Source: Lenzites betulinus (Eukaryota > Basidiomycota > Agaricomycetes > Polyporales > Polyporaceae). Taken from it: 64,000 nt of DNA. The DNA lies in assembly GCA_022264855.1 (NCBI GenBank), contig JABYQU010000018.1, positions 496,001 to 560,000 on the forward strand, read 5' to 3'. Position 1 is the stretch's first letter, and the number at the start of each line of letters is the position of its first letter. The notes under the pieces are model-generated. The model was given only the letters and a program-made list of their open reading frames with translations, searched no databases and was not told where the DNA came from. Positions 1 to 64,000 of this stretch are shown here, piece after piece. Both the position numbers and the translations under genes were made by a program.

Positions 1-3000
1 TGTCTCACGCTTGAGTTTGTACCCATCGGTTCCGCATTTGCTGAGAAGCTGCATAGATGCCGAATGGCCCGTATTCGACTGGCCGTTCCGGCATTGCATT
101 GCTTTCCCAAATCTCACTGGCTTTCTGCAAGGTATGTCGGGCGTTTCCCATTTTCGTGTGAGGTCCGCATTGGGGAGGTATGTAGTATCTTTTCCCACTA
201 TCGATCAATCACAGTTGTGGTACATGGCCTAGGCTGTTGGCATGTTTTAACAACCAGCCTGAGAGCGAAACGAAAATCTATCTGCCGGACGTTTATCCCA
301 GGGCGACCTTGACCAAGTGCGAATTCCTGAACCTGGCGATACATACATGTGAGTTCTTTACCGAACCCGCATATCCCTTCCGAGCTCTTCTCTGATTTCT
401 TTCAGAGCCAAGAATCTGGATCATATAGCGTTCATCCCAAGAGACGAGAACGTAAGTACGTCCCCTATCTACACCCTTCCACTGCATCCGTTGAATACAC
501 GTATCCAGGTGCAAGGCACGCTCCTACCACTACCCGTACACGACTCCCAAACCCAGTCTACATCGGCAAACATCTCACCTGCTCGAGATGGTCCCGGAAT
601 ACCTGCCCTTCGCCGTTTCAAAGGGTCCACTCTGTCTAAAACCACCGTCCTTCCGATGCTTCTGGCAATCGCCGCCCAGGCCTTCCGTCCTTCCGATGCA
701 GAGCGACACCAGAAGGGCGCCGGAAGGGTTCAATGTTCAGCGTCGAAGGGGTGGATCCCCAAGTGCATCAGAGACGCACACGCGCACGCCGGGCTGTCCG
801 TGCCAGGTGTAGTAATGCCGTTCGCGCGCTGCCTGTCTTCTCTCGAATCTTTTGTTACAAATCAATGTTGTTAGCTGACCACATACCACCCTGCTAGGTC
901 ATGAAGTCACGCTGCAGCCTCCAGCACTCAATGCGCGCGATCTGCGTACGTCGCGAGGGCGCGCATCGTGTCGTGCGGCGCCGGACATTGGCAAAAGAAG
1001 AAATGACCCTTCTCGTCTTCGGCCTTCTACATCCGCATACGCCGCCGGGCAGTGTACCGTTGGGCCCGCCTATGATTCGTCCTCGAGTCTACCTCGGTCA
1101 GCAACGGGTTGGTCAGCCCAACGTGAGTGGCTCAGAGCCTGCCCGTCTCGCGAAGTCGAAGCCATCGACGTGCCCCGACCCCACTCGGGAAACCCCGTTC
1201 TCGCGACCTCGCGCATGATTGTTGAACGTTTGAACCTAGGGACGCTGAGGCGCAACGGAGGGCGCCTCCGAGCTCCTAGGTTCATCACAGAACGCGAACA
1301 CAGCACACTGAGCGTTCGCGCCCCACTCTTTGTTCGTGCTGCGCGCATGCCCTCTTCGCAAGCTCGTCTGCACTGAAGTGCGCGTGTGATGCCGTGGCGG
1401 GGGCGGCTTCGCGTGCAGCGGCCCTGGTTCCTGAGGCCTGAGGCCTCAGCCCCCAGTCCTGGATAGACTCCCGAGTCGGAGCGGGGGTGCTTCTCGCGCC
1501 GGTGAGCAAAGTAAATGGACTGCCTGCGGAGAGAGGGGCAAGGCGAGGCATGCAGCCTGAGCTTGAGCTTGTTCTGAGAGGGCGATGCCTTCTACGCCAC
1601 ATCCTCCGCCTTCATCTACTATTGGCTGTTGTACTCATGCTGATGCTCCATTCCGTAGGTTCTCGAACAGTACATCGGCCACCGTCCGGAAGGCTAAAAT
1701 CGCCCGCGCTGAAAAGTGCCAAGACGCGCGCCCACCACATTGTATGTCGAAGTTGGAGCGGGCGGTCCGCATATCCGGATGTGCACCGTCGCAAACGGGC
1801 GGGAAGATGCGGTGTCCAACGTTCCACGCCCAAGGCCGCTCCACCGCGCTCTTCGGATTCTCGCCCCTGGCGGTAACAAGCTTTCCTCGCCCACACCCCG
1901 GGCCCTGTCGCGGAGCTGCCGCGTCCGACAGCCGCGCCAAACGGGGCGCGGCGATATACACGCGCAGCGAGAATAGCCTGGATGGCCGCACGGGCTACTT
2001 TTGGCCGTCGAGCGACTCGGAGCGCAGGAGTGCGACGTTAATGTTGTTCTCGAGCCCTCGTGTGTGCGTGTAAGCACCCCGTCCTCGTGTCGACGCTTCG
2101 CAGCTGACGGCGCTTGCCTCCTGCGATCGGTTCCCTGGATATCCGGATAGCAGCTCCAGCAGTGGTGCCGTCGCATTCGGCGTTCGGCTATACTTGCATA
2201 TGGCGGCGCTTTGTACCCAGGGAGCGGGTCCAACGGCGAATGACATCAAACGCAAGTGCAGAAGGCAGAAGGTTCTGTCGCCGACCCGGCTCGACGTCGA
2301 ATCAAACGCACCAAAAAACATACGCCCTACGTAGGCGGCGCGTACGCATCCACCTATGTATGTACCACGGATTGCATCCGTGTGTGACGTCCAGATCCGC
2401 GCGTTGCACGAGCGGTACGCCGACCCGCGAAAACTGAGCCAGTCAATGTTAACGTTCATCGATTCATCCACAAACCTTGCAGCCCGGAGCTTGTGATAAT
2501 CAGCGCCACGCCGCCCCGGTCCCACTGCGGCGGCACAAAACATATCATGGCAAACGGCCCCCCAATCATACCACGGCTCGCGGCTTGCGGTCTGCGGCGT
2601 GGGGCGCAGTGCGCCCCCGATGTCCCCGATACCGCAACACGGGCCTTTGGTGCATCAGTCCCGAGGACGCGCGCGATGGCCATATCGCACTCCGCTGCTG
2701 TGCGCCGTATCGCAAAGAGCGTTCGGAGCCCAGGAGGGCAAGGCGTGTGGCCTGGCGGCGTACTACACACCTCCGAGCCACCTTCTAGTCTGTGATCTGC
2801 AGCGCTAGCGCAGCCCCCCACAGGGCATGCATGACATCACCCATGTCCGTGTACATGCGCATGCGTGTGGCGGGCGCGCCAGCGTTCGCGTCCGGGTAAT
2901 GGCCAAACCCCGCGTGTGGCTGAATTGCCGGCGTGTGGTCCGTGGGGTGGCGGGCCCGGGGGTCGTACGTGCCTGCGGAGGCGAGCTGGGGCACCCTGCG

Positions 3001-6000
3001 ACCGGTCGACGCTGAACGCTGGATATAGATCTATTGAATAGTCGTGTCGAGGATGCACCCGCGCGACGCCGTACGTCGGGTCCGGAGGTGGACCGCGGAG
3101 CAGCGCGCCGCGCGCTCTGTCTCTGTCCGCCGGGCCGCCCTTACCGCTCGACAGGCGAGCATGGTAAGCCACGAACCAGCTAATTCAAGCCGTGCTGAGA
3201 TCCGAACCTTGTTCCAGACGAGATACCGCCCGAAAGCGCCGCAGCGTCGACAGACCGCACGGTATAGCAGCCCAGGCGTCCGCGCCAGCACCAAGCGTCC
3301 AAGTGCAAGTGCACCCGAGCGCAACCTTCGCGTTCCGAGCCTCCGCGGAGCCCGAGCTTCGAACGGCTTGAACATACGGACAAAAGCGGCTAGACCGCGC
3401 TGTCGCAGCCAGGCAGCAGCAGCACCGAAGGCGCAGACTCCCCGAACAGCGGATTGACGGAAAGACAGAAGGCGGGAGGCGCGCGCCTCCAATGCTCATG
3501 ATGGTGGACCGTCGCCGCGGCATCGGAACGGGAGGCGGCAACGGGGTGGCAACCTTGCGCGTGCGGCGGAGCCCCAGTACTCCATCACTGCTCGGCGCTC
3601 AACGTCCAATGCTCAGTGCTCGGTGCGGGAGCCAGAACCCAGAACGAGATCATTGTCGCGTTACGGCTCCATGCGGGGAAGACGAACGCAGCCCGGCGCC
3701 AGAGGGGCAAAGCAGCCATCGCAGCCCGCCCTTCTCTTCCCCCTCCCCAACGGGCGACGCAAACACTCAGAGGCCGCGCGACCCAGCCCGAGCCAGAAGA
3801 CACGCACTCTAGTCCATGGTCCATGGCCCATGGATGCCGCCTCCAGCCTGAGAAGCGATGCGTAACGCCGTCGCCAGATCCAGCACCCATCGAATGCGCG
3901 CGCACTTCGAATCGGACCAGCGACCAGAGCAGCAACCCGAAGCACCCAGCGAAGCCGGACACCATCGCCAGGCCCGCCCGCCCAGGAAGGCGGGAAGGCA
4001 GGAAGCACTGCACAGTCGCGCCCTAGCCCCGAGGAAGCGGGCCGTTACGTCGCGCGCTCTCGCGCTCGCCGCTATTAATGCGACGTCGCGCAGGCCGGCG
4101 GGAGGGACAGGCCGGCTTTTCGAACGTCAGCCGTCGACCGTTGTAATTGGTGGGGACCTGGACAATGTCCAGTATCGGGCGCTCCGCACGACGTCCCGCG
4201 CGCGTTCTTGCTCCAGCCTCAAGGTACGACAGCCGGCTATCACGATATCCTGCAGGCCGACATACTGTACGTTGAGATGTTCCCAACGCCATATGCACGT
4301 CCAGCACGAACGCTCACGCTGCGACAAGACACCCACATGACCCGCACCTACATTCTCAGCTTGGATGGATGTCCCCTCACGACGGGACGCACAGACCACA
4401 TACCACAAAGCGCGCTCCGCATACCACGCTTGCAAGGCCTCACGTCAGACCGGCGGGAACGACGATAATGCAAACTCTGAAGATATCCCTCTGGATTCCC
4501 TCGCCTTGCGGGGCTCCTGCTACGCGAAATGAACCACGGCACACTCTCGTCACTCGGCGAACCTGAGGAACACCGACGCGCTTCTGCGCCATGAGCAGCG
4601 CTCGGGCCTGGGCAGAGTCATATTCTAGGCGTCAACATCTCGAAAATCGAAAAGTCCGAGAGGTGCGCAGTGGCCACCAGTGGTAGTGGTGGTGCCGTAC
4701 GCATCGTACGTGGACCGATCACGCAAGCCTCCGAGTCGAGGATCGAGCGGGAACAGCAGCAACAGCGCAGAGTGACCAGCACGCAGGACGTATATGCTGC
4801 CAGTAGGAGAAGGCATTATGTCGATGCGATGCCGGCGTAGGTCTGGATGTGAGAGCCGACTCGTGCAGGGTCGCACCCTTGTGCGGACCTCAGGCCTCAG
4901 ACCCTGCCTGCGACAGCCTGAGTCTGCGAAGTGCCCTGCGTAACGTACGTGCTACCATACTGCGCTAAGGCCGGGCTGGAGCGCGACGTTCGACTGGGCA
5001 CGACCGGCGGGCGGCGAGGACGTATTTTGAGCGTCGATATTCTTATCTTGAGCCGGTACAGTGACTGACACCAGGGCTACGGCCATAGTGCCGTACGCGT
5101 CGTAAGTACGTGGGAGAATTTCAATGTCAAGTTGACCGGCGAACGCGCTCACGTATTATGGGCAGGTGCTAGTGCCCCATGGCGTGCGGAACAGCACAAG
5201 AAGACAAGAAGACAATGTCGGCTCGGTGAGTGGACCTGGGTCGGTCGACCGTCGTGCCTGCGCATGCACTCGCCGTGAGAGCGGTCCACGTTCAAGTTGA
5301 ACGCCGGACTGGGTTGTAGCACCCACACTCACGGTGTACATCCAAGAATACACCGCGCGCGGCGCGCATCGGCATCGACAGCGGCGCAACCCGTAGCGTG
5401 CGGGCGCGGGTGCGGTTCAGGACAACGGTGTGCACTGTCTTGTGGCCGCACCGAAGTGCCATCGTTGCCGGACGTCACGGAGAGTCGAGACTTACCGCTC
5501 AGAGGTCCGAAGACGGATGCGGACCGGGGGACGCGCCGACGCGGGGAGACGAAGCCCAGGCTAGTATACGTAGTCGCTGCAATGCAAACACTGTGCGTGC
5601 ACGCGCAGGACCAATCCGATATCTACCAGTGCGAATGCCGTCAACGTCACAGTACGTACCACACTACGACACCCCCACGAAAACATACGGAATACCGCTT
5701 ATCAAAACCCAAATAGAACACGACCAAACGCCGAGAGCCGAAAACGGCAGATAACACTGTACGCTGTACATGTACAGGCACGCGCGGGTGCAGTCGCAGT
5801 ACGCAAGTACTTACGACATCGTCTCCGAAGGACACGGGAAGAAGCCCATGGCCGCGCGGTGGCCCCAACCGCCGGAGACCGGCTGCGAACGCTGCTAGCT
5901 GGGGCCGGTAGACAGTCGAGCTTCGGGAGAGGAGCGCGCGTGCAGGGCCATATGTCAACGTAATGCACTGGCAGCAAGCCCGGCCATACAGTCGGATTGA

Positions 6001-9000
6001 GGTACGACATACCGCAATGTCGAAATGGCATGCATGTCACTGTTAGCGCCTGACATACCCAGCACCTCACCACACACACCTCCTTCAAGTTCGCGACCTA
6101 CTGTCCGCCGCGCGCAGTCCCAATTCCACTCCGCCTACCGCCCGCCAACGGAAGGCAGCGGATCGGAGGGACGTCGCCCTCCGCAGGCGGTGCAGCCACA
6201 TCGCGTAACGCACACGTACTGGGCGTAAGCGCGTAAGGGTCCCCCCCCCCTTCAGTGCGTCAGTGCATGCATACATGACTTGAATCGACACGGGCCAGTG
6301 GACGACGGCGCGCGGCGGAAGAACGCACGTACGTACACACGCACGGCGCCACGTCTCGGGTGCCGCGGGCATTGCGGCGCATGTCATGGTATGTCGGACG
6401 CCTGTGCGAGCGGGCGGTATGGGCGCGACCAGATGGGAGAGAGCGCAGCTGGTGCGGGCCAACGCCGTTGTCTGCGTACTTGTCGATACCGTGCATGCAT
6501 TCCAGTCCTCGCACGCTGTCCCCTCGCACGCACCAACCTGGGAGGAGGATCCAGAGACCAGGAGCGCGCGCGCCAGGGCAGCGGCGACTCGGCGACTCTG
6601 ACAAGTCCTGACATCGGCGGAAGACGTCAAGCTAACGCTCCCGCGCTGGCGCCCACTGCCCCATCGTTGGTCGTCCGTGCTGAGAAGGCGAAGGTTTGCC
6701 AATGCGAATGGGCTCGATCATCACAGCAGCGACAGCAGCAGCGAGCGTCCGGAATCGCGCGGCGCATGCGTCTAGCTCGATATGTCCTGGCGCGCGCGGT
6801 GCACCCACGAAGGCAGATTGTGACGCGTTGACGGTCGCGAGGCGGCGACTGGCCACTAGTCGTGCGCGTCGGATCTCTGCTCGGCGTGCGCGTGAGCACC
6901 GACTATACTGAACGAGTCACGGAGGAGCCTGAGCGGCTGGCGTACCTGAATGACCCTGACAATACAGCAGGACGCGCGCGCGGGATCTCTGACGTGCGCG
7001 GAGCGTTGACAGGAGGTGTCAAACGGCGCGCGCGCTCTTGATCACCGGCCTCCCGACGCCCCACGCCCGTCACACCCGCCAGCCCGGCTTAGAAGACGCG
7101 CGTACACCCACCGCGCCATCGCAGAACATCGGCTAGTGCGGGTTAATGCGTCCTGCATTGACCGGGGTGCGGGTCAGAACGTTCCACCAGAGAACAGCGC
7201 ACAGAGAGCGAGCCGGCCGCACTTCCTGGTAGCGTGCGTGGGGCACGCTAGCTAGATTGGCGGAAGCATGACGGACGTCCTTACAACCTCCGCGAAGCTT
7301 GCTCCGCGCGCCTCCCCTCCGCAGACGCGCGTGCTACGACCCCGCACGCGCCCGGGAAACGCTGTAAATTGCCCATTGAATCAAGACCCGATATCTCGAC
7401 CCGAGGGGGAGCGAGCGAGAAGCGCACCTCGAGCCCACGCGCCGCCGTGCGCGTGCGACCCTGATGGCATTTCGCCGTGCTCGCGCGCCGAGGCGCAGGG
7501 CATGGAGCGAGACGCACGGCCGGAGGAGCGTCGGTCGCCCATCAAACCATAAGCGCAAGTACATTGCCCAATCGCTGCCCAATGCCAGGCTCCCAGTCGA
7601 TTCGCACCACAGGAACGGGCAGCGCTCGCGTCGAGGGCACCTCCCGGGCCTAACCCGCTCTGGCACCCCTCGACGCGTGCCCCGCTTCTCGCGAGCACGA
7701 TCGGAGGCCGCATACGTACATGCGTCGATGAGGCCGAATACTGGCCGAATGCAGCCCCTGCTGCTGCGTTGGCGCGTTGGCTGACAGACAGCTGCAGTGA
7801 CGGCGACAAGAGTGCATCGCCCCGAGCCGGCGGTGGCGGTCGGACCTGTCGCTCGTGCGCGTCATGCATCCGACATTCGACATTCGATATTCGCTGGTAG
7901 ATGAATCATGTCCGCGCGCGGGTGCTGCGACGCACGTCAGCATTACCTCTGTGGGCGTCCACTACTATCGCGCCGCCGTGTTCCAAGTGTGCGGAGATGA
8001 GCTATGACATATGATACCGCATGGCGCACATGGCATATACCACTATAATCTGCACCGCCGGCGGTCCCAGCTACAGCTAGTGCGGACTCAGACGAGGAGG
8101 ACGTTGTGGAATCCGGATCGGCGCGCGGGTCACACCAGGGCAACCTCCTCCCTTCCAGTTCCCAGCTGGTGTCCGCATTCGAACATTCAAATATTCAAAT
8201 ATTCACGTCCGGGTTCACGTCCACGTCCACGATCGATACCGCCTCGCCACATCTCGCGCTCTCTGACACCGACCGAACAGCGACAGCGACAGCGGGAGAC
8301 ACGCACCTTCGCAACGCAGACTCGAGCTCCGAACCTGCTGCCTGCGCGACGCCGCCGGGACATGGCTGCCCGCTCGGGTCAACCCATGCCCACAGTCTTC
8401 TTGCGGGGGACTGATCACTCCACCGCTCCGGCGCGGGGCTTTGCACGCCGTGCTCGAAAGCCGAAGCCCGAAAGTCGAAGGTGGCGGTCTGCGATCGATC
8501 ATCGCGCGATCACTGCTCGCTGCTCGACGATGTTAGTGGCAGGCCCGAACGCGACAGTGCTCGCCGCGGAGGCATATTGGTTTCGGGTGACAGTATCACG
8601 ATGACCGGCGCGTCACAGCTTCAGCTTCAGCTCGAGCCTGAACGGGATCCGGAGGCGAGCGCGAGCGAAGAACACGTTTTGGCTGGGGATGTCCGGACGG
8701 GGCAATCGCGCACCGTCGGTCCGCGATACTGATTCTGGCAGATGCAGTTGTCAACGCGTCAGAAATTAGTTCCGAGACAAGTTAGTAGTTCATGTTGACA
8801 TATGAGAAGCGCACCGGCGGTTCACCCTCCTCGCTGCTCTCCGGCGACACGTCCATCTACCTCGCAATAGCCTCCGCCCCCTTCCTCCTCCTGAAAGAAA
8901 AAAAGTTAAAAGAGCACGATGACATCACTGCTTCCCTCTCGCGCGCGCTCAACCTGAAAGTGACAGCCCGTGCGAAATCCGAACGTACCTCCCTTTTCCC

Positions 9001-12000
9001 CCAACCTCCCCCGCACCATTTCCGCACAGTACGAGTAGGCACACAGCCCAATGTGGCACACCCGTTTCCCCCTTGGGCAGGGGCGCTCTCCCAGGCCCCG
9101 GCGAATAACGCTCCGTGCTCGGCGGTGCGTCTCGCACTTCGTCGCTTCGGGTCTTCTGCAATAATCGGGTAATGGGACAATGGGGGTGGGAGCCGAGTAG
9201 CGTCCGGAGTAGATTGGAGGGGAGGCGGAGGAAACTTGTGACGGTCTTGAGGAGGACGGGAAGGGGACAGAAGCACTTCAAGAAGGCTCGAGGATGGGTG
9301 AGGGAGATTCGGTGGTTTGATCGCCGCAGTGGGGTTCTTCAAGTTGTTCTCGTGCTAGCGAGAGGATGCAAGTGAATGAGCCATTGGTCCAATTGAGATT
9401 GGGATTGTCTGTGCGCGCGTGCGATGTGGCAGAAAGACTGGTAGATCGCGCGTTCTTCCGCGACCTTCGTCGACATAGAGCAGCCTTCGGCCGCGCGCAC
9501 AACGACCGCGTGGACGCGCTGTGCCCGCAAAGGCGAGATGATACTCCCGCTTCCCCAACTTGCATGCATCATATATGGTTTGGTGCGCTGCAATAGGAAC
9601 TCGGTCAGCAACCGCCTCGAAGGGAATCTCTACAGGGCTGCAGGGATGTAAGCCTGTTAGAACGCTAATGTCAGAACGGCAGCGTGGCAGTCGACGTACC
9701 TTTAACTCCAGTCAGCAGGCACGCGCAGCCAACACTAAGTATCCTCCGCGGGAATCTTGAGCTTGAGTCCTCTTGACTGCCGAGCATTGACAGTACCAAC
9801 CAGTCGGGATCCCATTAATGGGAACCCAGAAGGCTCCTCGACACCGCCTTGAACCCGGTCACACGTCGCCCACTGGCAATTCAGAGGAAACAGAGCGGCC
9901 CTCCCTAGCAAAGTACTCACGGCGGCGGAGCATCAAGCGTGTCGGACGCGTTCTCCAACAAGCGCTCTTCAGTGCTTCAGTGCCTCACGCCGGTTTCTCG
10001 AGCGCGAAGGCGCGCGTCGAGGGCGTCTCGGCAGATCCGTTCACCCGCGAAGCCTCATACGCGCGCGCCTCAGTGCACCGGTACCCTGGGATACAGAAGA
10101 AGCCTGCGGATGTCATTGTCAACAGTCCTTCAAGTTGTCAGCCTGGGTCCTGCGCAGACTGAATACTGAATGGCAGGCGGGCGCCCCTGGGTGTATATCT
10201 GGATCCCGCGTCCGCCCAGGGCTGGTGGGACTTGCAATTGGAGCTTGGCATCCTGATGGCGCTGCGCGCTGCGGGCGCATTGCGTTGCGTTGTACTTTCG
10301 ATTGAATTGGGCGTGTAGGGTGGGTGTTCGAAGAGGTCCTCTGGGTAGTGTGCGTCAAACGGTCGTCGGTCTTCTACACAGGAAGGCCTTGCCTAGACTC
10401 GAGGCATAACAGACTGGAGGAATGGACCTAGAAGCCACAAGTAGTGAGTGAATGGCTGTGAACGGGCGCAGGGTCCGCAGGGCAGTCGCACCCAAGACGG
10501 CAAAGACTCAGCGCGCAGCCCAGCACGGCGTGTTCCCATCTCCCATCTCCCCGAACGTCCTGAGTCCTGGCAGATGTCGTCAAATTCGCGATTCGAGAAG
10601 CGACGTCCGCGGGCAGGGCGGCCCTCGCGCGCGGCCCTGGACCTGTCACCGTTCACTGTTGGGTCCTTTGACAAGTTGAAGGCGGAGCCCGAAGCGTGAT
10701 GCGCAGTTAGGGCGGGAATACGCACCGTCTTCTGCCCACTAATACTACTAATCCTGCGACTTCCGCATAAGAGGCAGTGCGCACGCCACGCCTGGGCATC
10801 GAGGACGCGAACAGATGTACCACGACCGCCGCGCCGACCCCGGGCGAAGCCTTCCTCGAGGCTCGACGCAGTCGAACCTGGATATCGGATCGTGGAACCT
10901 GGTCCGAGTCGGCGCATGAGAAGGGCCGCGGTGAACCCCGCAGAATCCAGATGTGAACCTGCCTGCCAGTGACAGTGAACTTTGCCACACACCCGAGTCA
11001 CTCGCCGCCGGCCTGTCCGTGTCCGTGTCCACGTCAAAGTAGCCAGTGTCAGCCCCAGCGCCGGCAATTCGATGACAGACCGGTCGTGCGCGCGCGCGCG
11101 CGTTGCGAGGCGAGCGACCCTGACCTGCCTGTGCGCAGGTGCTCGCCCGCGTTTTCTCGCGCCGTCTGTGTGCGAACGCATCTCAACGGCCGGCGGGGCT
11201 TCCCGATCGCGAAGCTGAAACGGGAACCATGCCGAGTTCATTATGTCGCTTAGCGACGTCCGCGCTCGGGCTTCGGACTTCGACGTCTCGTTCTCCTTCG
11301 AGCTTCAGGCCTCCGGTTGCAGGGGAGATTGGGCTGCTTGGATGGGTGGGTGGCGGACGGGCTGCGGGCGTAGGAAGGGAGTAAGTATGGCATTATGACG
11401 TGGGTGCTTCCGTGGTTCCTCCGGTCGGGGTACGCGAGTGTTGGGTTCGAGGCGGGGTGTCAGTGGGAGGCCGGCGAATGAATGGGTGCCCGTAACCCGC
11501 TGTGGGAGTGGCGAGATGTCGATACATGACAAGTCTAATGTGTCAATGAATCAGTGGTCAATGACCATCGCAATCTCGCATGTCTGAGTCGCGGGCATCA
11601 GTCAGGTCAGACCAGGACGGATGCAGACTCACATCGACGACGTACAAGTTCAGATTCAGGCCGGGACGTTCCGCGCGTAATCCGTGCGAACAGCTGTGAA
11701 AGTTTAGAGACAAGACTCAAATGCGCGACATATCACTGGCAAGACAATGATCTCGACACGTACCACACGACAGCTCTAGGGAAGTATTCATCAATCCACT
11801 CGCTCTCGTCGGCCACACCTCACTGTCAACGTACCAATTGCGAACCAGCGTAAGCGTCACAATGAACACCGGTACTCACGCTAACATCCGGTAACCTGCT
11901 CGCCCAGTAATAGCCGCCCGCAGGCCCGGCGGCGCGTCGGAGAAGCCACTACCAGTGGCATCCCGGGCATGACATGGACGCTCGTCCTGAGGCAGACGTG

Positions 12001-15000
12001 CGAAGTTGCCAGTGCGGATAGTAATAGATACTATATGCTTCGGGTTGTACCCACGACCCCGCCCTGGCGCAGCCGGACTCCTCACGCACCTGATTATAGT
12101 CTGAGTGCCGTCGACCTTCCCCAATCGATCCGCAACAGGGGCCGGGCATGACAGGAGCTGTTCAAACGTCCACGCCTCGGACCTGCGTGCGCATCAGCAT
12201 ATGGCCGCTGCCAGCGTAAGCCGCCGTCGCAACCACTGGCAGTTATACTTATGCGACAAGCGATACTATGACAGATCACGTACCTGCTCCTCGGACGCCG
12301 ACGCTGGCAGGCCCGCGCGACGGCGGGTGACAGTGGACACTATACGTCGCGTCGTTAATAAACGTCGAAGCGGGTATATAGGGGATCTCGGGAACGCACC
12401 GGGGCAGCGTGCTGGCACTGGCACTCGCTTGGATTTACCCTGTCTGTCTGTCCGCCGCGCGCGTGAGGTGGGAGATCCGAGTCTGCCGTCGATGCCAGGC
12501 TTCAAAGCTTCACGTCCGCGTCCGCGTCGACGTCTGAAGAATCGACACTTCAACGAGGTGACTCCTAGTCAAGAGTCACTGTCGACGTCCAGCGGCGCCA
12601 GCACTCACCTCCGCGCTTCCCGGCGTGAGCTGGCACATAGGCGCAAAGTGGCATGCATGCGCACCAGCAGTACTTGCACAGCTCGTCGAGCCCGCGAGGC
12701 ATGCGCGATGCGCGACCCTCCGGACACGTCGCGCGACCAAGTTCCCGTGCCTCCAACGCCAACTGCAGCAACTCCATCTTCATCTCCGTCCAACCCCACC
12801 GGCGAAACACATCCCACTCCCGTACCGCAGCATCTATGAATCCAATGATCGTACTTCAAGTTCTAGTACGAGCACAGACACCACCCGCGAGCGCCCAGCA
12901 GCCACGGACGTGTTCCATGCTGTATTTCAATTTGTAGGTCCAGCGCGCCGCGCCAAGCCCGCCTGCCCGACAGTCGATCGACTAGTTGGTCGAACATCCG
13001 GATTCTGGACATACCGTATGGAGATGGAGATTGGAATATTTGAATATTGATTCTGAATCTTGAGGCTGAAGATGGAATCGATCTCGCGCCGGCCGCGGGG
13101 AGGGGGACAAGGGGCGTTCCTGCCGGGGCCACGAAGCGACTGTACGTGCAGTGTACGGGCGGAGAAGTTGTTGCGTGTACATGTGCTTGTCAGTAACTGG
13201 TGGTCATGCATATGACGGGCAGACGCCGACTGTCCTATCTAGTCCAGCCTATCGTGCCTCGGACGGGGTGGGCGCGGGGGATCCCACTGTCAGGCTCGAG
13301 CTCCGTACCGTGGTGCACAAGCCATACGGCGTGGACTGTGGGTGGCGGTAAGCGGGGATCCACGTTCGGAGGGGCTGTACCCAGGACCTGGCGGCGTACC
13401 TGGCGGAAGGCCCGGTACGTGGAAGCCCATGTCGGGATGACATGTGGCATGTTGCATGTGCATACCGTCCGAAGTCGTACGCGTGTATACACTCGCCCTG
13501 ACGCGGACGCCCCAGTCGGACTCCGGGACGTACTACGTATACGTGAGACCCTGGATCCAGACGATACGATACGATCCCGGACACTGGCAGTTTCCAGGCC
13601 TCGTGGGGGCAGATCGGACGCGGATACCTGGAAGCTGTGCCGCCACTGTATATGCATATGTAAGACGCGTACGAGAATCATCGAGCCCGAGAACTCAGAA
13701 CTGGGAACTCAGAAGCCAGGGCAGGACAGGACAGGCGCGCCTGCCGCACGCGTACGATACTTGTATCCGGATATTGGGGTACGTCAGGACGGACCGCCCA
13801 CGATGGGAGAGATGCACGCCTCGCGCGCGCGTGTGTATGTCGTATGTGGTAAGTGTACGATCCGCAGGGTGTTGTGTGAGCCTACCATGCTGTACACGCG
13901 TCCCCGCCTGTGCCCGGTTGCATCTACCCAAGTACACGACCGATCGTGCATGCACGACGGCGTACGCACGACGTGAGATCCCGAACGCATCCGTCGCGCC
14001 TCCCATGGACGCGGACGCGGACGAGGATCTGGACAAGGACTCGGACAAGGGCCCGTGGGGAGCAAGTCCAGTCCAAACTGATCAGCGCGGCGCGACACGT
14101 CCCGTCCCGCCGCCCGTCGAGCCCGGCGTTGATCTGTATCAACAACAACCTACCAGAGATCTCCAAATGAAAAGATCGCACCGACCTGAACATGCAATCT
14201 CTCCAATTCCGGGGAACCTGTGTGATCCCAGCGTCTCCCAGCGTGCGCAGACAAGACACTTACCGGCATACACCGACACCCCGAATCAATCACCGCACAC
14301 CACACGCTGTGCGGCAACGGCCATACCGAACGCACGCACGCACCTCCGCGTCCGAATTCCTACCTTAGGCATTAGCACCTGCCCATTTCAAAGCGCCGCG
14401 CCGCGTTGGCCCGCGCGCGGCACATGTCCGAGTCTCCGATAGCAGCGCACGCGCGTATCCGTTCCAGCGCGATGACGGCGATTCGTGGAGTGGAGGAGGT
14501 CGTCCCGAGCCGAGATGTCCGGCGCTCCTCGGGGAATACGCGTCCTCAAACGCATAGAGAGACGGTGTACTTGCTTCCAGTTGACTTCACAAGGGCTTGT
14601 AGAGATCCCAGATGAACAGCCAGATGGAGGAACACACAGGCGGACGCGGGGTATCCCCGGGACACGCGCAGAAGTCCCGCGGGGACCTCGCACTCAGGCT
14701 CGCACCCGCACCCGCACCCGCGCCCAAGTTTCCCCTCGCCAGAATCAGCAAGTACATACCACGACATTGTATCCCTGTATTGCTGAATCGCCCAGGAAGA
14801 GAGAGAGATCCGACACGGGCTCGGAGGGGCACGCGCATTTGATATGATTCGCGCGGGCGATCAGCACGCTGCTGGAGCTGGAGAACCCCGAGCGTCCAGC
14901 GTCCAGCTGCAGGGAGCAGAACAAGAATCAGCCCAAGTACGGGTATCAGCACGAGAACGAGCGCGAGAAGTACAAGAGCAAATGAAGGAAGGAACAAGAG

Positions 15001-17870
15001 GGAACAAGAGGGAGGATACCCGGGCCCGAGTCCCGAGCTCGCGCTCAGGAAACACGATCGATCAGCCCAGGTAGGCAGTCCCCCGCGTCCGTCTTCGCGT
15101 CCCAGGCCGCAGGAGGAGAAAGAGGCCCAGCAGCATGTGTCCCAAGCACTAGTACAAGCAGCACGGCAGAAATCCGAAAATCGCGCAAGACTCCGAGCTC
15201 CCGAAAGAAGTTGGGTGCCAGTGTGAGCGCGCGCATAAGAGGTTGAGGTCCCGCGACGCACACGCGTCCTCCGCGCGTCGATGATATCAGTACTTGCTAG
15301 TGCCAGCGAAGTTGCCCGAGTGGGCGTCGGAGACGGCGGCGGAGCTAGCCGAGTGGAGTTGGGGAGGACGATGGCTGCCAGTACTTGGCGAGCAGGAGTG
15401 CATGTCGCATCGATCGGGACGGACGCGGCGAGGTGCGCCTTTTGAGTTCGGGTCGTCCCTCCAACGTGCTGCATTTGAGAGAACTTGGGAATGGGCACTT
15501 ACTTGAACTGGGAACTAAGAAGTTGAGGAGGAGAGAGGCGGTGGCGCGTCGCGTCGCGCCGTACGCGCCCCCGCCACTCCCGCCTTCCTCCCCTTCCCTC
15601 GAGCTCCTTCCCATCCTTCCCGCCTTCTCCGCCTTCTTCGTCTTCTTATCCGGATACGAGTAAACCGTCCTTCCGCGCTTCAGAACACCCGACGGACCAT
15701 CTCTCCATTCCTGCGCAGCCGCCTGTGGAAGTTGTTAATAAGTAATATGAGCAGACGCCAGCACGAACCGGGCCCTGCGCCGGACGCGCGTCGCGCGCTG
15801 GAGTTCCCGCGGGCCACATAGGTCATCCCGTCATGCCGCAGGTCACAGATGCGCCTCCGATTTCCCGATTCCAAGTCTTCGCACCGCACGCAGCGCTCGC
15901 AGCGCTCGCAGGACGGCCCGCGCCCCAGGTCATTACCATTCCTGCCATACTTACGCGACGCGCATATCTGCATATCTGGATATCTTGCCGACTCGAGCTC
16001 GGACGGCCCTACTTCGAGCTTCCCCTGCTTCTCCTTCGGAGTCGCCAATATCAGGGTCCTTGATCGCGCCGTGCTGTATGTATTCCCATACGCAGCCCCG
16101 TGTGAATGCACGGCGAAAGGTATGCACCAGCGCGACAGATGGACAATGGTTATAGACAAGCCGACACACATATAAATAATATGGTGTCATGCACGTACCT
16201 TGGACCTGGTGCCTCGCGCGGTCCCATCACCGTTTGTCTACTTGAGTGCCCGGACGTGCGTGAGTAACGAGCATTCGGAGTCGGCGATGCCTTGAAGCCT
16301 TGAAGACATGGACACTTGAAGACTTGAACACCTGCGTATCTGGGAAGTTGGAACCGCCCAATCTCACGCGCAGGGGTCGTTGCCTCCTCAGGCCTGCGCC
16401 TGATGGACGCCGGTGCGCAGGACCCTGTCCCGACCCTTCAGCTTCAGGCTTCCTGCATCCCGCACCTCGCACCGGCCCGGCCCTGCGCCGTCCCTGACCT
16501 CCGTACGCGCATAACAAACATAATGTGCGCCCGACGCCGACGCGCTGATATCATAGCCAATGCCATTAACGGCCGCAGCGGGCTCCGCGTGCTGTTCGAC
16601 CCGGGTTCTGCGCGCGCCCTGGGCAACTGCGATCGCCTGGTGTTGATTCTGTTCCATGTTCAGTGTTAAGTGCATGTCGTCCCGGCGTGGCGGGGCAGTG
16701 GGGTGGGTGATGACGCGCCGCGAGACATTAATGGAGTCTGAGAGCGAAGACACCTCACGCCTCCTCACGCTCAGGCTCGCGTGCGGGTGTCATGCCGGGC
16801 CTGCAGGAGTGTGTGGGTGCCTGCGACGCCAGTCAGTGCCGCGTAAACGGACGGCCGCCGGACTCTCACCTCGCAGGGCGGCGTACGCGGCGAAGGGACG
16901 CGAAATCTCTCTGCAACGGAAGCCTTCGTCGCACGTAGGCGGTTCGCGCACGCGACGCGCAACATCAGCATTATGCTGGCATAGTTCTGCCGTAGTACGC
17001 ACCAGCGGGCGCTCCGTCGGTCCGTCAGGGAGGCCCGTAGCGCATGACCGCGTGCGCGAAGCGGGGCGGCGGGTGGAGAGAAGCGTCGCGTCGACGGCGA
17101 GAAGCACGAGGGGGGAGCACGGGCAGATCCCGCCTGACAGCGGCTAGTGCGCGCACTGATGCGCTCCTGCGCAGTGTCCGACGGGATCCAGGGCGCCCGC
17201 GGCTAGATGCGCGATTCGCAGCAGCAACAGCTCGAGGCACACGGGCAGGCCTGTGAAGCACGCACGTCGATGGGACACGAGTGGGCGCGACGGGCGAGAC
17301 AGATGGTCGCGGGGGCGGCGCGTGGACATGGAGGAGGGGTGATGCGCGCGGGGTCGCAGTCTGCGGAGCTGCAAGAAGCACGTAATGTCGCGGGGGCGGC
17401 GGATCGGGGTGCAGAGGGCGTGGCAGCAGCTGTGCGCGCGCTCCGTCCCGTCCAGGCGAGATGCAGCAGGCGAGGCGCGCGGACGACGTGACGTGCGCTC
17501 GCTGCTGCTCGCACGCAGAAGCCCGACGCGAATGGCTGCCGGCGGAGCCGCGGACGGACGGCGAGCACACGCGCCGGCCGGCGACGGCGGGGCTTGGGCG
17601 GGCAGGCGTGTGGCGTGTGCGGACCGAGGGGCTTCGGACAGGAAGGTTCGAAGCTGGTCGGGGAGGGGCGCGGCAAGGGGCGAGAAGGCGGGGGGTGAAT
17701 GGGGCCGGGAAAGGCAGGCGGGGGGCGAGGGAGCGGACGCGGTTACGTTCGCGGCCCTGCGCGTTCGCACCCCCGACCAGATCTCGCGACGATAGATGCC
17801 GGCCGTGGGCGACTCGACAACGCCCGCCTCGACACCGCCTGTCCCTCCGCCGCGACTTCCTGGGTCTGCG
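1..17870. other. GC-rich, gene-poor region
   Basis: No gene is supported here on either strand. The longest open frames (for example 10,393-11,241 minus, 13,444-14,442 plus, 14,587-15,498 minus) read as Arg/Ala/Pro/Ser-rich chance translations. They overlap other equally long frames and have no domain-like pattern or convincing splice structure. The sequence is rich in CpG words and in short palindromes such as GTACGTAC and TATCCGGAT. Minor features are a 10-C run at 6241-6250, a short AT-rich reiteration of ATTCAAAT near 8174-8204, and a CG-alternating run near 11,085-11,105. The high CpG content argues against repeat-induced point mutation having acted here. Small or fast-evolving intron-rich genes could have been missed. 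Confidence 0.5.
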
Positions 17871-17871
17871 C

Positions 17872-17878
17872 TATATAA
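17872..17878 (+). promoter_or_regulatory. TATA box of the His/Pro-rich gene
   Basis: TATATAA lies 76 bases before the ATG at 17,954, followed by a strongly C/T-rich leader, which is the usual layout of a fungal core promoter. Confidence 0.6.
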
Positions 17879-17953
17879 CCCGCCCCTGCGTCCCTCCCCT
17901 CCCCTCCCACTCCCCATCCGCCGCCCGCCCCGCTCTGCCGGCCCCCAGCCCGC

Positions 17954-18833
17954 ATGCCCACCATGTCCGTCACCACCACCTACCGCCTCCACCCCGTCTC
18001 CGCCCTCACGCGCGACCCGTCCCCCACCTCCTCCTCCACCACCTCCGACCGCACCCCGCCCCCCTTCAGCCACCACCACCATCACCTCCACCACCACCAC
18101 AGCCACCGCGACTCCAAGTTCCTCCCCCCCGCCCCTCCCGGCTTCTCCCCCCTCCCCGCCTCCGCGCCCCGCCGCCCGCTCTCCCCCTCCTCCCTCCGAG
18201 GTGCGTCCGCTCCCTCTCCCCCTCTCCCCCGTGCCTGACTCACGCTAACCCCCCTTGCACACAGACGTCGACCCCCCACTCGACCCCGCCCGCGCCTTCG
18301 CCGCGCGCGGCAAGTTCCCCGCGCCCCCCACCGGGCACGAGCTCATGGCGCTCTTCCCGCCCGCGCCCCCGCCCGTGCGCCCCGGGCCCACCAGCGGCTT
18401 CTTCCAGCGCGAGGAGCGCAAGTTCTTCGCGCAGGCCGGGAAGGAGATCGTCCGCGTCCGCCTCGAGATCGACACCGTCCCCCGCCTCCCGCTCCATCCC
18501 CACCCCCATCCGCACCCACACCAGCAGCACTCGCCGGCGCTCCCGCCCCTGCCCGCGGCGCCTGCGCCCATACCGCACACGACGTCCCCGCGCACGCACC
18601 TCCCGCCGCCGCCCGCCTCCACCCCGCACGCCGCGCTCCAGCCGCCCCCACCGCCAGTCGCGCTGGGCGGGCCGGGGTACCCGCCCCCGCCTCCGCCGCC
18701 GCGCGCGGGGGGCGGAGGCGGCGCGGGCGACGCGATGGTCGTCGAGGAGGACGACGAGGCGTGGCGCCTGCCGACGCCGCACAATGCGCGGCGGCGCGCG
18801 GGGAAGCATACGCGGAGGGTGATCGTGAAGTAG
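17954..18833 (+). CDS. His/Pro-rich protein of unknown function, two exons
   Basis: The model joins 17,954-18,200 and 18,265-18,833 (intron GTGCGT...ACACAG, 64 nt, phase 1), giving about 271 aa. The ATG has a purine at -3 and a TATA box 76 bp upstream. Residues 1-80 are Ser/Thr/Pro-rich with runs of histidine. A compact middle part (about residues 95-155) looks folded, with the words HELMALFPP, GPTSGFFQREERKFF and KEIVRVRLEIDTV. Then come HP repeats, a proline-rich stretch, a glycine patch and an acidic-to-basic tail ending RRVIVK. No known domain is recognised. The middle block is the only part likely to be conserved; the rest is low complexity. A chance GC-rich frame is possible, but the TATA box, clean splice and frame-consistent second exon make a real gene more likely. 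Confidence 0.65.
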
Positions 18834-21800
18834 GGGCGCTAAGTGAGGTGATTGGTTTTTTTGGAGATTGGTGGGCGCGCGTGGAGAGGAAGGCAATGGA
18901 AAGGAGGAGGAAGCTTAAGTTAAAAGCAGGGCGGTAAGTATGCGCGCGCGCGACGGTTCTGCCGGCCTCGCGAAGGCTCTCCGCGCGGTCCCCCTCGCTC
19001 CCCTGCCCCCATCGTCCGGCTCCCTACACCCCCTCCGCAGCCCGCGCGCAGAGCTCGACGCTCGCGCAGCGCCGCCCTCACGCCTGACGCCAGGGCCGCG
19101 AAGCTCAACCCAAACGCGGAGAACAAGCCCGAGTTGTCGCAGAGGAAGAAAGAATCGAAAGAGAGAGAGACCCGACGATACATAACTTACAACCCGCACG
19201 CCGTCGACCGCTGTGACGCTACCGATACCGATACCGCCCCCGCCCCGCTGCTCTCCCTAGATGCGCTGTAGCATATGCTCTCCCTGTTATTCTGTTCTGT
19301 CGAACTGTCGCTGCTTGCTGTTGAATGAATGCTTGAACTTGATGCTGAATATTGCAATGCCTCGAAGTCGATCGTGTGATACTGAGCAGTACGCGCGCGA
19401 GTGCGCGTTCGATTGTGAGTTGGCGGCGAGGTCGAGAGGGACACACAGTGCAGCTGGAGGATCGGGCTACGATCACGGAGCGCTCAGACTCGGACTTGTA
19501 GCTCGTCGTACAATACCCGGACGAACATAAAAACACCAGTAAGCCCCTCGACTTACTCAAACAGCGCCGCATCCCCTCCTTCATCCTCATCAGACCCTCC
19601 CGACACTCCTAGTGCTTACAAATCAATAAAATATATTCCCCACTAGCCCCCACCAGCCAACGCGCCTCCCCTTCGAGCCACCACATCCCACTGGCATGCA
19701 CAATCCAGATATTCACGCAAACACCACCCACCGTCAATTATCGCGCTCCTATCTCCATGCACCCACGCACAATTCGACGGCCCGGACCGTGACCTCGGAG
19801 GAACGGTGCAGCGGAAAGACGGAGGAAGAGCCCCGGAGCGCCCGTCTCCTTCCTCTCGGAGGCTCGGGGCTCGGATCCCGGAGCGCGCGAACACTCCGGC
19901 GTAGTGGGCTGCGAGGGGCGTCACGGTGTCGGGCGTGCGATGAGCCCGAGTGTGGCTTTCGCGGCGGGTCGTTGTCGACTGAATGGCACCGGTGTGGCCA
20001 GCAGATCGACCGTGACATACCCGCGCGAGCCTTCCCCCGAATGCCCAGTTACACTTAGCACTTACCCGGGCGATGGGCGTGACCAGCCCGCGCGGCCCCC
20101 TGCCCGCCCGGGGTGCACAGTCAGGGTACACGGGCTGCGTCATCCGAGCCTTAATCGACGCGAAGCGGGGTCGGCGTTGTCCAGGAGCATTGAGTATTCA
20201 ATGTCGCAGAAGCCCTCGAGGCTTTGGGGGAGGGGGCATGTGATTACCACCGTGGTGCGAGCCGGACGCGAGGCAAAGCAGGGCAGGTGGTGTGCGCACG
20301 CGCCGTTCCGGGCGGGATTGTCTTCCGGAATCCGGGGAAACTGAGCTCGTCGTGTGTAAGTTGCGCTTGCAGTCCGTGGAGCCGCAACGGTGAGATAGTG
20401 ATACTAGCTAGGCATCCGTGCCGGCGCCCCGCCGTGCGTGCAATTTCGGATGAACGTGGAGCGTGCGTAGTAAGAACTGCCAGCCGAGTGAGCTTGGCGT
20501 AGATGAGCCTATGGGTTGATCGTGATTCGTGAGTGGATGCGACTGCGAGCCTAGCGTGCCGGACTGCAGTGGACGCACGCAGACTGCGATGCTGAGCCAC
20601 AAGTCCGGTCTTTGATCTTCCCTCTCGACGAGATCTCGAGTGGGCGGGAGATACTACGCGCGGGTCCCGCGAGCCTCGCACCTAGCTCTCACATCCAACA
20701 CCCTAACGCATAGCACTAGCCACGCTAAGAAAGAAAACCCGTCAGCTCGCGCGAACCCGTGCCACCCGGCCTCTTGTCCACGTCCGGAGCTGATGCAGCG
20801 CGAAAATGAACCGCTGCCCGAAGCACGCACCATCATCATCCAGGCGCGTCGTGCCTCCCCGCGTATTCGCCAGGCGAGTTAGCTCGCCGCGCGTGATAAA
20901 TGCGTTTAATGGGCGCTCCTGCCCACATGCTGCACCTACGTCCGCTTGAGTGTCGAGGGGCGAGAGGCGAGATTCGCGCAGGACGATCTGTGCCAGTTCG
21001 TCTTCAATGACCAAGGGTGCGCGTTGGCGGTCCGCGAGATTCGTCGTCCAGATTCGCGATGGCATTAACCAGCGTGAGTGCGATCGTCCGCGGCGCCCTC
21101 CCCCTCACCGCCCTTACTACCCTCATTGCCCTCGCCGCCCTCATTGCCCTCATCGCCGTCCCAGGCCCGGGGGGCCCTGTTAGCTCCGACGCTGATCAGG
21201 ACTCAGAACGTGATCATGAAGGCCAAGGGCTCACTCAGCATAAGATGATGATCCATCCATCCAACCCGACTCCGACGAATTTCCTCTCCAGGCCCGTCCA
21301 GTGCAGAAACTGCAGGAACCCGTCCCGCGATCGGCTCCCGGGCGCATCGATGCGCACGCCTACGCACATGCTCGCGCCGCGTAAAGTCGCCGTCGCGCAT
21401 CGCCCGCGTAATCCCCCAGCGTAATCGTGTTGCGCTTGTCAATGTCAGACTGAGACCACCCGCCTCCACCCGCGCCGTCCCGTCACCCGAGGCTGAGCGC
21501 GGGGACGATCGTCCCGAACGGGCGTAGCGCGGTCGCCATGGTCCTTGGGCCGGAGAACGTGGGTCCGCGGCGGCGATCCCGCGCGTCGCCCGATGCGTAC
21601 CTGCTCAGAGCTCCGTCAAGCATTACAATTTAATGTTTCCGGGTGCCGTACGCGCGGGTCTGGTTGGATTGGATTGGGTCCGGAGCGCTCGTCGGACGTT
21701 GCAGTTGAATAGTTTGGATATTTATATGGGGTGAGGCTTGGAGGTCGCGGGTACACCCGCAGAGCCTGAGTCGCGTCCGAGGGGCCCTCCTGAGGTCAAA

Positions 21801-24800
21801 GGCATACCCCACCCCGTACACGCTATCGCCAACCAGAGCGGCCTACACTGTAAACGCATCAATATACGTACGACGCGGTATCAGAACTCACAGATCGGAA
21901 GTACGCACCAAAGCCTCCACACTCCGACGCGTCGCCCAACAACAATTCCACATTGCACAAGGCGGCCTCCCACTGGCCTCCTCCGAGTCCAGCAGAATGG
22001 ATCCCAGAATCTCAGAAGACGACTCCGCAGCGCGTTCTGTATCTTCTGATGCCCGCCTCCGTAGGCCGCCCATCTCCAGCCGTCTCCCTCCGTTTACTCA
22101 GACAGGCTCCGAGCCCGCGACCCGAGCGAACGGAGCCTTTGCCCGCCACTCTCAGTGCGCGTCTCCGCAGGTCTCCGCGCGCCCCGTCTGCTTTTGGCGG
22201 ATCGTCGAGGGCCGATGCGTGCGGCCGCCGCGGGCTCGAAGGGCTCGGAAGGCGGACGCGCGACGAGTCGACGAGGAACGGCCGGCGTGGTGTGCGGACC
22301 GGAGGGCCTGGCTTCTGTCTTCTGCGGTTCTGTCCGAGTTGGTTCTTGCCTTGTATAGATGGGTGCTGGTGCTGCAATCGGAAGGGAGGGGAAGGCGAGG
22401 GTGGTATGTCGATTCGGGTCGCCGGGGGAGTGCGAGGGGAGCAATGTCCCGTCCTTGGAAGTTGCGAAGACCAACGGCAATGGCGCGCCCGCCGTCCGTC
22501 CGTGCGAGCCGTATCGGAAGAGCTGATGTCCACTGTCCCAGGTCTGATTAATTTCTTCGTGGGTGCCAGGGCTCGGCTGGCGGACGCGCCCGCTGCACCT
22601 GCGGTCCTGGGAAAGGGGAATCGCCGCGCGAAGCCTGCAGGAACTCTAGCGCAAAGTATCAGTACTGAGTACTGAGTACGGTGCGGATCCGCGAGCCCGA
22701 GCGCACTATGACATGGGCCCGCACGTACGTACTCAGCTGTGGCCGCACCTTGATCATACCAAGCCAACTGAGTACTGCACACCCACCCCGAACCGCCGTC
22801 GTATGCATTGCGCGCATCGGGCAGCGCGCGCGCTGGGAGAATCGGGAGAAGGCTCGGACAATCTCCATCGCACCCGCGGCGCGCGCCGTGCCCCATCCTC
22901 CCACCGCCGTCGTGCGTGATTGCTTCAATTGCGCCACGCGCTGTGCCGTGTGAGCGCGAGCCTCCGCGCGAGGCACCGGGCTGCGCGCGGGGCCGAGGGC
23001 TCGCATGTATCTCCAATGGACCCGTGCAAGTACGCAAGTCTCAGGCTCGTCGCCGGCTGGCTGGATGCTATGAATTGAATGAAGAGAGTGCGGTGAGAAG
23101 GGGCGGTCGGCGGAAGAGGCGCGAAGGCGCGCCTGGGAGTGTCGCCGTCGACTCCGAGTCCCCGGCGGGCTGGGTGGGGTGCGCGCGAGCCGCGCGCAGC
23201 CGTGCGTGCTGGAGCGGGTGTTTCCGCGCGGCGTGCCTGTGGCCTTCGCGGTCGCAGATGCGCTTGCCAGAGCTGGCTCGAGAAGCAGAACTTCGGGCGA
23301 TTGATCAGACGCGCTATGTACTAGTAGAGTATGGAGAAATACATACGGGCACGGGCGACCGGGCAGATCTGGCGGAGGATGTCGATGCAATGATCCTGGC
23401 AGGAGTTGTCCACTTCGTCACTTCGTGCAAGCGCGTCCACTACGGCCGTACGCGTACGCGTCCTTCTGCCATCACGCCCGCAAATCCCTCCGCGAGTGCG
23501 CGATCGATGGCCTCCCCCGCACCAATCCGGAAGGCACCCTCGAGAGCTCGGCCCGGACCGTCCAACACGCGCAAGTTGAAGTACTCGCACTCGCACTTCT
23601 CGCGGGGGGAAGCCGAAGCCGCTGCCTGCCTGCCTGCGCGCGCGCCGCGGGCACGCCCGACGTCATCGCGCCATCCGCGAAGCCTCGAGGCGGACAGCAC
23701 CAGACGGCTGGGAGGGCGACGGAGCCAAACAGGGCCGCGTTCGCGAAGGCCGGGCGCGGGCATCCCGGCGAACCAAGCACGCGCAGCGGCGCACCGGGGG
23801 CGACAGGGCCCTGTCTGGCAGCCTTCGCGACGCCGCGGCTGACGTCGACGCAGCTGCGCGCGCCCGCTTCCCCGCCGCCTGCCGGGCTGGAGCGCGGCTT
23901 CGCGCGCTGACATGCACAACTCCATCGCGATGCGCGGTCGGTGCGGAGTCTGCCATGGCAGCCGTCAAATTGGGTGGCGTCAAACTTGGTCGAGGGGTGC
24001 CCGGTCCCTGGCTGGAGGGCGGCGCGCGATTACGCCATAGGGCGTACTATCGGTCGGCGCGCGTCACGTCGGTGAGGATCGCAGAGCGAACGAACGAACG
24101 TGCAGCCGGGAGATGTACCGCGCGCACGGCTTCCCGCGAGCCTCGTTCCGTGTGCGGCGCACCCTCGAGCCGCGCACAGCGTCCGCCGCCGCCCTCGATC
24201 GTGACGGGGTCCGGAGCCGGAGAGGAGTGCGCTTCGATCCCGCCCTGCGGTGGTTACCGTCACGCGCGGCAGTTGCCTGTGCTACTCCGTGCAGGCTTCT
24301 CATGGCAGAGTTAACGTTCACACTCAGGCACGGCGTCCGGGCTGCCAGCCAGCGCGCGGACCACCCAGGATAGATCGCGCGAGCCGAACCGAGCGAGGCT
24401 GGCCCAGGCAGGCGCGGCGAACATGTACTCGCGAACAAGCCCCCAAGAGGGTGACAGACACCGCGCCCGCGACCGACCGGGCAGAACGTCGGCGCGTCAG
24501 CCACCGGGATGCAACCGAGGCTGGCGAGTTGCCCGTGCGGTGGCGCCGGAGCGACCGCAACCGTTACCTGGCCATGGAAGGACACGAATAAGCCACGCAC
24601 GTACGCCGGCTGGCAGACGTGTAAAGGCCGTCCCGAGTCCCGATCCTTGTGCGACGCACCCGCGCGCGATCTGGCGGGTGGCGGCGGGTGACGCATGTGC
24701 CAGTGGATATCGATAACCCCGCGGAGAGCCCTCGCGCGGGGACGTGTTGTGGCAGCTCAGTCACTGCGAGTACGTACGGGAGACCCTCGGACGCCGCCGC

Positions 24801-25446
24801 CGCCGCCACTGTGCATTAGAAGCTCTGATGGGCAGCGCACAAACACCGGTTTAGGACGTGCTAGGAAGGGGGAATGAATGCAGACTATGAACTGAGGGAA
24901 AAACGAGTACATGGACCCACCAAGGACTAGTTGGCTATGTACGTGCATGCAGTATATAGTGCGCAGTGCCCGATCGATCGGCGGCTGGTAGAATGAACGC
25001 CGGATTCGGCGAGTGCTTGGAGGGTGGTGGCTGGCGCGCGGTTTAGGAGGCTGGTAGACATGGCGGAGGGCGGTTGACTGGAGTGTCCTGGCAACGTTGA
25101 ACGAGGGCGCGGTTGAGGAGCCAGAGAGGAGCGCGCCTGCGCGTCCAGTGCGTACACACTGAACGCATATGTCCGTTGAGGCTTCAAGCTCAAGTCCACC
25201 GTGCTAGCGCGTCTTCCGTACCTCTGAGGCGCGAGAGCACACTCTGTTGAACGCGAGTGGTTTCGCGCGTGCAGGTCAGGTAGACAACCCAACGCCGAAA
25301 GCGCAGCCGCAGGGCGACCCCGGATAGGCTGCGAGCGATGTGTAGCATTTACTAGTGTACGTCAACTGGGGGACACCAAGAGGGCGGGCGGCCCACTCAC
25401 AGTAGAATCATGTCGGTTGGCGGACACCCTCGGACGCTCTGACGTC

Positions 25447-25573
25447 GTCAGTACTGCAAGCCTCCAATGTCAGTACTGCAAGCCTCCAATGTCAGTACTG
25501 CAAGCCTCCAATGTCAGTACTGCAAGCCTCCAATGTCAGTACTGCAAGCCTCCAATGTCAGTACTGCAAGCCT
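25447..25573. repeat. 22-bp tandem repeat, 5.8 copies
   Basis: The unit GTCAGTACTGCAAGCCTCCA(AT) starts at 25,447, 25,469, 25,491, 25,513, 25,535 and 25,557. The last copy is truncated after 17 bases. The five full copies look identical, so the array is young or homogenised. The unit contains the palindrome CAGTACTG. It is a minisatellite, not a CRISPR array, because there are no spacers. Confidence 0.95.
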
Positions 25574-26891
25574 TGAGAGTCGGTATCGGGCCTGCACGGC
25601 GTCTTGAAGGCCTCGCAGAAAGGCCCGGCGAGCTATCACAGCCTGAGGGCGAAGTTCGGACGTCCGCTTCATCGCAGTGCGCGAAACGTCACACGAGCGA
25701 GCGAGCGAGCAGCGTATCGGGCGTGGCTGTACGACGCGTCGGACTTGCGCGCAGCGGCAGTGGGACTCTTGGATGTCGACTCCTGGACGTCGAGGAGAAA
25801 CGCGGCGCGCGCGGACGGTTTGCTAGTGTCGTTTGCTGGGCCTTGGCAGCGTTTGTAATCGCCCAGTGCCATCTCCCACTTCGCGACCTGTTTCTCTAGA
25901 ACGCATGACGGCGAGGTGCGCGCCACCTTAGTATGGGCTCTGCACCGCGACCCAGAAGCTTGACTTGAGCGACTCGTCGTCGTGATCGCGACTCTGGAGC
26001 CGGTGCACGATGTGGGGGTCGCTGCGCGGACTCGGATGCACGCCGGCCATGCTGTATTCTCCAGCAGCTCCACCCTGGCCATGTAAGGCAGCGATCCCGT
26101 CGAAGCCGAAGCGGCTGAGTACTGAGTACTGAGTGCCGTGGCATCACTGTCCGGTTTCCGCGCGGTCGACCGTGTCGGCGAGTCGCGCCTCAAGTTGTGC
26201 GCTCCGCCGTCCGAGTCGTACCTTAGCCTAGTCCGTCTGTGCTGCCGGCATCGCGGTGCAAAATGGGTGCTGAGTCACGGTGCGGGGCGCGTCCACTCAG
26301 GCTGCTAGCTGCTGCATGATAGAATCAGCCCCGAACGAGTCGGATGGTACCGGTATGGAAGGGAGCACTCACCTAGACCATCCGTGATCTGCACCGCGCA
26401 CAACCACACTGACGAGAGAGATCGTCAGGATGCTCCGAGTCGGCGAGTCGGCAACCAGTCCTGGAGGGGCACAGCCTTATACCCGTCAAACACGACACCT
26501 CATAGACACGCAATGAGTGCATCTGCTACAACTGCCATGACGAACGTCAGAGCCTTCGATCTGATCTTCCCGGACACCCAGGTGAAGTGCAGCGATGGGT
26601 GGCTTGGGAAGGCCTCGAGCGCTGTCGAAGTCGGGGTCGACATCCATCCTGGGGATCGCACACACCGGCAGGGCATCGTCGATCATGCCGATATTGAAGG
26701 CAGCTGCAGTCTGACAAGCCGCGATGGGGACCCCCGAGTAGTCCTAGTCAACCTGCAATCCCCGCCGCCAGGCGAGTGTCGTCTGCCGTAGCAGTGCCCG
26801 GCGGCGGGATGATCGATGAGATCCGGGTTCAGCGTTCAAACGTTCAAGCTAAGCGTGCCAGGATGGCATATGGAGGCCCGAGGCCGCGAAG

Positions 26892-26938
26892 TACTCAAGG
26901 GGAAATAAACCGGCTACCCGTTTATTTCCCTTTGAGTA
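26892..26938. repeat. 19-bp A/T-rich inverted repeat (hairpin)
   Basis: The arms are 26,892-26,910 and 26,920-26,938 (TACTCAAGGGGAAATAAAC against its complement), with one G-T mismatch and a 9-nt loop. The arms are much richer in A/T than their surroundings, which suggests an inserted structure such as a tiny transposon end or a terminator hairpin. No target duplication was found. Confidence 0.75.
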
Positions 26939-27275
26939 TCTCGCGGCGGTGGCCCGACCGAGCTCTGTGCTGGACGTCCCAAGTACGCAGACGTCGACGC
27001 GCCCATACGCCACGTACGCCCTCAGCTGCGGGAAAGGCAGTCCCACCATCACGTGGGAGATCCCGCGAGGTCGCGCACGGACGACCGCAACATCAGATAG
27101 CGTGTATTATACAGTCCGCACCTACAAAGCAAGCAAGCATCCACAGCACAGAACACGATACGACATTCGGGCACTCGTCGATCACATCTAGGAGGTCCAG
27201 ATATTATAGTCATCTTTCCGATTCAAAACGATGCTACATGCCACATACCACACATCACATACCACGCTCCCGCTG

Positions 27276-29312
27276 TCACTGCAGCTCCCGTGGCCACTCA
27301 CGGCGCGGCCGCCACCGGCCCTCGCTGTCGAACCGCGGGTTCAGCGTGTAGCTCAGCCCGTCGTCTGGGCTCTTCCCGATCGGCACTGTCAGTCCGCGCG
27401 AGCAGTCAGCATCGTCCCTACGCGAAGAGACTCAATACTCGTGAGTAACGAAAAGGAGGACTCACGGAACCACTGCCACGCGTGCGCGCCCATGGTCGCC
27501 TCCCAGTTCGCGCGCGCGCTCCCGAGCCACCACGGGTTGCCCTCCCGCCCGACCCGGCCCCACTCTGCGTCCCACTGCTTGCGCGTTGCGCGCTTCCCCC
27601 TGCCACGCTCGTCAGGATACGCTCGGCGTGACACGATAAAGAGAGGACAGAGAAAGGGTGCGCACCGGAAGTCCCACCACGCGTGCAGCCGCCCGAGCAC
27701 GCGGTCCTCGCGCTCGCCGATGCGGCGCGCGTCGAGCGACTCGACTGTCGATTGCCCCATGCAGATCAGCTGGAAGTGTGTCCCGAGGAGCGCGGTCGTG
27801 AAGAGGATGAACAGGCCCGACCTGTCGCGCACAGAGGATGAGTATTCCGTCAGGGTGGGGAGGGAATAGGGAGCACTGACAGGACCAAGACGGCAACGTG
27901 CTGGCCGTCGATCTCGAACGACGGCCGGACAACGGTCGCGCGCGCGATGACCCCGACGAGCGTGGCGAAGGTCCATACGCAGAACCAGAGTGCCCACCAC
28001 ACGAAGATCATGAAGAACTAGTGAGAATTTCATTAGCGATTAGTGGGTGCTGGGTTATGGGGCGACATACCTTATAGTTTCGCGCCCCGACGCATTGACC
28101 TATCCACGGACAGTGATGGTCGTACCTAAGTACGCACTGTCGCAATTACCATGAGCACCGCTGTCAAAAAGTCATATTTTATTCACACGAACCGTTCCAC
28201 ACGCCCGACAGTGGTGCGCTCGCATGGGTTTCTGGAACCCATCCTTGTGACAATACCTGTACTCCGGCAGCAAGATAGGCGTGGATGGCGGCTTCCTCGT
28301 GAACATCATTGGCTTCGGCTCGCCCTGAGTGCCGGGCAATGGCTGAGGCCCGTTTTGCGACCCTCCGGGAGTGAGAGTCAGCGATACATCAGGGTGTGCG
28401 GGACCTCGTTCGGAGCGCGCCGCATGGCCATGGTTGGAGGTGGCCTTCACGTGGGCTGCTGCGACAGGCGCGATGGTGTCGGTGATCCCGAGGTTCTCAT
28501 CTTCATGTACTCCGTGGCCTGTGTTCAAATGAGATCGACCGACTCGCCTTTCAAGTTAGGAACACGGACCATTCTGAGAACCATTACGTCGGGAGTTGGT
28601 GCTCCCGCGGGTGTGCCCGCCGGACGTCCGACTTGAACGACTTCGTTGATAACCTTCGTTCAATTTGGGCTCAGGTGCGCTAGGCTGGGCATTGGCGGCT
28701 TGCATCCGTGCGGCGGCGAGGTCCGCCTCGCTTTCAGAGTCCCACCACGTTGGGAACGCGTTCTTGATCATCGGAGCGGGGGATTTTTTCACATGCTAAG
28801 GAAATCATATAGATGAGCGGGTGATCGTGGGGTATTTCCGAGTGTATGCGTACGTCTCTGGCATATCCTGGCGGAGTGAGGACAACCTGTAGGGCTTGTA
28901 CGTGAGTGCCCTGAAGCTAACACGCAAGGTAGACGAGACCAACGCACCTTCTCATATGCCCAAAGCATCATCAAGCCCAGCAAACAGAACACCACCAAGA
29001 ACCCGACTGTAGACGACGAGCCATCCAATCCGTCAACTACTCGTCTGCACCAGATCACAGCTCGCACAACTCACTGCCCATTCCACGACCACCCAGCGCA
29101 CCGGCATCGTGTCTGAGCATGGGTATGCACAACCGCCCTATGTATACGTAGAACACATATCCGATGATTCCGATAGCGATGAAGATGGTGAGCTTGAGGA
29201 CGATCCACGGCTGAGGCTTCGACCTCCGTGCGGCACTCTTCTCGCGGGCTTCGGCGACGGCGCCGCAGCACTTGCCTTCGGGTTGCTGCTGCGCGTTCGC
29301 ATAGGGGGCCAT
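27276..29312 (-). CDS. DHHC-type palmitoyltransferase (protein S-acyltransferase), ten exons
   Basis: It transfers palmitate to cysteines of membrane-associated proteins; DHHC enzymes sit in Golgi, vacuole, ER or plasma membrane. Exons (minus): 29312-29075, 29006-28948, 28886-28854, 28795-28570, 28518-28193, 28136-28071, 28017-27881, 27821-27666, 27599-27466, 27385-27276, all in phase, giving 494 aa. Two membrane segments lie at about residues 35-60 and 79-98. After a Ser/Pro-rich loop comes the cysteine-rich domain with HHCRACGT and [11 protein letters not shown]; catalytic D300-H-H-C303 is intact. Two more membrane segments follow at about 317-340 and 363-382. The C-terminal half has [13 protein letters not shown], a motif typical of fungal family members. 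The start is the first ATG, and a CCAAT-type motif lies upstream near 29,500. The fourth intron donor (GTCCGT) is weak. The gene looks intact and functional; the specific orthologue is not assigned. Confidence 0.92.
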
Positions 29313-30071
29313 GAGCAGCTAGCAGAGTCGTTGCGGTTGAGGGGATCGAGCCAGCAGGGATGACAAACGGAGGAGAGAGGCAGCGCCGGGGAGTCCGAGT
29401 GCGTGCGTGAGCAGGAGCTCCCGCGAAGCGCTGGTGCTCGGATGAGATCATTTCTCTTACACAGCAATATAGCAGGCGCCCATCCAACGCTTGCCTCTGA
29501 TTGGTGGATTCCCGCTACCGGCAACGGTAGGGGGTCTTTGTGGGTTTGAAACTCCAGCATTTTTGTTTCAGTCACGTGAAAAGTCAGGTGCCTTTCCCAC
29601 GACCCGTTTTTGGCGATATGCACCAGCTACGCCTTTCCTTCCACGACGATCTCTGTTAAGCTTCCTCTCGTCTTCCTCCTTCGACCTGACCTCCGCATAT
29701 AGAGCGTGGATCGCGTCCTTTGGTACGTACGCGTGGCACCTCACGCTTTAATGTATATCGTGCTGATCCATCTGACCTGTAGGTCGCCTTCCGATGGATG
29801 TCTCTTTGGTGCGAATATGTGTAACAGGTCTACGTACCGATGGACCTACTCGATGGAGCGTCTCGCTGTACACATTATGTGGGGAGAAGTCTTTGCGCGA
29901 GTACCTTGATACGATGTTTGCGTATGCGAATCGCTCCCGGCCTGTATCGTCTGCGCTCACGCGCAAAGCCTCGGCTGGTCCGCCAAGCCGCTCACGTGTT
30001 TTAGCGTTTGTATTAAATTGTGAGTCGACGTCTCCTCTCTCCTCCTTCTGTTCCTTCCGTCCTTCAGCGTC
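29313..30071. other. Promoter side of the DHHC gene and 5' flank of the Helitron
   Basis: The first 200 bases are the likely divergent promoter region of the DHHC gene, with an inverted CCAAT (ATTGG) near 29,500. Further right the composition becomes less GC-rich, which fits the start of Helitron DNA. Splice-like signals (GTACGTACG near 29,724 and CTGACCTGTAG near 29,781) could mark a leader intron of the Helitron transcript. The true Helitron 5' terminus (TC at an A|T site) could not be fixed by eye. Confidence 0.4.
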
Positions 30072-33000
30072 ATGATCACTCTGTGCGGCTCCTTCGACGG
30101 CCATCCCGTCTCTGTCACTGTTAACCCGTCGCTACCTCAATCCTTGCTATCCAGCCAATTCGCTCTAGTCGCCAATATCCCTCGAACGGTATCGTTTGGG
30201 ACAGGAGTTATCGAACTTTCCGCTCAGGGGCCCCTCCGTCTTCCCACTCCCTCCGGATGGTATGAAAGTCGGCAGAGGTTTCTTGTTGCATATGTCCGCG
30301 AGCACGATGTAGTGCTGGGTAGCGATTGGCTCAGGGCTACCCAAGCGTCTGTGCAAACGTCTACGCAGGCATCGTATCTCAACGACCCGCATGTCCCATC
30401 AGGAACGATGGCAGATGGACACGCGTGGGTCCCATCGCCTTCCGTCGTCTCTGGTCAGTACTACGCATGGGTCTAACTTATGTTATTGCACTCATGTTGA
30501 TATGTACATAGACCGGTTTCCACTTCCCCGCTATACCGATGACGCTGCGGTTGCCTCTGCGTCCACCCCTGACGACGGGTGTAAAGCGTCGTCCTCCCAT
30601 GGCCTCGGGAGTAATATGCGGGTGGCCAGGGCCGATGTGCCTTATAATGTTGCATACGCTGTCAGCGTCGTTTTGCCAATGTCAGAGACTCAGAACGTGT
30701 TCGGTGCAGATGCGACGGAGGAATTTATACAGAGTGTATCCGTTACGCATGGGATCCACGCCGATAACTCGCTGGAAATTCAGAAGCGGCTAGTTGCTCA
30801 TATTCTGTCTGGTGAATGTGCGTCTCATTCAGCTCACAGGCCTACAGGTGGATGTTTGCAAGTCGCCGGGACATTTCCGAGTGCTGCTCTCCTACGTGAT
30901 AGTATACGCAGCGCACTTGCAGCTCGCGCATTAGTATGTCCTCTGCCTGCTCTTATCTGCTTGTGCTCACTGCTTAGCGGGCCGCTAGCGGATGATGCTC
31001 TCCGGAGCCGATCCTCAGCCGTTGAGGTACTAATTTCATCGGTCGACGCTTTGCCATTGCACCGTCATCCTATAGCAATTTGTGAAATATGTGACATACT
31101 CGACTGTCTTCCTACCCTCGCTATGGAACGTTTGCGCGTGATAGCTTGTGAACATGGAATTAGTGCCAACTTTTCTGATGCTGCGGAGCTCGTTTCCGCG
31201 ATTTATGGTCATATTTCCGCAGGCCATTGTGCTCGGAGGGCGGGAGACGCATGTCTCTCTTATCATCGTGTGCTTTGTGACGGAGACGATGAGCGATTAT
31301 CGGTCGATGACGGTGAGATCCGTGTGCTCAGTGTACTTGTCGATAGGTTGTCAGGCAGGGCGTTACGTCGGTTGGTTATTTGCCATGCACTCCCGCATGA
31401 CCCCGACGATTCAGTTAGTCGTTTACGACGAGTTCTGAAGCGTCATATCACCTCCCTTAAGAAAGGAAAGGCACAGGATCGTGCTGAGAAAGAGCGAATT
31501 CGTTGGCACCATCGCAAAGAGCAAGTAGCTCTCCGGCAAGCAGATGAACTGGCTCGTGTCCGCGAGCAATGGCCAACGCCGGTTTCGTCCCGACTCAAGG
31601 ACAAATTACTGCGTGCGTTTCGTGAGGAAACATCTACGGAAGCGCTTCGTACGTTTACATGTGCTTGTTGTGGTACAAATTCGCCTCGATCCAATCAGAA
31701 AGTGCTTGCGTTCGACGACATACCTTTTAACATTTTGCGATGTCCTGCCGACATCATGGCGGCATTTGATGACCTCCCGTTCCCATCTGTGAACGACTGC
31801 CGTCTACCGCCTGATGTCTTACTTCACCCAGACGGTATCAATAGGAATGATGCTGGCGAATTGTCAGATATCACGACATGCAAAGAATGTCATCGAGAAC
31901 TGTTGAAGGACAAGCTTCCCCCTCTTGCGCTTGCGAACCACACATATCTAGGCCCTGTACCTCCAGAGCTGCAAGAGCTGACTTTCGTGGAGGAACAAAT
32001 CATTGCGCGGGCGCGTGCAAAATCTTACATCGTTCATTTGAAGGAGGATAGGTTTGATAAGAACGACCAGGACGGTGAGGACGATCCTACCGGGCAACGT
32101 CCGAATCAACAACGCGGATTTAAAGGTCATATTATCATCCATCCACAGCGACCCGAGGGGTTAGATGCTATGCTACCTCCCACGATAGACGACATTGTAA
32201 CGCCAATATGTGTCATTTTTGTCGGCGCAAAACCCCCGACGACCGAATGGTTAAAGAAAAAGGCAAAGCCTTTATGTGTTCGCCGCGAAAGGATTCGACA
32301 AGCTTTGAGTTGGCTACATGCTCATAACCCTCTTTATAAGGATATCATCATCGATGAATCACGTTTAGAACAACTACCTGAGGACGATATTCTACCATTG
32401 CATATAGAGCATGTACTACCAAGCGCGAGTGACGAAGTCCTCACGGACCGGTACGACGCTGAGACAGGTTCAGATGAATTCCTGACGTCCCAAGGGGAAT
32501 CTCGACAAGCTTCTATCGAAGATGAAGAGCCCTTAAAATACGCGGCTCGAGATATTTCGCATGACGAAGTACAGTTCCAGAAGGTGGTTATAGCCGATGT
32601 CGAAGGTCGTGCCCCTGCTAACGAGCTCCGTGCCGCTGCAATATGACATATCAAGGAAAAAGGTGGCGCGTATTTAGAAATCCCCCACGATCCATTACCA
32701 ATTAACGAGTTCTGCAATCCACAGCTGTTTCCTATGGTGTATCCAACACTATTTCCATACGGCATTGGAGGATGCGAAGATCCTCTTCGACAAAGACCGT
32801 TATCGTTGAAACGACACGTTAAACATTTACTTTCTCTATCCGATCGTCGATTTCAAGAACACCATGCGTTCTTATTTATAGCGTTCAATATATTGCAGCG
32901 TCGAGCTGTATTGCTTCATTCCTCTCTCAAGGTAAAGAAGGCGTACTTTGAAAAATTTGCTACGAACTTTGTAGCTATACCGGAAGATGCCTTGGCCCGC

Positions 33001-36000
33001 GTTTGTGCTCGGGTTGCTGACTCCGGATTTGTACGAGCCGAGGATGCGGACGAGCGTCGAGTATTGAAGTTAATGCAGGAAGTACAACTGGTTACCAGTG
33101 CAGTCCCGGGATCGTCAGCGGCACGTATCAAGATGCGAAATGAAATCAGAGCACTCATGCTCACTAAAGGGATGCCGAACTTCTTTGTGACAATAAATCC
33201 CGCAGATGTTTACAATCCTGTTGTGCGCCTTTTAGCAGGAGAGGACATAGATGTTGACAATATCTTACCCGAACAGCCGTTTAACTATTGGACGCAGTCA
33301 TTGTTAGTAGCAAGGAACCCGGTGGTGGCGGCGCAGTTCTTTGACACCTACATGCGCGCTTTCATCAAATGTCTCCTTGGATATGACCCATTGCATAAGA
33401 ACGTGGAAGGTGGAATACTTGGCGTAGTGAAAGCTTACTACGGCTGTGTGGAAGCGCAAGGGCGCGGGACGCTTCACTGTCATATGATGGTTTGGATCGA
33501 AGGCGGCTTGAATCCGTCAGATTTAAAGGCACGACTTCTTGGTGATGACGGAGAAGATTTTGGAAGAAGGTTGGTCAGCTTCCTTGACGACACGATCTCG
33601 AATGAGCTCCCGAGAGCAATCCCTGGTAACCCCCCCGAAATTAGACGGCGCAAGCCTTCGAAGAAACCGCTCAGTTCACGAGGATTTGACTTGCACGTTC
33701 CTCCGGACGATCCGGAGTTCATACGCAGGCGTAACCATGACTTGCGCTTGCTCGTTGCTTGCTGTCAGCACCACCGCCATACTGGAACCTGTTATAAGTA
33801 TGTCAAAGAAGGTGAACCGAATAAATGTCGGTTTGAAATGGAGGAAAATAAGTACGTACCAGAAACGACGATCAATTCCGAGACCGGAGAGCTAAGCTTG
33901 CGATGCTTAGACGGCTTGATCAACAACTTTAACGCGACGATCATCGAGGCTATGCGCTGCAACATGGACTTACAGTTCATTGGTACTGGAGAAGACGCAA
34001 AGGCGGTGATATACTACATCACAGATTATATCACAAAATCACAACTTAAAACTCACGTCGCTTACGCCGCCTTAGCATTGGGTGTCAAGAAGGCGGCCGA
34101 GGGTAATACCGATTCGGAAGATTCGGACTTGGTGCGAAGAGCGAAAAAGACGCTCCAAAAATGTGCATTTTCATTGCTTGCAAACCAGGAGCTGTCGGCT
34201 CAACAAGTAAGTGCGTCGCTTATGGGTTTCGATGATCACTTTACCAGCGACGAATTCTCTAACTTATATTGGCCTGCATTTGAGCGATACTTGGAACAGT
34301 TGTCTCCTAGTCCCGAATGCGACTTCAATGCATCCCAGGTTCCCGGCGTTCCAAGTGACCTGGAGATGGAGATTGGAGAAGGTTCAGGTAATGCAACGGA
34401 GGCTGCGGACCACGAACCTGCAGAACAGAGCCATAACGAAGATAATGCGGAAGATGACCAAACATATGATACCGTTGGTGTTAGTACGGATCGTAACGGT
34501 AACTTAATACCTATCAGCGATCAGTTGTCGGACTACTTGTACCGAGGACATGATCTCGACACCGTGTGTGTATGGGATTTCATCGCACAAACACAAAAAA
34601 TTACCCTAAAATCCCAACGTTATGATGGCGTTAACTCGACACATGTCGCCGAGGATGAGGCAAATGACGAAGCCGAGTCGTCTGCTGAACATTGTAGTTC
34701 TGCTTCCTTACTTGACAGGGGTATCCGGGAAGTTGTCGTGGTCCCGTTCCTAAATGATCACAGCGAGTCAGGTCAGAAAGGTTCAAAAGTCCTACATTGT
34801 AGTCATCGCCGCATTCCCGTACCTATTGGGCCCCGGCTCCCAAATAGAGTTAACGAAACCGAGTATGCCCGCTACTGCCGACTCATGTTAATTCTCTTTG
34901 TACCCTGGCGAAACGTATCCGACCTAAAGCAAGTTCACGAGAGTTGGCCGGATGCTTTCACGCGATGTCAAGCGACGATGAATAAAGAGCATCTAGATGT
35001 GATGAGTAACATGCAGATGGTAGCTGAATGTAAGGTTAGTCGCGATGACCATATGCGTGATCGGGAGAAGAAAAACCGTCTTTTGAACAACATCAGCCAA
35101 CAGTCACAATCCCGTCCGGCAGAACATGCCGTCGACCCCGACGGACCAGCTCCCTGTTCTCAAGAAGAGGTGTTAGAACATCTACAGTCGCTTGAGGTAT
35201 CTCAGTACTCACGTAAGTTGAATGTTGCCGCTCGCGTCCTTGACTGTCTAGCGACCGCAGAACGCTGCGATTTGTTCCGTCGGTATGGGTCCAGTATTCT
35301 ATCACCCATAAACTGCTCTGATGCGCTACTTGAGCCTGCGGTTACCGATGTAAGCAATCTCCCCTCGGTAGAGCAACGTCTTGAAACGAAGTGGAAGGCG
35401 GAGTATGAGCTACGCAAGACTCGATGGAAGCGTAACCTGTCCGATCACGTTAATAGTAATCCAAATACGCAACAACAGGAGCCAGACGCACCCTTCGCCC
35501 AGATTGAAATGCGAGAACAGCAAGATCTTTCTGATGCGTCGAATCCCACCCCCCATATCGCCAATAGCTTTTTTGATCCTGTGGTGAGTGACGTCGATAT
35601 CGAAGAGCATATTGCACTGTGGAACCTAAACCGTGAACAAGCGAGAGCATTTAGAATAATCGCAAACCATTCCTTAGAACGCGACACGGACGCACTTCGC
35701 ATGTACTTAGGCGGTTTCGGAGGTACAGGCAAATCTCGAGTCATCCAGGCGCTCACATCCTATTTCAAAGCTAAAAAACAAAGTCGACGCTTGCGATTAG
35801 CTTCGTATACTGGCATCGCGGCTAAACACATATCTGGGGTGACACTGCACGCAGCACTCGCACTGGACAAGCGCAGATCGGGTAAAGCAGTTGGTGGCAA
35901 AACGAAAGGAGACCTAACTGCAATGTGGAACGGCGTTCACTATCTGTTAATTGATGAAGTTTCCATGATAGGCTGCAAAATGCTCGCGCAAATTAGTGCG

Positions 36001-37278
36001 GCTCTTTGTGACGCGAAAGGCAATGACAAACCTTTCGGCGGTGTCAGTGTTATCGTGGCCGGTGATTTCGCTCAGTTGCCACCGGTTGGCGAACGTCGTC
36101 TCTATGCATGGATGAACGTCAATAGTCGCGCAAATGCCGGTCGTAATGCGGGCCAAGAAATTGTATCTGGAAAGCTATTGTGGTTGTCGTTCACGACTGT
36201 CGTTATCTTAACCGAGATTATGCGCCAAAAGGCCGGGTCCGAAAATGATGCTTTTATAGACCTACTCGCTCGACTGCGACTGGGACAGTGTACTCCTGAG
36301 GACTACCGATTGCTGCAAAGCAGAGTACTGGAAAATGCATATAAGGAGTTAGACAACGACGGCTGGGTTGACGCACCAATCATCGTGTTCGATAACGCTA
36401 CAAAAGATGCGTTCAATGTAAGGGCCGTTCGGGAATTTGCTCGCAATACTGGGAGAGAGATGCAGTGGTATCATGCGTTAGACACTCACAGAGGCCGACG
36501 GATTGAAGACCAGTCGTTACAGGACATTCTACATACCATGCATAGCGGCGAAACTGGCCAACGACTAGGACAACTTCCTCTTGTGCTTGGCATGCCCGTC
36601 ATAGTCTGCCAGAATTTCGACGTCAGCGGAGGGATTGTTAATGGCAGTATAGGCACTTTAACGAAGATACGCTACAAGGTAGATAACATTACTGGGCAAC
36701 GGATACTCACCTCGTGTGTGGTTAAACTGCCGGATAATGAACACGAACGCGCCATGGAATCCTTAAACAACCACGAGTTCCCCATCCTCGACGACACTGT
36801 TGATATGAACTTCGTACATCCTCACTCTGGCCGTAAGTTGACGATCAAACGAACACAGGTTCCTATTCAGCCTGCCTTTGCGCTGACCGCTCATAAGTCA
36901 CAGGGACAAACCTTCTCGAAAGTGGTCGTAGACTTAGAGAGCTGCCGTGGTACCGAAGCTCCTTACGTCATGCTATCTCGTGCAACCAGCCTAGATGGTG
37001 TTATCATCCTGCGACCTTTCTCTATGTCCAAGATTACATGTCGAGCCTCAGAGGACCTAAGAAGAGAAAACCTACGTCTCCGTGAGTTAAGCCTCCGTAC
37101 CAGGACACAGTACTACGAAAACGTGGATGACAGAAAAGAAGCGCTGGACTTACTGTCACACCAATTCCCTCGCAGTATAGTTGACCAGAATACAGAGGCT
37201 CCCGCTTTACCCGTGCGACGTAATAAGAGAGCCCGGATTCCACAAGATGTTCCCGCGACCAAAAGATTAAAACAGTAG
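30072..37278 (+). pseudogene. Helitron Rep/helicase protein, one intron, one in-frame stop
   Basis: Exon 1 is 30,072-30,453 and exon 2 is 30,512-37,278 (intron GTCAGT...ACATAG, 58 nt, phase 1). The frame stays open to 37,278 apart from TGA at 32,644; without it the product would be 2,382 aa. Seen in order: an N-terminal block with VLGSDWL at 81-87 that resembles a degenerate retropepsin fold; a Cys-rich region (CACCG, later CKECHREL) followed by a LANHTYLGPVPPELQ block of the kind found before Rep in fungal Helitrons; then, after the stop, NEFCNPQLFPMVYPTLFPYG, HUH motif GRGTLHCH (about residue 1116), two catalytic tyrosines in YITDYITK (1296 and 1300), and helicase Walker A GGFGGTGKS (about 1861) and Walker B LLIDEVSM (about 1940). 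The rest of the frame is undamaged, so inactivation is recent, or the stop is read through or is a sequence error. Confidence 0.9.
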
Positions 37279-37386
37279 GATTGGAAGAGCATCTACGTTG
37301 CTTGGCGCTTAGTAGTGACACGCCGTTGCACAGCATTACGAGAGATTATTAATTTGTGACAATCCTGTCATGCGCGGTCACATACG

Positions 37387-37415
37387 GATGAAACGAGTAA
37401 GTAACTCGTTTCATC
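37387..37415. repeat. 12-bp perfect hairpin after the Helitron gene
   Basis: The stem is GATGAAACGAGT with its exact complement and the loop AAGTA. It lies 109 bases after the helicase stop codon and 15 bases before the inserted foldback element. Its position fits the subterminal hairpin of a Helitron, which signals the end of rolling-circle copying. Confidence 0.75.
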
Positions 37416-37421
37416 AACTGT

Positions 37422-37430
37422 GCGCGACCA
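37422..37430 (+). repeat. Target-site duplication, left copy (GCGCGACCA)
   Basis: This nine-base word abuts the left end of the foldback element and is repeated exactly at 39,890-39,898. A 9-bp duplication is characteristic of Mutator-like elements. Confidence 0.85.
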
Positions 37431-37439
37431 GCAGCTGTT

Positions 37440-38093
37440 GTAGTTCTGATGTATCAGGTACCGGTAAATGGCCTGCGGCCTATTGCATTATGTACCGTAG
37501 GGACTCTGATGCATCAGGACCTCCCGGGAAAGTGCCCGGAAAGCCTCCGGGGCCTGCCTAATTAGGCAGGTGCCCCGGGGGAGCGCTGTTATCTATTGTT
37601 TTTACTGATCTACTGCTTATCTCTTGTAGATTACACTCTAATCTTATCAGCCCGGCGCTTTCCCGCGCCCCACTGGCCTCAGGAAGCGGGCGCTTCGGCT
37701 CTCGGCTCACAACACCCCAATTAGGCAACTGCCTCCTCCTCCCTCCATATCACCCTCCTCCCTCCGGCTCTCCTGGGCTCAATTCCTGTCAGATCACCCT
37801 CGCGCTAGCACCGTTCGATTTGAATTTTTAGGGACTACAATCGCGCGCAAACGCGTCCAGAATCCGGTGAGTAATGACTGTTTTACATTAGATACAAAAT
37901 GGGCTAGTGAGACGACGCAAAACGCGCGATATCTCGCGCGTTTCGCGTCGCCCCCTCGCGCGTAAGGGCTCCCCGGAAAGCCACAGAACGTGGCTTTCCG
38001 GCGAGCCCTTCACGACGCGAAACGGACCGGGGGCGGTGGAGATACCGTCCACCCTTCTGGGGTAGGAGGGTAGCTCCACCTCCCTGGTCCATA
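37440..38093 (+). repeat. Left 654-bp inverted arm
   Basis: It matches the reverse complement of 39,225-39,878 along its whole length. The only differences noticed are two bases near the inner end (TCCCTGG against TCCCCAG). The arm holds several internal hairpins: near 37,547-37,575 (CTGCCTAATTAGGCAG core), 37,913-37,950 (CGACGCAAAACGCGCG arms) and 37,964-38,010 (AAGGGCTCCCCGGAAAGCCA arms, 20 of 21 paired). Confidence 0.97.
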
Positions 38094-38278
38094 TAATCTC
38101 CAACTCACCCCCCAGTGCTTCAGAACTCTTGTATAATACCTCATATACATTTTTGACAGTGTACAGTACATTTACATAGCACAGGACGCGCTTGAACAGG
38201 CTCAAAACCCGTCGCTCTGGGGCTCATATAAAACATGACCATTTTGCGAATAATCCAACAACGCGGACATGCTGCGCA

Positions 38279-38337
38279 ACGATACATATATCGCCGGAAA
38301 GCTGCATGCAGCCGCTTTCCGACGGTATATGTATCGT
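38279..38337. repeat. Internal hairpin of the foldback element
   Basis: The arms read ACGATACATATAnCGnCGGAAA... on both sides (22 of 24 positions pair) around an 11-nt loop with TGCATGCA. The stem word CGGAAAGC is the same as in the arm hairpin at 37,964. Confidence 0.8.
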
Positions 38338-38980
38338 CGCGAGGCGATCACTCCTCGCATCGCTACTATTATTTATATGCATTTTCACTGCTCCTTCCAC
38401 ACACTTTTGGATATTTCAATAGCTTCTCCTACAGTTGGAATATGCATGCTATGTACATCTGATAGTACTGAGATACATCTATTGAATGCACAAATAATCA
38501 CAGGAAACGACCTGAAACTCCTGTAGGTATACACTATTGTATCTACACAGTGTTGTACTGTTAGTACTGTACTACACAGCTGCAAAACTCGTCTTGCAGC
38601 GTCTTAAGACGCTTTGTGGCTGTGCTTTCCGACATAGATTAGCAGATGTGGTGTGCAATATAGGCTGCAATCACTTGAAACTTCGCACACATGTACACCA
38701 TGGTTGTCGCTATTCAGATCTGAAATTATATTCATAATCGGACGGGTTCTCGGCGCTCTGCAGGAATTGCTTTATTTCATACTGATAGGGTGTTGGTGTG
38801 GCTACAATGTTACAGATGCACATTTTAAATACATCAGGTAACGCTCTGGGATGCTGTGCATCCATATGTGAAGTCCACTTGCGAATTGAAGCTGTTTTAC
38901 AGAATATATGCTGGAATTACTGCTCAAAGGGGGGAGGAGGAAGGGTAGTTGACAGAAACACGTACAGCGGTCGTGTCGCG

Positions 38981-39040
38981 GCGCAAAGTATACCGTCGGA
39001 ACGCTGCGTTTAACAGCTTTCCAGAGATATACTTTGCGTC
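38981..39040. repeat. Second, decayed internal hairpin of the foldback element
   Basis: The arms GCGCAAAGTATACCGTCGGA and its partner GATATACTTTGCGTC pair with several mismatches. The left arm shares TATACCGTCGGAA with the hairpin at 38,279, so the two are probably copies of one structure. Confidence 0.6.
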
Positions 39041-39224
39041 TTGTAGCGTGCTCGACTGGCGGCGCTATGGGGGAGACAGTCACCCTGTGTCTGAGCCACA
39101 GAGCAGTTGCTGACAAGCAGCTTTCAGCGCGTTTTGCGCCCTATTAACGACTGATACATGGCCCTATATGTATAAGTAATATTATATAAAGGTCTTGAAG
39201 TATACAGACATGTTTGGGGGGATG

Positions 39225-39878
39225 TATGGACTGGGGAGGTGGAGCTACCCTCCTACCCCAGAAGGGTGGACGGTATCTCCACCGCCCCCGGTCCGTTTCG
39301 CGTCGTGAAGGGCTCGCCGGAAAGCCACGTTCTGTGGCTTTCCGGGGAGCCCTTACGCGCGAGGGGGCGACGCGAAACGCGCGAGATATCGCGCGTTTTG
39401 CGTCGTCTCACTAGCCCATTTTGTATCTAATGTAAAACAGTCATTACTCACCGGATTCTGGACGCGTTTGCGCGCGATTGTAGTCCCTAAAAATTCAAAT
39501 CGAACGGTGCTAGCGCGAGGGTGATCTGACAGGAATTGAGCCCAGGAGAGCCGGAGGGAGGAGGGTGATATGGAGGGAGGAGGAGGCAGTTGCCTAATTG
39601 GGGTGTTGTGAGCCGAGAGCCGAAGCGCCCGCTTCCTGAGGCCAGTGGGGCGCGGGAAAGCGCCGGGCTGATAAGATTAGAGTGTAATCTACAAGAGATA
39701 AGCAGTAGATCAGTAAAAACAATAGATAACAGCGCTCCCCCGGGGCACCTGCCTAATTAGGCAGGCCCCGGAGGCTTTCCGGGCACTTTCCCGGGAGGTC
39801 CTGATGCATCAGAGTCCCTACGGTACATAATGCAATAGGCCGCAGGCCATTTACCGGTACCTGATACATCAGAACTAC
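39225..39878 (-). repeat. Right 654-bp inverted arm
   Basis: This is the reverse complement of 37,440-38,093. Short open frames in both arms (ending ...RRLTSPFCI) are the same sequence read twice and have no protein-like features. Confidence 0.97.
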
Positions 39879-39889
39879 CACAGCTTGTG

Positions 39890-39898
39890 GCGCGACCA
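39890..39898 (+). repeat. Target-site duplication, right copy (GCGCGACCA)
   Basis: Exact copy of 37,422-37,430, directly outside the right end of the foldback element. Confidence 0.85.
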
Positions 39899-39995
39899 TG
39901 TACTGCTTGTCTTTCCTAGTCCGCGAAGGGAGCTTAGGGGTTGTCGTGCGAACTGGAGTAAGTAAAGACGATTCTGGGCTACGCAACAAATAACG

Positions 39996-40028
39996 CACAC
40001 CGGGTCCCGCTCATCGGGACCCGGTGTG
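39996..40028. repeat. 14-bp perfect GC-rich hairpin
   Basis: The stem CACACCGGGTCCCG pairs with its exact complement around the loop CTCAT. It sits between the Helitron tail and the TATA box of the next gene. It could be a Helitron terminus or a transcription-stop structure. The bases after it (TCTTATGA) do not match CTRR. Confidence 0.8.
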
Positions 40029-40052
40029 TCTTATGACCTCTCTGCCACGGAA

Positions 40053-40059
40053 TATATAA
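40053..40059 (+). promoter_or_regulatory. TATA box of family-E gene 1
   Basis: TATATAA lies 102 bases before the ATG at 40,161, in an otherwise mixed-composition stretch. Confidence 0.5.
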
Positions 40060-40160
40060 CACAAGTAAGCCCCATCTTAATGCTACGTTGACCTTGTGCT
40101 AACCACAAACTTCCCCCGCTATGGCGATAGAGCCTAAGGAGTACTTCCTTTTCATTCACG

Positions 40161-40906
40161 ATGACGATACTGCCACGACCGGGCAATGTGCGTGAAATAC
40201 TGCTTGTATACGAGTCGTACTTATGCGATGTCTTAGCGCGGAGGCGGATAGAAGGCTTCCCGGATGCAAGCACGGCTGTAATGTACACAAACGGCTATCG
40301 AATGGCCATCACCGCGACCCTCAACCGTGCCTTCCAAGATGGTGTTCAAGAAGCCTTCCCTTTCCTGCCCACGTTACTGGCGGTATGTTCGTAGTTGTAA
40401 ATCCCCGACCGTCTACTAAAGTCTACCAGCCCTCCTCTCAGGGAACGTATGGTTCCGCCATCTTGCGCGATGTGTTCGACATCCGCGCACTCATCGTTTG
40501 GCGGAAACTTTCGCCCTCTCAACGACGGCGCCATAATGCCCAATACTCCATCGCATTTCACATCCCTGCGACTCGACCTCAAGCAGCTATACATTTGGCG
40601 TACTTTTTGATGTCATTTACGTACTCCGCCATCCGGGCGTACGTCACCACTCACTACAACTACGACGTCGCCCGCCAACCTTGTGTGAAAGGTCTCGCCT
40701 ACCATCTTCATCCCTCTGGCTCGACTGGCATCGTCTTCTATGATTACATTGACGACGTGTTCGACGCCGCGACCGAAAACAAGCCGTTGTACCCTCAATA
40801 CCAGGCAAGCTCCCTTGCTGGACTGACGGTCTCCACGTGGCCTCCGTACGAAAGTTCGCTGCTGCAGGAGGCCTTTGTCACTGAACGATACCTTTACTCG
40901 CTGTAA
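40161..40906 (+). CDS. Orphan family E, member 1
   Basis: Exons 40,161-40,382 and 40,430-40,906 (intron GTATGT...CTACTAAAG...CCAG, 47 nt, phase 0) give 232 aa. The function is not recognised. The protein is paralogous to the gene at 60,546: both have an about 75-87 residue first exon ending in LPxLLA exactly at the splice site, a second exon of similar length, and matching spacing of Tyr/Phe-rich helical segments (FLMSFTYSAIRAY here). There is no signal peptide and no clear membrane span. It is the first gene of the orphan cluster, immediately right of the Helitron, with its own TATA box. The conserved intron position in two diverged copies is good evidence that both are real genes. Confidence 0.75.
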
Positions 40907-41182
40907 GTGCATAACATCTTGTTCTGAATTCATGCTAAACGACCTCGTACAGTGCACTCGGTCGGTCTTGACTCAAGAGCCTCACACCTCATAAGCGAAC
41001 ATTGATTACACAACCTGTACTGTTCAATTGCGCTCGTAATGCAGACGTCGTAGCTCGAAATAAAGCGGTCTGAACCGGATTACGCGCGAATGGTCGCTAA
41101 CTGCAGGCGGCCTTCTCTCGTTTCTTTCAGCGAATCTGAAAGCGGAGTATGAGTTCAGTAATCGAGATAAGTAATAGCATGC

Positions 41183-41765
41183 CTACTTTGTCAAGAGACG
41201 TTTGACTGCTCGGTCATCGCCTTGTCGAATGTTAACAAAATCGCCCGCAGGATACCCGCCTTTCCGAACGCCATGTCGTATGAATATCGCATGTCCACCC
41301 CACTCCCTCAATGTCTTTGCTTTTTCGGGCCCGTGCTCACTAAACCGCTCCTCCTGTAGTCTTCCGCATAGCAGTCCACCCGGGCCCGGTCGGACCACCA
41401 ACGTCACCAGGAACCCCTGCTTTGATCGCGTGGTTGACTTTGCGTACAAGATGTGCTCTTGTTCCTCAGATATGACGCCGAGGTCACAGGGTAGGTCGTT
41501 CTCCCGAAACGCGCGCAGTTCGAGGGCCTTCCGTGTGTTCGTCCCCCTAACCACCAACTTAACTTTCAGGCACCGTCCGACTCCACCGGGGCCGACGTGA
41601 TATACTGTGATCACCCGGTCGGACTGCCAACGGTCGCAGCATTATTACGAGGAAACAAAGTTCATAATCACAACGTACCAATGCTGCTGCATTCGCGTTT
41701 GACATCGAGTGCAGGACTCGGGTACAACAGCGTGGACGGCGCTCTCGTTCCCGACCTCTAATCAT
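41183..41765 (-). CDS. Orphan protein, minus strand
   Basis: Exons 41,765-41,679 and 41,623-41,183 (intron GTACGT...TGGCAG, 55 nt, phase 0) give 175 aa. The N-terminus is Arg-rich (RERERRPR). The second exon alternates hydrophobic and charged residues as in a beta-rich domain (VITVYHVGPGG, LKVKLVVRG, GFLVTLVVRPGPGG) and ends in a basic segment. No known family is recognised. It is transcribed divergently from gene A, sharing a 350-bp spacer. Further upstream exons are possible, since the first exon is short. The continuous frame antisense to several short plus-strand frames, and the clean intron, favour this strand as the coding one. Confidence 0.6.
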
Positions 41766-42115
41766 TTGAATGAAGCAGTCCCGTGTCGGTGAGTGTTAGG
41801 GGACATCCATATTCAAACTGTGCACTCATCCGCCACTAGATCAAAGTGAGACACAACAAGACGACCCCTTTGAAGCCCCTGTGTGCACGAACCCCATTAC
41901 CTTGTACCATTTTTTGTCAACTTATGTCCATTGCGCAACTGATTGTCCGATTGGCTGCTTTCAGGCTTACAGACACGTCATTACACTGGTCATTGCTGAC
42001 ACCGACACCGACGCTGCCTCCTCGTTCCCGCACTCTACATCCCTCCACATCCTTCCACATCCCTCGCCGTCTACGTCCCTCGTAGTATCAAGCTTCCTCC
42101 CACTCTACGTTCATC
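41766..42115. promoter_or_regulatory. Divergent promoter spacer
   Basis: A 350-bp spacer separates two divergently transcribed genes. Its right half (about 41,995-42,110) is strongly C/T-rich on the plus strand, with ACATCC-type reiterations, as is common before fungal transcription starts. No TATA box is evident. Confidence 0.4.
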
Positions 42116-43175
42116 ATGGCTGGCCCGACATCCCGTAAACACAAACCTCAGGATGAACTGTCGTCCCCGACGAAACGGCTCCGGTAAGTTGCTTCGATCT
42201 CTCGTGCGACTACAATTCCAACGCCCCTGTAGCAAAGGTTCGCCTTCCGCGCATGGGTCAGACAGCTCTACCACCGCGGAAGAAGCGACGACTGCATCCA
42301 ATGCGGTACTGAACAACACTATGTATGTATATAAACCCGGCGCAGCTGTAATGTACTTACATCTCACGAAACCAGCACATCTTCCAACACAGACAATACC
42401 GCCAACCCCGTGGTCCTCAATATCCCCGATTACGTGCCCGACGAGGTCTACCCGTACGTAACACGTACCTGTATTCAATCACATACTCACATTCCCCTCT
42501 CCTAGTCGCCTTCAACGTCTCCGCTCATTTAGCGAACCAGAATTCAATAGGTACAGTCTCCTCACAATCCCGGCCAACGCCGATTGGGGCTCGGGAGCGA
42601 ACGGCAGGTGGTCGCACCTTGAAAGCCTTCTGTGTCACGACAATAAACCCCTCGTCGTCTGGATGGTTGGCGTGACGCGGTGGGTGAATCTCGAAGATAG
42701 CGAGAAGCTCACCATCGGCCTTCGTTTGCTTTCCGACGACGAGACGGTCGCAGCCGCCCGAAACTCGACTGGACGCTGCGTCCCAGAGCAAGGTGAGTAT
42801 TGCTAATAACACGTGTAAGCCACATCCACTCATATCGTTTCAGCACCCAAAGAGCTCGGAACGTTAACGTACGCAAACAAGTGGGTCGACAAACGCGATC
42901 GTACGCCCATCTCCGAATTCACTGAGGTTTACAATGCTGTCGACGGTCAGCTTCGCGGATGGAACGCCGACCAGAAGATGAACGCCGCCGACATCCGTCC
43001 CTCTGACATCGTCGTCGTGGAGTTCTATATCAGACGCTTCAAGAACAAGGCCTTGAACAAAGGCCGGGGATGGACCGCTTGGGGGGTTAACTTCGATCTC
43101 CTGCGCATTGCCCAACTTGTCGTCGGTCCTGGACTCCCTCAAGAGCTACCGCCGGCTAGCAGCGCTGTCATCTGA
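42116..43175 (+). CDS. Orphan family A, member 1 (gene A)
   Basis: Five exons: 42,116-42,183, 42,233-42,322, 42,376-42,454, 42,506-42,792, 42,844-43,175. The four introns (49-53 nt) have GTAAGT, GTATGT, GTACGT and GTGAGT donors and clean acceptors; phases agree throughout. The product is about 285 aa with a short Lys/Arg-rich start (PTSRKHKP, SPTKRLR) that could be a nuclear signal, then a Ser/Thr linker. Two blocks are shared with the genes at 43.4-44.8 kb and 63.1 kb: a central block containing NKPLVVWMVG and a C-terminal block containing RPSDIVVVEF followed by DLLRIAQL. No known domain is recognised. The two blocks look like beta-rich units. The gene is intact. Confidence 0.75.
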
Positions 43176-43444
43176 CACGTACGTCCCTTCACGTCGTTCG
43201 CGTATCGCCATTCACTGATGTAACTTGGTAGACGGAACCTGCCTTCACGACGTGATTGTACTACTATGTATCTTCCTTTCGATGTAGCGTATCTACTTCC
43301 AATGTCAACGACGTCTTACCTTTGAATGCTATACGGTCACCGCGTAACAAATTGACTAATAGTAACTCGTACCTGTACTCCATACACTGAGGCACATGAT
43401 TCATAATGACAACCAATCGCGGGATCCTCGTTCAACGTCGCTAT

Positions 43445-44762
43445 TCATACAGGATACACTTTACAAACGCGCAACAACGTGCAAGTCACACAAACTCTCG
43501 ACGTTTCGTCACTCTTCCATAGCTCCTTCAATATTGAAAACCGGGGCCGTCTCGAGAACTTCGACGTCGTTACCTCCTTGATCAGTGCGGTCAAACCGAA
43601 GCTGATACGGCGTAAATGTCAATGCGAACATCATGCCGGTAACAAATCACTCACAGCGGCATCCTCTGCGGACCACAAACGCACGACCTCCTTCATCGCG
43701 AACCTGACCACAGATCCTGTGCGACGCTGACGGCGCCCGTATTGGATTTCCGCAAAGACGCTGACCTCCACAAAATCGCCGCGCCGAAGTGCTGTGGGCA
43801 CTATGGCCATCGTCTGCCCGTTCTCCTGACGGGCGCCAGTTTGGATAACGTGGTCGACTCGCCACACCTTTGCGAGTTTCATCGCTTTTCCGCCAGGATC
43901 GGACGCTGTACTCAAACGTACAGCAGGAGCCTGCGTGCCGGATGGACGGACCTGCGAAGTGCTCATGGTCAGCTACCACAAACAATCGTCACCGGAACCG
44001 ACACACCTTCGTGAACACCGAACGCTCCAAAACAATATGATCCATGTCGCGCTCTCCCTCCCGTTCTTCGTCCAACTCTGCACCCACCTTCGCCCGAATG
44101 AACGCTCGCAAGTTATTCAGAACATCGACCTGAGCATTGAAAGGTATGCCCGCTCCTCCACCTGATTCGAGTGTAACGTACTGCACAGCCGCGTGAGCAG
44201 AACGGTCCCTCCTAAGCAGGGATGTCAGACTATATACGCGAATAGACAAGCAACTATCGTCTTACTTATCCCAGTTTCCCAGAGGCGATATGTTGAAATC
44301 CCCCAAAAACCCTTGCAAGACAACAACAAAGGGACGCATCTGGGCTCGCATGTCGATCGGAAGGACTTGCGGGTGATGAACCAACGCCCTGCTGGACCAC
44401 GCCACATCGCCATCGTCGTCGCCTTTCTTCACGACTAGCAAAGAATCGCATAGGCCTTCGTACGACTCCGGTACATACCGCCAATCATCCTCGAGCTGCA
44501 TTTCGGCGAACGGTCCGCTATCGGAGCGGCCGAGATTGTTAGGCCACAACGCAGGTGCAATAATGCCTTGGTCTGCCGCGAGATGAGTACGTGAAACGAC
44601 GATAAGAAGAGCTACTGACGGGTTACGACAGACATGATGGAAACAGGATGGTAAAGCGACGCAGTTTCGTCCCCTTTTCGAAGTAATCGCCGTACAGGCA
44701 CTTATAATGCGCAGAGCCCCGCGCTTGGCAGATGACCTCCCAAACAAACACGGCCTCTCCGG
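43445..44762 (-). pseudogene. Orphan family A, member 2 (gene B), split by the retrotransposon
   Basis: Exons (minus): 44,762-44,634 (continuing from the start codon at 58,800), 44,572-44,266, 44,211-44,007, 43,951-43,655, 43,576-43,445; introns of 54-78 nt, all in phase. The undisturbed gene would encode about 357 aa. It shares the family-A blocks: MRPFVVVLQG centrally and RRGDFVEVSV with MKEVVRLW near the C-terminus, plus an extra C-terminal exon with ETSRVCVTC. The start codon and first five bases of coding sequence lie on the other side of the Gypsy element, so this copy is broken. Transcription from the LTR could still make a truncated product. The first donor (GTCTGT) is weak, and intron 4 is the least certain. 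Confidence 0.65.
44759..44762 (+). repeat. Target-site duplication of the Gypsy element, left copy (CCGG)
   Basis: CCGG is repeated at 58,793-58,796. Removing the element and one copy restores a continuous reading frame for gene B, which confirms the site. Confidence 0.85.
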
Positions 44763-45531
44763 TGATGCACTCAACCGACCGGTAAGGACGGATGAAAGAG
44801 ACGGTCGAGAGCCCAGAAGGTCGAGACCGGGCTGCGAAGACGTCTCGCGGAGCGCGAGGAGATGCAAGGTTCGCGTCGGGTGCCCTTACGGCGGCGCAGT
44901 ACGCAGAGAAGCGCGGAGGGAGGGGAGGGGTAGCGGTAAGGCGGAAGGTGCGCAACGACTCAGCTAAGCTGGCGTTTCCGCAGTACGCAGGAGGGTCGCT
45001 TCGTAGCCGGTGTCGGCGTCGCAGAAAACTCGTAACGCAATCGCAACACTAAACGCTAAATCGCAGGGGTTCGCAGTTCGCAGAGTTCGCAGGGTTCGCA
45101 GTTCGCAGTTCGCTGTTCGCAGGGTCGTCGCTGGGTTCTTCGAGGGAAAGTGAGATTCTGAGCCAAGGGGGGGTCTGATTGTCACGGCCCGAGGGCGTAG
45201 GTATTTACAGGGAGAGTCCGCACGTCCGATGTCATCAGAAAGTCTCTACGGAAGGCCCATCGCGAAGGGGATCGAGGCCACGATGTGCCGGACGCTAACG
45301 CGTAACGCGGAATGCGGAACGTACCATCGCGCTCCGTACGGACCGGCACCACGGAACGCAAGCCCTCGCGCGCGGATCGGCCCATGCCCTCGCGATACCG
45401 CGCGATAAGCCGTCCGCATACGGGCAAGGCCCCCTGCGCTGCAATGAGTCCTCCGCACCACGAAGCCCTCGGACTCGCGGAAACCGCGAAAAGAGTAGGT
45501 CGCGGGCGTTGGCTCGGCACGGGGCGTATCA
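44763..45531 (-). repeat. 3' LTR (element orientation)
   Basis: 769 bp, TG...CA ends. It contains a run of reiterated TTCGCAG/GTTCGCA words at about 45,067-45,122. Confidence 0.97.
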
Positions 45532-45543
45532 CCTCCCCCCCAC
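45532..45543 (-). other. Polypurine tract
   Basis: Read on the minus strand, GTGGGGGGGAGG abuts the 3' LTR, where plus-strand DNA synthesis of a retroelement is primed. Confidence 0.85.
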
Positions 45544-45599
45544 TGAGATCTCGACCGTCCCCGGTCGACTTCGCCGCGGTCCGCGATCCTTGCCGGCGA

Positions 45600-45605
45600 T
45601 ATAAA
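45600..45605 (+). promoter_or_regulatory. TATA box of cassette gene 1
   Basis: TATAAA lies 55 bases before the ATG at 45,655, inside the retrotransposon and directed against its genomic transcript. Confidence 0.6.
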
Positions 45606-45654
45606 GTCTCCGCGGGTAGTCCTTGCCTGTGGCCCCATCCTGACCTCGTACACC

Positions 45655-46343
45655 ATGCTCCACTACCTTGCCGACGTCGAGCTCGCCTTGAACGCGCTTC
45701 GCGCGGAAACCTGCCGTTTGGCAATTCGCCAGCTCGAAGGGCAAGCCGCGAACCTTGAAGTGATGAAGGAGAGCGGGGCCTATAACCTCCAGGATTGGCG
45801 CGACGCGCTCAAGGAGACGGTCTTCGCCGCGGTGAGTACCCTCGTAGAGTCGCCAGAGGCTGTCCTGACGGATCGTGGCTGAAGGAGGCCTGTGTCATCG
45901 TCGCCAAAGGCGACGAGCTCCTTCCGCCGCTCATCCGCCGTGTCGCCCGCCTCCTGGATTCCGAGGACGCGGACCCGACCCTACTCCCGTACTTCCACCG
46001 CTGCCTGTTCGCGATGAAACGCGAACACGAGGAACGCCTGGTGCAGGCCGCACAGTACCGCCTCGATGTCCTTCGTGCGCGCGCGGAGGCCACCCGTTAC
46101 GTGCTGACGCGCGCCGGGCCGACCCAAGTACTGCTCCTCTCGCAATTGGAAGAGGCTTCCGCGGGCGTCGATCGTCTTGTTCGCGACTCCCGACGCGAGC
46201 TCGCCGCCTTGAACGCCGCGGTCGCGGCCGATATGGATCTGCAGTCCCTCCCGATCAGCCTTGTCGCGCCCCCCGATGAGCATACATGGTACGGGATGCC
46301 CGACCTCGCCATCTACGACGACGCGATGGCCGAGGACGAATGA
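45655..46343 (+). CDS. Antisense cassette gene 1 of the Gypsy element
   Basis: Exons 45,655-45,831 and 45,885-46,343 (intron GTGAGT...CTGAAG, 53 nt, phase 0) give 211 aa. The protein is mostly helical by composition, rich in Ala, Leu, Glu and Arg, with heptad-like stretches (VDRLVRDSRRELAALNAAV) suggesting a coiled coil, and an acidic tail ending DDAMAEDE. No domain is recognised. Gene 2 next to it has the same length, a first exon of 60 instead of 59 codons and the same intron phase, so the two are ancient tandem duplicates. A TATA box and a splice-competent intron on the strand opposite to gag-pol show an independent transcription unit. Confidence 0.75.
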
Positions 46344-46493
46344 GACTGCAGGAAAGGGGAGCGTCGCTAGAAGTCGGCGCGACAGATGAGGCGGCGAAGG
46401 GAGGGTAGTCGGCCTGGTAGATAGATCCCCTGTACACCTCGAACACCTTTTATCGACCGATCGCAGGCCTGATTGGACGCGCGCCCGAGGGGC

Positions 46494-46499
46494 TATAAG
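46494..46499 (+). promoter_or_regulatory. TATA-like box of cassette gene 2
   Basis: TATAAG lies 58 bases before the preferred ATG at 46,557; an inverted CCAAT (ATTGG) lies about 23 bases before it. The spacing argues against the earlier ATG at 46,506, which is too close to the box. Confidence 0.55.
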
Positions 46500-46556
46500 A
46501 GAGAGATGGCGACGATTGAGGAGGGACCGACACCCGCTGCCTTTCGCCCGCGAAAC

Positions 46557-47259
46557 ATGTCCGCTCACACTCTCCCCTCCGTGGAACGCGAAATCGGCGC
46601 CTTATGCTATCGCGCGGAGACGGCCGCGATCCGCGAAGTGCTAACGGCGGTCCTCGCTCTGGAGGCCCTCCGGGACGCCGGCTGCGACGAGTCCGCGCGG
46701 TGGGAGGAAGCCCTGAGTCGCTTTCAGACTACCTGGGTGCGTGTCTTCTTCCTGAGTGCGCCGCCACCCGCCCTTCGCTGACCAGCCACCGCAGGCTCAC
46801 GCCCAGGCGATAGCGCCTACCTCCTCCGCGCTCGATGCCCTCTGCGACCGCGGGGATCGCGCCCTCGGTGCCCCGACAGTCCCCACAGGCTTCCAATGGC
46901 GCCTTCGCGGATTCGTCCTCGACAGTCTCCTATTTGCGCAGGAGCGCGAGCTCCAGATCGAATGGCTCCGTCTCGAGACCTGCCGCGTTAGCCTTATCAG
47001 CCTCCTCGGTACTCTCACGCCAGCTTCCCGCGCATCCGGAACGGCGCCGCTACTACTCGCCGCGAGGACCCTGCTTACGCGTGTACGCGAACTCCAGGAT
47101 TGCCATGCCGCGAACCAGGGGGCTGTCGAGGCGGCCCGCAGAGCGCAAGAGCGTATCGAGGAATACCTCAGCCTTCCGGGCCTGTCGACGCCGCCTACGG
47201 CCGCGCGCGCGCTTGGGAACTCTTCCGTGGGATCCTATGTAGACGATGTCCTCTTGTAG
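46557..47259 (+). CDS. Antisense cassette gene 2, paralogue of gene 1
   Basis: Exons 46,557-46,736 and 46,795-47,259 (intron GTGCGT...CCGCAG, 58 nt, phase 0) give 214 aa. Like its neighbour it is Ala/Leu/Arg-rich and predicted helical (REIGALCYRAETAAIREV, then LLAARTLLTRVRELQDC), ending in SVGSYVDDVLL. Gene length, exon proportions and intron phase match gene 1, while the residues have diverged strongly, so the duplication is old and both copies seem to have been kept. Function is unknown. The start at 46,557 is chosen from TATA spacing. Confidence 0.72.
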
Positions 47260-47993
47260 GCTCCGCACAGCCACTCTGTCGGCAATGACCCCACGGGAGT
47301 TCGCTAGCCACCGTGCCAAGGGGAGGGGTCGGAGGAGGAGCTGTATTGACGCTATCCGGGCGCGATAAATGATAGCGTTCCACCAGGAGGACGAATGGTT
47401 TGACGCTGCGCGTATTCCCGCCGATGACTCTAAACTCCCGTCGTAAAGGCCTCACCGATCGCACCGTAGGCGTAGTAGCCGGCCGTGACTGACACAGGCG
47501 CGCGCGCGTCCGCAGCGTCCCGTTCATTTGACCGAGTACGGGTACGCCGGGCGTGTCTTCGCGACCCTAAGTCCTCGTGTTGGCCAGCGCCTGCCGCGTG
47601 TATCGCCGTAGAGCCTCGGGGCGCGAACCTCGCAGGGGTGCGCCGTTGCGCCTCCGCCGCATTGCCTGGCATTTCACCCCGCCAGCCCGCGTATGCCTCT
47701 CTAACCTTCCTCGCGTATCCCCGAAGGAGAGATCCGACCGCGCGAGCTGCCCGGCTGCGTCCGGCTGTTGTCTCGCGGTCTCGCGAACCGTAGCGCCGGC
47801 GCGCAGGATTGCCAGTCTGCTTCCGCAGCCCTGAGCGGACTTGATCGCGTCTTCCGCTGACGTCCAAGGCTCCGGGGCAATCCTCTAAATAGTGCCGTCT
47901 TCTCCTCCCTCCACCTCGCGGTCCCCTCTCGCTCCTTGCCTCTGTCCTCCTCCCCGCTCCTCTAGCTAAGTCGTCCACTGCCGCCACCCCGTA
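47260..47993 (+). other. Spacer and likely promoter of cassette gene 3
   Basis: No gene was found. The right part (about 47,905-47,965) is almost pure C/T on the plus strand, ending CTCTAG, and TCTAAATA lies at 47,884-47,891. This looks like a pyrimidine-rich fungal promoter, possibly with a leader intron. Long minus-strand frames here are compositional. Confidence 0.4.
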
Positions 47994-50447
47994 ATGTCGA
48001 ACGACCAACGCCGCGAACAGTCGCGCCACGCGCTCGAAGAGGAGCTCCGCATTGCCGTTCTGCCGGATGCCGCCGACGAAGATGTCGAGGAGAGGGCGCG
48101 CGGGGCTCTGGCCCAACTGGTGCGCTCCCCCCCCCTCTTGCCTGGCGGACTCCGCGATCACTGACGCCTCCCTACCCACAGGACGAGCTCGTGCTCCTGA
48201 CCGAACGGCCAGGCACGGTCCGTCGCTTCGCCGACGAGCTCTATACCCACTTCGCGGACTTCGCGACGGGCATGGGAGATCCGCCGGCGGACCACCCCGA
48301 CGACTACCCCTGGGTCCACCCTCTTTTCGTCCGCGCGTGGGCTCGCGCGACCGGTGCGCCGCTCCCGGAGTCTGTCGTTGCCGCGCGGGCTACTCCAGCT
48401 GCCTCGGCGCAGCCCCCTTCGTCGCCCGCGCCCGTCCCCGTCGCACTTCCGGGCGCCTCCGCGCGCGCAGTCCTTCCACCGCCGGCGCCGCCTCCAGCAA
48501 GCGTCCGCGCCCTTCCTCCTCCCCCGAACCCACGGCCCCGCCTGCGAAGCAGCCGAAACGCGATAAAGGTAAGGGTAGGGCCCTGCCGCAGGAGGATCCG
48601 CCGGCTGCTTCCGCGTCCGAGACCGACGACCCCATCGCGTCGATCCCCACACGCGCGTCGACGTCCAAGCTCCTCCCCGTGGAGAAGAAGGCGGGGTACC
48701 GCCGCGCACCAAAGAAGAAGACGGTCCGAATCGAGGCTCCTGCTCCGCGGAAGCGTCGTACCGGCCTTCCCCAGCTCTCGCCGCCGGTCTACCCGCGTAA
48801 GGCGCGGCTGCCAAATGATCGCATGAAGCGCGTAAGTCCCCTCAGCCTCGTTCTCCGTTCGCAGGCTAACAATCCCCTTGGCCCCCCTCCTTTTCGCAGT
48901 GCACTGGTTGCCGGGGCCGCGAGCCTGACGGTAGCGAAATGCGCTGTATTATGCGCGAAGGGCTCGACCGGTGCGACCGCTGCTGGTACGGCCGGCAGTC
49001 TTGCCATCTAATCAACCCGGTCAAGGCCTCCGGGAAGATGGCCGCGATCCAGGGTCGGGGCTACGCGGACTGGTACCGCTCGAAGGGATACTCGTACGGT
49101 GCGCCCTCCCCTTCTATTCTTCTCCGCGCTCTGCTCGAGCTCCGAACGCTGACTTCCTACTTCGCGTAGCGGCCCCGCCTATCGCCCGCGAGGTCTTCAA
49201 CGTCTGCCACATCCGCGGCTCCAAGCACCTCATCCCGCCCTGGGTCGTCGAGGAGCTTACGCAGGAACTGGGTCGCCCGCCCGTCTATCCGCTCCCTCCG
49301 CAAGACCCCGTCGCTTCCGGTACCGAATCCGCGAGCGGCGACGATTCCGACCAGGGTTCCGCCCAGTCCGCCGGAGAAGAAGCCAGCGACGCGGAACCGG
49401 TAGAACCCCCTGTCGACGCTCCGGTCGCAGAGCCCCGTCCTCGCCCTCGTCCTCGGCCGGTGTCTGCCGCTGCCTCGACCTCCGTAGCTACCGCGAGATC
49501 CTCCGGCGCGGTCGAGAGGGCGTTCGGGGCTCACGGCTTCACCGTCGGGGTCCAAGGGGCTCCGCCGCTCTCAAAGCAAGGTCCGCCCTCCTCCTCACGC
49601 CGTCGCGCAAGACGCGAAACTAGTGCTGATGTCGCGATAGCCCCTCTCGGTAGCGGCGCTACGCCCGGCGCCGCTTCGACCTCGCTCGCGTCCGTCGGCG
49701 CGACCAGTGGCCAGACTGCCGATGCGCAGGCGCGTCCGCGAGAGGTACGCGTAGTTTCGCGATCCTTCAGCTGCACTTGCTAACTTCTCTTGCTCTTTGT
49801 TTCCATAGGACCTCGAACTCCACCAAGAGGCGTCGGACGACGGCGACGCCGACGGACCCTTCGTGCCCTCGGCCTCGGCCGAAGATCCTCCCGCCTACTG
49901 GCCCGTCAGCGAGGCTAGCTTCCGCGACTGCGTCGACACCGAGGTCGAGTGGTTCCGCCGCGAGTTCACCCGCGAGTTCCGCCAGTCCCTGTCCAAGCAG
50001 CGAGCCAACCCACCCAACGAGCTCCCCGGTCTCCCGCTCGACGACGTCGTCGCCTTCCGCATCTTGGCCCAGCAACAGGCCTTGTTCAAGGCGCGGTCCG
50101 ACGCCTTCGGCACCCTGATGGCCGGGGCTTCTCGCGGCATGGCCGACTACTTGGAGCAGTCGAGCAAGTTCCTGGACAAGGCCTTCCAACACGTCGACGC
50201 CCAGCTCGCTGCGCTGGCGAACGGTTCCGCCGAGCCGGAGCGCGGTTCCGCTGAACTGGAGCACGGTTCCGCCGCCTTCGAGCGCGAGTCCTCTGCCTTC
50301 GCGCGCGGTTCCTCCGTCGACGCTGCCTCCTCTGCGGGCCCCGTCGCCGGTCCTTCCTCGCTCCGCCAGGTTCCGCTGCCCGGCTCCTCCGCCGGAGCCG
50401 GAACGTCCGCGAACGCCGAGTCCGCGACTCGCTCCAGTCCTTCTTGA
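47994..50447 (+). CDS. Antisense cassette gene 3: six-cysteine, zinc-cluster-like protein
   Basis: Exons: 47,994-48,119, 48,182-48,831, 48,900-49,098, 49,170-49,744, 49,809-50,447; introns 62-71 nt with canonical ends. The second exon needs one frame change between about 48,370 and 48,510, so a further short intron or a real frameshift lies there. Product about 720 aa. Order: acidic start; WVHPLF block; Pro/Ala linker; basic segment (KKKTVRIEAPAPRKRR); a cysteine motif C-x2-C-x9-C-x8-C-x2-C-x6-C (CTGC...RCDRCWYGRQSC) at 48,900-49,010; Ser/Glu/Pro-rich linker; C-terminal helical block (EWFRREFTREFRQSLSKQ). The spacing recalls fungal Zn(II)2Cys6 DNA-binding clusters but is not a standard match. 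Basic region plus cysteine cluster suggests nucleic-acid binding, which is an inference. Confidence 0.65.
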
Positions 50448-50768
50448 GTTCCGGAACGCGTTGGCGTCCGAGGAGGTCTTCCGGCTGTACAGGTTAGCTC
50501 GCTCTCGTCTTCGCCCGCCGTCGCTCCGTCCTACTGTCCCTACGTAACCGCACCAGTCCATATAGTTCGTCCGTACACCAGCGAGAAACAGTTAAGCACC
50601 GAAATGAGTGTAAGAAAGCCGCGTAGATCGGCGGAAGAGGTACGTGTATTGATGAAGTGAAAGGCTTGTAAGTACAAGAAGGGAAAGGGCAGTGGCCCGA
50701 AGTCCAAAACGAATGTAATACTAGCTTCTCGTATCGAAAGCGTCTCGTCCGTAGCGAGCGTAACAGGC
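50448..50768. other. Tail-to-tail spacer between cassette gene 3 and pol
   Basis: This 321-bp spacer separates the convergent 3' ends of the antisense gene and pol. It is less GC-rich than the coding parts and probably holds both polyadenylation regions. No clear AATAAA was fixed. Confidence 0.4.
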
Positions 50769-53700
50769 TTACTGGTCCTCCTCCGCGGACTCCTCTTCCG
50801 CGATTGCGTGTTCTGGGGAGAGGATTTCCGGCTCCGGTACGTCTTCGCCATCGTCGTCGGAGCCCACTAGCTCCGCTAGGCGTTTGTCCGAAATGTCCGC
50901 GAAGTTCGGTGGCAGCGGTATCTCCGTACGCGCTAGGTAGGGGATCAGGCGAAAGGCACCGACCGCGCGATGCAGAACGGAGCCGTCGAGTTCGCACAAT
51001 ACGTAGGCCCCTCCGCGGTTCCTCGATATCACCACTAAGGGCCCGTGTACCGCGCGCGCATCTTGCGATTGAGGGACTTCTCGATCTGCGTGTGTCGCAT
51101 CAGTACGAGAGCTCCCGCTTTGAAGTCGTAATCGCGGATCGTGTGCTGGTGGTCGCGCTCGAACTTCCGCGCCGCTTCCGCACGGGCGCGGAATACCTTC
51201 GAGTTGAGCCGTACAAGCTGTTCGTGCCGCCGTTGTAGCTCCACCGCGCGCCGCGCTATGAGATCGCCAGTGCTGATGAGGCTGTCGGGAGCTGGCAAAA
51301 GGTACGTTGCCTCTACGATGTCTAGGGGCAGGACTGGGTGACAGCCTGTGACTGCGAAGTATGGTGAACAGCCCATTCGCTTTCGGACAGTGACCCGTTC
51401 CGCCCAGAACGCGAAGTGAGCCCCTTGCGCCCACTTGTGCTGTTCGCCGCCTACGATCTTGTAGAGGACCTGACGTGTGTCGAAGTGGGAGTGCTCCACT
51501 ATGCCGTTCGCTTTGGAATTGTAAGGCGAGATGGAAATGTGGTGGATCTTGAATCGCTTCTGCAGGTCTCGTACCGCGCTGACGAACGCGGCGCCGTTGT
51601 CCGTTACGATCTCCGACATCGCCCCCCACCGGCAAAGTAAGTCCTGGAAGATGAAGTCCGCGAGGGTCTTCGCGGTTTCGGCGCGTAGCATACGCCATTC
51701 TGGCCACGCGGAAACCGAGCATCGCGCCGCGACTAGCATGGTGAATCCGCTGGACGTCGGCATCTTCATCGTGTCGATATACCACTTCGTGCAGAGTGCG
51801 CCAGGCGCCGCCACGACCGGAGGGATGAGTACCAGACGGTGTTGTCGCGTTTGGCAGATATGGCAGGTCCGCACGTACCACGTCGTGTCTTCGCGCATCG
51901 TCGGCCACCAGAATCGCTGTGCGATATGTTGGAGTGTCGCGTAGTGTCCGCGATGACCCATCTCGTCGTGCGCTGCGACCATGACTGCTAAACGTCTCTC
52001 CTTCCATACAATCACCTTGTGCTCGCCATGGACGTCCTTCTTCCACAGTCGGCTGCCGTCATAGAAGAAGCCCTGCGCGTACTTGATAAAGGTCGCGTAT
52101 GCGGAGTCCTTGCTGAGATGTGCCGGTCGCTGAAGGGTCCTCAACCAGTCCTTCACGTCATTGAGACGTCTGTCCACTCGCGATGCGTGTTCCGAGTAGG
52201 GCATCGCCGGTGGGCCGTCCGGTATCGCGATCTCGTGTGTATGTTCTTCTGTCGCAAATCTGACCTTCGCGCGTGCCTTCGCCCTCGCCGTTCGCTGAGT
52301 GGTCGCTTCGGAGTTCGTGGTAGCACCCTCCCCCTCACTGAAATCTCGACCGTCCTCGGTCGCGTCCACGAGGGCGAAGAGCTGTACGGGTGTCGAAACT
52401 GTTCGCGTGCCGCGCGAAGGTACTGGGAGGATGTGGTGTATGAAACCGTGTACTCGATCGATCCAGTCTTCGAAGTCGTCCAGGTCACTCGCGGGTGCAT
52501 CCCCAGGCTGCGCGGGTCGTCTCGAAAGGCCATCAGGGCCATGCGACGTGCCGGGAACGTGAACAAGGTTGAAATGGAAGGTGAGGATGCCTAGGATCCA
52601 GCGATTGATGCTCGCGCCGGGCGCAAGATCGGGGTTCTGGAGCATGCCTTTGATGTACCGTGCGTCGACCTCCACGATGAGGTTACGAATGCCGACGAGG
52701 TAGATCTTGGTCGCCTGCAGCGCACGGAAAAGGCCATACAGTTCCAGTTTTGGTTGGGAAAACCGCGATTCGCGGTCGTTGAGGGTAATGGAGCCAAAGC
52801 GACTATAGAACCGCTTCCGTGGGTCTTCTTCGTCGCACTGGCAGAGGTGATATCCAACCGCGATGTATGAAGTGTCGACCGCTAGGATTACGGGGGCATG
52901 CGAATCGTAGTTGATCGCACGAAGTGCCGGAGACTCCAGTAGGGCCTGGCGGAGGTCGTTCATCGCGGCGAGTTGTGCTTCGCCGAACTCGAACGGTACG
53001 TCTTTTCGCGTAAGCTGTACCAGTGCGTTCGCGCGTTTCGCGAAGTTACGAATGAAGATCCGCACGACCCCAATGGTCCCCAGAAAGGCTCGTACGTCCG
53101 ATAGGTCTTTGCAGGGCCCCCAGTTGCGGATTACCGCGGCGCGGGACTCGTCCGGCAGTCGTCCTTCCGGGGTGCAGCGATGTCCGACGACCATGATTTC
53201 GCGGGCGCACAGAATGGACTTGGTTCCTGAGAAGGTCCCACCAGCGTACTTCATTCGCTGGACTACGCGGTTGATGTTCCCGAAGTGCTCCCACACGAAG
53301 CGCCGGATTCCGCGGTTCTGCGGAATGGTTTCGTAGACTCCGTTCGCGTCGCGATAGTCGGATTCGGGTCCTTTGCAGGGCACATCGTCGATGTAGGGAG
53401 CTGTGAGGTCCGGGATCTCTGGGCGCAGGATATAGGTGACGTCCTCGTGAAAGATCGGCACAGAATTGGACCAGCCCATAGGCAGCGTACAGTGTCTGAG
53501 CGCGCCGAAAGGCGTCTGGAAGGTAGTGAGGTCTCGAGAGGATTCCGCGATTAGCCGCTCGTCGTAGCCCACGTAGAGGTCGAAGATCGCGCCGCAAGCG
53601 CGTCCCCCAAACTGTTCCGCGAGGTAGTCCGGCGTTGGCGGTACCCCTGAGTGTTGGATGGTAACGCGGTTCAGCGGCTCAAGACTGTGGACGATACGCA

Positions 53701-54751
53701 GCGAGTGTTTGTCCTTCTTGAGGACGCAGAACCATCGCGAACGGTAGGACGAATTGGAGGGTTCGTAAACGCCAGCTGCGATCTTTCGCTTCAGCATTTC
53801 GCACACCTCCTTGTACAGTCCCGGTGGAATTGGTATGTTCTTCTCGACCCACGGAGTATGCGGGAGGACGGGGAACTCGACGGGCGGAAAGAACTCGGCC
53901 TTAAAGCAACCGCGTTCTTCATCGCTCCATGCGAAGCCATCGTTGTGGAGGCTCATGAAGTGGTGCAGGAGCTTCTTCTCCTCCGGCCATAAAAAGTCGC
54001 CGCCGTGAGCCTTGTCGAACGCCTCCTTACGTTCCTGAGTATAACGCCCAGTCGGTGTGAACGGTGGAGGCGTCGGGGAGAGCGTGGGCATCGTGGCCAG
54101 CGGATCCCCAGTGATATTGCGCTCGATGCGGAACTGCTCCGGACACGTTCCGAGAACGGCGCGAACCTTCTGTGCGACGGGCTTGTACTTCTTCTTGGAC
54201 TGGACATAGGCACTTGCAAGCCCTTCCTCAGTCGAAGCATCCGCCGCTACACCAGGACCGACGTCCGTCCGCGGGGCCTCGCGGAGCTCGTTTGCTACCG
54301 TGCGCGAGTATACTACGCGGGAGCCCTTGTCCGTTCTATAGGAGAACGCGAACACACCGCTGGAGTGGGGATTGGGTTGCGCTGATTGCGAATATCGCGG
54401 GGTATCGCCTTCGCTAGTCTGCGCTGAGCTAGAGAAGGGTTTTACGGCTATAGGCCCGCGAGCAGTCGAGGCTGAGAAGGAAGGAAAGAGAGAGGGAGAA
54501 GGACAAGAGTACGAGTCATCGGACGGTTCGCTTTGTGGGTTTTGGGCGTGGAAATACGCTTTCGCTAGGCTCGGGAGTTGATCGCAGGCGGAGAGATAGA
54601 GAGCAGGCATAGGGAGGGAAGGATCGGAGAGCAGGGTATAAGCGCGAATGCGCGGAACGTCGCCTTCTAGTTCTATGATAACGGCGATGTCGTCACTACC
54701 TTCCTCAGATAGTGGGTTCGGGTCGGACTGGCTCGGGGTTCGGACGGGCAC
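50769..54751 (-). pseudogene. Gypsy Pol: reverse transcriptase, RNase H, integrase (frameshifted near the end)
   Basis: The main frame is 54,751-51,035; a second frame continues it to 50,769. Reverse transcriptase: RSRWFCVLKKD, then catalytic YIDD at about 53,384-53,395. RNase H: LAVDTSYIAVG, PKLELYGL, VEVDARYIKG and VHVPGTSHGPDGLSRRP. Integrase: HHCC zinc domain (HRGHYATLQH, CHICQTRQ) and the D,D,E core (WYIDTMKMP, VTDNGAAF, NGIVEHSH). Near 51,040 the main frame stops after RARYTGP, whereas the conserved continuation (LVVISRNRGGAY) is in another frame: one base is missing or misread. The integrase C-terminus then ends with an acidic tail and no chromodomain. Pol has no AUG at its start; it overlaps gag by at least 47 bases in the +1 frame, so translational frameshifting is likely. 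Confidence 0.93.
52324..52361 (-). other. Internal copy of the polypurine-tract region
   Basis: This 38-base stretch inside pol repeats the sequence at the 3' LTR boundary (45,531-45,568) with about 4-5 differences, including the purine tract (GAGGGGGAGGGT on the minus strand) and the following GGTCGAGATnTCAGTG block. A central polypurine tract gives a second plus-strand primer in some retroelements. Confidence 0.7.
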
Positions 54752-57700
54752 GAAATCGAGCCCGTCCCCGCGGAATGGTGGGGATCGTCGCGATTTGTCC
54801 AGTATTGGGGCACTCGATGGTGATGGTCTGGTCCTCGTTGTCGAAGTTCTTGATGACGCTCTTGGTTAGGACATCGAACGGCCTTCCGAGGAGCATGTCG
54901 TACGCCGCGTTACGAACGACGTGGACTTGCAAGTATAGGACAATTGTCGAGACCTTGAACGGCATGTTCCGCACCAAACCGAGCGACTTCTCGACCTCCC
55001 CGTTCGCGGATTGCATATTCAGCCGTATCGTGGGGTCGTACGAGAGCCCAAGATGGTGGCAGACGTGCTCCGACATCGCGACGATCATGCAACCAGGGTC
55101 GACGATCGCTTCTACGTACTCCTTGGTGTCGACGAGACCAACGATTGATCGCAGCGCATGCGACTCCTTCGCGTTCTTCAGAGGAGGGCTCTCACCAGAC
55201 GGGGCAACATCCCGAAGGTAGACATCGTAAAGGTCAGGGAGAACGTAACCGCCAGGCTCCAAAGGTGTTCCGAAGCACGAGAGCTCTTCCGGTTCTGCTC
55301 CGTCCGCGGTCGAGGATCCTTCGACGCCAGCGAAGGCAACGGTCCTTTGGCCGGTGGGTGGGACTCGTCGCGGAGTGACCGCTTCGCGGAACTTCGCGCG
55401 GACCTCCGGCGCCAGTGAGAGGAGCTCCTCCGTTGAGACATTGATCACGGGAGTCTTCATCATACGCTCGAAGACTGCGGCTGCGAGCCCTGGCTGGTAG
55501 ACTGGTGCAATCGTGCGAAAGGCGCCGTCGCGCTCCTGTTCCTTCGGCTTCGCGGGCGGCGCTCCAAAGTTGCGTACGTTCGGGGGCGCGTAAGTCGCAT
55601 CGCGCGCCTTCGCGAAAGGGTGTTCTGGTAGCGGTGGTTGGCCTTGGTCCGCCGGTGCGCGATACGGCGTCGCTGGGCGTTCCTGTTGTCGCGGCGGCTC
55701 GGGCACCTGGTTCTCCGTCGTCCGGATGGTTGCGTCGTGTACGGGTCGCTCGCGGTCCCCGGTCGCTACCGTTTCGCGGAAACGCAGAGCGGGTTCGAGA
55801 TGCGGAGGGACCAGTCGCGCGGGTTGCCCAGTGGCGTTCGCCTTAGGGGGCGCGAAGGCCGCTGGCGAGCGCGAGGGTCCCGGGCGCGAGTCCGCGGAGC
55901 GTTCGCGGTTTTGAGGGCCTGGCGACGCAGGTCGCGATACCGGTCGCGAGCGCGGTTTTGGGAACGAGGGTACCTCCACGCCATCGAAGCGTTCCTTCCC
56001 CTTCTTGAGCATGTACAGCTCGTGCTCTAACTGTTGGATGCGGTCCTCCGCGGTGAACTGGAAGCTACTAATCCACGGTTCGACGTCCTCCGCGATCGCA
56101 AATACCATTTGGGCCGCTGGGGCTGCCTGCGCGGGGTTCTGACCTTGGCGAACACGTTCCCGTCGGTGCCATTCGTAGAGTCGGTCGCGCATAGTCAAAC
56201 CGTCGAACCCAGGGAGCTGTCGCGGGAGGAACTGACCAGTAGGGAGCACAATCAGCCCTTCCGGGTTACGCGAGCACTTCCCTTCGCGGATGTCAGTCTC
56301 CGCTGCCGGGCAGTTCCGCAGCATATGGTTCGCATCGCCGCAGTAGTGGCAGAAGCCGTTTGGTAGCGCGTTCGCCGCGAAACCGTTCCCTCCCTGCTGG
56401 AAACCTTGCGCTCCCTGCATCATGCCCTGGTAGTTAGGCGCGGGGCGCGCTCCGGCGTTCGGGGGTCCTAGAAAGCGATTCGCGGTCGCGGAAGCATTCG
56501 CATTGTTGCCACCTTGCGCGAGGAGCCGGAAGAGCGGCGCGAGATCCTCCACTTTGATGGTCGAAGAGTCCGCGGGCGTCGTAGTCGTAGGGGCCGCCGG
56601 GGCCACTTGGTACGACGCCGTCGTCGTTCCGTGCAGGATGAATTTCGCGGCCTCGTAGACTTTGGCCAGCTCGTAGGCCTCGTCTGGATGATGGTCTGGG
56701 TCTTTGAGCTGAAGGCGCTGCGCGACCTGGTCGTGAAGGGGGTTGCAGAGACCGCTGAAGAATAGTCTCGACTGCTCGAAGGTGGACATCTTGTTGTGCT
56801 GAATCAGGTAGGACGTCATGGCATAGAACGGCCGATAGAAGTCGCCGAGTTCGCTACTGGTGGTGATTGGAGCCTTACGGCGCGACTCGACCAGCTTGTC
56901 CACTTCGGCATTGGAGAACTTCCGCGTCTCGCTAGCGCCGGGGTGCGAAGCGTAGATCGCCGCGCGGAACTCCTCGAAGGTCTTCGTTTGGTCCTTGTAC
57001 TCCTCCATCTCCTCGTAGAACTCCGACTCGCTGATCGGCACGTAGCGCGTGACCCACTTCTTCTGTACGTTGGGGTCCGTGATTCCCGCGATCTCGAAGA
57101 GGGTCTCGAGGTCCTGGAAGAACCTGCGAAGGTTCCGCGGCTCGCTAGAGTCAAAGGTGGGCGCGGTCGCATGACCGCGTGCCGGCATAGCACGGCGCAT
57201 CGCGAAGTTGTTCTGTTCCGCCATCGAAGAGACTGTAGATGGCTCGCGCGAGTGAGAGGATACGCTGGGGGTTTTACGCGTCGCGTTGCTGTCTGAAGAC
57301 GATGGCTCTAAAGGAGTGAGGTTCGAGACTGCGGATTGCGGGCTACCGTATGGCGTCGCGTAGTTGACGAAGGACTCTTCGGCGCCTTCTGGGAGCGATT
57401 CGGGAAAGAGAGGCGGCGACGAGAGAATCGCGCGGTGTACGATAGCGTCTGCCGTGTCCTGTAGCCACTGGGTCGCGGACGGATCGGTTTCAAGCGCCTG
57501 GATGCTTTTCGCGAGTAGCGAAAAGAGTGGGTCTACTAGCGCCGGTACCAAGTCCAGTACCAGTTGATTCCGAAGTCGCGAGACACCTCGTAGGAGCTGA
57601 TCCACGAAGTCTTGTTGTTGAGGAGCAGTGAGGTTTGACTCGTCGTCGTTCGCGAGCGTCGCGTTTGAGGCCCACTCAGGTAGGGGGGCGGTTGCGATGA

Positions 57701-58031
57701 CTGCGAGGGCGTCCGAGCGGATTCTAGCTGCAGTGGAGGCGCGGAGCGGAGCAGGTTTGTTCAGAAGTATCGCGGTGCCCGTATCGAGAACAGCCAGTGC
57801 CGCACGGAGGAGCGCGTCGATCTGATCTTCACTGAGGGAGCGCGGAAGCCTTTTTGCGAAGGCGCGGATCTGGTCGGGTAGGAGGGCGCTTGAGAGTGTA
57901 TCGTTTTGCCGAGACGCGGAACGCGATACGCGGTGAATTGCGGGTGAGACGGCGCTATCGCCGTCGAAGGAGGAAGCCGACAAGTGAAACTTGTACACAC
58001 ACCCCCTGCGGTGGTCACCAGAATGATGCAC
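54705..58031 (-). CDS. Gypsy Gag with zinc knuckle and aspartic protease
   Basis: The open frame covers 1,108 codons, but it begins inside the LTR/PBS without an ATG. The first good ATG is at 57,224 (MAEQNNFAMRR), just before the capsid-like helical region (RNLRRFFQDLETLF), so the true start is either there or through a spliced leader. A CCHC zinc knuckle (CHYCGDANHMLRNC) lies at about 56,311-56,350. A Pro/Arg-rich linker follows. The C-terminal part is a retropepsin with active-site IVDPGCMIV (DPG in place of the usual DTG/DSG) and the conserved MLLGRPF. The frame ends VRPEPTI. Gag packages the element RNA; the protease matures Gag-Pol. The frame is intact. Confidence 0.9.
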   Translation of the reverse strand: MHHSGDHRRGCVYKFHLSASSFDGDSAVSPAIHRVSRSASRQNDTLSSALLPDQIRAFAKRLPRSLSEDQIDALLRAALAVLDTGTAILLNKPAPLRASTAARIRSDALAVIATAPLPEWASNATLANDDESNLTAPQQQDFVDQLLRGVSRLRNQLVLDLVPALVDPLFSLLAKSIQALETDPSATQWLQDTADAIVHRAILSSPPLFPESLPEGAEESFVNYATPYGSPQSAVSNLTPLEPSSSDSNATRKTPSVSSHSREPSTVSSMAEQNNFAMRRAMPARGHATAPTFDSSEPRNLRRFFQDLETLFEIAGITDPNVQKKWVTRYVPISESEFYEEMEEYKDQTKTFEEFRAAIYASHPGASETRKFSNAEVDKLVESRRKAPITTSSELGDFYRPFYAMTSYLIQHNKMSTFEQSRLFFSGLCNPLHDQVAQRLQLKDPDHHPDEAYELAKVYEAAKFILHGTTTASYQVAPAAPTTTTPADSSTIKVEDLAPLFRLLAQGGNNANASATANRFLGPPNAGARPAPNYQGMMQGAQGFQQGGNGFAANALPNGFCHYCGDANHMLRNCPAAETDIREGKCSRNPEGLIVLPTGQFLPRQLPGFDGLTMRDRLYEWHRRERVRQGQNPAQAAPAAQMVFAIAEDVEPWISSFQFTAEDRIQQLEHELYMLKKGKERFDGVEVPSFPKPRSRPVSRPASPGPQNRERSADSRPGPSRSPAAFAPPKANATGQPARLVPPHLEPALRFRETVATGDRERPVHDATIRTTENQVPEPPRQQERPATPYRAPADQGQPPLPEHPFAKARDATYAPPNVRNFGAPPAKPKEQERDGAFRTIAPVYQPGLAAAVFERMMKTPVINVSTEELLSLAPEVRAKFREAVTPRRVPPTGQRTVAFAGVEGSSTADGAEPEELSCFGTPLEPGGYVLPDLYDVYLRDVAPSGESPPLKNAKESHALRSIVGLVDTKEYVEAIVDPGCMIVAMSEHVCHHLGLSYDPTIRLNMQSANGEVEKSLGLVRNMPFKVSTIVLYLQVHVVRNAAYDMLLGRPFDVLTKSVIKNFDNEDQTITIECPNTGQIATIPTIPRGRARFRARPNPEPVRPEPTI
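58003..58020 (-). other. Primer-binding site
   Basis: Three bases inside the 5' LTR, the minus strand reads TGGTGACCACCGCAGGGG. It begins with TGG, the complement of a tRNA 3' CCA, as expected for a tRNA-primed element. The tRNA species was not identified. Confidence 0.7.
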
Positions 58032-58792
58032 TCAACCGACCGGTAAGGACGGATGAAAGAGACGGTCGAGAGCCCAGAAGGTCGAGACCGGGCTGCGAAG
58101 ACGTCTCGCGGAGCGCGAGGAGATGCAAGGTTCGCGTCGGGTGCCCTTACGGCGGCGCAGTACGCAGAGAAGCGCGGAGGGAGGGGAGGGGTAGCGGTAA
58201 GGCGGAAGGTGCGCAACGACTCAGCTAAGCTGGCGTTTCCGCAGTACGCAGGAGGGTCGCTTCGTAGCCGGTGTCGGCGTCGCAGAAAACTCGTAACGCA
58301 ATCGCAACGCTAAACGCTAAATCGCAGGGGTTCGCAGTTCGCAGAGTTCGCAGGGTTCGCAGTTCGCAGTTCGCTGTTCGCAGGGTCGTCGCTGGGTTCT
58401 TCGAGGGAAAGTGAGATTCTGAGCCAAGGGGGGGTCTGATTGTCACGGCCCGAGGGCGTAGGTATTTACAGGGAGAGTCCGCACGTCCGATGTCATCAGA
58501 AAGTCTCTACGGAAGGCCCATCGCGAAGGGGATCGAGGCCACGATGTGCCGGACGCTAACGCGTAACGCGGAATGCGGAACGTACCATCGCGCTCCGTAC
58601 GGACCGGCACCACGGAACGCAAGCCCTCGCGCGCGGATCGGCCCATGCCCTCGCGATACCGCGCGATAAGCCGTCCGCATACGGGCAAGGCCCCCTGCGC
58701 TGCAATGAGTCCTCCGCACCACGAAGCCCTCGGACTCGCGGAAACCGCGAAAAGAGTAGGTCGCGGGCGTTGGCTCGGCACGGGGCGTATCA
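58024..58792 (-). repeat. 5' LTR (element orientation)
   Basis: 769 bp, same length as the copy at 44,763, differing by eye only at 58,309 (G instead of A). Confidence 0.97.
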
Positions 58793-58800
58793 CCGGCCAT
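58793..58800 (-). pseudogene. Start codon fragment of family-A gene B
   Basis: On the minus strand ATGGCCGG (58,800-58,793) ends exactly at the LTR and includes the CCGG duplication. Joined to 44,758 downward it gives MAGEAVFVWEV in frame, with phase 1 at the first splice site as required. The first 133 bases of coding sequence are thus split by 14 kb. Confidence 0.7.
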
Positions 58801-58933
58801 GCCGACGTCATGCTAGTCTTGTTAATTTAAACCAGCACCGAAAGGATCCAACCTGTGATAGTGCTGATAATGCTCCGCGTCCAGTGCTCGTCGTATACAA
58901 CCTGTCTTCCACTCACCGCCCTACCCCCACCCA
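58801..58933. promoter_or_regulatory. Short divergent promoter between gene B and family-D gene 1
   Basis: Only 133 bp separate the two start codons. The stretch contains TTAATTTAAA at about 58,821 as the only A/T-rich core. Confidence 0.4.
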
Positions 58934-59625
58934 ATGGCAGAACCTCATTCTCATCTCACTATTCCTCTCTACATATATCTTCCGTCCACTCGCACACCTG
59001 GAGAACGCGTAAAACTGTTTACTGTTGATAGCGAAATGACGGCTGATGATCCTTATTGTGCAGCGACACCTCCTCATGTCAGTACGAATCCGCCGGTTGG
59101 ACAGCCATCGTACCTCCGTGAATGCCGACTGGAACGAAGTACTGGCACCTCACCCCTACCAGCCAGCGACACCATCGTCTCGGCCATCCGCGCCTCCGAC
59201 GCCGGGCGTCCAATTCTTCATGCCAGACAATCCTCTCACATCACCGATCTACTTAATTGTCAACCGAATCTTGGACACACCCCTACAAGTAAGTGCACCG
59301 TCGATTACACAAGACACGTACTAAGAACCGCACCCATCCACGAAAGCCGCCTATCCTAATTGCCATTTCAGTTAACGAGACCCGGCCCAGCACTGTCCAC
59401 GACGCCTCACCCGAGTCAGATGAAACCGTACTCGTCACGTTCGACGCTCGGCCCCTCGATCGACGACACCGCGTAATTCGGACAGACACTCTCCTGCCTC
59501 CTCCTGACCGTCTCATCCGCGCACTCCGCACCATTTACAATAACAGCGCCACATTACGCAACATCCTAGCGCGTGCTGCCCGTGAACCAAACCTTAACAT
59601 CCAGGAAGATCATGATACCGCATAA
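58934..59625 (+). CDS. Orphan family D, member 1
   Basis: Exons 58,934-59,008 and 59,064-59,288 are firm (intron GTAAAA...GTGCAG, 55 nt, phase 0). The third exon is uncertain. Using CAG at 59,371 gives a short tail stopping at 59,476. Using an acceptor just before 59,380 keeps a longer frame to 59,625 (ending NIQEDHDTA), about 180 aa. Exon 1 encodes MAEPHSHLTIPLYIYLPSTR and exon 2 contains FFMPDNPLTSPIYLIVNRI. Both blocks and both intron positions are matched by the next gene, which proves a gene pair. No known domain is recognised. The first exon looks like a single beta-strand pair, and exon 2 is Pro-rich before a hydrophobic strand. Confidence 0.65.
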
Positions 59626-59705
59626 TGGCACCGTACACACATATCTAACCCATACTGCCATCTCGGAGCCATAACGTTCATCTCTCTTTTCTTGTTCACC
59701 GTCGT

Positions 59706-60242
59706 ATGGACGAACCTCATGTGACGATCACATTTACTATTTATTTGCCCCCCTCCACCGAAACAAGAGAAACCGTGCGTACAACAGCTTTGAATGTTAA
59801 ACATCTTGCTAATACCCACACAGAACGCACTTGTGACTTCCATTCGCGTATGCAGGACCGACAGACGGCACACCACCGTTACCGCAATGACTACTGTTAT
59901 CGAAAGCGGCCTTCACGAACACCCCCCCGGAACAACGCGTCAACATGGACCCGTGCTGCATGGAGTGACAACCTTCATTCCTCGTAACGCCCTCCTCGCT
60001 CCTATCTACATAATAATTACCCACATCGAGGGATTCCGTCTCCGCGTGCGTAAATCTTATTCCCTGAGATCATCGAGCTCATGCTCCTACAGTCACGTCG
60101 CCTCCTGGTTCTCACAGTGACAGAATGGCTCTACGGCCACATCGACACACTTCATGTGGACATTCACGGACAACGATTGACACACCCACGGCGATCAGGG
60201 AGAATTGTGGAGCAGGATTCTGCGACTGCCCCTCTCATGTAA
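59706..60242 (+). CDS. Orphan family D, member 2
   Basis: Exons 59,706-59,774, 59,824-60,045 and 60,093-60,242 (introns 49 and 47 nt, both phase 0, GTGCGT donors) give 146 aa. Start MDEPHVTITFTIYLPPSTET matches member 1. Exon 2 ends FIPRNALLAPIYIIITHIEG, parallel to SPIYLIVNRI there. Exon 3 encodes RRLLVLTVTEWLYGHIDTLH. An alternative donor at the last codon (GTAATC at 60,240) could splice to 60,301 and extend the protein to 60,459. Function is unknown. Two diverged copies with the same exon plan, in tandem, indicate local duplication. Confidence 0.72.
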
Positions 60243-60545
60243 TCGTTGCCACGAACCTTCTGCATGTACTGACCCCATAATCCTGATTGCAAATATTAGG
60301 CTCTCGATGAGATCCTCGCCACTAGAGCTCGATCACCAAGATCGTATGAGCCCAAAACAACAAGGCACAAGGATCTATTCCACGAGCCGAATCTACACTC
60401 GAACCGGAACGTCGCCAGACCCGACCTTCCCGGCTTTTCCTATTCGAACACCACGCTAGATCGCTGGAGGTACACCGCTACCCACCCGCCTCATCAACCT
60501 CTTCCAACGCAGCTTCGGACTGTCCTCACTCGTCGACCACCAACG
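60243..60545 (+). other. Spacer or alternative 3' exon of family-D gene 2
   Basis: The 303-bp spacer contains a possible acceptor (ATATTAG at about 60,300) followed by an open frame to 60,459. A C/T-rich stretch before 60,546 is the likely promoter of the next gene. Nothing else was seen. Confidence 0.35.
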
Positions 60546-61398
60546 ATGGAGAACTTAACTACTCATTTTTATCTCTTCGCTAAAAACCCCTACATCACAA
60601 CTGTTCGGAATAGTGCGTACCCTACCTGTCTTTGGTATTGCTCTGACTTCATCTGTTCAACAGGGCGTATCCTCGCCGGTTATCCCGACGAAGATGGTGG
60701 GGTCAAATACACCACCACCAACAAATCCGCCATCCTCGGTGTAGTTAACACTGTATGTCAAATCGGTGTTCCTGCACTATTCCCAGTGTTACCGGAACTT
60801 CTCGCAGTACGTACCGTAATCCGTATCGAACAACGATCATTCCTTCACACAACCTCAGCCTGCTAATGGAGGAGCATACAACACTCATCTCCCCGATGAT
60901 GACCACGCAATCAACGCTCTCCTGATTTGGCAGGAGTTAGACATTCGCGGTAGACTGGCCCACAAGCACGCGACCTACGGCATCCACTTCGCGATAGAAA
61001 CCGAAGCGCCTTCCTGCGCCGTACAGCTCGCTCTGCTGTTGGCCCACCTTGCTACAGATGGTGGAAACGCGATGGCTACTTCACGCACACCGAAACTGGC
61101 TGACCTCGTCTACTCGATCACTCCGTCTGGCGTGTACGGCACCGCATACTTCAACGGACTACGACGCACTTACAAGGCCGTGAAGGCGACAGCGAACATC
61201 GACTCCTACTTCTCGCGCATCCTGTCCGGCACTGAAATGCCCATCTCCACCTTACCCGATGGTAGTCGTGCCCTCGCTCAACCACAACTCGTTCTGGATT
61301 GCTATGAGACCACTTGGTACGCTCATCTTACCCTCAACTATTACGTAGTATTACTAACAATGACCTCCACCATTAATAGTGCTCTTAGTACTGTGTGA
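60546..61398 (+). CDS. Orphan family E, member 2
   Basis: Exons 60,546-60,806 and 60,859-61,398 (intron GTACGT...CCTCAG, 52 nt, phase 0) give 266 aa. It is paralogous to the gene at 40,161: the first exon ends VLPELLA at the splice site (FLPTLLA there), and the second exon follows the same plan with Ala/Leu-rich helices (AVQLALLLAHLATDG) and Tyr-rich strands (YAHLTLNYYVVLL). No signal peptide, membrane span or known domain is evident. The two copies are only modestly similar, so the family is fast-evolving or old. Before the Gypsy insertion the two were about 6 kb apart. Confidence 0.75.
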
Positions 61399-61427
61399 GG
61401 GTTCGTAGCTTACTCTTGTTCTTCTAT

Positions 61428-61691
61428 ATGTACTTCCCGCCGCACGCGTTCCCGCGGGGCGAGGCGGAGGGTACCTGCAGCGACATATTGACCGCGAACA
61501 TTCTGACGCCGTCGCGCTCCGCCGCAGTCTCACATTTGGCGCTTGTGTTTGCAATCGTTCCACTATTTCGGTAAGAAACCTAAGACCTTGAGCTCCCTCT
61601 CTCATCTGCGCACTCGAAAGGATCTAGACCGTACACTTGTTCAACCGTTATCATCAAATGCCCCTACCACGGTGACAGATCGGCGGGACTC
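61428..61691 (+). CDS. Possible small orphan gene
   Basis: A candidate first exon 61,428-61,570 (MYFPPHAFPRGEAEG..., ending in a hydrophobic stretch ALVFAIVPLF) is followed by GTAAGA. An acceptor (ATCTAG) near 61,620 allows a short second exon stopping near 61,691. The product would be under 100 aa. There is no paralogue in the window and the acceptor is weak, so this may be chance. The rest of the 61,399-61,966 interval shows no gene. Confidence 0.25.
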
Positions 61692-61966
61692 AGAGGTGAC
61701 TGAAAGGGTGCCGCTGCTCGCATCTCATTACGAATCTGCATTCTGAGCACCCCTCGCCTACAAAATAAATCAACATGTGTTTCGACCCTCGTAGTCCACC
61801 CGATCTCACTTAAGACCAAAACAGCCTGAATGCTCTACCGCTGACCACACTATTTGCGGAAGGAATGCCGCAAGGAACGGGGGTACTTTCCCGCTCTGTG
61901 CCAGTCGTACGGAATAGCTGGCATATGAACCCCAGTGTAACTCGCCTACCCACCCACACTGCAACA

Positions 61967-62990
61967 ATGACCGACACCTTTCGGTAAGGGAACATCACAA
62001 CGTGCAGCTCTTCTATGCTAACATACTGGCAGAAACAACCGCGAACTCATTGAGAGCGTCATGGGCTTCTCCGACATCAGATCTATCCAAAGTCTGAGAT
62101 CTGTCTCGACCACGTACGACAAGATAGGTGGCCACCTACTCAACGTTGCCTACAATGCGGGACTAGAGAAATTTGTCTCTGATCCACCGGCACTTCGCTC
62201 TATGATGCGAGCTATGGGCGCCGTAATCTCCGGATCCTTCGCCCTACACTTCCTAGACCGCGACCGTCAGCTTCAGTGGTGCGCGAGAGATCTCGACATC
62301 TACGTTGGCGCGGAATACGGCTGTCGTCTCGTGTACTACCTCATGTACGTCGAACACTACGGAAACTTACGCCACAAAAACCGCGAATATCCCCATTCCT
62401 TCGGAGGGTTCCGCACAATAGTTACCCTCTCGCGCCACGACAGCAGCATCGACATCGTATTCTCGACGTCCTCATCCCCTCTCCTTCCAATCGCTCATTT
62501 CTGGGGCTCTCATGTCGTCAACTACATCGCCGCCGACACCTTCTGCCTCGCATATCCCACCTTCACACTCGAAGGTCGAGGATTGCTTCATCCCGAGAGG
62601 CTACTCCAGTGGCGACACACGACAACGTACATTCTCACCCTCATAGAGAAATACGTTCAGCGCGGGTACGACTTCCGCATCCGGCCAACTGCGTGGGAGC
62701 GGGCCGAGAACCCCACAGTGGACTGCGATGAAGGCGAAGGTTGTCCTCGCACTGCTCGATTCTTTGGCGACCGCTTCTCCCTAGTTGGCACATTCTACGG
62801 TGCTGACACATGGCGTATGCCGACGGGCGGTCTACCCAACCACAAAACGGTAGTATGGTGGAGGGGAGGAGACGCGTGTGGCGGACTATGCGATTTCACC
62901 CCAGACGACATCTCCACCTTTGTCCCGCATGCACGTACTGTTTCTGTGGGTCGCCTGTTCCAGTACGGATTGAAAGATCTGCCCATGTGA
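61967..62990 (+). CDS. Nucleotidyltransferase-fold protein
   Basis: A tiny first exon (61,967-61,983) joins 62,033-62,990 across a 49-nt intron (GTAAGG...TGCTAACAT...GGCAG) in frame, giving 324 aa. The protein carries the signature of the polymerase-beta-like nucleotidyltransferase superfamily: ISGSFALHF (GS at 73-74), then RDLDIYV (acidic pair at 92 and 94) and SSIDIVF (third acid at 146). A helical region and a Cys-containing C-terminus follow (CDEGEGCPRTARFFGD, GGDACGGLCDF). All three acidic positions are present, so it may be active, transferring a nucleotide to an RNA, protein or small molecule; the substrate cannot be told. Proteins of this type are, to my knowledge, common multi-copy genes in mushrooms. 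It sits within the orphan cluster on the same strand as its neighbours. Confidence 0.75.
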
Positions 62991-63147
62991 CGACGGGTGT
63001 ATAACGACTTTCCTTCCCTCTACGCTCCTCACCCCTGTTTAGGTTAGCGCGATTCGGAATCTCGCGCTCGTGCCTTCTTATGTACATCCTCCGTTCCTCC
63101 TACCCCTTATTATGTTAGCCCGATGACTATGCCTTTCGTATGTACCT

Positions 63148-64000
63148 ATGTATCTCGAACAGTATCCAACGCCGTCTCACGACACTCTGACATCCCCCCT
63201 CCTGCAACTAACCACTGCCGCTCGTACCTCTCGTCCGATGCTGAACACGCAATTGACCTCAGATTACCTTCATCGTCGTCCGGACTTCCTCCGGTTAGCC
63301 AAACGCATGTGATCGTTAATATTTTATTAACAACAATTCACCAGGTTGTATCACGATGTAATAGAACGAAACGCCCCTTCATGCCGCGTGTCGGATCTCC
63401 CCGTCGACGCACTCTGGGAGTGGAAAGAGCCGGGAACTCGTCATGCTGTTTTGGCGATCCACAACAAACCTGTCGTCGTACATGTCGCGGGTATGGTCGC
63501 CGACAACCAGCTCCACATACAATCGACAATCAGCACTCCCTTTATCTCCTTGACACCTCTATTCGAACGCGACGCCGAAGTGTTGGCCACTCTTTTGAAC
63601 GCTCACAACGCCCCAGCCACACGTGTGTTGTACAACCACTATCTACTTGCATTGAACTGACCGATATTTTGCAGCACAACGCGCACCAATCAGACTGACG
63701 GTGTCGGAAACTCAGCAAGTACCAAGTGCAGAGGAATTTGCTCATCTAATCCGTGCTCGGGGGTTTGGCTCCGCGACGAACGTGTACGACTCCTCGCGCG
63801 AGACGGATCACAGAAAGCTACGAATCCATCCCGGTCTCGTACTTGCCGGCGACGTTGTGATCGCGTACGGCCACTACAACTTGAACTCCCCAATCCACTC
63901 CGCCCCGTACTGCGATCTGACGTTAATTCGCTTGGACGTTTTGCAATACGCACATGACTCTACTGTAGCTAACTTGGCCGACATACTCGTGACGGACAGC
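63148..64000 (+). CDS. Orphan family A, member 3 (gene G), runs off the window
   Basis: Exons 63,148-63,293, 63,345-63,622 and 63,675 to beyond 64,000 (introns 51 and 52 nt; GTTAGC and GTGTGT donors; phases agree). At least 249 aa are visible. The central block HAVLAIHNKPVVVHVAG aligns with NKPLVVWMVG of gene A and MRPFVVVLQG of gene B. The third-exon block LAGDVVIAYG followed by DLTLIRLDVLQY aligns with RPSDIVVVEF/LLRIAQL and RRGDFVEVSV. The start (MYLEQYPTPSHD) was preferred to an earlier ATG in another frame because only this frame keeps phase into exon 2 and keeps the homology. Function is unknown; the 3' end is missing. Confidence 0.7.

Follow-up and report, generated by a model that had tools for sequence, protein, structure and literature searches.

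Genes carried antisense to gag and pol have been described in several groups of LTR elements, and the closest parallels to the locus analysed here come from plants. Some plant Gypsy lineages carry antisense accessory open reading frames as a standard feature (PMC11963269, PMC7264820, both as represented in their accessible sections). The frames known as aORF-3R, which include TRP28 of Retand, gene23 of Grande and the corresponding frame of RIRE2, lie between pol and the 3' LTR and are kept across families; an own promoter has been reported for Grande and a regulatory role has been proposed, although the role of these frames was still given as unknown in the accessible part of PMC7264820. The word "intron" does not occur in the main text of either plant paper, as far as that text was accessible. 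A second parallel is HBZ of HTLV-1 and the APH genes, which are likewise antisense, located at the 3' end of an LTR element and expressed from a spliced antisense transcript; HBZ lowers viral expression from the 5' LTR (PMC10186651, accessible part). Additional genes besides gag and pol that are common to families are also found as ORF3 of bdelloid rotifer LTR retrotransposons, where spliced messages encode env-like, esterase, exonuclease and other proteins; the accessible text of that study contains "antisense" once and "intron" not at all (PMC5408684).

The element described below differs from those carrying plant aORF-3R in its fungal host, in carrying three genes, which contain six introns in the family of the window copy, in a six-cysteine exon and in the lack of a TRP28 match. 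The preliminary description of this locus had called an antisense cassette of this kind unusual, a judgement that the plant Gypsy frames temper (PMC11963269, PMC7264820, accessible sections). With regard to fungi, no report of antisense intron-bearing genes in a Gypsy element appeared among the titles and abstract openings found in a search that left most subscription papers outside, and the accessible text of a survey of fungal LTR elements (PMC3248453) has no occurrence of "antisense", "additional ORF", "opposite strand", "intron" or "zinc". The reading that we favour, at a probability of roughly 70%, is that a Ty3/Gypsy sublineage carries an ancestral, co-evolving antisense module of three protein genes that act in trans on their own element. 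It would add a fungus to the plants and deltaretroviruses in which antisense accessory genes are known, and the fungal element would have several such genes rather than a single one.

The module was found in a stretch of 64,000 nucleotides from Lenzites betulinus (the window), within a Ty3/Gypsy element of 14.0 kb that occupies positions 44763-58792 on the minus strand. Its 3' LTR (44763-45531) is a direct repeat of the 5' LTR (58024-58792), both on the minus strand and 769 bp long, with one mismatch between them, and a 4-bp target site duplication, CCGG, was read by eye at 44759-44762 and 58793-58796. The near-identical LTRs bear out the earlier view of a young element. A putative polypurine tract, AGTGGGGGGGAGG on the minus strand (45532-45544), was assigned from its position adjoining the 3' LTR; a tRNA scan of the whole window found none. 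The gag frame (54705-58031, minus strand, 1108 amino acids, intron-free) includes an aspartic protease domain (Asp_protease_2, E 4.7e-07). The pol frame (51035-54751, minus strand) is also intron-free and encodes RNase H, an integrase zinc domain and the integrase core. The domain order (protease in the gag frame, RNase H, integrase H2C2, rve) fits Ty3/Gypsy, with an rve match below the curated Pfam cut-off. Reverse transcriptase gave no Pfam match in the pol of the window copy; this pol has 1428 relatives in the protein database, some of which carry PF00078. At 51041 a one-base length difference from another copy (C43) puts the last part of pol into another frame, a difference for which sequencing error may be an alternative source.

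As first described, three genes lie between pol and the 3' LTR, antisense to gag and pol and hence on the plus strand of the window. Gene A (45655-46343, 211 amino acids) has exons at 45655-45831 and 45885-46343 separated by a GT-AG intron (45832-45884), and gene B (46557-47259, 214 amino acids) has exons at 46557-46736 and 46795-47259 around a GT-AG intron at 46737-46794. The TATA boxes reported for two of the genes were recovered: a TATAA at 45600-45604 stands 55 bases before the ATG of gene A at 45655, and another at 46494-46498 starts 63 bases before the ATG of gene B at 46557. Both are conserved in an older copy of the element (C40), where 27 of 27 bases around the first box and 24 of 27 around the second are identical. 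Gene B may start at 46557 or at a second ATG at 46506, 12 bases past the start of the TATA box; both ATGs are present in the older copy. Judged from a comparison of the two proteins (E 0.004), gene B is a distant paralogue of gene A.

Gene C (47994-50447, plus strand) covers about 729 codons in exons at 47994-48119, 48182-48831, 48900-49098, 49170-49744 and 49809-50447, separated by GT-AG introns at 48120-48181, 48832-48899, 49099-49169 and 49745-49808. Its third exon (48900-49098) encodes a cluster of six cysteines followed by a Y..WY...G motif, and is bounded by introns in each of three repeated families of such modules (families 1, 2 and 3, the first being that of the window copy). With one intron in A, one in B and four in C, six of the seven introns originally claimed held up and the seventh did not. 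The seventh had been given without coordinates and was taken to be 48354-48412, the sole pair found to bridge a frame change in exon 2; its acceptor is missing, with length unchanged, in both older copies that cover the site (C40 and C87:378k). The frame is broken near 48.44 kb, where five of the seven other copies examined (C40, C87:378k, C43, C87 and C12) have one extra base and the remaining two (C74 and C86) several different one-base differences. Gene C is thus not intact in the window copy because of a one-base frame break, although sequencing error may be an alternative source of it. A derivative subfamily (C12, C74 and C86) has spread despite an interrupted gene C, so the module is dispensable in cis in some copies.

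There are many overlapping frames on both strands, and one of the seven proposed introns proved spurious, as might be expected if the genes were chance frames in GC-rich DNA linked by chance GT-AG pairs. This artefact is hardly credible, and is refuted for the module as a whole by tests of codon position and intron position. Rates and dN/dS were computed with the six-intron model and older copies as reference. Divergence from C40 is 0.093, 0.073 and 0.195 at first, second and third codon positions, 0.165 in introns and 0.118 between genes; the excess at third positions has p = 6.7e-21, and the positions of the introns are common to families. Relative to older copies, introns and third positions have changed about twice as much as first and second positions. 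In all 21 exon comparisons the phase that changed fastest was the one predicted as wobble, with a weak signal in the last exon. Against C40, dN/dS is 0.10 for gene A, 0.35 for B and 0.28 for C, and against other older copies gene C gives 0.21 (C87:378k), 0.30 (C32) and 0.31 (C55). Two of the three exon indels relative to C40 are in threes, the third being the window copy's own break, as against 3 of 25 non-coding indels. In their plus-strand frames, all three genes show selection at the protein level, and we infer from this evolution that their introns are spliced.

The same measurements bear on a different idea, in which the antisense transcript itself is the product, forming double-stranded RNA with the genomic RNA that silences or self-limits the element, with the frames incidental. 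The module strand is indeed complementary to the genomic RNA, and regulation by antisense RNA has been proposed for the plant antisense frames (PMC7264820, accessible part). Given the codon-position signal, the frame-preserving exon indels, dN/dS values between 0.10 and 0.35 and introns evolving at about the rate of third positions, we consider this explanation unlikely. Since amino-acid changes are selected against, self-regulation of the element at least partly through proteins is possible, perhaps alongside a role of the antisense RNA. Selection has kept A, B and C working, probably because the element benefits from them or is regulated by them.

Introns are not expected to survive in retroelements. 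The genomic RNA that is reverse transcribed would here be the minus-strand transcript, in which the module introns read CT...AC and would go unspliced; by established retrotransposition biology, this is why they persist. That logic, already proposed from the window, is borne out by the genome. An intron-sized gap is kept in all 26 of the gene-A places found among the best candidates scored, a search for the joined exons of family-1 gene A, allowing up to 3 mismatches, found no such junction in the genome, and neither gag nor pol has an intron. The intron-free sense genes provide a clean natural control within the same element for the antisense genes with introns.

Comparison among copies shows how far the arrangement extends. 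Copy numbers are lower bounds, since whole-genome searches scored the top candidates, which for pol were 37 of 263, and a pol or module missing among these is no evidence of absence. For the LTR, 40 matches were scored, the best of 54 candidates, and the first kb of the module occurs in at least 9 places at 99% identity or more, plus two decayed copies (C40 and C52). The module is antisense to pol in all 11 copies with both scored (4 of 4 in family 1 and 7 of 7 in family 2), a count that leaves out same-strand pol fragments at C12:390607-393531, near a module at C12:403-407 kb; these fragments fall outside the LTR pair at 393967-408243 and are next to a nearby family-2 module. Family 2 has three genes in unchanged order, with the gene A intron at a boundary identical to that in family 1; what is known of its gene B is limited to a frame related to A at the position of B. 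Family 3 retains the six-cysteine exon between introns, with pol close by on the opposite strand at 2 of 13 cysteine-exon places and only same-strand pol fragments near those at C12:66074 and C12:71170. Module DNA can no longer be aligned between families, and exon/intron structure is still common to them; introns are shared at such divergence because the module genes face the opposite way.

Introns and own promoters also resemble those of host genes, as they would if one copy had taken up a neighbouring gene block, by a single nested insertion or host-gene capture, and then spread. The preliminary description had named a single nested insertion as what would overturn it, and the other copies speak against one: a full copy (C43) and a second with a further insertion (C87) both carry the module, and families that are only 31-33% identical in gene A have homologous modules in the corresponding position. 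A recent single capture is ruled out by this family comparison, and capture as a whole is very improbable, the possible case being an early one at the root of the sublineage. Furthermore, among the best candidates scored in this genome at E <= 0.01, all relatives of A, B and C belong to the three repeated families, decayed copies included, and none is a separate host gene. The suggestion that the element is a vehicle for genes, in the sense of host cargo, is therefore abandoned.

Elements without a module provide the other side of the comparison. In an outgroup Gypsy family (pol 48% identical) the 3' LTR lies about 40 bp past pol and there is no module. Among 32 pol places grouped from scored matches, 15 have no module match nearby (C31, C39, C22, C17, C76, C65, C37, C21, C50, C47, C52, C26, C78, C97 and C63); several of these are fragments or at contig ends, and the call rests on match scores except at C31, where the end was inspected. 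Some pol relatives may thus lack the module. We lean slightly towards the view that this fungal Gypsy sublineage arose from an element that had no extra genes and acquired an antisense regulatory module of three genes with introns, an accessory gene set like that of a retrovirus, whose origin would be separate from those in HTLV and in plant Retand. With these genes on the strand opposite to the genomic RNA, the spliceosomal introns would be kept through repeated reverse transcription. The outgroup without the module, the derived copies in which gene C is broken and the recognisable promoters together offer a test system for the role of antisense genes.

Functions can be proposed for A, B and C. 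Transcription would start at internal promoters and head toward pol; the 3' LTR of HTLV-1 drives HBZ, whereas in the fungal element the TATA boxes sit just internal to its own 3' LTR. Spliced mRNAs, predicted here and reported for HBZ, would yield two small, helical, related proteins (A and B) and a large basic protein with the cysteine cluster (C). These proteins would act in trans on the DNA or RNA of the element and most likely tune LTR transcription or integration, by analogy with the effect of HBZ, a bZIP factor, on HTLV-1 transcription and with the proposals for plant aORF-3R. Alternatively, A, B and C might form an anti-silencing or host-manipulation kit aimed at host targets such as heterochromatin or RNA silencing rather than at the element's own promoter. 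The proteins diverge fast, gene A showing 33% identity across families that share about 72% in pol, as expected under host conflict, and the spread of the derivative with a broken gene C makes help in trans plausible. This alternative is possible but doubtful, and Pfam matched no domain in any of the three proteins.

Searches for the identity of the proteins gave few matches. Pfam had no credible domain for A, B or C (C as 666 amino acids), family-2 gene A or three cysteine exons, and TRP28 (PF04195) had no match in the same set, which covered most of C in the 666-residue form. A profile search with gene A matched only three proteins, 88-99% identical, one of them a metagenome homologue (P0121) whose AlphaFold model is all helix at low confidence (pLDDT 53). 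For gene C in the seven-intron, 666-residue model, none of 7999 candidates reached E <= 0.01 in the database that yielded the pol relatives, whose recovery shows that it includes fungal sequences.

The Gal4-type Zn(II)2Cys6 pattern is C-x2-C-x6-C-x5-12-C-x2-C-x6-8-C. The cysteine spacing is an exact fit in family 3, and the first loop is x7 in family 2 and x11 in family 1. The cysteine exons had no Zn_clus match in Pfam, and the family-3 exon gave nothing credible against solved structures. The AF2 model of the window exon is poor (pLDDT 53), with strands instead of helices. When families 2 and 3 were compared with Zn2Cys6 by hhalign, all six cysteines aligned at a probability of 13.5%, and nothing was found once the window sequence was included. 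Fungal multi-exon "hypothetical proteins" with a similar six-cysteine exon may be transposon genes.

The genes A, B and C lie within a minus-strand Ty3/Gypsy element at 44763-58792, which is delimited by a pair of LTRs and by CCGG on both flanks. The LTRs, 769 bp long, differ from each other by one mismatch, and long, intron-free open reading frames encode gag (with protease) and pol. In other copies of the same family (family 1; copies are named by contig), the LTR pairs differ at 3 positions per 769 (C43), at 8 with one gap (C12) and at 14 with one gap (C87), and these few differences indicate that transposition in this family has been both repeated and recent. The genome searched comprises 37.4 Mb in 108 contigs, with the window on C19, and the best 40 of 54 candidate LTR copies were scored as matches. 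Of the 120 pol relatives listed, those with names come from two mushrooms, Mycena chlorophos and Agrocybe chaxingu (61-62% identical), so that an agaricomycete host is probable. At C86:87702-89924 (stretch L024), two LTRs of unequal age lie 0.7 kb apart; their identity to the window LTRs is about 89% and 99%.

The three plus-strand genes form a module in the 5.2 kb between the putative polypurine tract and the end of pol. Genes A and B, with products of 211 and 214 aa, contain one phase 0 intron each and are distant relatives (E 0.004). Gene C is split into five exons and includes a basic region, an exon with six cysteines and a C-terminal part that seems helical when inspected by eye. The TATA boxes that the preliminary description placed before two of the genes precede A and B in the window copy and are conserved in the older copy C40.

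C40, which is 82-93% identical to the window module, piece by piece, was used to compare rates. Per site, the two copies differ by 0.093, 0.073 and 0.195 at first, second and third codon positions, by 0.165 within introns and by 0.118 in the stretches separating the genes; the excess at position 3 over positions 1 and 2 has p = 6.7e-21. The dN/dS ratios are 0.10 for A, 0.35 for B and 0.28 for C, and parts of gene C give 0.21, 0.30 and 0.31 against three further older copies; all are probably overestimates, because the compared copies also decayed after insertion. The phase predicted to be the wobble phase changes fastest in every one of the 21 exon comparisons, by a small margin for the last exon. 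Exons differ from C40 by three indels, two in threes and the third being the window copy's own break, versus 25 in non-coding sequence, three of them in threes. Counting against genes, C32 and C55 are decayed: they contain 9 and 12 exon indels whose lengths are not multiples of three, together with 1 and 2 stops. Gene C of C40 also holds two stops. C40 retains GT and AG at the introns of A and B and at the last three introns of C, and C32 and C55 retain them at the last three of C; the first C intron has the acceptor CAG in both C40 and C87:378k (a separate copy), read directly from the sequence where an alignment gap hides it. The metagenome protein P0121 matches gene A at 52 of 59 residues in exon 1 (by eye) and at 91% in exon 2, and the 18 additional residues between these parts are read as a translated 54-base intron, one base longer than that of the window.

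Seven introns had originally been proposed, and the seventh, reconstructed as 48354-48412, fails: its acceptor is missing in C40 and C87:378k, where the length is unchanged. Near 48.44 kb, C40, C87:378k, C43, C87 and C12 have one extra base relative to the window copy (C74 and C86 show several other one-base differences), so that exon 2 of gene C is a single open frame in C40 and C87:378k. This extra base and the failure of the seventh intron indicate that gene C of the window copy is broken. Pol of the window copy likewise shows a one-base difference from C43, at 51041. Relative to C43, the one-base length differences at about 48441 and 51041 break gene C and pol in an element whose LTRs are nearly identical; either may be a base-calling error in the assembly.

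The search of the host genome that the preliminary description suggested did reveal further copies: the opening kilobase of the module has matches of 99% identity or more at 9 places, and is also present in C40 and C52. Family 2, whose pol is about 72-76% identical to the window pol, has gene A at 15 places (33% identical to that of family 1, with the intron at the same boundary), an A-related frame where B would be (E 3e-4 against A), and a C-like gene. In family 3, the cysteine exon was found at 13 places. This exon starts directly after an intron; its start coincides with the first CxxC in families 1 and 2 and lies four codons upstream of it in family 3. It ends directly before the next intron, one base past a codon just beyond a Y..WY...G motif.

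Where both were scored, the module is antisense to pol in 4 of 4 copies of family 1 (C19, C43, C87, C40) and 7 of 7 of family 2 (C98, C81, C60, C51, C20, C12, C87). Among the 13 places of family 3, those on C24 and C2 fit the antisense arrangement, two on C12 are near same-strand pol fragments only, C60:239161 is ambiguous, and 8 have no pol scored. When the pol matches scored in the genome (the best 37 of 263 candidates) were grouped into 32 places, 13 had an opposite-strand module nearby, 2 represented the same-strand case, 2 belonged to a more distant outgroup family and 15 had no module scored; inspection of these 15 covered the end of C31, where the contig stops. The outgroup family (pol 48% identical; C19:237 kb and C80) lacks the module, since its 3' LTR lies about 40 bp past the pol stop. 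In the simplest history, one Gypsy sublineage acquired the module and then kept it.

On the genomic RNA, the introns of A, B and C read CT...AC and are hence unspliceable there. In line with the proposal that they persist because they are antisense, an intron-sized gap separates the exons at all 26 gene-A places (11 of family 1, including the decayed C4, C40 and C52, and 15 of family 2). A genome search allowing up to three mismatches found no spliced junction of family-1 gene A; its backwards control also gave none. Unlike the antisense module genes, gag and pol are on the copied strand and have no introns.

A subfamily (C12, C74 and C86) carries an insert of 2.46-2.47 kb at an identical place in the last exon of gene C, with inverted ends of about 650 bp and an 8-bp duplication at 49941-49948 (stretches L050-L052, L057 and L058). 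Sequence comparison shows that C12 and C86 share one insert, and in both copies the pol side consists of unrelated DNA for 1.5 kb or more. This subfamily spread despite the interruption of gene C, and genes A and B are open in C12; this suggests that the module products can work in trans or are dispensable. Nested inserts with inverted ends, judged by eye, also lie inside gene C in one copy of family 2 (L064, about 4840-7560) and one of family 3 (L065, about 459-2930). Gene C carries inserts in all three families, perhaps merely due to its length.

Protein and domain database searches gave no informative match for the A, B and C proteins. The six-cysteine spacing resembles Gal4-type clusters, with an exact fit in family 3; Pfam gave no support for such a cluster, hhalign weak support, and the structure model was poor. 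The best reading, to which we assign a probability of roughly 0.7, is that A, B and C would be trans-acting accessory proteins, expressed from antisense promoters close to the 3' LTR, with regulation of the element as their most likely role; the analogy is with HBZ, the antisense gene of HTLV-1 (PMC10186651), and with the antisense aORF-3R of plant Gypsy elements (PMC7264820 and PMC11963269). Our confidence is lowered by the 15 pol places with no module scored. Antisense accessory ORFs are already known from these plant elements, and the literature searches listed no report for fungi, nor of several introned antisense genes per element; the present element differs from the plant ones in its fungal host and its several introned genes.

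Elsewhere in the window, a stop-free plus-strand ORF of Helitron type (32734-37278; 1514 aa) encodes Helitron_like_N and PIF1 helicase domains. Just past it, a 671-bp inverted repeat (37423-38093 and 39225-39894; 99.1% identical, 1.1 kb apart) is perhaps a separate long-TIR element. A short tandem array at 25447-25573 consists of exact direct repeats with spacings of 44, 66 and 88 bp.
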